A stretch of DNA of 38,520 nucleotides from Bacteroidaceae bacterium (GTDB lineage: Bacteria; Bacteroidota; Bacteroidia; Bacteroidales; Bacteroidaceae), in contig JAGCDE010000023.1 of NCBI GenBank assembly GCA_017651315.1, positions 1-38,520 of the forward strand. Direction: 5' to 3'. This document shows positions 1-38,520 of the stretch, in pieces. The notes under the pieces are model-generated. The model worked only from the letters and a program-made list of their open reading frames with translations, ran no database searches and had not been told where the DNA came from. How positions within the stretch are numbered: the first letter of the stretch is position 1; each line of letters begins with the position of its first letter. The position numbers were made by a program, and so were the translations under genes.

Positions 1-34
1 AAAGTCGTTTTGACAAACAAAATATCGCAGAAAA

Positions 35-676
35 ATGAAAGAACCGTTTGTTATAACCATCAGCCGCGAGGTTGGCTCAGGCGGCAGGACTATCGGCCGT
101 AAACTGGCAGAGAAACTGGGCGTACGTTTCAGTGACAAGGAACTCGTTGATGCACTTCAGAAGAAACTCAATCTTACCGTAAGCGGCATTGAGGAACTAA
201 AGGGCAAGAAAAAGCGCTGGATGGATGATTTCATCCAGATGGTGGCTCCGGTGCCCATGAGCGGCATGCTGGTGGACGGCGACAGCGATTACATAAACGA
301 GTACAACCTGTCACTCTCAGTAAATGATGTCTTTGAGGCCGAAAGGGAGATACTTAAAGGTATTGCCGATGAGGGATCGTGCGTGATTGCCGGCCGCTCC
401 GGTTTCTTTGTGCTCAAGGGCCGCCCCAATAAGGTGGATATCCTTATCACCGCATCGCGCGAGAAGCGTATTGCGCGCATCATGAGCAAACAGGACCTGA
501 CACGTGATAAGGCGGAGCAGGTTATTGAAATTGTTGACAAGGCCCGTGACAACTACGTGCTCCGCTATACCGGGCAGAGCCGTTACGACGCTCGCAACTA
601 CCATATAGTCATCAATATGGATTATATAACAGAGGACCAGGCGGTTGATATGATACTCTCATATCTCGGCCGTTGA
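35..676 (+). CDS. Cytidylate kinase-like family protein
   Basis: The 213-aa protein opens with ITISREVGSGGRTIGRKLA, a P-loop in the GSGGRTIG form typical of the cytidylate kinase-like family (AAA_26 type) rather than of classical Cmk. Later features are VIAGRSGFF near residue 118 and an Arg-rich lid-like stretch (SREKRIARIMSKQDL) near residue 142. Members are P-loop NTPases of the cytoplasm. The true substrate of this subgroup is not well defined, so nucleotide kinase activity is a family-level inference. The ATG at 35 sits directly before conserved sequence, and no better start is visible in the 34 bases available upstream. It converges on the TolC-like gene, with a 44-base gap. Family assignment is good; exact reaction is uncertain. 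Confidence 0.85.
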   Translation: MKEPFVITISREVGSGGRTIGRKLAEKLGVRFSDKELVDALQKKLNLTVSGIEELKGKKKRWMDDFIQMVAPVPMSGMLVDGDSDYINEYNLSLSVNDVFEAEREILKGIADEGSCVIAGRSGFFVLKGRPNKVDILITASREKRIARIMSKQDLTRDKAEQVIEIVDKARDNYVLRYTGQSRYDARNYHIVINMDYITEDQAVDMILSYLGR

Positions 677-720
677 TCCGGTTGTGGACAAAAGCGGCCG
701 GAAAAAGGCAGATTCCGGGA

Positions 721-2211
721 TTACCTGACTATCTTGTCAAATTCTGCGTTTATGTCCGTTCCGGACCTGTAGTCATAAAGCGTAGTCCGCCTTATTCCGA
801 AATAATAGTTCCAGAAACTGGCTACGTTGCTCACATAGCTGCCTATAGCATTGTCACGCTTCTGTTTGAGCTGGTCCAGCTGGGACATGGTCATGGAGCC
901 TGTGCCGAAGTTCTTGAGAGCCAGTTCGTAGCTGTCCTGTGCAAGTTCGGCGACACGCCTGGCGATCTCACACTGTCTGCGCTGGTTGTTGAACTGCATG
1001 ACTTGGGTGAGCAGTTCCTGGCGGTAGTCAATCATACTCTGCTCCAAACTGTTGCGTGTGGTCTGGGCCTGGGCTTCGGCCATACGTACGCGACCCTTTC
1101 CCAATCCCCAGTCCATGACAGGAATGTTAAGTGACACACCCAGCACCTCCTGGTCCTTGAGCTGTATGAACGTCTCGTCAAACCTGTCGGCAGAGCCGGA
1201 CAAACCGAAACGGACATTCACGCTTGCAGATAGTCCACTGTTGGACCTGGCCTGTGCCACACTGCGCTCGGTCTCGATGTACCGGATTTCCTGATTCAGG
1301 TTGAACGATGAGTTCTGAAGTGCGCGTGCAAGAACATCATCGTAGTCAAGTGTAACGTCGGGGATGTCGTAATCAACCTGAAGGTTAAGTTCCGTGTCCT
1401 CCTTGTAGCCTATGTACGAACAAAGGATGTTCAGGGCGGAACGGAGGCCCACCTGTACGGAACTAAGCTGAAGGGAATCATTCAGCATGCCCACCTCTAT
1501 CTGCATGAGCTGGTCACGGGTGATGGTTCCCATCGCGAAGCGGGTCTGTCCTGCCTCGAAAAGGCGCTTGCTCTCCTCAAAGCTCTTCCGGGCACGTTCA
1601 CAGTTCTCTTTGGCGCTCACATAGTTCCAGAAATACCCGACAGCTGTCTGGCTTACCTGCTCCATGCTTTCCAAATACTGCCGTTTGGCCATCTCATACT
1701 GCCTGGGTTCTGTTTTCCTGTCCCATTTGAAGCGGTTGTAACCCCATAATGACTGCATGTAAGACAGATATACCGGCTGTGCGTAGTAGCTTGTCAGGCG
1801 TGCGGGGCTGTACTGGTCCAGACGCTGAATGCCCGTGGAAAGTGACACGGTGCCGCCCGTCCAGGGAATGTTCTGGCTGAAATAGAGGGTTGCGTCGTTG
1901 CTCATGTTGTAGTTGGCGCGAAAACTCAATGCGCCTGTCTGATAATCCTGCAGCTGCACGAGGGAACGGTTGAATTGCGCCAGCCTGGCACTCAGATTGA
2001 GTGACGGGAGCAACTCCGCCTTAAATGAACGGTAGCTCCAGTACCGGGCGGCGAAACTGTTCCGGTTACTCATGGCCGGGATTGAATTCTCCTGAGCTAA
2101 CCGGACTACCTGCTGCATGTTGAGGGTCCTGGGTACAATGACTTGTGATGCAACTCCGGCCGGGAGGCATAACGTTATGGACAGGATGCTTGCTGTGAAC
2201 TGTTTTTTCAT
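721..2211 (-). CDS. TolC family outer-membrane efflux protein
   Basis: I take the start at 2211, giving 496 aa beginning MKKQFTASILSITLCLPAGVASQ, a clear Sec signal peptide; the open frame runs 60 codons further upstream but lacks coding character there. The mature protein has the alternating helical and strand pattern of outer membrane efflux proteins, with two repeats: the first with ARYWSYRSFKAELLPSLNLSARL near the N-terminus, the second near ARSNSGLSASVNVRFGLSG. Late Gln/Arg-rich helices (AQDSYELALKNFGTGSMTMSQLDQLKQKRDNAIGSYV) match the TolC coiled-coil barrel. It would form the outer-membrane channel of a tripartite exporter. No membrane-fusion protein or RND/ABC pump lies next to it, so its partner is encoded elsewhere. 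It has its own promoter candidate at 2260-2267. Confidence 0.88.
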   Translation of the reverse strand: MKKQFTASILSITLCLPAGVASQVIVPRTLNMQQVVRLAQENSIPAMSNRNSFAARYWSYRSFKAELLPSLNLSARLAQFNRSLVQLQDYQTGALSFRANYNMSNDATLYFSQNIPWTGGTVSLSTGIQRLDQYSPARLTSYYAQPVYLSYMQSLWGYNRFKWDRKTEPRQYEMAKRQYLESMEQVSQTAVGYFWNYVSAKENCERARKSFEESKRLFEAGQTRFAMGTITRDQLMQIEVGMLNDSLQLSSVQVGLRSALNILCSYIGYKEDTELNLQVDYDIPDVTLDYDDVLARALQNSSFNLNQEIRYIETERSVAQARSNSGLSASVNVRFGLSGSADRFDETFIQLKDQEVLGVSLNIPVMDWGLGKGRVRMAEAQAQTTRNSLEQSMIDYRQELLTQVMQFNNQRRQCEIARRVAELAQDSYELALKNFGTGSMTMSQLDQLKQKRDNAIGSYVSNVASFWNYYFGIRRTTLYDYRSGTDINAEFDKIVR

Positions 2212-2259
2212 AGGCATACAGTAATATGGTCTGTTTTTCAGTTTTAGAATCTGTTTCTG

Positions 2260-2267
2260 CAAAAATA
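2260..2267 (-). promoter_or_regulatory. Candidate -7 box for the TolC-like gene
   Basis: Read on the minus strand this is TATTTTTG, matching the Bacteroidota -7 consensus TAnnTTTG, 48 bases before the chosen start at 2211. No convincing TTG -33 element lies 19-21 bases upstream, so support is moderate. Its position inside the upstream open frame supports the shorter protein start. Confidence 0.5.
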
Positions 2268-2330
2268 ACACATATATGGAAAAAGCCATAGTTAAACAGG
2301 AAAAAAAGACGTAATGCCGATTAAATTGAT

Positions 2331-2338
2331 TAACTTTG
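2331..2338 (+). promoter_or_regulatory. Candidate -7 box for nifJ
   Basis: TAACTTTG is a perfect match to TAnnTTTG, about 62 bases before the nifJ ATG at 2400. The -33 element is not recognisable. With the minus-strand box at 2260-2267 it makes a compact divergent promoter region between the TolC-like gene and nifJ. Confidence 0.55.
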
Positions 2339-2399
2339 CAGTCCGTGTACGCGTATGTGCAGGCGCTTGACAGAAATACATTTACATACATTCATATTT

Positions 2400-5300
2400 A
2401 TGGCAAAGAAATTTATCACTTGTGATGGTAACGAGGCTGCGGCTCATGTGAGCTATATGTTCTCAGAGGTAGCCGCAATCTACCCCATCACCCCGTCATC
2501 ACCTATGGCGGAGCATGTTGACGAGTGGGCTGCCCGTGGTCGCAAGAACCTCTGGGGCCAGACAGTCACAGTTCAGGAAATGCAGTCTGAGGCAGGTGCT
2601 GCAGGTGCAGTGCACGGTTCTCTTCAGGCCGGTGCTCTGACAACCACCTTCACCGCTTCTCAGGGTCTTCTGCTGATGATTCCCAACATGTACAAGATTG
2701 CCGGTGAGCTGATTCCCTGCGTGTTCGATGTATCGGCACGTACACTGGCCAGTCACGCTCTGTGCATATTCGGTGACCATCAGGATGTCATGGCTTGCCG
2801 CCAGACAGGCTTTGCAATGCTCTGCGAGGGTTCTGTCCAGGAGGTTATGGATATCACCGCCGTCGCTCACCTGGCTTCACTTGAGACCTGTGTTCCGTTC
2901 GTGAACTTCTTTGACGGTTTCCGTACATCACACGAGTACCACAAGATCGAGCTGATGGACCAGGAGGATATCCGTCCGTTGGTTAAGGAGGAGTACATCA
3001 AGCGCTTCCGTGACCGTGCAATGTCACCTGAGCGTCCCATCACCCGCGGTACTGCCGAGAACCCCGAAACATTCTTTACACACCGTGAGGCCAGTAATCC
3101 CTACTATGACAGCGTGGCCGATGTGGTGGAGAAGTATCTTGGTGAGATTTCAAAGATAACAGGTCGTGAGTATCATCTGTTCTCATACTACGGTGCCAAG
3201 GACGCAGACCGTATCGTTATCCTGATGGGTTCCGCTACCGATGCAGCCCGCGAGGCTATCGACTACCTGAACGCTAACGGCCAGAAGGTAGGTATGATCA
3301 GTGTTCATCTGTATCGTCCGTTCTCAATCAAGCACCTGCTTGCTTCAGTTCCCAAGACTGTCAAGCGCATTGCCGTTCTGGACCGTACCAAGGAGCCCGG
3401 TGCAAACGGTGAGCCTCTGTATTTAGATGTCAAGGATGCTTACTACGATGTCCAGGACCGTCCTCTCATAGTCGGCGGCCGCTACGGTCTGGGTTCACAC
3501 GACACCACTCCCGCTCAGATCATCAGCGTATTCAACAACCTGGCTATGCCGGAGCCCAAGAACCACTTCACCATCGGTATTGTTGATGATGTCACGTTCA
3601 CATCACTTCCCCCTGTTGAAGAGATTGCACTTGGCGGTGCAGGCATGTTCCAGGCCAAGTTCTACGGCCTTGGTGCCGACGGTACGGTAGGTGCCAACAA
3701 GAACTCGGTCAAGATTATCGGTGACAACACTGACAAGTACTGCCAGGCTTACTTCAGCTATGATTCCAAGAAGTCGGGCGGTTTCACCTGCTCACACCTG
3801 CGTTTCGGTGACACGCCTATCCGTTCAACATATCTGGTGACCACGCCTAACTTCGTGGCATGCCACGTTCAGGCTTACCTGCACATGTACGATGTCACAC
3901 GCGGTCTGCAGAAGAACGGCCAGTTCCTGCTCAACACCATCTTTGAGGGCGACGAGCTGGAGAAGTTCATGCCTAACAAGGTAAAGCGTTACTTTGCCAG
4001 GAACAATATCACCGTATATACCATCAACGCTACCAAGATAGCTCAGGAGATTGGTCTGGGTAACCGTACCAACACTATCCTTCAGAGTGCTTTCTTCCGC
4101 ATCACAGGCGTTATTCCTGTAGAACTTGCCGTTGAGAAGATGAAGGCTGCCGCCCTTAAGTCTTACGGAGCAAAGGGTCAGGATGTGGTTGACCTGAACT
4201 ACGCCGCTATAGATCGTGGTGGTGAGTACAAGCAGTTTACAGTCAAGCCCGAGTGGGCTGACCTGCCCGATGATGAGGCTAAGGCCGACGATGCTCCCGC
4301 ATTCGTCAAGGAGCTGGTTCGTCCCATCAACGCCCAGGCCGGTGACCTGCTGCCGGTAAGCGCATTTGCCAAGAACGGTACTGCCGATGGTTCATGGATG
4401 GTAGGCACCGCAGCATACGAGAAGCGCGGTGTGGAGGCTTTCGTTCCCGCATGGAACAAGGACAACTGTATCCAGTGCAACCAGTGCGCATACATCTGTC
4501 CTCACGCTGCCATCCGTCCGTTCGTTCTGACCGATGCAGAACTTGCCGGATTTGACGGTCTGGAGACTCTCGAGATGAAGGCTCCCGCCGCTATGAAGGG
4601 TATGCACTTTGTGATTGAGCCTTCAGTACTGGACTGTCTGGGTTGCGGCAACTGCGCCGACATCTGCCCGGGTAACCCCAAGCTGGGCAAGGCCCTCACA
4701 ATGGTTCCGTTCAACCCCGATGCTGCCGATATGAAGAAGATGGCTGCCGATTGGGACAAGCTGGTTAAGGTTCCCTCGAAGCAGGATCTGGTTGACATCA
4801 GGAGCAATGTCAAGAACTCACAGTTCGCTCAGCCTCTGTTCGAGTTCTCAGGCGCCTGCTCAGGTTGCGGTGAGACTCCGTACGTCAAGCTGCTCTCACA
4901 GCTGTTCGGTGACCGTCAGATGATTGCCAACGCTACCGGTTGCTCATCAATCTATTCAGCTTCAATACCTTCAACTCCTTACACCAAGAATGAGAAGGGT
5001 CAGGGTCCTGTATTCAACAACTCACTGTTTGAGGACTTCTGCGAGTTCGGTCTGGGTATGGCTCTGGGTAACAAGAAGATGAAAGAGCGTGTTGCCAAGC
5101 TGCTCACTGAGATGATTGAGTCTGACAAGACAAGCGCAGAGTACAAGGAACTTGCTCAGGAGTGGATTGCCAATAAGGAGGATGCCGATAAGACCAAGGA
5201 GATTGCTCCCCGTCTGCGTGAGCTCATCGCTGAGAGCGCAGCCAAGGGCTGCCCCACCTGCAAGGAGCTCCAGACACTTGACCACTATCTGGTCAAGCGT

Positions 5301-5969
5301 TCACAGTGGATCATCGGCGGTGACGGCGCTTCATACGATATAGGTTACGGCGGTCTTGACCACGTGATTGCCAGCGGTGAGGATGTAAATATCCTGGTTC
5401 TGGATACCGAGGTTTACTCAAATACCGGCGGTCAGGCCTCCAAGGCTACTCCTCTGGGCGCTATCGCTCAGTTCGCCGCTCAGGGTAAGCGTATCCGCAA
5501 GAAGGATCTGGGTATGATTGCCACCACCTACGGTTATGTATATGTGGCACAGATTGCAATGGGTGCCGACCACGCACAGTGCCTCAAGGCTATCCGTGAG
5601 GCCGAGGCCTGGCACGGTCCTTCAATCGTAATAGCTTACGCTCCCTGTATCAACCACGGTCTTAAGGCCAAGGGCGGCATGGGTAAGAGCCAGGCTGAGG
5701 AGAAGAAGGCTGTGGAGTGCGGTTACTGGCACCTGTGGCGTTACAATCCCGCTCTCATCGAGGAGGGTAAGAATCCGTTCTCACTCGACTCAAAGGAGCC
5801 TAACTGGGCTAACTTCCACGACTTCCTGATGGGTGAGGTTCGTTACCTCTCAGTCAAGAAGGCTTATCCCAATGAGGCCGAGGAGCTCTTTGCTGAGGCA
5901 CAGCGCATGGCCAAGCTCCGTTACCAGAGCTACATCCGCAAGACTCAGGAGCAGTGGGGCAACGAGTAA
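2400..5969 (+). CDS. nifJ: Pyruvate:ferredoxin (flavodoxin) oxidoreductase
   Basis: This is a 1189-aa homodimer-type PFOR that oxidises pyruvate with CoA to acetyl-CoA and CO2 and passes electrons to ferredoxin or flavodoxin in anaerobic cytoplasm. Domains in order: pyruvate-binding N-terminal domain (YPITPSSPMAEHVDEWAA, with the VQEMQSEAGAAGA stretch), domain II to about residue 400, gamma domain about 415-610, EKR-type linker, two [4Fe-4S] motifs (CIQCNQCAYICP at about 690 and CLGCGNCADICPG at about 745), then the thiamine diphosphate domain with GACSGCGETPY near 819 and GGDGASYDIGYGG near 973 plus SNTGGQASKATP. Length is normal for the family. The ATG at 2400 (MAKKFITCDG) was chosen over the in-frame upstream start at 2355 because conserved sequence begins there. 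Single-gene transcript, closed by a strong terminator. Confidence 0.97.
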   Translation: MAKKFITCDGNEAAAHVSYMFSEVAAIYPITPSSPMAEHVDEWAARGRKNLWGQTVTVQEMQSEAGAAGAVHGSLQAGALTTTFTASQGLLLMIPNMYKIAGELIPCVFDVSARTLASHALCIFGDHQDVMACRQTGFAMLCEGSVQEVMDITAVAHLASLETCVPFVNFFDGFRTSHEYHKIELMDQEDIRPLVKEEYIKRFRDRAMSPERPITRGTAENPETFFTHREASNPYYDSVADVVEKYLGEISKITGREYHLFSYYGAKDADRIVILMGSATDAAREAIDYLNANGQKVGMISVHLYRPFSIKHLLASVPKTVKRIAVLDRTKEPGANGEPLYLDVKDAYYDVQDRPLIVGGRYGLGSHDTTPAQIISVFNNLAMPEPKNHFTIGIVDDVTFTSLPPVEEIALGGAGMFQAKFYGLGADGTVGANKNSVKIIGDNTDKYCQAYFSYDSKKSGGFTCSHLRFGDTPIRSTYLVTTPNFVACHVQAYLHMYDVTRGLQKNGQFLLNTIFEGDELEKFMPNKVKRYFARNNITVYTINATKIAQEIGLGNRTNTILQSAFFRITGVIPVELAVEKMKAAALKSYGAKGQDVVDLNYAAIDRGGEYKQFTVKPEWADLPDDEAKADDAPAFVKELVRPINAQAGDLLPVSAFAKNGTADGSWMVGTAAYEKRGVEAFVPAWNKDNCIQCNQCAYICPHAAIRPFVLTDAELAGFDGLETLEMKAPAAMKGMHFVIEPSVLDCLGCGNCADICPGNPKLGKALTMVPFNPDAADMKKMAADWDKLVKVPSKQDLVDIRSNVKNSQFAQPLFEFSGACSGCGETPYVKLLSQLFGDRQMIANATGCSSIYSASIPSTPYTKNEKGQGPVFNNSLFEDFCEFGLGMALGNKKMKERVAKLLTEMIESDKTSAEYKELAQEWIANKEDADKTKEIAPRLRELIAESAAKGCPTCKELQTLDHYLVKRSQWIIGGDGASYDIGYGGLDHVIASGEDVNILVLDTEVYSNTGGQASKATPLGAIAQFAAQGKRIRKKDLGMIATTYGYVYVAQIAMGADHAQCLKAIREAEAWHGPSIVIAYAPCINHGLKAKGGMGKSQAEEKKAVECGYWHLWRYNPALIEEGKNPFSLDSKEPNWANFHDFLMGEVRYLSVKKAYPNEAEELFAEAQRMAKLRYQSYIRKTQEQWGNE

Positions 5970-5992
5970 GATAATCCCTTATACAGAAAAAG

Positions 5993-6025
5993 AGAGCACC
6001 CGAAGTTATCCGGGTGCTCTTTTTT
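5993..6025 (+). terminator. Rho-independent terminator after nifJ
   Basis: A perfect 10-bp stem, AGAGCACCCG (5993-6002) with CGGGTGCTCT (6011-6020), 8-base loop, followed directly by a run of T. It starts 23 bases after the nifJ stop. Confidence 0.93.
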
Positions 6026-6032
6026 GTGTCTT

Positions 6033-6196
6033 AGAATCTGTTTTGATTTGTTTCCATGATTTTCTTATAGCCTTCTTTTTACTCTACTTCCACCGCTTCT
6101 CGGTCATAATGGACCTCCATTACTCCCTCAAACCGGCGAAACCAGAGAAAAAATCAGACCATAATAAATTTCACGGAACAAATCAAAACAGATTCT
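6033..6196. repeat. Palindromic repeat element, copy 1 (164 bp)
   Basis: The element begins AGAATCTGTTTTGATTTG and ends with the inverse complement CAAATCAAAACAGATTCT, a terminal inverted repeat of about 22 bp with one single-base difference in length. The complementarity continues imperfectly inward, and the centre is a perfect TAATGGA-CC-TCCATTA hairpin, so the whole element is one long imperfect palindrome. It has no open reading frame of substance. Related copies lie at 8196-8512, 21773-21818 and 24982-25146. It resembles a MITE or a large REP-like element. It sits between the nifJ terminator and the stop of the convergent LRR gene. Confidence 0.9.
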
Positions 6197-6211
6197 TATA
6201 GTTTTGCCTGT

Positions 6212-8131
6212 TTATCTCTCCAGGACTTTTCTTGTGGTTCCATCGCTCATGCGCAGGATGCTGATACCGGGTTGTCCGGCATCTGTGCGACGGCCGTCGG
6301 GAGTGTATCTTCCACTGACGGACGGATTGTCATGGATAGCGCCTATGCGGGACTCGATGTTCAGGAAGTCCTTCCATACGTTTGCAGCCTTGTAACCGTC
6401 AAGCGATTCCTCCGGAACATAGAGCTTGCAGGTGCTTTTATCGGTGTCGTCGAACACATTGTCACCGGCACAGACAGGAGGTGTCAAGGCATAGCAGTAT
6501 ATGGAGCTCAGTCTTGCAATCACTTCCGAGGGATTGGAGAAAGAGAAGGCGCTGCCTGCTATTGTCGTGACGGACTCGCCTAAGACAAGCTTCTCCAGCG
6601 GGCATCCCTCACAGAAGCTTGCATGAACGGTGGTCACGTCATTTCCAAAGGTGATTTCCTTCAGTGATTGGTTTCCATGGAAAATATCAGCATCGATATC
6701 CCTGCCCACATAGGCTTTCTCAAGCTTGCTGCATTTTGAAAATACAGCACCGTTCTCGTAATTCATTGTCAGCGGGTACGGACTGTCTTCAATAACGATT
6801 TCCTGAAGAATCTCATTGCTTACCCCGTATTGACCTATCTCCTCCACGCTGTTGGGGATGATAATCTTAGTCAGTCCCATACCGGTGAGGGAGTAATCTC
6901 CGATATAACGCAGGGTGGAAGGCAACGTGATGTCAGTCAGTGACTGACAACCTGTAAAGGCGGAATTGCCGATATGAGTTATCCCCTCCGGCAAATTGAC
7001 GTTTTTCAGCTTCTTGCATCCGAAGAAAGCCAGGTCACCTATCCTGTCTATATTATCTCCCAGAATAACGGTCTCCAGATTAGCACAACCTTCAAAATAG
7101 GAGTTGCTGAGTCCTGTTGCGTTATTCCCTAATGTTACCTTCCTGATTGAAGCATTACCATGGAAAAGGTCCGGCCAATGGGAATCGACGGGACGTCCGA
7201 TATATGCTTCCTCCAGGGGCTGCCCACCTCCACTTGAAAACATGGCTGTGCCGAACGGACCGGGAGCGACACCGTCCATATTGCCGGCGCCCAGCTTGAT
7301 GGGCCACTCTCCATCCTCTATAACGACCTTCTTCAAGGTGCTGATGGTTAAAGCGTAGTCACAGATTTCCTCGACGCTGTTCGGGATGATGACTTCCGGA
7401 ACGGATGTTCCAAAGAACGCATATTCTCCGATGAACTTCAGGGATGACGGGAAATGCAGGCTGCCGGATAAACTTTCACTTCCCTGGAAAGCGTTATTCT
7501 CTATAGTAACGAGTCCTGCACCGAATGAAACGGTTTGGAGAGTATTGATCCAGCCGAAAGCCCCATCGTTGATGCGGGTCACCTTGTCGCCAAAGACTAC
7601 TGATTTTAAGGAGGAATGGTGGCTGAAAGGCTCTGCAAACGGTATTGACGGTTCGCCATCCTTATTGACATGCCTGAAGTTGCGACCCACGTAAACCTCC
7701 TCTAAGGCGGCAAACTCCCAATAGCGTGCTGTCTGAATGTCATCTTCATCATGAACAAATATAATTTCCTCATCGCTGTCCTCCAGTGTGAGTTTCTTCA
7801 GTGAGCTGCAACCGTAGAATGCCTGTCTGCCGGAAAGTGTCACACTGGCGGGAATGGTTATCTCTGTAAGTTCTTTGCAGTTCTTGAAGGCAAAGTCATC
7901 AATTGCAACGACACTTACGCCTTCAACCGAATCAGGAATGACTATAACGCCCTGATAATCGCCTATGACAGTCAGCGTTTCTTCGTCGGAAATCTGTTTC
8001 GTGATTTGGGGCACAACCTTAAGGCCGCCGTCACAGGGAGCAAACAGAAGATCCCTGCTGTATTCGGTGGTTTGGGCACCTGCCATTATCACCGTTAGAA
8101 CGAACGATAGAAGTAGTAGTCTTTTTTTCAT
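6212..8131 (-). CDS. BspA-like leucine-rich repeat surface protein
   Basis: The 639-aa secreted protein starts MKKRLLLLSFVLTVIMAGAQ, a signal peptide. The body is a run of BspA/LRR_5 type repeats of about 23 residues, recognisable as 'I...AF.GC.SL..I.LP.SV..IG..AF', for example VVAIDDFAFKNCKELTEITI and IDRIGDLAFFGCKKLKNVNL. The tail (GRYTPDGRRTDAGQPGISIL...) is the short C-terminal signature common on secreted Bacteroidales proteins. Family members are cell-surface or secreted proteins implicated in adhesion to host or matrix proteins; the ligand here is unknown. I start at the ATG at 8131 rather than a TTG two codons upstream. The gene is bracketed by two palindromic repeat copies (its stop is 15 bases from copy 1). 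Confidence 0.9.
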   Translation of the reverse strand: MKKRLLLLSFVLTVIMAGAQTTEYSRDLLFAPCDGGLKVVPQITKQISDEETLTVIGDYQGVIVIPDSVEGVSVVAIDDFAFKNCKELTEITIPASVTLSGRQAFYGCSSLKKLTLEDSDEEIIFVHDEDDIQTARYWEFAALEEVYVGRNFRHVNKDGEPSIPFAEPFSHHSSLKSVVFGDKVTRINDGAFGWINTLQTVSFGAGLVTIENNAFQGSESLSGSLHFPSSLKFIGEYAFFGTSVPEVIIPNSVEEICDYALTISTLKKVVIEDGEWPIKLGAGNMDGVAPGPFGTAMFSSGGGQPLEEAYIGRPVDSHWPDLFHGNASIRKVTLGNNATGLSNSYFEGCANLETVILGDNIDRIGDLAFFGCKKLKNVNLPEGITHIGNSAFTGCQSLTDITLPSTLRYIGDYSLTGMGLTKIIIPNSVEEIGQYGVSNEILQEIVIEDSPYPLTMNYENGAVFSKCSKLEKAYVGRDIDADIFHGNQSLKEITFGNDVTTVHASFCEGCPLEKLVLGESVTTIAGSAFSFSNPSEVIARLSSIYCYALTPPVCAGDNVFDDTDKSTCKLYVPEESLDGYKAANVWKDFLNIESRIGAIHDNPSVSGRYTPDGRRTDAGQPGISILRMSDGTTRKVLER

Positions 8132-8187
8132 TATCAATGCACTTTGAAATTAGTTAGTGAATCATATTACAAAACCTCTTATGGCGA

Positions 8188-8195
8188 CAAATATA
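8188..8195 (-). promoter_or_regulatory. Candidate -7 box for the LRR gene
   Basis: Minus-strand TATATTTG fits TAnnTTTG, 56 bases before the ATG at 8131. It abuts the end of palindromic copy 2 (starts 8196) exactly, so the -33 region of this promoter lies inside the repeat element. Confidence 0.45.
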
Positions 8196-8512
8196 AGAAT
8201 CTTTTTTGAATTGTTTCCATGATTTTCTTATAGCCTCTTTTATTCTCTACTTCCACCGCTTTTGAATTATATTCGACGTTTTCACGCCACGACAGAGAGA
8301 ACAAGTTCCCTCTGTCCGTCTGGCTTAAAGAAAACGTTCGGTCATAATGGACCTCCATTACTCCCTCCAACCGGCGAAACCAAAGGACAAATATAGTGCA
8401 AGCCGAGTGAAGAAAAAGAGTTCATTCTTTTTATTCCGAGGCGTAGCCTATATTCAGGCGGAGCTTAAAACAGACCATAATAAATTTCACGGAACAAATC
8501 AAAACAGATTCT
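8196..8512. repeat. Palindromic repeat element, copy 2 (compound, 317 bp)
   Basis: The outer ends and centre match copy 1 closely (shared CCATGATTTTCTTATAGCC, CGGTCATAATGGACCTCCAT, CAGACCATAATAAATTTCAC). Each arm carries an extra block of just under 80 bases that copy 1 lacks. The left block (about 8262-8338) is itself a hairpin: CGTTTTC pairs with GAAAACG, and GACAGAGAGAAC pairs with GTTCCCTCTGTC. The right block (about 8393-8470) also folds back on itself imperfectly (TATAG..GCAAGCC with GGC..AGCCTATA type pairing). The result is a cruciform-like design with symmetric side hairpins. No ORF. It fills most of the interval between the LRR gene and the xylanase. Confidence 0.88.
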
Positions 8513-8556
8513 AAGCAAAACTTTCATAGCCTTACATTACAGCCTGATTTTTATGT

Positions 8557-8564
8557 AGTTTTGC
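8557..8564 (+). promoter_or_regulatory. Candidate -7 box for the GH10 xylanase
   Basis: TAGTTTTG fits TAnnTTTG, 57 bases before the ATG at 8621 and 45 bases after the end of palindromic copy 2. No clear TTG element is seen upstream. Confidence 0.5.
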
Positions 8565-8620
8565 CGTTGTCGGATAATTGTCGTATATTTACAGAAAATT
8601 GAAATTAAAGAGATGGTTCT

Positions 8621-10483
8621 ATGAAGAGAAAATACATGTTATTACTGACTGCCGTCCTGTCAGTACCTGTCCTGGCACAGCAGAAATTCGAGTTGGGTAA
8701 GCCAGGTAATGAGGCTTACCGGTATTTGGATGATTATCTGGCTCTTAAGGAGTATATTGACTATTCAAGGTATCCGGATTTCAAGCTTGGCGCAGGTATA
8801 ATAGCCAGTGACTATCTCAACAACTCTCTGGTCAGGAACCTGATTGACAGGAATTTTTCTGAGACTGTAGCCGGCAATGCCATGAAGATGGGAAGTTGTG
8901 TGGACGGCAACGGGAATATGAATTTCACTACGGTGAAGAATTTTGTTAACACTGCAACCAAGGCGGGTGTCAGTGTCTATGGTCATACTCTCGCGTGGCA
9001 CTCACAGCAGCCGAAAGGCTGGTTGCTGAAACTCTTGGCTGACAAACCGGATCCCGATGCCGGTGAAGTTTATGCCGAGGTTACCGGCAAGGATTTCCGG
9101 ACCGACAGGAGCGTTGGCTGGAAAGCGAATGAATCTGAAAACGGCTATTCTGTTTCATTCAACACTACTGATGGACTGAAGGTGACGACTACGATATCAA
9201 AACCGTGGGAGGTGCAGTTCGTGGCATGGGATAATATCATGCTCGAAAAAGGCAAGACCTATAAGATGATAATGACCGTCAAAGGTTCAAAGTCAGGTAA
9301 ACTGGACGGACGTCTCGGTGACTGGGGTGGTGGTGTGAATGTTTCGTTCCAATTCACCGGTGAGTGGAAGGATGTGGAGGTGAGCGTCAGTCCGACCATG
9401 GAGAGCAGCTTCCTGCTGCTGCACGTTCCTAACTACATAGGTGAAGTCTATATCAGGAACATCAGGTTCGAGGGCAACAAACCTGCCAGGATGATTTCCC
9501 AGACTAAGCAGGAGATGCATGACACTCTCGTATATGCTATGGACAAGTGGATAAAGGGTATGATGGATGCCTGTGGAGGTAAGGTCAAGGCTTGGGACCT
9601 GGTTAATGAAGCTATCTCCGGCGGTGGTAATGACGGAAGAGGCAACTACCTGCTGCAGCACTCCGACAATTATAATCCAGATGGAAACCCCGATGCCACA
9701 TGGGATGTAGGAGGCGGAGCGTTCTATTGGCAGGATTACATGGGTGACCTTGAATATGTGCGTCAGGCCTGTCGTCTGGCCCGCAAGTATGGTCCGAAGG
9801 ATATTGTCCTTTTCATAAATGACTACAATCTGGAATCGGACTGGGATGACAACAATAAAGTAAAAAGCCTTGTAAACTGGATTAAGAAGTGGGAGTCCGA
9901 CGGAGTCACCAAGATTGACGGCATCGGCACGCAGATGCATATCAGTTGCTATGAAAACACAAATATTCAGAACAGCAACAAGGCTCACATCACGAAAATG
10001 TTCGAGATCATCGCCGCAAGTGGAAAACTTTGCCGTGTAAGCGAGATGGACATGGGTTATGTGCGCGGTTCAAACAAATGGGCCGCCTCTGTCAAGACCG
10101 ACCAGCTGACTGAAGCCGAGCACAGGAAAATGGCCGATTTCTACGAGTGGATAATCAAGGAGTATTTCCGCATCATACCTCCCGGACAGCAGTGGGGCAT
10201 CTGCCAGTGGTGTGTTACCGACGCTCCTTCAAACAGCGGATGGCGCGGTGGTGAGCCGGTAGGCATCTGGGACCTCAATTACTACAGAAAGCACGTGTAT
10301 GCAGGTTTCGTACGTGGACTTGGCGGGATACCCAGCGGTGTAGATGGTATCGAAGCTGACAGGGATATCGACATCTCGAAGGGAATCTATAACCTTATCG
10401 GGGTGCGTATGCAGGCAGAGACGATTGACGATCTCCCCTCCGGCCTTTATATAATAGACGGCAAAAAAGTCGTAATCAGGTAA
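8621..10483 (+). CDS. GH10 endo-1,4-beta-xylanase with inserted CBM
   Basis: The 620-aa secreted protein begins with a signal peptide, MKRKYMLLLTAVLSVPVLAQ. The GH10 barrel is split. The first part has VYGHTLAWHSQQP (H122, W126, H127), then about 150 residues (roughly 145-290) form a beta-rich carbohydrate-binding region of the CBM4/22 kind, then the barrel resumes with WDLVNEA (acid/base E330), IDGIGTQMHIS and VSEMDMGY (nucleophile E475). Both catalytic glutamates are present. This arrangement, with a CBM between early barrel strands, is known for Bacteroidales xylanases. It hydrolyses internal bonds of xylan, outside the cytoplasm. The C-terminus (GIYNLIGVRM...GLYIIDGKKVVIR) is the short tail typical of secreted Bacteroidales enzymes. 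No susC/susD pair is nearby. Confidence 0.95.
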   Translation: MKRKYMLLLTAVLSVPVLAQQKFELGKPGNEAYRYLDDYLALKEYIDYSRYPDFKLGAGIIASDYLNNSLVRNLIDRNFSETVAGNAMKMGSCVDGNGNMNFTTVKNFVNTATKAGVSVYGHTLAWHSQQPKGWLLKLLADKPDPDAGEVYAEVTGKDFRTDRSVGWKANESENGYSVSFNTTDGLKVTTTISKPWEVQFVAWDNIMLEKGKTYKMIMTVKGSKSGKLDGRLGDWGGGVNVSFQFTGEWKDVEVSVSPTMESSFLLLHVPNYIGEVYIRNIRFEGNKPARMISQTKQEMHDTLVYAMDKWIKGMMDACGGKVKAWDLVNEAISGGGNDGRGNYLLQHSDNYNPDGNPDATWDVGGGAFYWQDYMGDLEYVRQACRLARKYGPKDIVLFINDYNLESDWDDNNKVKSLVNWIKKWESDGVTKIDGIGTQMHISCYENTNIQNSNKAHITKMFEIIAASGKLCRVSEMDMGYVRGSNKWAASVKTDQLTEAEHRKMADFYEWIIKEYFRIIPPGQQWGICQWCVTDAPSNSGWRGGEPVGIWDLNYYRKHVYAGFVRGLGGIPSGVDGIEADRDIDISKGIYNLIGVRMQAETIDDLPSGLYIIDGKKVVIR

Positions 10484-10517
10484 AAAAAGAGGGTCCGGAA
10501 ATCTCCGGACCCTCTTT
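10482..10517. terminator. Bidirectional terminator between xylanase and hsp20
   Basis: Perfect 11-bp stem GAGGGTCCGGA (10489-10499) with TCCGGACCCTC (10504-10514), 4-base loop, A-run before and TTT after. It directly follows the xylanase stop and can serve both converging genes. Confidence 0.9.
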
Positions 10518-10536
10518 CTGGGCTATGGGCAGGCCT

Positions 10537-10980
10537 TTATGAGATTGTGATGCTCTGGACGGCCTGGGCTTGCTTTTCGGCAGGCATCTTGGGCACGTTT
10601 ATGGTCAGCACGCCATTCTCGACTTTTGCTGAAATCTTGTCACGATCGGCATCCTCAGGCAGGATGTAGCTCTGGTTGAACTCCTGGTAAGAGAACTCAC
10701 GACGGATGTAGTTGCGTTTCTTGTCATCCTTGTTCTCCTCATGGTTGCGGACCATGGAGATTGACATAACGCCGTCGGCATCGACCTGCAGGTTCAGTTC
10801 CTCTTTCTTCAGACCCGGAACAGCGAACTCAAGTTCGTAGTCCTTCTCGTTCTCGATGACGTTCAGTGCCGGTACGCTGGCAGCGGTGCGGGTGGTGAAC
10901 CAATCATCATTCATAAAATCGTTGAACAGACTCGGTAACCAATTCTGGTTGTAGTTCTGATTTCTTCTTGCGAGTAACAT
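10537..10980 (-). CDS. Small heat shock protein, Hsp20/alpha-crystallin
   Basis: The 147-aa protein has a short N-terminal arm (NWLPSLFNDFMNDDWF) and an alpha-crystallin domain from about residue 37 to 135, containing YELEFAVPGLKKEELNLQVDADG and the GVLTINVPK strand that is diagnostic of the family. It would be an ATP-independent holdase chaperone forming oligomers in the cytoplasm. The gene stands alone, converging on the xylanase. It has an unusually strong Shine-Dalgarno sequence (10989-10994) and a repeated motif farther upstream (11085-11132), suggesting tight stress regulation. Confidence 0.95.
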   Translation of the reverse strand: MLLARRNQNYNQNWLPSLFNDFMNDDWFTTRTAASVPALNVIENEKDYELEFAVPGLKKEELNLQVDADGVMSISMVRNHEENKDDKKRNYIRREFSYQEFNQSYILPEDADRDKISAKVENGVLTINVPKMPAEKQAQAVQSITIS

Positions 10981-10988
10981 AGTTGTAA

Positions 10989-10994
10989 CCTCCT
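10989..10994 (-). promoter_or_regulatory. Strong Shine-Dalgarno site of hsp20
   Basis: Minus strand AGGAGG, 8 bases before the ATG at 10980. Bacteroidota genes usually lack such sites, and almost all other genes here do, so its presence confirms the start and suggests high translation on induction. Confidence 0.85.
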
Positions 10995-11084
10995 ATACTT
11001 TAAATTGTTAAACATCTTTTTTGTCCGGCTCCCTTTTGGGGCGCCTTCGCAGTATAAGAGACAAAACCGATGCCAGCGGTTTTT

Positions 11085-11132
11085 GCATGACAAATTGACA
11101 TAATTTGGGGATTTTTACATGACAAATTGTCA
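11085..11132 (-). promoter_or_regulatory. Paired CAATTTGTCATG motif upstream of hsp20
   Basis: On the minus strand the 12-mer CAATTTGTCATG occurs twice, at 11118-11129 and 11086-11097, spaced exactly 32 bases (about three helical turns). The upstream copy is embedded in the 13-base palindrome TGACAATTTGTCA; the downstream one in TGTCAATTTGTCA. The pair lies 105-150 bases before the hsp20 start. It looks like a two-site operator or activator site; the cognate protein is unknown. It does not resemble the CIRCE element of HrcA. Confidence 0.6.
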
Positions 11133-11164
11133 AAAAATCAAATTCGTGTCAGATTCTTACTTTT

Positions 11165-12505
11165 TCAGAGTTCAGAGACCGGGGTCTCCCAGATGCTGCC
11201 ACACAGATGTTTGCGCTCGGAGTCAATCTTGATCAGTGACTCGCGTAGCTGACCCTCGGTCACGTGGTCCAGGTCACAGTAGCCGCTGGAATTTATGGCC
11301 GTCAGCACGTTTACAACGGTGAGTTTCTGAGTATCGGTAGCGGGAACGAATGCCGGTTCGCGTTCGTCATCCTGAAGGACCGTTTCAAGAAGTCCGGACT
11401 CAATGAGTGTATCAAGTGATGAGATGATATAGCGGTAGGGAACCTTGAGCCGGTCGGCCAGTTCCTTGCGTGTGAAAGGTGGTTCATGTCTGTTGAACCG
11501 CTTGCAGATAATTGACATGACCATCAGACAGTAGTAATCCTGATGTCTGCGGCTTATCTTGTCCGGTTCCTTGAAATAGTTGAAGTTGTCGTTGTTCTGG
11601 CTTACGTATGCCATTTCGCAACCGAACAGGACGATACACCAGGAAATGTTCAGCCAGAAGAGGAAGAGCGGCAGGGCGGCGAATCCTCCGTATATGGCAT
11701 TATAGCTGGACAATGTCAGCTGTCCGTGGAAATATAGGTTCTGAAGCAGCTGGAACAGACAGCCGGCAATGAAACCCGGAATGATGGCAAATTTGAACTT
11801 GACCTTCGTGTTGGGCATGAACATGTAGAATCCCGTAAGAATGAAACCGGCAACCAGATATGGGATAGCTTTGATGAGAAACTGTACAAATCCGCCCAGA
11901 AGGACAAATCCTTTCATGCGGGTGAGTATCGATGATGCCAGTACAGAGAAACCGCTCAGGCAGATTATACCTATCGGAATAAGCAGGATAAGTGAAAAGT
12001 AGTCGGTTATCTTCCGGCCCATTCCGCGTGCTTTTTTGACGTGCCAGATTGAATTCAGGTTAGTCTCGATGCCATCGGCAAGTGAATAGACCGAGAAGAG
12101 CAGGAACAGAAGGCCTATTCCTATGAATGCGCCGCTTGAAACGTACTGCATATAACCGTCAATGAATTTCATGACAGTATCGACGGTCTCGTTCTCTCCT
12201 ATGATCCCGTTCTCTAAAAGTCCTGTCACGATGTTTTCAAAGCCGAAACCGCGGGCGACGGCGAATATCAGGGCCAGAATGGGTACTATGGCGAAAAGGG
12301 TGGAGTAGGTAAGTGCTGCGGCTTTGGTCATCACCTTGTCATCAATGAATGTGCGCACTGCAATCACCATTGTCTTTACCGTATAGCCGATGAAACGGCG
12401 CAACGGTCCTTTCTGATAAAACTCGAAAGTCCATATATCCTTTGTGAGGAACTTTTGCAGACGTTCCATGAATATCTTGAACTTGCTTTCCTTTTTCTCT
12501 GCCAT
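11165..12505 (-). CDS. YihY/BrkB family membrane protein with winged-helix tail
   Basis: The 446-aa protein has a BrkB/YihY (UPF0761) core: MTKAAALTYSTLFAIVPILALIFAVARGFG is the family's hallmark first membrane segment, followed by five more hydrophobic stretches, including GAFIGIGLLFLLFSVYSLADGIE, YFSLILLIPIGIICLSGFSVLASSI and FAALPLFLFWLNISWCIVLFGCEMAYVSQ. From about residue 325 a soluble domain follows with a winged-helix look (FTRKELADRLKVPYRYIISSLDTLIESGLLE). The family was once called RNase BN by mistake; its function is unclear, with transport suggested. The C-terminal extension may sense a cytoplasmic signal. A promoter candidate lies at 12525-12532. Confidence 0.9.
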   Translation of the reverse strand: MAEKKESKFKIFMERLQKFLTKDIWTFEFYQKGPLRRFIGYTVKTMVIAVRTFIDDKVMTKAAALTYSTLFAIVPILALIFAVARGFGFENIVTGLLENGIIGENETVDTVMKFIDGYMQYVSSGAFIGIGLLFLLFSVYSLADGIETNLNSIWHVKKARGMGRKITDYFSLILLIPIGIICLSGFSVLASSILTRMKGFVLLGGFVQFLIKAIPYLVAGFILTGFYMFMPNTKVKFKFAIIPGFIAGCLFQLLQNLYFHGQLTLSSYNAIYGGFAALPLFLFWLNISWCIVLFGCEMAYVSQNNDNFNYFKEPDKISRRHQDYYCLMVMSIICKRFNRHEPPFTRKELADRLKVPYRYIISSLDTLIESGLLETVLQDDEREPAFVPATDTQKLTVVNVLTAINSSGYCDLDHVTEGQLRESLIKIDSERKHLCGSIWETPVSEL

Positions 12506-12524
12506 GATGATTCTAAATCTGCAG

Positions 12525-12532
12525 CAAACTTA
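12525..12532 (-). promoter_or_regulatory. Candidate -7 box for the YihY-family gene
   Basis: Minus-strand TAAGTTTG fits TAnnTTTG, 19 bases before the ATG at 12505. The -33 element is unclear. The 79-base gap between uvrA and this gene holds nothing else I can identify. Confidence 0.5.
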
Positions 12533-12584
12533 CATAAAATCTGCTGATTTTACGCCGTCCGTATATATTATGGAGTAAAATTAG

Positions 12585-15416
12585 TCAATTATTACATAGT
12601 TTTGCTTTCAGGAAGCGGCCGGTGTAGGATTCGGAGCATGCCGCAATATCCTCGGGAGTGCCGCACACTACCAGATGACCGCCTCGCTCGCCGCCCTCGG
12701 GGCCCAGGTCAATCACGTGGTCGGCGCATTTTATCACGTCCATGTTGTGCTCGATTATTATTACGGTGTGGCCTCGGCGTATCAGTGCATCGAATGATTC
12801 CAGCAGCTTGCGGATATCGTGGAAGTGGAGGCCGGTGGTGGGCTCATCGAATATGAATATGGTGGGTTCGGCCTTCTCTAAGCTCAGGAAATAGGCCAGT
12901 TTCACGCGCTGGCTTTCACCGCCGGACAGGGTGGATGATGACTGTCCCAGCTTGACATAGCCTAAGCCGACCTGGCGCAACGGTTCCAGCTTGCGGACTA
13001 TGCGGCGTTCGGCGGGGTCATCGGACGAGAAGAACTCTACGGCCTGGTTGACTGTCATCTCCAGTATGTCCCAGATGTTTTTGCCCTTATAAGCCACTTC
13101 CAGCACATCGTTCTTGAAACGGCGGCCGTGGCAGCTCTCGCACACCATCTGAAGGTCCGACATGAACTGCATGGATACGGTCACAACGCCCTCTCCCTTG
13201 CACTCCTCGCAGCGTCCGCCCTCAGAGTTGAATGAGAAATGTGTGGGCCGGTAACCCATCTGGTGCGAAAGCGGCTGGTCGGCAAAGAGCTTGCGTATCT
13301 CATCGTAGGCCTTGACGTAGGTGACGGGGTTGGAGCGTGTTGTCTTGCCTATGGGGTCCTGATCCACAAACTCCACGGAACGTACCATTCCGATGTCACC
13401 CTCGATGCCCATGCACTCGCCGGGACGCTCGCCGGACTCTCCGTAAATGTTCTTGAGGTGGCGGTAAAGCACATCGCGCACAAGAGTGCTCTTGCCCGAT
13501 CCGCTCACGCCCGTTACAACTGTCATCACATTGAGCGGGAACTTGACGTCAATGCCGTCCAGATTGTTCTGACGGGCACCCACCACCTTAATATAATTGT
13601 TCCATGGGCGGCGTGATGATGGCACGGGAATGCACTCCTCACCTGTAAGATACTTTACCGTCCAGCTTTCAGTATTCTTTTCAAGCTGGATAGTGGGGCC
13701 CTGATAGATAATCTCTCCGCCGTGACGTCCGGCCTCCGGTCCCACATCGATGATGTAGTCCGATGCGCGGATGATCTCCTCGTCATGCTCCACCACAACC
13801 ACGGTGTTGCCTATCTCCTGCAGTTGGCGCAGCACCTTGATAAGCTTGTCGGTGTCGCGGCTGTGCAGGCCGATGCTGGGCTCGTCCAGAACGTAGAGAG
13901 AGCCCATCAGACTGCTTCCTAATGACGTTACCAGATTGATGCGCTGGCTTTCGCCGCCGGAAAGTGTGGCCGATGCACGGTTAAGCGTAAGATATTCCAG
14001 ACCTACATCAAGCATGAACTGTATGCGGCTGTTTATCTCTATGAGCAGGCGTTTGACGGCCTTGGCCTCATGTTCCGGCAGTTTGAGCGTCTCAAAGAAC
14101 TTCTTGAGCTCAGATATGGGCATCTCAACAAGTTCGTTGATATTCCTGTCACCTACCTTGACGTAGCTTGCCTCCTTTCGCAGGCGTGTTCCGTGGCAGT
14201 CGGGGCAGGTGGTTTTTCCTCGGTATCGGGCCAGCATCACGCGATACTGGATCTTGTACTGGCTCTTCTCGAGCATCCGGAAGAAGGTGTCAATGCAGGT
14301 CTCCTCCCAGCCGCGCTCGTCAATGCCGCGTCCGCTTCCGTGCCACAGGTAATCCTTCTGCTCCTGTGTAAGCTGGTAGTATGGCGTGAAAACGGGGAAA
14401 CCATGTTCCTCGGCATGAAGGATGAAATCATCCTTCCATTCGCTCATCTTGTCGCCGCGCCAGCAGACCACCGCTCCGTCATAGACGCTTAGTGCGCGGT
14501 TGGGAATAACCAGTGATTCGTCAATGCCGATTATACGGCCGAATCCCTCGCACTTTGGGCAGGCACCTACGGGCGAGTTGAATGAGAACAGGTTATCGGT
14601 AGGCTCCTCAAACTTGATTCCGTCAGCCTCAAAGCGGTTTGTGAAGATATGCAGTGTGGTCTGAGGGGTATCAAAGAAACGCAGACCGCACTGTCCGCTG
14701 CCCTCGTAAAACGCGGTCTCCACTGAGTCGGTCAGACGGCTCAGCGTCTCCTTGGAGTCATCGGTGGTGAGGCGGTCTATCAGAAGCCATATCTCCTTTG
14801 TGTGCATAGAGAGGTCCGGGAGCCGTTTGCTGTCAGAGAGCAGCTCCTCAATGCGGATCATCTCTGATTTATATTCAATTCGGGTGAATCCCTCCTTGAG
14901 CGATGTGCGCAGCTGTTCGTCCAGGTTCCGGCCTCCGCGCATGGGCATGGGGGCAAGCACCGTGAAACGTATTCCGCGGGGTTGTGAAAGCATGAAACTC
15001 ACCACATCCTCGACGCTGTGCTTGCGCACCTCCCTGCCGCTTACCGGTGATATGGTGTGGCCGATACGGGCAAACAGAAGCTTGATATACTCGTAAATCT
15101 CAGTCTGAGTGCCTACGGTGGAACGGGGGTTGCGGTTGCCGGAACGCTGTTCTATGGCGATTGTGGGAGGCAGACCCTCTATGAAATCGCACTCGGGTTT
15201 TTTCATACGGCCCAGGAACTGACGCGCGTATGACGAGAGTGACTCCACGTAGCGTCGCTGGCCCTCGGCATAGAGTGTATCGAACGCAAGTGATGACTTC
15301 CCGGATCCGGAAAGTCCGGTTATGACAATAAACTCATCGCGTGGAATGTCCACGCTGACGTTTTTGAGATTGTTTACCCTCGCACCTTTTACCCGTATGT
15401 TGTTTTGCAGTTCCAC
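12585..15416 (-). CDS. uvrA: Excinuclease ABC subunit A
   Basis: The 943-aa protein has the expected length and order of UvrA: ATP site I Walker [10 protein letters not shown] near residue 33, a zinc-finger region CPKCEGFG, a second [13 protein letters not shown] signature [11 protein letters not shown], second Walker [10 protein letters not shown] near 645, [19 protein letters not shown]...CESCHGRRF, and the second [12 protein letters not shown] with [11 protein letters not shown]. It is the damage-recognition ATPase of nucleotide excision repair, acting with UvrB and UvrC, which are not in this window. The start codon is GTG (15416-15414): the family N-terminus ([18 protein letters not shown]) begins right there, and the -7 box lies only 20 bases upstream. 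Monocistronic by appearance. Confidence 0.97.
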
Positions 15417-15436
15417 TTTTGTCTGTAAACGGACTG

Positions 15437-15444
15437 CAAAATTA
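15437..15444 (-). promoter_or_regulatory. Candidate -7 box for uvrA
   Basis: Minus-strand TAATTTTG fits TAnnTTTG, 20 bases before the GTG start, implying a leader of about a dozen bases. No SOS-type operator was recognised nearby, and the rest of the 123-base gap to the porin gene shows no other structure. Confidence 0.5.
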
Positions 15445-15539
15445 CCAAAAAATAAAAGTCGGCGGATTGGTTCGTCAGTTTATTCCTTTGACGGCGGCGG
15501 AAAGTTGACTGAGAGCTTTATGGAGGATAGCTCTGATCG

Positions 15540-16598
15540 TCAGAATTTGACTGTAACCATTGCGGAAAGCAAATCGCCTTTATTGTCAAACTGTTCGCGG
15601 TCATTCAGAGTATAGTTCAGTTGGAGACGCAGATGGCTTTCCGGCCACCAGTCAATTCCTACCATACAGAGGTTTGAGGTCAGGTTATTCTGATTGTATT
15701 GGTCATACCTCACTACGGGACGCAGTTTCTGGTCATTGCCAAACTTGAACCAGTATGAAGCCGCCACGTAAAAACCGTCGGCCTTGTGCCAGATTCCGCC
15801 GTTCTCAAAATCTGCGCGTACATACTCGGAGCGTAGGGTAAGAGCGTCATCCTTGTACTCGCCTCCGAATGCAATGCGGTTGTTGGCGGCTTTCCTGTCG
15901 GCCCCGTCGTTATAGGTGCCCTGGACAGCCGATGCAGACAGTACCAGCTCCTTGATGAACGGATGGAAGTCCAGACGGCCTATAACATCTTTGCCCTGGT
16001 TGTCATCTTTGCCGTTTATTCCGTTTCCGTTGAATACACCTATATTATAACTGAGTAATGGGAATGAACCATCATTGCTGTCAAGCAGGTTACCGAATAG
16101 CATCACACCTGAATCGCGCCCGTTTTTGCGGTTTCCTCCCAGAATGTCACTGAATCCTGCAAGGCTGCTTATTACTGCTGAATTGTCAATTCCCTCCTGG
16201 TTTAACGGCGAATACTGGTTTTCAAGCGTGAATGGAGTTTTGAACTGTCCCAGCTCGACATTGATAAGCTTGCTGAACTTGTATTTTATGAAGGCGTCAA
16301 CCAATTTGGGCGTACCGGCCATATCGGTCTGAAGGCGGAACTCCAGATTCCCGTTTATATTACCTTTTACATCCAGACGTGCGCGACGGGTGCTGAATGT
16401 GGAGACCTCGGTATGAGAACCGTCATTATTCTTCTGGTTCTCGTATGTGTATTGGTTGTCAATCCATCCGCCTACCGACAGATAAGCCGGAATCCTTGAT
16501 TTGTTCTCCTGTGCTGTGGCTGCCGCTGCCAGACTTAGCATCACTGCTGATACCAGAACTATCCTTTTCAATCCTTTGGTGTTTGTCTTTCTGTTCAT
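15540..16598 (-). CDS. Phosphate-selective porin O/P family protein
   Basis: The 352-aa protein has a signal peptide ([22 protein letters not shown]) and a beta-barrel sequence of alternating polar and hydrophobic strands ending in aromatic/hydrophobic MVTVKF, as required for BAM insertion. Hallmarks of the OprO/OprP-like family are the early [23 protein letters not shown] strand, [21 protein letters not shown], and [12 protein letters not shown] near the end. It is an outer-membrane channel, likely for anions. The real substrate is not readable from sequence. It faces away from the Rrf2/Pst-like/cys operon but lies next to it, so co-function in oxyanion uptake is plausible. It has a near-ideal promoter at 16642-16673. 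Confidence 0.88.
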
Positions 16599-16641
16599 AT
16601 TGTTAGTGTTTTGTAATTATTGATGTTCTTTCTTCAGGCTG

Positions 16642-16673
16642 CAAAGTTAGAACTGCGTGCAGTAAAATGCAAA
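16642..16673 (-). promoter_or_regulatory. Promoter of the porin gene
   Basis: On the minus strand TTTG (16673-16670), 20-base spacer, TAACTTTG (16649-16642): an almost ideal Bacteroidota vegetative promoter, 44 bases before the ATG at 16598. Confidence 0.78.
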
Positions 16674-16807
16674 TGGAAATGAAATATGGGAATATATATA
16701 TGCTTCATTGCGCCTTTGGCGAAAAAATAATCTTGAAGCTCCCTTGTATTCACTCCCAAAAGAATATTTTTCCTAACTTTACGGAGCAAAAACATGACTC
16801 GGACAAT

Positions 16808-17218
16808 ATGTTTTCACGTAAGACCCGATATGCTATAATGGCTCTCTCCATACTGGCCAGGGAGTATGGTCAGGCGGCTGTTCCCATGAGCCGTATTGCG
16901 GATGAGCAGAATGTGCCTATCCGTTTTCTGGAGGGCATTTTCCTTCAGCTGCGAAACGAGGGTATGCTGGTCAGTGAACGTGGGGTCAGCGGCGGGTACC
17001 GTCTGGCCTATCCGCCGCAGGAGATCAAGGTGCTTGACGTAATTCTGGCCATGGGCGAGAAAGTCGGCATGATATCCTGTCTGGATATATACGGTAATTC
17101 GTTTGAATGTGAATTCGGTCTGGACTGTGACAAGTGCCGCATAAGGGAAATGTTCGGCGATATCCATAAAAGCATTTACGACAATCTTTCTTCCCGGACT
17201 TTAGCAGATTTTATCTGA
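16808..17218 (+). CDS. Rrf2 family transcriptional regulator
   Basis: I start at 16808, giving 136 aa beginning MFSRKTRYAIMALSILA, the standard Rrf2 N-terminus; the open frame extends 47 codons upstream but without family sequence. The winged helix includes VPMSRIADEQNVPIRFLEGIFLQLRNEGML and the wing SERGVSGGYRLA. Four cysteines (C91, C101, C107, C110) lie where Rrf2 proteins such as IscR bind an Fe-S cluster, though the spacing differs from IscR. Other Rrf2 members (CymR) control cysteine metabolism. The gene lies 61 bases before the Pst-like/cysDNH operon on the same strand, so a role sensing sulfur or Fe-S status for that operon is a reasonable inference. Confidence 0.9.
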   Translation: MFSRKTRYAIMALSILAREYGQAAVPMSRIADEQNVPIRFLEGIFLQLRNEGMLVSERGVSGGYRLAYPPQEIKVLDVILAMGEKVGMISCLDIYGNSFECEFGLDCDKCRIREMFGDIHKSIYDNLSSRTLADFI

Positions 17219-17223
17219 TTTGC

Positions 17224-17254
17224 TTTGATAGTACATTGAAATGGTGTAGTTTTG
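17224..17254 (+). promoter_or_regulatory. Promoter of the Pst-like/cysDNH operon
   Basis: TTTG (17224-17227), 19-base spacer, TAGTTTTG (17247-17254): near-perfect Bacteroidota promoter, 25 bases before the ATG at 17280. It places the transporter and cys genes under a promoter separate from, or additional to, that of the Rrf2 gene. No clear operator palindrome is visible. Confidence 0.78.
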
Positions 17255-17279
17255 CGCCGGAAAATACTACATCAATTTT

Positions 17280-19220
17280 ATGTACTTTAATCGTCGCAAT
17301 CAAAAAGCTCTAACAATCCTTCTGGTTTCATTGCTTTCTTTTTCATCATGTCAGCACGATGAAAAGGACAAACTCAGGACAGATGATCTGCAGGGAAGCA
17401 TATCCATCTCCGGAGCGTTCGCATTGTATCCTATGGCTGTGGAGTGGACCAACGAGTTCTCTTCATTACATCCTGCGGTGCGCATAGACCTGTCATCGGG
17501 CGGCGCCGGCAAGGGTATGACGGATGTGCTTAACGGGATGGTCGATTTTGCAATGCTGTCGCGTGAGCCGCATGATGAGGAGCGTGAGAAAGGCGCTGTC
17601 GATTTCACGGTTGCAAAGGATGCGGTGCTTCCTGTATTCAGCTCATCCAATCCCTTGCGTGACAAGATCCTGGCCCACGGTATTACTGCCGATGACGCCC
17701 GCAAGATATGGATTACCGGCGAATACACAACCTGGGGACAGCTGCTTGGCACATCCGATAATAATCCGATTCATGTCTATACCCGGTCCGATGCATGTGG
17801 TGCGGCCCAGACGTTTGCTGCCTGGTTTGATGCCGTCCAGGAAGACTTGGGCGGTACTGCAGTTTACGGTGACCCCGGAATATCCAAGGCGGTGATAGAC
17901 GATCCCCTTGGAATAGGTTTCAATAACATGGCATACGCCTATGACTCCGAGACCCTGAACATGCAGGAAGGTCTTTCCGTGCTGCCATTGGACATTGACG
18001 GGAACAAAAGCGTAAGTGATGAGGAGAAGCTTTATGAGACCCGTTCCACCATTGCCGCTGCGATAGAGGAGGGCAGGTTCCCGGCTCCGCCTTCACGCAA
18101 CCTCTATCTGGTTACGAAAGGTGTTCCTGCCGATACCGCATCGCTTGAATTCCTCAAGTTCGTGATTTCAGAAGGACAGGAGTTCAACGAGCCCAACGGT
18201 TACGTGCGCATATCGAACGCATCGGCCCGTGAGTCAATGCGAAAGCTGAACGGCGGGCGCAGGGGCGGAGGCCTGAGGCGTGACAACACCCGCCTGATGA
18301 CACTTCTGGCCGGTATTGTGGTGGTGCTCCTGTTCCTTACTGCCGGAGTGCAGTTCATCCTTCCTTCACGCACTAAGCGCAGGATATACCGTCAGAGGCT
18401 CTCCGAGACAATGATGGTGATTCTGTCATTCTCATCGGTAGCGCTGCTTATAGCTTTGCTGGCCGCATTGTGGGGGAAGGCGGCACCCATGTTTGACAAA
18501 AGCACTTTGGGCGAACTGCTTACCGGTACCCAGTGGAAGCCGTCGCAGGGGCTGTTCGGATTCAGACCGTTTATACACGGTACGCTGGCTGTTACGTTGC
18601 TGAGCATCTGTTTCTCGCTCCCGCTGTCGCTTCTTACAGCGGTGTTCATTACCGAGTATGCTCCGCGTTTCCTCAAGCATATAGTTAATCCGGCTCTGGA
18701 TATTCTGGCATCGCTGCCATCGGTAATCTTTGGCCTTTGGGGTGTGCTTACCCTTATACCCAAGTTCGGCTATTCGCTGCTTACGGCATCGCTGGTACTC
18801 GGGGTTATGGTGCTGCCCATCATGGTAAGCCTGTTCTGTGAGATATTCGCTACCGTTCCTGACGATATGCGGGAATCATCATTCGCACTGGGTGCCACAC
18901 GCTGGCAGACCACACGCAAGGTGGTGCTGCGCAGATCTCTGCCCGGCATATTCGCGGCTGTGGTGCTGGCGCTTTCCAAATGTATTGGCGAGACCATTGC
19001 TGTCATGATGGTGTGCGGGTGCCTGCCGCGTCTGCGTGGTTCGTTACTGGATCCGTTCTATACACTGCCTGCCCTGATAGGAAACAACTACGGTGAGATG
19101 GCATCCATCCCGCTGTACGAGTCGGCCATAATGTTTGCCGCCTTGCTGCTGCTCCTGCTGGTGCTGCTGTTCAATATATTGTCACGTGTAATCCTTTACA
19201 GAATAGAGAAAAACAGCTGA
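17280..19220 (+). CDS. Fused substrate-binding lipoprotein/permease (PstS-PstC-like)
   Basis: One 646-aa chain. Residues 1-24 form a lipoprotein-like signal (LLVSLLSFSSC, lipobox cysteine). Residues about 38-320 are a PstS-like binding domain: SISISGAFALYPMAVEW, then DLSSGGAGKGMTDVLNGMVDFAMLSREP, the anion-loop region of the family. A membrane segment at about 338-358 leads to a PstC-like permease with five or six further helices and the ATPase-coupling loop ESSFALGATRWQTTRKVVL. Both parts look complete. In standard Pst systems these are separate genes. The ligand could be phosphate, but the direct linkage to cysDNH points to sulfate or another oxyanion. The next gene starts 2 bases after the stop. 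Confidence 0.87.
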   Translation: MYFNRRNQKALTILLVSLLSFSSCQHDEKDKLRTDDLQGSISISGAFALYPMAVEWTNEFSSLHPAVRIDLSSGGAGKGMTDVLNGMVDFAMLSREPHDEEREKGAVDFTVAKDAVLPVFSSSNPLRDKILAHGITADDARKIWITGEYTTWGQLLGTSDNNPIHVYTRSDACGAAQTFAAWFDAVQEDLGGTAVYGDPGISKAVIDDPLGIGFNNMAYAYDSETLNMQEGLSVLPLDIDGNKSVSDEEKLYETRSTIAAAIEEGRFPAPPSRNLYLVTKGVPADTASLEFLKFVISEGQEFNEPNGYVRISNASARESMRKLNGGRRGGGLRRDNTRLMTLLAGIVVVLLFLTAGVQFILPSRTKRRIYRQRLSETMMVILSFSSVALLIALLAALWGKAAPMFDKSTLGELLTGTQWKPSQGLFGFRPFIHGTLAVTLLSICFSLPLSLLTAVFITEYAPRFLKHIVNPALDILASLPSVIFGLWGVLTLIPKFGYSLLTASLVLGVMVLPIMVSLFCEIFATVPDDMRESSFALGATRWQTTRKVVLRRSLPGIFAAVVLALSKCIGETIAVMMVCGCLPRLRGSLLDPFYTLPALIGNNYGEMASIPLYESAIMFAALLLLLLVLLFNILSRVILYRIEKNS

Positions 19221-19221
19221 T

Positions 19222-20073
19222 ATGAGTCATATTCGTACTAAACAGATAGAGGAGAAAGTGATGCGGGGCGTGATGCTGGTGGCCACTCTCATTGTTCTCG
19301 GAGCGGTTGTAAGCATACTCGGCACCATACTGATAAGGGGCAGCAAGGCGCTGTCGTGGGAAATGGTTTCCAGGTTCCCGGGTAAGGAGTGGAACACTGC
19401 TCCTGACGGCGGATTCCTTAATGCCATACTGGGCTCGCTCTATGTGGTGGGCCCGGCAGCCGTGATAGGCGCATGCATCAGCATCCCCGTGGTGTTCTAT
19501 ATAACTATGTACAAGCGCAGGAGCACGGGCGTATCGTATATCATACGTCTGGCGTTCGACGTGCTTTACGGAATACCCCCTATAGTATATGGAGCGTTCG
19601 CATTCCTTGTTATGGTCGGTGTGGGCATGAGAGCATCGGTCCTGGGCGGTATCATGGTTACGGTACTGCTTATTGTACCCATGATGATACGCTCCGGCGA
19701 TGAGATTGCCAAGACCGTGCCCGATGAGATGGTCGATGCCGTCTATTCACTCGGTGCTACCAAATGGGAGACCGTGTGGGTTGTGCTCAAGCATATACTG
19801 CCGGGAATGCTTACCGCTTTCCTGCTGGCTGTAGGCAGGGCCATAGGCGATGCCGCCGCAGTGATGTTCACCGCCGGTTTCTCCGATCAGCCGGCACATT
19901 CGCTGTCAGATCCTACAGCCACGCTGCCGCTGGCCGTTTTCAACTGGATAGGGATGCCCGATCCGTTCCCGGGGCGCGCATACGCCGCCGCATTGGTGCT
20001 GACTATACTGGTGCTGGTGCTGAGCATAGTAAGCAGAGTCATTACACGCAGAATTACCCGTCTTAACAAATAA
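19222..20073 (+). CDS. PstA-like ABC transporter permease
   Basis: The 283-aa inner-membrane protein has six hydrophobic segments and the BPD_transp_1 coupling motif DAVYSLGATKWETVWVVLKHILPGM. The first segment is MLVATLIVLGAVVSILGTILIRGSKALSWEMV, as in PstA. DGGFLNAILGSLYVVGPAAVIG and GGIMVTVLLIVPMMIRSGDEIAKTVPDEM are typical of the family. It would pair with the permease half of the preceding fused protein. It lies between that gene and the ATPase, with gaps of 1 and 5 bases. Substrate is open, as for the fusion protein. Confidence 0.9.
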   Translation: MSHIRTKQIEEKVMRGVMLVATLIVLGAVVSILGTILIRGSKALSWEMVSRFPGKEWNTAPDGGFLNAILGSLYVVGPAAVIGACISIPVVFYITMYKRRSTGVSYIIRLAFDVLYGIPPIVYGAFAFLVMVGVGMRASVLGGIMVTVLLIVPMMIRSGDEIAKTVPDEMVDAVYSLGATKWETVWVVLKHILPGMLTAFLLAVGRAIGDAAAVMFTAGFSDQPAHSLSDPTATLPLAVFNWIGMPDPFPGRAYAAALVLTILVLVLSIVSRVITRRITRLNK

Positions 20074-20078
20074 ACACT

Positions 20079-20852
20079 ATGACTGAAAACAAATCCGAAT
20101 CGCTGGTGGTTGACAGGCTCAATGTATCCATAGAGGGCCAGCCCATTCTGAAGGACATAAACGTATCATTTCCGGTCAACAGGATAACCTGCATAGTAGG
20201 TCCGTCCGGCTGCGGCAAGAGTACGCTGTTGCGCTGCCTTAACCGTCTTACCGAGAACATTGACGGGTTTAGCATTGACGGGCATGTGTTCATAGACGGT
20301 CAGGATATTGTGACCGCCGATGACGAGCACCTGATTGAGCTGCGCCGTCATGTGGGTCTGGTGCCCCAGCGTCCATGTCCGCTGCCCATGTCCATCTATG
20401 ACAACGTGGCTTACGGATGCCGTATCCATGGGATGCACAGGCGTAAGCAGGAAATGGATGAGACCGTAGAGAGGTATCTGAGTGAGGTGGGACTCTGGGA
20501 TGAGGTCAAAGACCGTCTGCGCCGTCCTGCGGCACGCTTGTCAATAGGGCAGCAGCAGCGTCTGTGTCTGGCCCGCAGCCTTGCGGTGGAGCCCGATTTC
20601 ATCCTGGCCGACGAGGCTACCAGCGCCCTTGACCCCATATCGAGCAAGACCATTGAGGAGCTGTTTGTAAGGCTCAAGGAGAAATATACCATCATTATGG
20701 TTACCCATACGCTGCCGCAGGCACTGCGCATCGCCGACTATGCCGTGTTCCTCTATCTGGGCGAGATTGTTGAGGAGGGACCTGCATCGCAGGTGTTCAA
20801 ATCACCCCAGAACGATCTTACCAAGAGATATCTTTCAGGATTATTCAGTTGA
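20079..20852 (+). CDS. PstB-like ABC transporter ATPase
   Basis: The 257-aa ATPase has Walker A GPSGCGKST (about 42-50), LNRLTENIDGFSIDGHVFIDGQDI typical of PstB, Q-loop LVPQRPCPLPMSIYDNVAYG, signature LSIGQQQRLCLARSLA near 154 (Ile replaces the usual Gly), Walker B FILADEATSALDP near 174 and switch histidine in MVTHTLPQA. It powers the transporter encoded by the two preceding genes. The family match is PstB, not CysA. cysD starts 12 bases after its stop, which makes co-transcription very likely. Confidence 0.92.
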   Translation: MTENKSESLVVDRLNVSIEGQPILKDINVSFPVNRITCIVGPSGCGKSTLLRCLNRLTENIDGFSIDGHVFIDGQDIVTADDEHLIELRRHVGLVPQRPCPLPMSIYDNVAYGCRIHGMHRRKQEMDETVERYLSEVGLWDEVKDRLRRPAARLSIGQQQRLCLARSLAVEPDFILADEATSALDPISSKTIEELFVRLKEKYTIIMVTHTLPQALRIADYAVFLYLGEIVEEGPASQVFKSPQNDLTKRYLSGLFS

Positions 20853-20864
20853 ATCAAAAAAAAT

Positions 20865-21773
20865 ATGAGTTTAAATCAGCTTACTCATTTAAACGAACTG
20901 GAGGCGGAGTCCGTTTTCATACTGAGAGAGGTGGCCGCACAGTTTGAAAAACCGTGCATACTCTTTTCGGGAGGCAAGGACTCGATAGTGCTCACATATC
21001 TGGCCTACAAGGCATTCTATCCGGCCAAAATACCGTTTCCTCTTGTACACATTGACACCGGACACAATTTCCCCGAGACACTGGTCTATCGTGATGAACT
21101 GGTGAAACGTCTGGGGGCCGACCTGGTGGTGGGCTCTGTCCAGAAATCAATCGATGAGGGCAAGGTTGTAGAGGAGAAGGGATTCAATGCCAGCCGCAAC
21201 AAACTGCAGACCGTAACGCTGCTCGACACCTTGGCCGGGCACAAGTTTGACTGTGCCTGCGGAGGTGCCCGCCGTGATGAGGAGAAGGCACGCGCCAAGG
21301 AGCGTATATTCTCGCACCGCGACGAGTTCGGGCAGTGGAACCCCAAGAACCAGCGTCCGGAACTTTGGAACATATTCAATGCCAAGAAAGATCCGGGAGA
21401 GCATTTCAGGGTATTCCCCATAAGCAACTGGACCGAGATGGACGTATGGCAGTACATATATCAGGAGAAGATTGAACTGCCCAGCCTCTACTATACGCAC
21501 ATGCGCAAATGTTTCTACAGGGACGGACAGTGGCTTGCCGCCGATCCCGATTTCATACCGCGTCGCCCCGAAGAGGTAGTCGAGGAGCGCGAGGTTCGCT
21601 GCCGTACCATAGGCGATGTCACCTGCACCGGACTCACTCTCTCACATGCCCATTCGCTTGAGGAGATTATCGATGAGATAGCATCGACCCGCGTTACCGA
21701 ACGTGGCGGCCGTGCCGATGACAAGCGCTCGGAGACGGCGATGGAGGACAGAAAGAAACAGGGTTATTTTTAA
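20865..21773 (+). CDS. cysD: Sulfate adenylyltransferase subunit 2
   Basis: The 302-aa protein is a full-length CysD of the PAPS reductase/ATP pyrophosphatase fold. It shows the PP-loop SGGKDSIVLTYLAYKAFYP near residue 35, HIDTGHNFPETLVYRD, CACGGARRDEEKARAKERIFS and the C-terminal region with CRTIGDVTCTGLTLSHAHSLEEI. With CysN it activates sulfate with ATP to adenosine 5'-phosphosulfate. Its stop codon (21771-21773) runs into a 46-base inverted repeat that separates it from cysN. Confidence 0.97.
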   Translation: MSLNQLTHLNELEAESVFILREVAAQFEKPCILFSGGKDSIVLTYLAYKAFYPAKIPFPLVHIDTGHNFPETLVYRDELVKRLGADLVVGSVQKSIDEGKVVEEKGFNASRNKLQTVTLLDTLAGHKFDCACGGARRDEEKARAKERIFSHRDEFGQWNPKNQRPELWNIFNAKKDPGEHFRVFPISNWTEMDVWQYIYQEKIELPSLYYTHMRKCFYRDGQWLAADPDFIPRRPEEVVEEREVRCRTIGDVTCTGLTLSHAHSLEEIIDEIASTRVTERGGRADDKRSETAMEDRKKQGYF

Positions 21774-21818
21774 GAATCTGTTTTGGCTTGTTTCCCGGAA
21801 CAAGTCAAAACAGATTCT
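21773..21818. repeat. Palindromic repeat element, copy 3 (minimal, 46 bp)
   Basis: Left arm AGAATCTGTTTTGGCTTG and right arm CAAGTCAAAACAGATTCT form a hairpin with one mismatch and a short loop. These are the terminal arms of the ~165-bp element found at 6033, 8196 and 24982, with all internal sequence missing. The first base is the last base of the cysD stop codon. Inside the operon it would form a stable RNA hairpin without a T-tract, so it may protect or process mRNA or reduce cysN expression rather than end transcription. Confidence 0.9.
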
Positions 21819-21833
21819 AAAGCTAAAAGGTTT

Positions 21834-23114
21834 ATGCAGAACAATGGATATCTAGAGATGAAACTGCTGCGGTTCACTACCGCCGGCAGTGTGGATGACG
21901 GAAAGAGTACGCTCATAGGCCGTCTGCTGTATGATTCGAAGTCAATTTTTGAGGACCAGTTAGAGGCTGTCGAGGAGGCTTCGCGCAGCCGCGGCAACGA
22001 GGAGGTGAACCTTGCGCTGCTTACCGACGGCCTGCGTGCCGAGCGTGAGCAGGGCATAACCATAGATGTGGCGTACCGTTACTTTGCCACCCCCAAGCGC
22101 AAGTTCATAATTGCCGATACTCCGGGACACATACAATATACCCGCAACATGGTTACGGGTGCATCGACTGCCGACCTGGCTGTGATTCTGGTGGATGCAC
22201 GCCACGGGATAATGGAGCAGACCGTAAGGCACTCCTGCATCGCATCGCTGCTACGCATTCCCAAGGTAGTAGTGGCCGTGAACAAGATGGATCTGGTGGA
22301 TTTTGACAGCAAGGTGTTTGACGACATCAGTGCTGCATACACTGCCATGATAAACAAGAACGGACTGGAGTTCAAGGATGTGATATTCATCCCCATGTGT
22401 GCCAAGGACGGCGACAATGTGGTGTCCCGATCGGAGCTTATGCCGTGGTATTCAGGCCCGTCATTACTGGAGCATCTGGAGCAGGTCGAGATACCCGGCG
22501 GCGATGCCGACAGCATGCGTTTCCCGGTACAGTATGTGATAAGGCCCATATCAAGGCAGTTCCCCGATTTCCGTGGGTACGGCGGCCGCATTGCTCAGGG
22601 AATCATCCGTGTGGGTGACAGCATTGAGGTGCTGCCGTCTGGCTCCAAGAGCACCGTTACAGGCATCTGGTTAGGCGAGAAGCAGAAGGAGCAGGCTGTT
22701 GCGGGCGAATCGGTCTGCATCACCATTAAGGATGACATCGATATAAGCCGCGGTGACGTGATTGCATCGGACAGTGGTGTAAAGCCCTCCATGAGCAATG
22801 ATTTTGTGCTGGATGTCTGCTGGCTGCGTACCTCTCCGCTGGTATGCGGCAAGCGTTACACCATTCGTCACGCTACTCAGGAGGTTGCCGGAATAGTTAA
22901 GGAGATTGAGTACAAACTGGATATTGACAAGCAGGAGAAAGTCTATGACATTGAGCAACTTACTGCCAATGATATAGCACGCGTACACCTTAAGACCGCC
23001 GCTCCGCTTGTTTTTGATGCGTACCGTGACAACCGCACTATGGGTTCGCTTATCTTTATTGACGGAACAAATGACACCGTGGGTGCCGGAATGATAGTTG
23101 AGAGCTATGACTAA
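21834..23114 (+). CDS. cysN: Sulfate adenylyltransferase subunit 1 (GTPase)
   Basis: I start at 21834 (MQNNGYLEMKLLRFTTAGSV), 426 aa; an in-frame ATG at 21783 lies inside the repeat hairpin and is unlikely. GTPase motifs are complete: G1 GSVDDGKST, effector-region GITIDVAYRYF, G3 DTPGH with IQYTRNMVTGAS, G4 NKMDLV. Translation-factor-like domains follow (QFPDFRGYGGRIAQGIIRVGDSIEVLPSG). Length corresponds to CysN alone, without a fused APS kinase (CysC) domain. It couples GTP hydrolysis to APS formation with CysD. Its end overlaps the cysH start by 8 bases. Confidence 0.96.
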   Translation: MQNNGYLEMKLLRFTTAGSVDDGKSTLIGRLLYDSKSIFEDQLEAVEEASRSRGNEEVNLALLTDGLRAEREQGITIDVAYRYFATPKRKFIIADTPGHIQYTRNMVTGASTADLAVILVDARHGIMEQTVRHSCIASLLRIPKVVVAVNKMDLVDFDSKVFDDISAAYTAMINKNGLEFKDVIFIPMCAKDGDNVVSRSELMPWYSGPSLLEHLEQVEIPGGDADSMRFPVQYVIRPISRQFPDFRGYGGRIAQGIIRVGDSIEVLPSGSKSTVTGIWLGEKQKEQAVAGESVCITIKDDIDISRGDVIASDSGVKPSMSNDFVLDVCWLRTSPLVCGKRYTIRHATQEVAGIVKEIEYKLDIDKQEKVYDIEQLTANDIARVHLKTAAPLVFDAYRDNRTMGSLIFIDGTNDTVGAGMIVESYD

Positions 23115-23844
23115 GGAACAGAAGATTGCACTTGTGGCAGAGAAGAATGCCGAGTGGGCAGGCCTTAACGCCTTGGAGAGCGCCCAGGCTGCTGTGAAAT
23201 GGGCGGTAGGGACATTCGGCCTCCGCGCCGCACTCTCCACCAGCCTCAGTTATGAGGACCAGGCTGTGACCGATATGATTGCCCGCCAAGGCAAGGACAG
23301 CGCACGTATATTCACTCTTGATACCGGCCGTATGTTCCCCCAGGTATATGACCTGATTGACCGTACAAACCTCAAGTACGGCATTCGCATTGAGGTGTTC
23401 TTCCCGGATTACGCCAAGGTGCAGGAGATGGTCCGCGAGCATGGAATCAACCTGTTCTATGACAGCGTTGAACTGCGCCATCTGTGCTGCGACATACGTA
23501 AGATAGAACCGCTCAAGCGTGCCCTCAAGGGTGTTGACGTGTGGATTACGGGACTCCGCCGGTCGCAGTCGGTTACCCGCACCGACATGCAGATAATAGA
23601 ATACGACACCGCCGATGACGTGATCAAGCTCAATCCGCTCATGCTGTGGAGTGAGTCCGATGTCATTGATTACGTCAAGTCCAACAGCGTACCTTACAAC
23701 AGGATGCACGAGCAGGGCTACCCCAGCATAGGGTGTCAGCCCTGCACCCGTGCCATCACCCCCGGCGAGGATATCCGCGCCGGCCGCTGGTGGTGGGAGA
23801 ATCCCGACAAACGAGAGTGCGGCCTCCACAGCCGCAAACATTAA
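23107..23844 (+). CDS. cysH: Adenylyl-sulfate (APS) reductase, CysH type
   Basis: I choose the ATG at 23107 (MTKEQKIALVAEKNAEW), which overlaps cysN by 8 bases; this gives 245 aa. The PAPS/APS reductase fold is shown by LSTSLSYEDQAVTDMIAR, FTLDTGRMFPQVYDLIDRT and ITGLRRSQSVTRTD. It holds C127-C128 and C210-x-x-C213, the four ligands of the [4Fe-4S] cluster found in APS reductases and missing from PAPS-specific enzymes. The ECGLHS signature with the catalytic cysteine is at the C-terminus. It reduces APS to sulfite using thioredoxin-type donors. Absence of cysC in the operon agrees with direct use of APS. It converges on msrA. Confidence 0.94.
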   Translation: MTKEQKIALVAEKNAEWAGLNALESAQAAVKWAVGTFGLRAALSTSLSYEDQAVTDMIARQGKDSARIFTLDTGRMFPQVYDLIDRTNLKYGIRIEVFFPDYAKVQEMVREHGINLFYDSVELRHLCCDIRKIEPLKRALKGVDVWITGLRRSQSVTRTDMQIIEYDTADDVIKLNPLMLWSESDVIDYVKSNSVPYNRMHEQGYPSIGCQPCTRAITPGEDIRAGRWWWENPDKRECGLHSRKH

Positions 23845-23879
23845 GGGAGTTACCGGAGGTAATCAACGCTGATTTAAGG

Positions 23880-24398
23880 TCAGTTGGATTCGGCAGCAAG
23901 GCGGAAAAGCGCAGGAGTCAGGTGACAATAGCCCGTGGGGTTCTTGTCCAGATAGTCCTGGTGGTACTCCTCGGCACGGTAGAAGTTCTTTAGGGGTAGC
24001 AGCTCCACTGTCAGTTTCTGGTCTGGCTCAAGAGCCTGCTGCTGCTCACTGAACACTTCCTGTAAGAGTTCAACAGTAGAGGAATCCGTATCAGGAGTGT
24101 AATAAACACCTGTGCGATAGCGGGTCCCCTCATCCTCGCCCTGCTTGTTGAGGCTGGTGGGGTCTATGGCCTTGAAATAGATTCGGGTCAGCTTATCGAC
24201 GGGGATCACCTTGGGGTCGTATGTCACGTGAACGCACTCGGCATAGCCGGTGGTATCGGTATAGACCTCCTTGTAGGTGGGATTGGGGGTGTTCCCGTTG
24301 GCAAACCCTACCTCGGTGCCGATAACTCCGTTTATAAGCTTGAGGTATTTTTCGGCTCCCCAAAAACAGCCTGCCGCGAAATAAATCTCCTTATACAT
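23880..24398 (-). CDS. msrA: Peptide-methionine (S)-S-oxide reductase
   Basis: The 172-aa protein begins MYKEIYFAAGCFWGAEKYL with the MsrA catalytic motif GCFWG (nucleophile C11). NPTYKEVYTDTTGYAECVHVTYDP and RTGVYY are further family signatures. It repairs methionine sulfoxide in proteins. No MsrB domain is fused. There is no signal peptide, so it acts in the cytoplasm. It begins 5 bases after the stop of the PNPOx-fold gene, which makes a two-gene oxidative-stress-flavoured operon. Confidence 0.96.
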   Translation of the reverse strand: MYKEIYFAAGCFWGAEKYLKLINGVIGTEVGFANGNTPNPTYKEVYTDTTGYAECVHVTYDPKVIPVDKLTRIYFKAIDPTSLNKQGEDEGTRYRTGVYYTPDTDSSTVELLQEVFSEQQQALEPDQKLTVELLPLKNFYRAEEYHQDYLDKNPTGYCHLTPALFRLAAESN

Positions 24399-24403
24399 TT
24401 GCG

Positions 24404-24901
24404 TCAGAACGTGAAAGTCTCGGGGTCCGATGTGAACGATGATATGGTGGCGGTGGCGTTCTGAAGGTAGAGAACTATGGTGTTGTCATCGTTCTCGTCG
24501 TACATGGAACGCAGCGACTGGTTCTTGTCAAGCATGTCCTTCTTGGCTGCCACACGCTCATCGGGGATGAGTTCGCATTCGATGCGGATCCACTGGCCGT
24601 CCTTATAGGCGCAGATTTCGGCCTTGGGATTGGCCTTGAGCTGCTTATAGACGTTCTTGGACTTGCCGGTCTGGATGTAGAGGCGGCCTTCAAATATCTC
24701 GGCTGTTCCGAACGGACGGACGTGGGGCTGGTCGCCGTCAACTGTTGCCAGATAATAGGTCTGGGCATCCTTGAGGAACTGCTGTGCACGCAGGGCATTC
24801 TGCGGGTTGGGTGTGATTGTTGTACTCATAGTGTTGTTTTGTCTGTTTCCGCATGCAGTAAGCATTATGGAAGTTAGGGCAATGATAAACAGTTTTTTCA
24901 T
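24404..24901 (-). CDS. PNPOx-fold (FMN-binding) protein with lipoprotein signal
   Basis: The 165-aa protein opens with MKKLFIIALTSIMLTACGN, a lipoprotein signal (lipobox LTAC, cysteine 17). After a linker comes a pyridoxamine 5'-phosphate oxidase-like split barrel: FLKDAQTYYLATVDGDQPHVRPFGTAEIFEGRLYIQTGKSKNVYKQLKANPKAEICAY. Relatives are usually cytoplasmic flavin- or heme-binding proteins without a signal. An internal ATG at residue 25 (MSTTITPNPQ) would give such a cytoplasmic form, so two products are possible. The reaction is unknown. It is upstream of msrA in the same operon. Confidence 0.85.
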   Translation of the reverse strand: MKKLFIIALTSIMLTACGNRQNNTMSTTITPNPQNALRAQQFLKDAQTYYLATVDGDQPHVRPFGTAEIFEGRLYIQTGKSKNVYKQLKANPKAEICAYKDGQWIRIECELIPDERVAAKKDMLDKNQSLRSMYDENDDNTIVLYLQNATATISSFTSDPETFTF

Positions 24902-24929
24902 CTGTAGAACTCATATTGTTTGGTATTTG

Positions 24930-24937
24930 CAAAAGTA
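24930..24937 (-). promoter_or_regulatory. Candidate -7 box for the PNPOx-msrA operon
   Basis: Minus-strand TACTTTTG fits TAnnTTTG, 29 bases before the ATG at 24901. No clear -33 element is seen. Confidence 0.5.
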
Positions 24938-24981
24938 GTCCATTTTCACGTAATTCTTATTGTTTTTGTAGCAGGTGTTTT

Positions 24982-25146
24982 AGAATCTGTTTAAATTTGT
25001 CTCCATAAATTTCCTATAGTCTCTTTTACCCTCTGCTTTCATCGTTCCTCAGTCAAAATGGACTTCCATAATTCTCTCGGAAACGATAAAACCAGAGGAT
25101 AAAATAGCCTATAATCATCTTCATGGAATAAATTCAGACAGATTCT
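24982..25146. repeat. Palindromic repeat element, copy 4 (165 bp)
   Basis: Ends AGAATCTGTTTAAATTTG and the inverse-like AATAAATTCAGACAGATTCT. The arms pair imperfectly over nearly the full length (about 80 bases each) around a TGGACTTCCA centre. Layout and length match copy 1, but the sequence has drifted more. It ends 35 bases before the ATG of the GH115-GH29 gene, and I see no good promoter between them. Confidence 0.88.
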
Positions 25147-25181
25147 TAATGTGCAATAAAACGTTAAATAATATTCAGATT

Positions 25182-28100
25182 ATGAAGTTAAGATTAGCCT
25201 GCGTATTTCTGTTATTCTGTGGGACTGTAAGTGCCCAGCTGTCATCAAAAGCCTGGACACCAGGTGAATACATCAGTTTCGACAAGGCCGGCAAGAGTGA
25301 TTTCCCGTTGGCACAGGATGGCAGAAGCGCTTCCATCATCGTATCGGAAAATGAATGGAAGGGCGTAAAGCGTGCCGCCGCCGACCTTGCCAAGGATATG
25401 GAGCGGGTAACGGGGACGGCATCGGAAGTGATTACCGCCGGAAAACCATCCAAGGGAAGCGTCATTGCCGGAACCATTGGCTCAAGCGAGGTCATAGACA
25501 GACTGGTCAGGAAAGGCAGGCTTGATGTTAAAGGAATAGAAGGTGAGCGGGAATCGTTCGTGATTGAGGTCATTGACGGAAGTCTGGTCATAGCCGGAAG
25601 CGACAGGCGGGGCACCATATACGGAATATATGACGTGTCGGAGAATATAGGAGTGTCGCCCTGGTACTGGTGGGCCGATGTTCCCGCCGCACAGCATGAT
25701 GTGCTTACCGTCAAGAGCGGACGCTATGTCCAGCCATCGCCCAAGGTACGTTACCGCGGTATTTTCATCAACGACGAGAGTCCCTCGTTCAGCGGATGGA
25801 GTGACGCCAAGTTCAAGGAGGGTGGTACCCGGAACGGCCAGAACAGCGTGATGTACGCCCACATGTTCGAACTGATACTAAGGCTCAAGGCCAACTATCT
25901 GTGGCCGGCCATGTGGGGCAAGGCTTTCAACGAGGACGATCCCCGCAGTCCCGGAGTGGCCGATGAGTACGGAGTGATTATGGGAACATCGCACCATGAG
26001 CCCATGATGCGCGCCCAGCAGGAATATACCGTCCGCCAGAGAGAGGTGGGAATATGGGACTATGTGACCAATGCTGACAACCTTAAGAAATTCTGGCGTG
26101 AAGGTCTGGAACGCAACAGCAAGTACGAGAACCTTATTACGATAGGTATGCGCGGCGACGGTGACGTGCCTATGGGTCAGGGCAATGACGAACAGAACAC
26201 CCAGGTGCTCTATGACGTGATCCGCGACCAGCGCAGCATAATAAGCGAGGTATATGGAAAAGATGCAAGCGAGGTCCCGCAGATGTGGGCCCTGTTCACT
26301 GAGGTACAGAGATACTATGAATCAGGGATGACCAGCCCGGATGACGTGCTGCTGATGTTCTGCGACAACAACTGGGGATACATACGTCGCACAGGCCCTG
26401 AAAAGGAACTGAACCGCAAGGGCGGCCTGGGAATGTACTACCATATAGACATGAACGGCGGACCGTGGAACGACCGTTGGATTAACACCACAACCATCCC
26501 CAAACTGCGCGAACAGCTGAGTCTGGCATACCGTACAGGAATCGATGACCTGTGGATAATCAATGTGGGTGACCTCAAACCCAAGGAACTGCCCATCGAC
26601 TTCATAATGCACTACGCATGGGATCCCGATGCCATAGGACCCGATGATACATTTGACTATGCTCTCTCATGGGCAGAGCAGAATTTCGGAAAGGAGCAGG
26701 CTCGAGAGATTGCCTGGATAGTATCGCAATACCCCAAGCTCAATCTGATGCGCAAGCCCGAAGTTCAGAGTACCGGCATCTTCAGCTACGAGAACTACGA
26801 TGAGCTGAACCGTCAGATGCGCCTATGGGACGAGGTGGAGAAACGGGCCGAAGCACTCAAACCGCAGATTCCGGAGCGTTACCGGGATGCATTCTTCGAG
26901 CTGGTCTATTATCCGGCAGTGGCATCGGCAGGTGTGGGTAAGATATGGCTTATGGCCCAGCAGAACAACATCTATGCGCTTCAGGGCAATCCTGCCGCCA
27001 ACAATATGGCTGACTATCATATCAAACGGCTGTTTGACAGGGACAAGGAGCTGTCGGACTATTACAACAACACTCTGGCAGGCGGAAAATGGAAGAACAT
27101 GATGTCCGACAAGCATATAGGTTATGTCCAGTGGTCCATGCCCAATGAGGACCGTCTGCCCACTCTCTATCACGTCAAGGCTCAGAAAACCGCTTCGCTC
27201 GCTGTGGAGGTTGAGGGTAGCGAACTGGCCTGGCCAATCATCGAACCCGAGACTGAAGCTGTTGAGGGTACCGGACTACGCAGGGAGATGAGGCGTTCCA
27301 TAAGGGATCTCTCGGCCGAGGCACATCTGCCGGTATTTGATGCAATGGGAAACCGGAAATACGCTATCCGTCTCTTTAACCGCGGAACCGGAACAGCCTC
27401 TTATACCGTAACCTCCGATAAGGACTGGGTCCTGTTTGACGGGCATACAGAGGGAGGTGTATCGGAAATGACAGGTATTGAAATAAAGGTACATATTGAC
27501 TGGAGTAAGGCACCCATGGGGCGTTCTGAGGCACTGATAACCGTACGGCAGAAGGACTCGGACACTGAAATACCCATCAGGGTGGAGGCGGTGAACGGAG
27601 AACTGCCGTCAGCGGCAAGACCGTATTTCGGGACAATGGCAGGTGAATATGGTGTGGATGTACTCAAGCCAGCCGCCAATGTCCCGGGCAAGGATGCAGC
27701 CTGGAGACTGCTGCCTGACCTGGGTCGTGGAGCAGGCTGTATGGGTGTATGGCCCAACAATGCTCCGTCGGCATCGCTTCAGGCCATCAAGTCGGCCCCG
27801 CATCTGGATTATGACATTTATCTGCATGAGACCGGCAGCCAGACCGTATGCATAGGAATCCTCCCCACTCAGGATGTGAATCCGTCCAGAGGACTGCGTC
27901 TGGCAGTATCGGTCGATAACGGTGAGCCTATGGTGATTGACGCCCGTCAGGGACTCCACGATGAGTTCAGCGAATACACCCAGCAGAATCTGGCCCGGTC
28001 CAAGGTCCTCAAGCCACTGCCTCAGGCACACAACTATCCGCTGCGCAACGGAAACCGCCAGATGCGCGATGAGGTGTTTGACAACCTGCGCTGGCTGGAT

Positions 28101-30137
28101 ACACAGATAACTATTGACAATCCGGGAATCCATACCCTTAAAATCTGGATGGTGGATCCGGAGATTGTGCTGGAAAAGATTGTGATAAATCCCGACGGCC
28201 GTATGAGTTACAGCGGTCCGGTACCCGTAATCCACGACAACACTCTCTGGAACCTGCCGGAATTCAAGCCCGAGGATGGGCCTTATACATCCGGTTGGGA
28301 GACTCTGAGCCGTTACTACAATGTTCCTGAGTGGTGGCGGGAGGCCAAGTTCGGTGCATGGTCGCACTGGGACCCGCAGTCTCAGGCCGAGGATGGCGAC
28401 TGGTACTCCAGAGGCATGTATCAGGAGGGCAGCGAGCAGTACCGCTATCACCTGGAGCATTACGGACACCCGTCGGTTTACGGCTACAAGGAGCTGTGCC
28501 GCGACTGGAACATCGATGCATGGGACCCCGATGACCTGATGCAGCTCTACAAGGATATGGGTGCCAGGTATTTCGTGGCTATGGGTAACCATCATGACAA
28601 CTATGACTGCTGGGACAGCAAATATCAGCCCTGGAACTCGGTCAATGTGGGCCCTGAGAAGGATGTGGTGGGAATCTGGGCAGAGACCGCACGCAAGTAC
28701 GATATGCCATTCGGAATAGGGTTTCACGCCACTCCGGCACGTACTTACGGTCAGTTCATGACCGTTCGCTACCGCAGTGACCGTAACGGCCCCAATGCCG
28801 GAATCCCATACGACGCCAACCTTACTGCCGCCGACGGCATAGGCAAGTGGTGGGAAGGGCTGGACCCCGTTGACCTTTACGGTCCGGTTCACAGGAACGG
28901 CCGAAACTCTTTGGAGACACCTTTCGCCACCCAGTTCATGTACCGTGTGGATGATGCCATACGCAAGTATCAGCCCGATATGATCTATTTTGATGACCAT
29001 GCTGGCGACTCGCAGGTGGATCTGGGTATTAACATGGGACTGGGTAAGCTCACTCCACAGATAATTGAGAATTTTTACAACATCGCCTCCAAGCGCGATG
29101 ATGGCAGGACGCAGGTGGTGGCCACATTCAAGGGCGTGGGTGGACGTTATGACAGTTTCCAGAATTCGCCCCAGCTGCTTCCGCTTGTGGACCGCAGCCT
29201 GCTCAAGAGCACAGAGTTCTTTACCGAGGACCAGATAATGGCATACCCTTTCCAGACCGAGGTAAGCCTTCAGGAATGGCATTACAGGAAAGGTGTTCCA
29301 TACCGTCCCGCACATGAGATCATCACCCGGCTTATGCAGAATGTGTCCCGAAACGGGTCGCTGCTGCTCAATATCACCCAGCGTGCAGGCGGAAATATCG
29401 ACCCGGAGGCCCGACAGATATGTCAGGATATAGGCCGTTGGCTCAAGATCAACGCAGATGCCGTCTATGGTGCCCGCCCTTTTGAGACATGGGGCAATGA
29501 CAATGTAATCTATACCCGGAACGGAGGTTTTGTATATGCCATGCTTTACAGTTGGGACGGAAGTGAGGTGAATCTGGATGCTCTTTCAACCAATTCGGCC
29601 ACCATAGGGAAGGTGAGCAAGGTGGAACTGATAGGGCAACCCAAGGCGCGCATCATTTTCAGACAGACCGATGCTGGACTTTCCCTATCGGCCGGAACAC
29701 AGCTTCAACCGTATGAGGAAATCAGTGATGAACGTCTCGCCAACGGATTCAAAGTCCTGCGTATAACACATGATAAGGCGCTTTTCAACGATGATGATCC
29801 CGGAGTGACGACCATAGGATGGGAACACCGGTGCAATCTGGGTCAAGGCGATTACAACAATGACCTATATGTATCCTCAAATGCGGGTGATGTGTGGCGT
29901 ACCACATTCTATGGCAAAAGCATAGAGCTGATAGCTCCTGTAGGACCGGATATGGGCGATATGACAGTGAGTGTTGACGGCGATGCTCATACAGTACCGC
30001 TCAGGGATTCAGAAAGCCATAAGGCCCAACAGGTGGTTTTCAGGTACAAAGCAAAAAAAAGAGGCAGCCATACTGTTGAGATTAGTAATAATTCAGGTAC
30101 AGTTGCCATTGATGCGCTTGCTGTGAAAAGAAGATGA
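25182..30137 (+). CDS. GH115 alpha-glucuronidase fused to GH29 alpha-L-fucosidase-like domain
   Basis: The ATG at 25182 gives 1651 aa with signal peptide MKLRLACVFLLFCGTVSAQ; an in-frame ATG 11 codons earlier lacks signal character. GH115 part: ESFVIEV...LVIAGSDRRGTIYGIYDVSENIGVSPWYWWADVP (about 100-167), YRGIFINDESPSFSGW, LWPAMWGKAFNEDDP (about 241), and a GH115 C-terminal domain at about 820-1005. GH29 part, about 1015-1430: WWREAKFGAWSHWDPQSQ, YFVAMGNHHDNYDCWDSKYQPWNS, and PDMIYFDDH with predicted nucleophile D1271, then NGSLLLNI. A beta-rich, CBM-like module closes it (about 1545-1651). Known GH115 enzymes remove (methyl)glucuronic acid from xylan and GH29 enzymes remove alpha-L-fucose. 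Both halves look complete and in one frame. GH29 substrate and acid/base residue are not determined here. Confidence 0.93.
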   Translation: MKLRLACVFLLFCGTVSAQLSSKAWTPGEYISFDKAGKSDFPLAQDGRSASIIVSENEWKGVKRAAADLAKDMERVTGTASEVITAGKPSKGSVIAGTIGSSEVIDRLVRKGRLDVKGIEGERESFVIEVIDGSLVIAGSDRRGTIYGIYDVSENIGVSPWYWWADVPAAQHDVLTVKSGRYVQPSPKVRYRGIFINDESPSFSGWSDAKFKEGGTRNGQNSVMYAHMFELILRLKANYLWPAMWGKAFNEDDPRSPGVADEYGVIMGTSHHEPMMRAQQEYTVRQREVGIWDYVTNADNLKKFWREGLERNSKYENLITIGMRGDGDVPMGQGNDEQNTQVLYDVIRDQRSIISEVYGKDASEVPQMWALFTEVQRYYESGMTSPDDVLLMFCDNNWGYIRRTGPEKELNRKGGLGMYYHIDMNGGPWNDRWINTTTIPKLREQLSLAYRTGIDDLWIINVGDLKPKELPIDFIMHYAWDPDAIGPDDTFDYALSWAEQNFGKEQAREIAWIVSQYPKLNLMRKPEVQSTGIFSYENYDELNRQMRLWDEVEKRAEALKPQIPERYRDAFFELVYYPAVASAGVGKIWLMAQQNNIYALQGNPAANNMADYHIKRLFDRDKELSDYYNNTLAGGKWKNMMSDKHIGYVQWSMPNEDRLPTLYHVKAQKTASLAVEVEGSELAWPIIEPETEAVEGTGLRREMRRSIRDLSAEAHLPVFDAMGNRKYAIRLFNRGTGTASYTVTSDKDWVLFDGHTEGGVSEMTGIEIKVHIDWSKAPMGRSEALITVRQKDSDTEIPIRVEAVNGELPSAARPYFGTMAGEYGVDVLKPAANVPGKDAAWRLLPDLGRGAGCMGVWPNNAPSASLQAIKSAPHLDYDIYLHETGSQTVCIGILPTQDVNPSRGLRLAVSVDNGEPMVIDARQGLHDEFSEYTQQNLARSKVLKPLPQAHNYPLRNGNRQMRDEVFDNLRWLDTQITIDNPGIHTLKIWMVDPEIVLEKIVINPDGRMSYSGPVPVIHDNTLWNLPEFKPEDGPYTSGWETLSRYYNVPEWWREAKFGAWSHWDPQSQAEDGDWYSRGMYQEGSEQYRYHLEHYGHPSVYGYKELCRDWNIDAWDPDDLMQLYKDMGARYFVAMGNHHDNYDCWDSKYQPWNSVNVGPEKDVVGIWAETARKYDMPFGIGFHATPARTYGQFMTVRYRSDRNGPNAGIPYDANLTAADGIGKWWEGLDPVDLYGPVHRNGRNSLETPFATQFMYRVDDAIRKYQPDMIYFDDHAGDSQVDLGINMGLGKLTPQIIENFYNIASKRDDGRTQVVATFKGVGGRYDSFQNSPQLLPLVDRSLLKSTEFFTEDQIMAYPFQTEVSLQEWHYRKGVPYRPAHEIITRLMQNVSRNGSLLLNITQRAGGNIDPEARQICQDIGRWLKINADAVYGARPFETWGNDNVIYTRNGGFVYAMLYSWDGSEVNLDALSTNSATIGKVSKVELIGQPKARIIFRQTDAGLSLSAGTQLQPYEEISDERLANGFKVLRITHDKALFNDDDPGVTTIGWEHRCNLGQGDYNNDLYVSSNAGDVWRTTFYGKSIELIAPVGPDMGDMTVSVDGDAHTVPLRDSESHKAQQVVFRYKAKKRGSHTVEISNNSGTVAIDALAVKRR

Positions 30138-30168
30138 ATCGGATTTTCCTTTGCTCATCCCGAATCTG

Positions 30169-30660
30169 TTACAGGATTTCCCGTGCTATCCAGGCGCAGG
30201 CCTCGGCATCGGCCAGTGCGTGGTGATGATTCTCCAGCAGATAACCGCAAGCGGCGGCAACAGTCTGCAGCTGATGGTTTCCGAGTGACGGTAATCTGCG
30301 GCGTGAGCAGCAAAGGGTGTCATAGAACACATAGTCAGGATAATCCATCTGATATGTGCGGAACACGGCCTTCAGACAACCTTCATCAAAAGGGCTGTTA
30401 TGCGCCACAAGCGGCAGTCCCTGAATCATAGGCTCTATCTTTGCCCAGACATCGGGAAACACAGGCGCATCATCCGTGTCGCGACTGCATAACCCATGCA
30501 CCCGCTGGCACCAATAGTTGTAGTAATCAGGCTCCGGCTTTATGAGCGAGTAGAACGAGTCCACAATCTCACCACCGCGCACAATGACAACCCCCACTGA
30601 GCAAACCGAGCTCCGCTCGCTGTTGGCCGTCTCAAAGTCAATCGCTGCAAAATCCTTCAT
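30169..30660 (-). CDS. DnaQ-like DEDDh 3'-5' exonuclease
   Basis: The 163-aa protein starts MKDFAAIDFETANSERSSVCSVGVV, with the ExoI D-x-E motif in IDFET. VAHNSPFDEGCLKAVF holds the second motif and HHALADAEACAWIA the third, with the catalytic His and Asp of the DEDDh class. It resembles stand-alone exonucleases of the DNA polymerase III epsilon/RNase T superfamily. The exact substrate (DNA or RNA) is unknown. The ATG at 30660 is preferred to a TTG at 30681 because that TTG lies in the -7 box. It converges on the GH115-GH29 gene. Confidence 0.9.
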   Translation of the reverse strand: MKDFAAIDFETANSERSSVCSVGVVIVRGGEIVDSFYSLIKPEPDYYNYWCQRVHGLCSRDTDDAPVFPDVWAKIEPMIQGLPLVAHNSPFDEGCLKAVFRTYQMDYPDYVFYDTLCCSRRRLPSLGNHQLQTVAAACGYLLENHHHALADAEACAWIAREIL

Positions 30661-30678
30661 CCCTGAATTAATTAGAGA

Positions 30679-30686
30679 CAAAGATA
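30679..30686 (-). promoter_or_regulatory. Candidate -7 box for the exonuclease gene
   Basis: Minus-strand TATCTTTG fits TAnnTTTG exactly, 18 bases before the ATG at 30660. No convincing TTG lies 19-21 bases farther upstream. Confidence 0.55.
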
Positions 30687-30764
30687 AGCAATTAGGGACG
30701 TTTTTTTAGATGTTGTTTCGTGTAAAAGTCGTATTATTGCAATATCTGATAGAGGATACGAACA

Positions 30765-31019
30765 ATGAGTATAGAAACATTTAAAGGACCTTACACCATG
30801 GAGGAGATCCGGGCGCGAATGGAAATAGCAGAAAGAGAATCTGCAGCTGGCCTGGGAATTGACAGTGAAGAAATGATACGTGAATTGGAAACAGAGTTTG
30901 CACAAGAAGACATGAAACAATATGTTTTCTGTAAACAGATTGTTTTTTCCATGAATAGTTGTATCTTTGCTTTTGAATTATTTACAATTAATCATTTTGA
31001 TACATGTCAATACCAGTAA
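30765..31019 (+). CDS. Antitoxin-like small protein, apparently orphan
   Basis: This 84-aa ORF has two unlike parts. Residues 1-51 (SIETFKGPYTMEEIRARMEI, then a Glu-rich helix ...MIRELETEFAQEDMKQ) look like the helical, acidic antitoxins of small type II toxin-antitoxin pairs. Residues 52-84 are Phe/Cys/Ile-rich, unlike coding sequence of that type, and overlap a strong promoter for the next genes (30940-30969). No RelE/ParE-like toxin follows. I read it as an antitoxin remnant whose original 3' end and partner have been replaced. The assignment is by resemblance only. Confidence 0.45.
   Translation: MSIETFKGPYTMEEIRARMEIAERESAAGLGIDSEEMIRELETEFAQEDMKQYVFCKQIVFSMNSCIFAFELFTINHFDTCQYQ
30940..30969 (+). 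promoter_or_regulatory. Promoter of the antitoxin-GNAT pair
   Basis: TTG (30940-30942), 19-base spacer, TATCTTTG (30962-30969): near-ideal Bacteroidota promoter, 34 bases before the ATG at 31004. It lies inside the tail of the preceding small ORF. Confidence 0.78.
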
Positions 31020-31171
31020 CAAACATCCCAGTGCTAACGGGTGAGGTGGCAGAACGCTTCATTGAGCAATGCGAGTACAATGCAAAGTATTTGCGAGGTT
31101 CCGAGTGGAAAGGTGAGTTTAAAGACATCTATAAAGATGTAATAGATCGCTCTCCAATACTACAGAAATGA
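31004..31171 (+). CDS. Small antitoxin candidate (55 aa) for the GNAT toxin
   Basis: The frame from the ATG at 31004 encodes 55 aa beginning MSIPVTNIPVLTGEVAERFI and continuing with EQCEYNAKYLRGSEWKGEFK. Its TGA overlaps the ATG of the GNAT gene (ATGA), the classic translational coupling of toxin-antitoxin pairs. It sits directly behind a near-ideal promoter. The protein is short, helical and charged, and similar small ORFs occur before GNAT genes in Bacteroidales. It lacks an obvious ribbon-helix-helix motif, so DNA binding cannot be claimed. An immunity or antitoxin role is inferred from position. Confidence 0.7.
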   Translation: MSIPVTNIPVLTGEVAERFIEQCEYNAKYLRGSEWKGEFKDIYKDVIDRSPILQK

Positions 31172-31773
31172 ATATTCTTGATTTGAAGCTTGTGCCGCAA
31201 GGAGCGCCCGAGCTTAATATACAGGCTTTTGACTGTGGTCGGAAGTCAGTCAATGATTTTTTTCATAATGAAGCTCATGATTACCAGGAGGAGCTATTTG
31301 GAAAAACATATTATTGGGTTATTCCGGAACGTCCTATGGATATAGTAGCGGGTTTTACGGTTGCAAATGCCAGTATATTTACCAAACGGTTGCCCAACGC
31401 AAGACAAAAGAAAATCGGATTTGAGGTACATCATGAAAAAGGTCTAATTAATTATCCTTCCATTTTGTTGGCCCAGTTAGGTGTTGATATAAAGTACAAA
31501 GGCTTGAATCTTGGTCAGCAAATAATAGAATTTGTCATGCAGTGGTTTACTTCACCCGACAATAAATCCGGTTGTCGTCATCTGATAGTAGATGCTTATG
31601 ATGAACCGCATTTGCTTGATTTCTATCAGCGTAATGGCCTAAATCTTTTCTTTTCATCTGTTGAGCAAGAAATGGAGTACCGTAACTGGGATAAAGAAAA
31701 GGATGGCGCTTTGGAGACACGTCTGATGTTCCGGGATATGATTCTTCTAAAACGTCCTTCCATTAGGCGGTGA
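31168..31773 (+). CDS. GNAT N-acetyltransferase, possible TacT-like toxin
   Basis: The 201-aa protein carries the N-terminal mark of toxin-type GNATs, 'FDCGRKSVNDFFHNEAHDYQ', also seen in non-toxin relatives, followed by KTYYWVIPERPMDIVAGFTVAN and the acetyl-CoA loop region ILLAQLGVDIKYKGLNLGQQII. HLIVDAYDEPHLLDFYQRNGL is the conserved C-terminal block. TacT-like enzymes acetylate the amino group of charged tRNAs and stop translation. That this one is a toxin rests on the coupled 55-aa ORF and on family resemblance. Housekeeping acetylation is the alternative. Start overlaps the upstream stop by 3 bases. The C-terminus is longer than in the shortest TacT proteins. Confidence 0.85.
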   Translation: MNILDLKLVPQGAPELNIQAFDCGRKSVNDFFHNEAHDYQEELFGKTYYWVIPERPMDIVAGFTVANASIFTKRLPNARQKKIGFEVHHEKGLINYPSILLAQLGVDIKYKGLNLGQQIIEFVMQWFTSPDNKSGCRHLIVDAYDEPHLLDFYQRNGLNLFFSSVEQEMEYRNWDKEKDGALETRLMFRDMILLKRPSIRR

Positions 31774-31785
31774 AACTTAATGGTG

Positions 31786-31807
31786 AGTGAAAGATTGTTC
31801 GCTTTTT
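31786..31807 (+). terminator. Weak terminator candidate after the GNAT gene
   Basis: AGTGAA (31786-31791) pairs with TTCGCT (31798-31803) using one G-U pair, 6-base loop, followed by TTTT. Short stem, so support is low; the position 13 bases after the stop is right. Confidence 0.35.
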
Positions 31808-31828
31808 AATCCAATAAATCAGTATTGC

Positions 31829-32647
31829 TCAATCCTTTGTGTTATTCCACTCTTCAAAAGTATAATTATATTCATACTGTTGTTTTCTGAAAATCACACT
31901 TTGAATATCTACATGGAAAAGTAATTCATTATCACTATACTCTTTATCCTTAAATAAATCAGTTGGTTTTTTGTAGTTTAAGGTAAAATCCTCGGTGTTG
32001 AAATCCAAATCCTTTTTATCATCGTCCTTTCCAACTATTGTATAATTTACAATTCTATTGGCATCAAATATATGAATATAACCCATTTTACTTCTTCCTA
32101 TCATATACCATGTGTTATCAACCTTGACTAGTCCAATAGGCTTAAAGTAATCCACCTTTTGTCTTGTTTGCAATAGATTAAAATCTATAGAACTGTTGGG
32201 ATATTCTTTTTTCAAAGCTGGACTATTATAATTATTCCTAAAAATGATGGATAGTATGTATTGGTTTTCTATAGCTTCCACAATATTAAAGAAGAATTTG
32301 GGGAAGAATAAATTTAACTCCATGTCATATATTTTCTTTTCTAAAGAGTTTTTGTCACTGATGGACATTTTCAGAAACAGATTGAAAAGCAAATCCATTT
32401 TAAGTTTATCCAGGGCTGAAGTAATATCCAACCGGTATCTATAATCATTTTTTCTATCACAAGTTATGTTTATGTCAAACAGCTCCCGTATAGACTGTAA
32501 ATGATTATGTAACGTTCTTTTTGGAAGACTACCTCCGTTGATATTTAGAGAAGATCTCATCCATTTATCATTAATTTCCTCATACGTTATAGGTCTGGAG
32601 TAGATGGTCTTAATCAGCCATATACACTTCTTGAATTGGTTTGTCAT
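31829..32647 (-). CDS. WYL-domain transcriptional regulator
   Basis: The 272-aa protein has an N-terminal DNA-binding region (residues about 1-80, with RTLHNHLQSIRELFDINITCDRKNDYRYRL as recognition helix and wing) and a WYL domain at about 120-215 ending in GLVKVDNTWYMIGRSKMGYIHIFDANRI, where W-Y-M-I-G and the Arg in DANRI match the WYL ligand-binding strand. The C-terminal part (FKDKEYSDNELLFHVDI) resembles the WCX extension. Such regulators (PafBC, BrxR, CapW) sense nucleotides or nucleic acid and often control DNA-damage or phage-defence genes. Codon use is AT-richer than in the core genes, which suggests transfer. It is divergent from the cluster starting at 32837 and is the natural candidate to regulate it. 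Confidence 0.82.
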   Translation of the reverse strand: MTNQFKKCIWLIKTIYSRPITYEEINDKWMRSSLNINGGSLPKRTLHNHLQSIRELFDINITCDRKNDYRYRLDITSALDKLKMDLLFNLFLKMSISDKNSLEKKIYDMELNLFFPKFFFNIVEAIENQYILSIIFRNNYNSPALKKEYPNSSIDFNLLQTRQKVDYFKPIGLVKVDNTWYMIGRSKMGYIHIFDANRIVNYTIVGKDDDKKDLDFNTEDFTLNYKKPTDLFKDKEYSDNELLFHVDIQSVIFRKQQYEYNYTFEEWNNTKD

Positions 32648-32663
32648 AATTGTCCTTTTTTTG

Positions 32664-32671
32664 CAAAGATA
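32664..32671 (-). promoter_or_regulatory. Candidate -7 box for the WYL regulator
   Basis: Minus-strand TATCTTTG fits TAnnTTTG exactly, 16 bases before the ATG at 32647, so the leader would be very short. Confidence 0.55.
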
Positions 32672-32694
32672 AAAACTGCATACGCAAAAAAATG

Positions 32695-32801
32695 GCCGAA
32701 GCCGTAAAATGTTTATGAAAGTCCATTTGCTTCATGAAAGAAATTTTAAAAATAAAATGCTTCGGCTATTATTTGGCGCAAGCTGAGTTTAGCTTTGCGC
32801 C
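32695..32801. repeat. Two inverted repeats in the divergent WYL intergenic region
   Basis: GCCGAAGC (32695-32702) is the inverse complement of GCTTCGGC (32759-32766), 56 bases apart. Next to it GGCGCAAGCT and AGCTTTGCGCC (32775-32801) form a hairpin of about 10 bp with one bulged A. Neither is followed by a T-tract on the plus strand. Located between the WYL start and the plus-strand cluster, they may be operator sites or a structured leader for the cluster; they could also be remnants of an intergenic repeat. A clear plus-strand promoter was not identified. Confidence 0.55.
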
Positions 32802-32836
32802 TAGTTTGATTATTAAGGACTAATTAGTATAAAGTC

Positions 32837-33043
32837 ATGATTAAGTTTCTGTTCAAATCCATCGTCGTGGTATTGTTGCTGTTGCTTCTTATACCTATGT
32901 GCAGACTGCTGTGGCAGTTGGTGGCAGGTGTGTTTGCCAATTCAGGAGTCGGCGTTGCCGGCGCCGACCTTTCCTGGGGCATTGCCGCACTTTTCTTTAC
33001 GGCGCTGTTTATCTTCTTTCTTGTGATAATCTTCAAGGACTGA
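32837..33043 (+). CDS. Small membrane protein, 68 aa, unknown
   Basis: The protein is MIKFLFKSIVVVLLLLLLIP followed by a short loop with ANSGVGVAGADLSWG and a second hydrophobic stretch IAALFFTALFIFFLVIIF, ending KD. This predicts two membrane helices with both ends in the cytoplasm. I recognise no family. It is the first gene of a plus-strand cluster divergent from the WYL regulator and ends 5 bases before the next start, so the genes are probably co-transcribed. Confidence 0.65.
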   Translation: MIKFLFKSIVVVLLLLLLIPMCRLLWQLVAGVFANSGVGVAGADLSWGIAALFFTALFIFFLVIIFKD

Positions 33044-33048
33044 ATATT

Positions 33049-33303
33049 ATGAATCTGCTGGAGGACATAATTGCCGGTGCCATAGGATATGGCATAGCAT
33101 CATCTAAGAAAAGCAAGGTGGTGGCCGATATAATAGACAACACCTTCCGCCACCTTACACTAGAGAATCTGGTTGACAACTACGCCCAGCGTCATCTGGA
33201 TGTGTATGGCTATAACAAAGACCTGGCCCATCGTCTGCATAAAATAGCCCGGAAGTATGAGGATTATGATTATGACAAGTTTTATGGTGATGATAGTTTT
33301 TAA
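33049..33303 (+). CDS. Hypothetical protein, 84 aa
   Basis: The ATG at 33049 gives MNLLEDIIAGAIGYGIASSK followed by KSKVVADIIDNTFRHLTLEN, then a charged helix with HRLHKIARKYEDYDYDKFYGDDSF. The first 20 residues are Gly/Ala/Ile-rich and could associate with a membrane; the end is strongly acidic and tyrosine-rich. No family recognised. Spacing of 5 bases on each side to its neighbours indicates an operon. The same frame is open further upstream to 32899, but that part overlaps the preceding gene. Confidence 0.6.
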   Translation: MNLLEDIIAGAIGYGIASSKKSKVVADIIDNTFRHLTLENLVDNYAQRHLDVYGYNKDLAHRLHKIARKYEDYDYDKFYGDDSF

Positions 33304-33308
33304 GTGTT

Positions 33309-34481
33309 ATGGATATATTTGAGTATCGGTTCAGATCTGTGGTAAACAATGTGTCGGGCTGGAAAAAGCCGGACTGGAGTGATATTACCACACAGGAAGT
33401 CATGCGCCACAGGTTGTTTGCTCTAACAGAGAACGATAAACGCAAGCTCAGTCACAATGCCTTGCGTTTCGTGGAGGGAATCCTTTATGATGATGAGATA
33501 CTCCCCAAGGAGAACCTGACCATAGAGGATGTCAAGGACAAGGAACTTAAGGGCGTGTTCAAGGCCTTTGATTCCGTGGACTTTGATATGGAGCAGTTCA
33601 TCTGGCAGAAAAAGTATATGCTCATTCCTGATGAACAGGTACGGGCCAATGCTCTGATGCATGTTTACCTGCCCAACATAGAGCCCATAAATGAATACAT
33701 CTATGACTGGTTCAATGGATATGTTGACTTCTTTAAGCGTGACAGGTGTCTCAGCTGGGACGGTGAGCATACGCTTACTGACAGTGACATAATACTGCAT
33801 ATAATAGAGCGGGTAAAGTGTGTCCAGGACCTGTGGAACATGATGGGTACCGGTGTGGGCGATATAGAACTGCTCTATAAGTTCTATATGGGTTACACAC
33901 CGTTCTATGGCCACAAGTACAAGGATTGCGCTTACGGTATGCTGCGCAATATCATCCTCTGCCATGAGCGTGAACACAGGTATTCTGGATTGTATCACAC
34001 CCCTGAAGGCTTGCAGGCTCATGATGAGGCATATGATTTGCTGGTTAACCGCTACCTGCGCCTGTATGATGACAATTTCTTTACAGACTCCAACTGGCCC
34101 ATGATACAGCGTGCCTGGTACTCAGGCATCCATAGCATTGTAGAATATATGATGAACTGTAAACGGGCACGCAAATATGTGGACCGCCTCAGGGCATTCT
34201 ACGGCTTAAAGAGCGGTGATGAGTTCTGTGTCAACATATTCGGCCAGGAAATGTCTGGTATCATAGAGAAACTGGATGAGTACGGATTCACCATAAAGCT
34301 TAATAATGGAATCCCGTTGGGTGACACTATAGTTTGCCCTCCTGAGATGGGCTTTCGTTTTGCCCATCCGCATGATGGCGTGTGCTACACCAACTGGTCA
34401 GCCTGTCGCGCTGCCGATATGATGCTCTGCAAGATGTGGTGGAGTTATAAGGAGAACTGGCCTGATTCCAAACCGTTTTAA
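33309..34481 (+). CDS. Hypothetical protein, 390 aa
   Basis: A soluble protein without signal peptide or membrane helix, starting MDIFEYRFRSVVNNVSGWKK. It is rich in Tyr, Trp, Asp and Met, mostly helical by appearance (DIELLYKFYMGYTPFYGHKYKDCAYGMLRN), with a Cys-containing C-terminal part (GDTIVCPPEMGFRFAHPHDG, then CYTNWSACRAADMMLCKMWW). I do not recognise a catalytic motif or family. Codon use looks like a normal gene and the frame is intact. It follows the 84-aa gene by 5 bases. A conserved role in the WYL-linked cluster is inferred from position only. Confidence 0.75.
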   Translation: MDIFEYRFRSVVNNVSGWKKPDWSDITTQEVMRHRLFALTENDKRKLSHNALRFVEGILYDDEILPKENLTIEDVKDKELKGVFKAFDSVDFDMEQFIWQKKYMLIPDEQVRANALMHVYLPNIEPINEYIYDWFNGYVDFFKRDRCLSWDGEHTLTDSDIILHIIERVKCVQDLWNMMGTGVGDIELLYKFYMGYTPFYGHKYKDCAYGMLRNIILCHEREHRYSGLYHTPEGLQAHDEAYDLLVNRYLRLYDDNFFTDSNWPMIQRAWYSGIHSIVEYMMNCKRARKYVDRLRAFYGLKSGDEFCVNIFGQEMSGIIEKLDEYGFTIKLNNGIPLGDTIVCPPEMGFRFAHPHDGVCYTNWSACRAADMMLCKMWWSYKENWPDSKPF

Positions 34482-34579
34482 GATAAGTAAACACGATGAC
34501 GAGATTTTGGACTGTTATCAGTCATACAATATAATAAAGGTGGTATCTATACTAAAATCCAAAACAAAATATTACGGAT

Positions 34580-34795
34580 ATGGTAAGCAATGTTTTAACC
34601 AAGAGGATTAAGGGCGCCATACTTGATATGGTGATATGGATTTCGGCAATGATTATAGGATATCTTATAATCCATGCAGGTGGAACTTTAATCAACACCG
34701 TTAAAAAAGAGAAAACCTATTACATTGATTGCGATTATTTATGTCTTGTCTGCAATGAAGGTGTTTGTTGTATAGACAGTGTACCTGTGATCTAA
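34580..34795 (+). CDS. Small membrane protein, 71 aa, unknown
   Basis: One strong hydrophobic segment, ILDMVIWISAMIIGYLIIHAGG, at about residues 14-35, preceded by KRIKG and followed by a Lys-rich linker and a Cys-rich tail (YYIDCDYLCLVCNEGVCCID). A single-pass protein is predicted, with the cysteines possibly outside the cytoplasm or metal-binding. No family recognised. The 98-base gap before it holds no promoter or terminator I trust, only a weak TTTTGGA/TCCAAAA inverted pair. Confidence 0.5.
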   Translation: MVSNVLTKRIKGAILDMVIWISAMIIGYLIIHAGGTLINTVKKEKTYYIDCDYLCLVCNEGVCCIDSVPVI

Positions 34796-34825
34796 CAATA
34801 CAATAACAGATAAATCAGATAGGAT

Positions 34826-35437
34826 ATGAGGACAAAAATCAACAACAAAAGGATGCAGGTGGTGGATTTGGGACTCCGTTCCAAGTGGGCATCATGTAAC
34901 CTTGGAGCCGGTTCGCAGGAAGAATACGGTAATTACTTTGCCTGGGGAGAAACTGAACCCAAAAACAACTATGAAAAGGACAACTATAAGTTGTATGCAG
35001 AAGGAAAGACCTTAAAATACGGGGTTGAAGGAGATTGTGCCCATGTGGATCCAAGCATTAAGAAAGAACTGGAATTGAAGGATGATGCAGCGCACATAAT
35101 GCTGGGTGGATCATGGCGTATGCCAAACATGAATGACATAAAAGAACTGTTTTAAAAATGCGCATGGCGGTGGACAAGACGCAAAGGAGTGAAAGGATAT
35201 TTGGTGACCAGCAAAGTTGAGGGTTTTTCTGGCCGTAGCATATTCATTCCGGCTGCTGGTTATATTGATAATACCAGAAAAGTGAATGATGGCGTCTGCG
35301 GTTACTATTGGTCCAATGCCATCTACCAGAGTAATTCCAAGCACGCCATCTCTACCGTCTTTGATGGACATATAATGATAAGGTATCTGCCTGATTACCG
35401 TTATCTTGGATTGACTATACGCCCGGTCTGCGACTAA
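34826..35437 (+). pseudogene. FISUMP-like protein gene split by an in-frame stop
   Basis: The first 109 codons encode VVDLGLRSKWASCNLGAGSQ, EEYGNYFAWGETEPKNNY and DDAAHIMLGGSWRMPNMNDIKELF, then TAA at 35153-35155. The same frame goes on with KCAWRWTRRKGVKGYLVTSK, SIFIPAAGYIDNTRKVNDGVCGYYWSNAIY and GLTIRPVCD. Together these are one complete domain of the kind annotated as Fibrobacter succinogenes major paralogous (FISUMP) or DUF1566-like, common in Bacteroidales. No signal peptide is present. Relatives often have Glu or Asp at the stop position, so a single GAA-to-TAA change would explain it. Either a fresh pseudogene or readthrough; a sequencing error is also possible. Confidence 0.8.
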
Positions 35438-35446
35438 AAAAGAAAT

Positions 35447-36910
35447 ATGAAAAAGAAGGAACAATTGCGATACCCAACTACAGCCGAGATTGTTGAGTTT
35501 GTTTTTAACAGAGACCGGCTAAGGGTAAACTGCATAAGTCTTTCTTATAGGATTGCCCAAACAATACGCCCGGGTTACAGAGGCCCGGATGTTGATGATG
35601 ACACATGGTGGGTTGCCACATGTGAACTTAAGGAGGCATTCCTTAAGAGGGAGAATCTTATTACTATACAACCCGAAGATTTACCTGAACTCATAAGGAA
35701 GGAAGTGGGCATTCATGACGATGAGAGCTATAAGCATAATGTGGTGGATCTGGTAGAACACCACTGGTACCACCATAAGGAGGTGTATGATATCAATGAG
35801 AGTCTGCCCAGTGGAGGCAACCATTGCCTGACATCCATGATGGAGAAAGAGACCAATGAGTTGGAACAGAGGGAAAAGGATCTCACCAGACTGCTGGAAA
35901 AACTTGAGGCCAATCCGGAAACCAATATGGATTATATACATGACCATGATATACAGGCATTAGAGAAGGAAATCATAAGGAGTCACAAAGATTCACTTCA
36001 CGATTATTCAAGGTGTGCGTACCTTCTGTCCCTACGCAAAGAGTTGATTAACCAAAGGGTTCTGGAACATCAGGAGGATATTTTGCGCGAAATGGCATAT
36101 TTTGATGACACAATGAATGATGCCCTGCGTGAACTGAGTGATAGGGCATACAGAATCTGGAGTATGATAAAGGATAACAGATTGTTTGGCGGAAGTCTGT
36201 GTATTACCGCCAGATGCTACCTTGAAGACAGATATCCGGAACAGCACCCTATTCAAGGAGATGACCGGCGGGATTTATGGGATGCCCTTACAGATACCGG
36301 CCTGAACCGTTTATACAAAGACGGAGTTACACTAACTCCGCTTACCATACCTGACAGCGAAGATTCTATTACCGGTTTTACGGGGTCAGACAGCGTACCC
36401 CATGATTGGAGCGGAGGTCTTGATCCGGAACTGACAAAACACCTGCATCTGACAACTGCATTCCGCAATCTGTTTAAGCATACGTATTTTGCCATTACAG
36501 ACCTTATCTATGTACATAAATTCAGGACTGAATTCAGAATAGACATTAAGCCGAATCAGGGCGGGAGAGGTTATATATTTGAGAAAGCAAGACTGAACAA
36601 ATATGACGGTCAGGAATCAATGTTCCCGTCAGATAAATACAAGATATGGGTAGAAACTGAAGACTCACTTGTTTTCCCGCCAAACATCCTTATTGCCAGC
36701 CTACAGGAAGGGTGGCATATAAAGGTGGAGGTCACATACGTGCGGCTGATGCGTGTTATAGATTTCGGAATCAGGGAACGTACAGACAAGTTTGACGATG
36801 TTGTTACAAAGGTTAAGGAGTGGTTGACGCAACCTACTACAATGCCCGGGAGGATAGGCTCTAATAAAGATGCCGCCACTTGTGAATGGGATGCTATAAA
36901 TGAGGAATGA
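35447..36910 (+). CDS. Hypothetical protein, 487 aa
   Basis: A soluble protein without signal peptide, starting MKKKEQLRYPTTAEIVEFVF. A central helical, charged part (about 130-235, with KETNELEQREKDLTRLLEKL) may form a coiled coil. A later block reads HLHLTTAFRNLFKHTYFAIT followed by DLIYVHKFRTEFRIDI. The C-terminal ~46 residues (EVTYVRLMRVIDFGIRERTD, continuing to EWLTQPTTMPGRIGS) are duplicated after the next gene (38021-38164). No family recognised. It starts 9 bases after the FISUMP-like gene, so it probably belongs to the same operon. Confidence 0.75.
   Translation: MKKKEQLRYPTTAEIVEFVFNRDRLRVNCISLSYRIAQTIRPGYRGPDVDDDTWWVATCELKEAFLKRENLITIQPEDLPELIRKEVGIHDDESYKHNVVDLVEHHWYHHKEVYDINESLPSGGNHCLTSMMEKETNELEQREKDLTRLLEKLEANPETNMDYIHDHDIQALEKEIIRSHKDSLHDYSRCAYLLSLRKELINQRVLEHQEDILREMAYFDDTMNDALRELSDRAYRIWSMIKDNRLFGGSLCITARCYLEDRYPEQHPIQGDDRRDLWDALTDTGLNRLYKDGVTLTPLTIPDSEDSITGFTGSDSVPHDWSGGLDPELTKHLHLTTAFRNLFKHTYFAITDLIYVHKFRTEFRIDIKPNQGGRGYIFEKARLNKYDGQESMFPSDKYKIWVETEDSLVFPPNILIASLQEGWHIKVEVTYVRLMRVIDFGIRERTDKFDDVVTKVKEWLTQPTTMPGRIGSNKDAATCEWDAINEE
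36727..36864 (+). repeat. Direct repeat A (138 bp), 3' end of the 487-aa gene
   Basis: This stretch matches 38023-38160 without any gap; I count 15 differences in 138 bases (about 89% identity). It encodes the C-terminal tail of the 487-aa protein. The two copies flank the next gene. Confidence 0.9.
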
Positions 36911-36973
36911 TTATTGATAATCCAATTAATACTTTATTGAAGTTGCGCACGACACGAATTAGTGAAAAGGAAT

Positions 36974-38020
36974 ATGGATGGTTTAATAAACAGAAAGATT
37001 GAAAGAGAGTCTGAACTGGTGGCCGCAATTGAGTCATACGTGGATTTAGGTGATAATGCCAAGAAACCACTCATGATAAAATTAACCGAAGGTTGGGGCA
37101 GGCGTGAGATTGTTGATTATTTAAAGGATAAATACAAAAAGGATGTATTGCTGGTAAGAGGTCACCCTTTTAAAGGGCATATCCGGTTTGTTAATGAAAA
37201 AGGTGAAACCGAATTGATTTCAAATCATCCGGAACTGACCACAAATTTTTATGCGCCGACAGGATATAAATCAAATAATAAACCGTTATTCTTGATGGCT
37301 AACAAAGAGTTTGATTACTCTTTTAATCCTGATTATTATGAAGAGTGTGTACAACAGCTTAGCATCCCATTTGTTTATTTTGCTCCAAATAATTGGTTTG
37401 ATTTTGATAATAATATGGAAGCAAAAGAAGTCCCTGAAATATTAAATGAATATGAAAGTCTATTATATTCACCAACAGTAAAAGGTTGGTTGGAAGATAT
37501 GTGTGTTGTGAGGGCGAATTTGCCAAATCAGATACGCCTTATTGAAAAAGTCAACACTTATTTAGGTTATAGTATTCTCAGAGAAAGAGGAATTGATTTG
37601 AGTGTAGTTGAATCCAGGATACGTGCAAATTATTTGGAACAGAGAATAAAAAACTTACTCGGTTTTGCTGAATCTATAAAGGGCTTGGATTCATTTGATG
37701 AACTATGCGATTTGAATATGCTCGATTCTGGTTGGTCAGATTCAGAGAATCATTCTGCTGAGGTCACCTATTTACTTGAGAAATTATTAAGTTCCTATTA
37801 TTCATTATTTACGATCCGCCTATTGGTTCCTGATTATAAACCCAATGATTATGATGTTAAGTGCATAGAAGTTGAAAAACAATTCATCAACAACCTAAGC
37901 ACTTCATTTGCAAAGTATCTGGAAAACACGGATGATAATTGGGTCTTTGATTTTTCAAGACCCGTTCCAGACAATGTTTTGAAAGAATTGAAAGATGTGT
38001 TATCTGTAGCGGAGATATAA
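36974..38020 (+). CDS. Hypothetical protein, 348 aa, AT-rich
   Basis: Starts MDGLINRKIERESELVAAIE at the ATG at 36974; a GTG four codons upstream is possible. Visible blocks are KPLMIKLTEGWGRREIVDYL, VLLVRGHPFKGHIRFVNEKG and IPFVYFAPNNWFDFDNN, then a helical C-terminal half. It is cytoplasmic by appearance, and I recognise no family or catalytic motif. Base composition is clearly more AT-rich than the neighbouring 487-aa gene, which suggests a separate origin. It lies exactly between the two copies of the 138-bp direct repeat, and the second copy continues in its own frame right after its TAA. Confidence 0.75.
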   Translation: MDGLINRKIERESELVAAIESYVDLGDNAKKPLMIKLTEGWGRREIVDYLKDKYKKDVLLVRGHPFKGHIRFVNEKGETELISNHPELTTNFYAPTGYKSNNKPLFLMANKEFDYSFNPDYYEECVQQLSIPFVYFAPNNWFDFDNNMEAKEVPEILNEYESLLYSPTVKGWLEDMCVVRANLPNQIRLIEKVNTYLGYSILRERGIDLSVVESRIRANYLEQRIKNLLGFAESIKGLDSFDELCDLNMLDSGWSDSENHSAEVTYLLEKLLSSYYSLFTIRLLVPDYKPNDYDVKCIEVEKQFINNLSTSFAKYLENTDDNWVFDFSRPVPDNVLKELKDVLSVAEI

Positions 38021-38164
38021 GAGGAGGTAACATACGTGCGGTTGATTCGTGTTATAGATTACGGAACCCGGGAACGGACATACAAGTTTGAATATGTTGT
38101 TGCAAAGGTTAAGGAATGGTTGACGCAACCTACCACAATGCCCGGGCGGATTGGCTCTAAGTAA
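38021..38164 (+). pseudogene. Orphan 3' gene end (direct repeat B), in frame after the 348-aa gene
   Basis: Immediately after the TAA at 38018-38020 the same frame reads 47 codons, EEVTYVRLIRVIDYGTRERT...KEWLTQPTTMPGRIGSK, then TAA at 38162-38164. It matches the tail of the 487-aa protein (36727-36864). There is no start codon in a sensible place, so it is a remnant of a paralogue or the lost end of the preceding gene. The frame is kept, with no indels, so the duplication is either recent or was under selection. The GAGGAGG here belongs to the repeat and is not a ribosome site. Confidence 0.82.
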
Positions 38165-38441
38165 CATAGGCATTCACCGCCGCACTCTTAGTCCTCATGC
38201 GGCTCCCAAAGGCATAGGCTGCAGCAAACGCAGCCCACGCCTCAGCCTGCTCCACAGTTAGCCGGGTATAACTCCTGCCCACACGGGCAAACAGAGCACG
38301 ACTGTTTTTTTGATTGGGAGTAACACGTCCCGGTTGGTGGCAACGTCCGGATAGAATGGTTCCGAATCTAGTGCTGCGGGCTGTGACCGCACCCGCGCTG
38401 CCGGACATCGCCCCAAACGGAACAGAAGAGAGTGTTTTCAT
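38157..38441 (-). CDS. Phage-like protein fragment, 94 aa, likely 3'-truncated
   Basis: MKTLSSVPFGAMSGSAGAVT, then GRCHQPGRVTPNQKNSRALF, then LTVEQAEAWAAFAAAYAFGS. The pattern of 'FG.MSG..G' start, 'P..P.T..Q...R..F' middle and 'LT..Q..AW...A' end is that of a family of small proteins found in prophages and mobile regions. Relatives continue further, whereas this one stops (TAG at 38157-38159) inside the end of direct repeat B, so its 3' end seems to have been cut by the rearrangement. Function unknown. A near-ideal promoter lies upstream. Confidence 0.55.
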   Translation of the reverse strand: MKTLSSVPFGAMSGSAGAVTARSTRFGTILSGRCHQPGRVTPNQKNSRALFARVGRSYTRLTVEQAEAWAAFAAAYAFGSRMRTKSAAVNAYVT

Positions 38442-38478
38442 GGTATCAGAATGTATCTAGTATCAAAAATGACCAATA

Positions 38479-38509
38479 CAAAAATATACACTAAAAATGC
38501 CTTTTGCAA
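38479..38509 (-). promoter_or_regulatory. Promoter of the phage-like gene
   Basis: On the minus strand TTG (38509-38507), 20-base spacer, TATTTTTG (38486-38479), 38 bases before the ATG at 38441. Good fit to the Bacteroidota consensus. Confidence 0.65.
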
Positions 38510-38520
38510 CTATTCTGAGC

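Follow-up and report, generated by a model that had tools for sequence, protein, structure and literature searches.

A single open reading frame encodes complete GH115 and GH29 domains

The window, i.e., the whole stretch of DNA analyzed here (38,520 nucleotides of contig JAGCDE010000023.1), comes from a Bacteroidaceae bacterium that has close relatives living in herbivore guts. Pfam analysis of the chain encoded by the gene in Table 1 revealed a GH115, a GH115_C and a GH29 domain, all far above cut-off (27 bits for PF15979 and 25.2 bits for PF01120); an NCBIfam search yielded nothing useful for either the GH115 half or the GH29 half. An earlier interpretation of the DNA (hereafter, the sequence-only reading) had placed both enzymes on one chain, and our data support this claim: both Pfam domains are complete in one open frame, no stop lies between the halves, and the C-terminal half is still GH29 according to Pfam and fold search. 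The CBM-like end that it described was likewise recovered, as a β-sandwich. It also called the protein secreted, in agreement with an N-terminal stretch resembling a type I signal peptide; judged from the same stretch, the most likely location is the periplasm.

Table 1. Coordinates (window positions) of the fusion gene and its parts
Feature	Position	Strand	Basis
Whole GH115-GH29 fusion gene	25182..30137	+	Single open frame, 1651 aa
Signal-peptide-like N-terminus, residues 1-18 (…LLFCGTVSA|Q)	25182..25235	+	Sequence inspection; second copy nearly identical here
GH115 catalytic domain, residues 186-527	25737..26762	+	Pfam PF15979, 461 bits
Asp198, equivalent of BoAgu115A Asp206 (proposed acid)	25773..25775	+	By-eye alignment; role from the available part of PMC3879575
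Asp328, equivalent of BoAgu115A Asp332 (candidate base)	26163..26165	+	By-eye alignment; available part of PMC3879575
YYHIDMNGGPWNDRW, residues 419-433, GH115 subclade mark (many others: YHVDYVGAPRNSKW)	26436..26480	+	Frame comparison
GH115_C domain, residues 833-1013	27678..28220	+	Pfam PF17829, 108.8 bits
Fusion point, residues ~1020-1022	28239..28247	+	Unfused GH115 C-termini meet unfused mature GH29 N-termini (by eye)
GH29 barrel, residues 1032-1425	28275..29456	+	Pfam PF01120, 239.8 bits
Trp1060, first C6-pocket position	28359..28361	+	Alignment
Tyr1269 (second C6-pocket position), Phe1270, Asp1271 (putative nucleophile), Asp1272	28986..28997	+	Alignment
Glu1345, candidate acid/base (role inferred)	29214..29216	+	Alignment
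C-terminal β-sandwich, CBM35/CBM6/CE2-N-like, residues ~1530-1651	29769..30134	+	Model and fold search

The fusion gene sits in a variable stretch (15416 to 30681) between DnaQ and a UvrA-like gene. At the DnaQ flank of six congeneric species examined (L208 to L213), the GH115-GH29 gene is absent and other genes are present; in L208 to L211, the UvrA-like gene follows this flank within a few genes. A GH10 xylanase gene lies ~15 kb upstream of the fusion (8621 to 10483). The GH10 has a CBM_4_9 match at 158 to 259, ahead of its main GH10 stretch, and the interval matching it in the genome that holds the second fusion copy (G147, L202; see below) contains other genes. A small heat-shock protein (HSP20, 85.8 bits) is encoded at 10537 to 10980 on the minus strand.

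The fusion is real and rare

Searches with the whole protein, which scored two candidates per genome and could miss strongly diverged fusions, returned full-length matches (residues 1 to 1651) in 2 of 301 genomes of the family, namely, the window genome (G000) and G147. These same two genomes were the only carriers among 37 of the genus, and in the order and phylum samples (393 and 395 genomes, respectively; overlapping and kept unmerged) the fusion was found in G000 only, at E 1e-180 or better. Such rarity bears out the statement that GH115 and GH29 normally sit on separate proteins. The second copy (CAJOLR010000017.1, uncultured Bacteroidaceae bacterium, isolate Reindeer_1_mag_99) is 93% identical, and both copies share as neighbors a DnaQ-type exonuclease, a pyridoxamine-oxidase-like protein, methionine sulfoxide reductase and sulfate-assimilation genes (for neighboring genes, the names cysD, cysN and pst are presumed by us from Pfam domains). 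Between the two copies, dN/dS was 0.065 for residues 1 to 1015 and 0.071 for residues 1016 to 1651 (Nei-Gojobori, one pair), rising to 0.25 past residue 1440, a part with few synonymous changes. Thus, a rare fusion of two known families is present in two species, and both halves seem to have been retained since the join, under purifying selection. Although the window genome is a draft of 59 contigs, we reject an assembly chimera or gene-calling artifact, whose probability is negligible, because a second metagenome-assembled genome carries the identical join at 93% identity, with kept neighbors and low dN/dS in both halves. Synonymous distance between the window and the second copy (L041) was 0.64 for the GH115 half versus 0.30 for the GH29 half; this twofold difference perhaps reflects gene conversion.

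Several long frames were rejected as further fusions. Those of G379 (1598) and G090 (1422) are separate genes, lying 6 bp apart in G090, where the GH29 shares only 32% identity. In G229, G143 and G218, the GH29s embedded in very long frames are of another type and occur with DUF5013; in a 1232-aa GH115 frame of G838, GH115 and GH115_C alone were detected. Two other architectures were encountered: a 1289-aa protein joining GH115 to an Asparaginase_2-type domain (G387:C7, L197 1222 to 5088), and a 2212-aa frame (G229:C3, L203 1 to 6636) with the other-type GH29 at its N-terminus plus DUF5013, the rest being mostly without Pfam match. Our literature searches, in which most matches were judged by their listing, surfaced no paper describing a GH115-GH29 protein.

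GH115 and GH29 are joined end to end

An unfused long GH115 (L007) terminates in ...NPDNRYPSYFGAPAMRHNSK; the fusion has ...NPDGRMSYSGPVPVIHDN followed by TLWNLPEFKPE. The closest unfused GH29 in the genus (L092, 84% identical) has its own signal-like N-terminus and a mature start of DIWNLPEFKPE. The C-terminus of GH115 and the mature start of GH29 therefore abut in an end-to-end join; the linker previously placed near residues 1005 to 1015 does not exist, as the full GH115 C-terminus continues directly into the mature GH29. The gene would have originated when a GH29 gene lacking its signal-peptide region was joined behind an entire GH115 gene. According to the available part of PMC3879575, the likely xylan cleft of one BoAgu115A protomer is built with help from the C-terminal domain of its partner; because of this contribution, the GH29, attached at the GH115 C-terminus, might by analogy lie near a glucuronidase cleft.

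Some unfused GH29s of the subfamily from other lineages (L042, L044, L128, L121) have ~155 extra N-terminal residues, for which Pfam gave weak hits at best. A GH115_C-like N-terminal domain on 783-aa unfused GH29s, hinted at by BLAST extension, was rejected upon Pfam analysis, which gave weak hits to other domains.

The GH115 half retains catalytic residues and belongs to a distinct subclade

The GH115 half matched six distinct solved GH115 sequences by phmmer, the best being 4zmh (residues 30 to 933, 701 bits in all). We mapped the BoAgu115A residues named in the available part of PMC3879575 by eye on a printed alignment. More specifically, D206, R328, D332, E375 and H422 correspond to D198, R324, D328, E374 and H421 of the fusion, and W245, M248, W249, Y420 and D424 are also kept (W241, M244, W245, Y419 and D423, respectively); two residues, V426 and K374, are replaced by Asn425 and Thr373. 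The fusion further keeps GH115_C with the natural C-terminus of unfused GH115s, and a C-terminal domain of this type is described as required for BoAgu115A activity (PMC3879575). Among 72 distinct GH115 frames in the loci, most of them gathered by similarity to the fusion protein, 36 have YHIDMNGGP and 26 have YHVDYVGAP. The YVG form occurs in the four solved chains that were aligned (4zmh, 4c90, 7pug and 7pxq; the other solved entries are 6nps and 5by3). By sequence comparison, the GH115 half is placed in a subclade that includes none of the solved chains compared.

The GH29 half is closest in sequence to an α-L-galactosidase

Fold search indicated that the GH29 half adopts the GH29 fold. Its best solved match by sequence was BpGH29 (173 bits versus 137 for FgFCO1), and profile scores gave the same order (218 versus 158, respectively). 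By fold, BpGH29 was tied with two Fusarium fucosidases, FgFCO1 (4ni3) and 9lxl. Conservation was assessed in 71 sequences, i.e., the window plus 70 of the 80 loci that were the best of 183 relatives. Asp1271 is Asp in all 71 and aligns with Asp264 of BpGH29 (Asn in the D264N mutant); the Asp1272 position is acidic in 71/71, and Trp1060 is invariably Trp. Glu1345 is likewise Glu in 71/71, at a function, the acid/base, that aligns poorly across GH29A (PMC10154630, available part). The pair at the C6 pocket is Trp1060/Tyr1269 here versus Phe/Trp in E1_10125 and BpGH29; the GH29 half thus lacks the BpGH29-type residues, and we therefore claim no membership in the BpGH29 type, only a likely similar sugar. 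The Phe/Trp pair is no strict mark of a fucosidase, because Tyr occupies the first position in FgFCO1, itself a fucosidase. Judged by these alignments, the GH29 half represents a subfamily to which none of the solved enzymes compared belongs.

Unfused relatives of both halves co-occur in glycoside hydrolase gene clusters

A scan of a species-genome collection with the GH29 alignment yielded 183 encoding stretches. The best 80 were kept for analysis; they extend from Bacteroidaceae of ruminants and horses to Verrucomicrobia, Planctomycetes and Acidobacteria. We compared neighbors within 10 kb between 68 near loci (at least 45% identity) and 12 distant loci from these best 80; the counts include self matches, as some of these clusters supplied the query enzymes, and many contigs are short. 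Near versus distant counts were as follows: GH43, 31 versus 0; GH31, 16 versus 1; GH2, 13 versus 1; GH97, 12 versus 0; GH127, 9 versus 1; GH115, 8 versus 0; GH27, 2 versus 0; and GH3, 1 versus 4. GH10 was found within 10 kb in 0/68 near and 0/12 distant loci.

The eight near loci with GH115 include the fusion itself (L091) and two with GH115s of other motif types (L121 and L130). Separate GH115 and GH29 genes of both subclades share one locus in G000:C3 (L039), G032 (L042/L043), G177 (L044) and G044 (L045 = L112), and further pairs were found in G316 (L085 = L106), L111, G533 (L200) and L104 (GH115 truncated at the contig edge). G123 (L206) has a partial GH29 located 58 bp from a GH115, then GH43, and G197 (L048 = L113) has a pair with a broken GH115. 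The enzymes beside unfused pairs are GH43, GH97, GH31, GH27, GH3, GH127 and GH2. In the pair of the window genome (L039, 12803 to 18336), the unfused GH115 and GH29 face apart, with an AraC-type regulator in between.

At the genome level, relatives of the two halves co-occur beyond expectation. The fusion-type GH29 is present in 14 of 301 family genomes (13 above 1000 bits plus G123, partial, from 32/301 passing E 1e-100; the remaining matches, at 337 to 365 bits, are another GH29 type), and the GH115 subclade in 43/301 (passing E 1e-250). Both occur in 9 of the 14 (Fisher p = 1.3e-5, in a test that ignores shared ancestry of genomes, as do those that follow). The association persists upon removal of the two fusion genomes (7/12, p = 2.6e-4) or of G123 and the doubtful G163 (8/13, p = 5.8e-5).

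A proposed two-headed debranching enzyme and its alternatives

We tentatively propose, with a probability of roughly 0.45, that the fusion is a two-headed enzyme that debranches complex heteroxylan, its GH29 half removing α-L-galactose. The substrate would be a heteroxylan like that of grasses or corn bran. The GH115 half is predicted to clip glucuronic acid off xylan, the GH29 half, with Asp1271 as nucleophile, would cleave a terminal α-L-galactosyl residue from either that side chain or an adjacent one, and the C-terminal β-sandwich may hold substrate. In the available parts of the papers cited here, corn-bran xylan is described as carrying α-L-galactose (PMC5708106, PMC7176698), removal of terminal sugars is apparently required before the next enzymes act (PMC7176698), and the corn-xylan locus of B. 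ovatus encodes GH115, GH43, GH31 and GH97 along with a GH95 α-L-galactosidase (PMC4491172). The clusters of unfused relatives look like this locus, and because of that likeness we read GH29 as their putative α-L-galactosidase, the job that GH95 does in B. ovatus. We infer compartment, substrate, L-galactose specificity and any cooperation between the halves; the idea that they act on two neighboring decorations of one glycan would rest on co-localization. A family missing from the alignment lists was not counted as excluded. Our literature searches (most matches judged by listing) surfaced no paper on a GH29 enzyme freeing L-galactose from xylan.

The main rival, which we regard as unlikely but serious, is that the GH29 half acts as an ordinary α-L-fucosidase on xyloglucan or another fucosylated plant glycan, the fusion merely bundling two plant-wall activities. 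GH29 enzymes are mostly fucosidases, and the two Fusarium fucosidases come next after BpGH29 by sequence and tie with it by fold. Moreover, a GH29 similarity network places BpGH29 and FgFCO1 together in cluster 2, which includes enzymes releasing fucose from xyloglucan (PMC11189522, available part), and the GH31, GH2 and GH43 of several neighboring loci suit xyloglucan too. Against this stand the best sequence match, an α-L-galactosidase, and partners (GH115, GH97, GH43, GH127 and GH27) that suit heteroxylan better; the pocket differs from that of E1_10125, but FgFCO1 also differs at the first position. The L-galactose reading is weakened, and the fucosidase strengthened, because FgFCO1 departs from Phe, the fold does not discriminate and no GH10 lies near the relatives. 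The sequence-only reading had raised L-galactose as an aside. The closest solved sequence and the corn-xylan-type clusters favor that aside, the fold tie and the network shared with fucosidases count against it, and on balance L-galactose is somewhat better supported than fucose.

Another reading, which we consider improbable, is that GH29 uncaps glucuronic acid itself, the two domains acting sequentially on a single disaccharide side chain. The fusion would then mark an undescribed xylan side chain, an α-L-galacto-configured sugar on glucuronic acid, which GH29 would uncap before the GH115 subclade with the MNGG motif removes the uronic acid; this would constitute a second, GH29-based route of L-galactose removal from xylan besides GH95. 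Consistent with this idea, the altered-motif GH115 subclade (N425 for Val426) accompanies the fusion-type GH29, and xylan MeGlcA capped by β-D-Gal or α-L-Arap is documented (PMC5708106). However, these known caps are not α-L-galacto sugars, and the available part of that paper mentions neither L-Gal nor L-Fuc attached to the GlcA of xylan.

Decorated arabinogalactans and gums carry uronic acid and fucose, and such a glycan, rather than xylan, could be the substrate, although the chances of this are slim. BtGH115A (5by3) is described, in the part of its record available, as specific for decorated arabinogalactan, but it scores lowest of the six solved GH115s (434 bits versus 990 for 4zmh), and the enzymes neighboring the relatives are of the xylan type.

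α-L-Galactose is one decoration hindering digestion of corn-fiber xylan, and the enzymes described as removing it belong to GH95 (PMC4491172 and PMC7176698, available parts). If the L-galactose reading is true, the GH29 subfamily would be a second L-galactose tool and the fusion a naturally occurring template for linking debranching enzymes. As a "Rosetta stone," the fusion suggests that one GH115 and one GH29 subclade, for which we found no solved or assayed member, share a substrate; its value lies in tying these two uncharacterized subclades to one likely substrate.

Comparison with known systems

The five-domain GH115 α-glucuronidase of Saccharophagus degradans (4zmh) shares GH115 and GH115_C with the fusion, but it has no GH29, carries YYHFDYVGGPRSYRW where the fusion has YYHIDMNGGPWNDRW, and is described in the source available as having BACON domains, whereas Pfam detected none in the fusion. 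BoAgu115A (BACOVA_03449; 4c90, 4c91), the GH115 of a corn-xylan locus, has its mapped catalytic residues conserved in the fusion; in contrast, it has one catalytic domain, and its V426 and K374 are replaced here. The exo-α-L-galactosidase BpGH29 (7ljj, 7lk7, 7lnp and 7snk), nearest to the GH29 half by sequence and among the nearest by fold, is only ~28% identical, acts on porphyran and is unfused. FgFCO1 of Fusarium graminearum and its relative 9lxl match the half as well by fold, but score lower by sequence. BACOVA_03438, the GH95 α-L-galactosidase of B. ovatus PUL-XylL, would do the same job from a locus that also has GH115, but it is a separate, inverting protein of another family and fold. 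Finally, bicatalytic xylan enzymes of Bacteroidetes (CE15-GH8 and fused acetyl-feruloyl esterases), as far as the available sources describe them, also combine two plant-wall activities per chain, although their families are other than those of the fusion.
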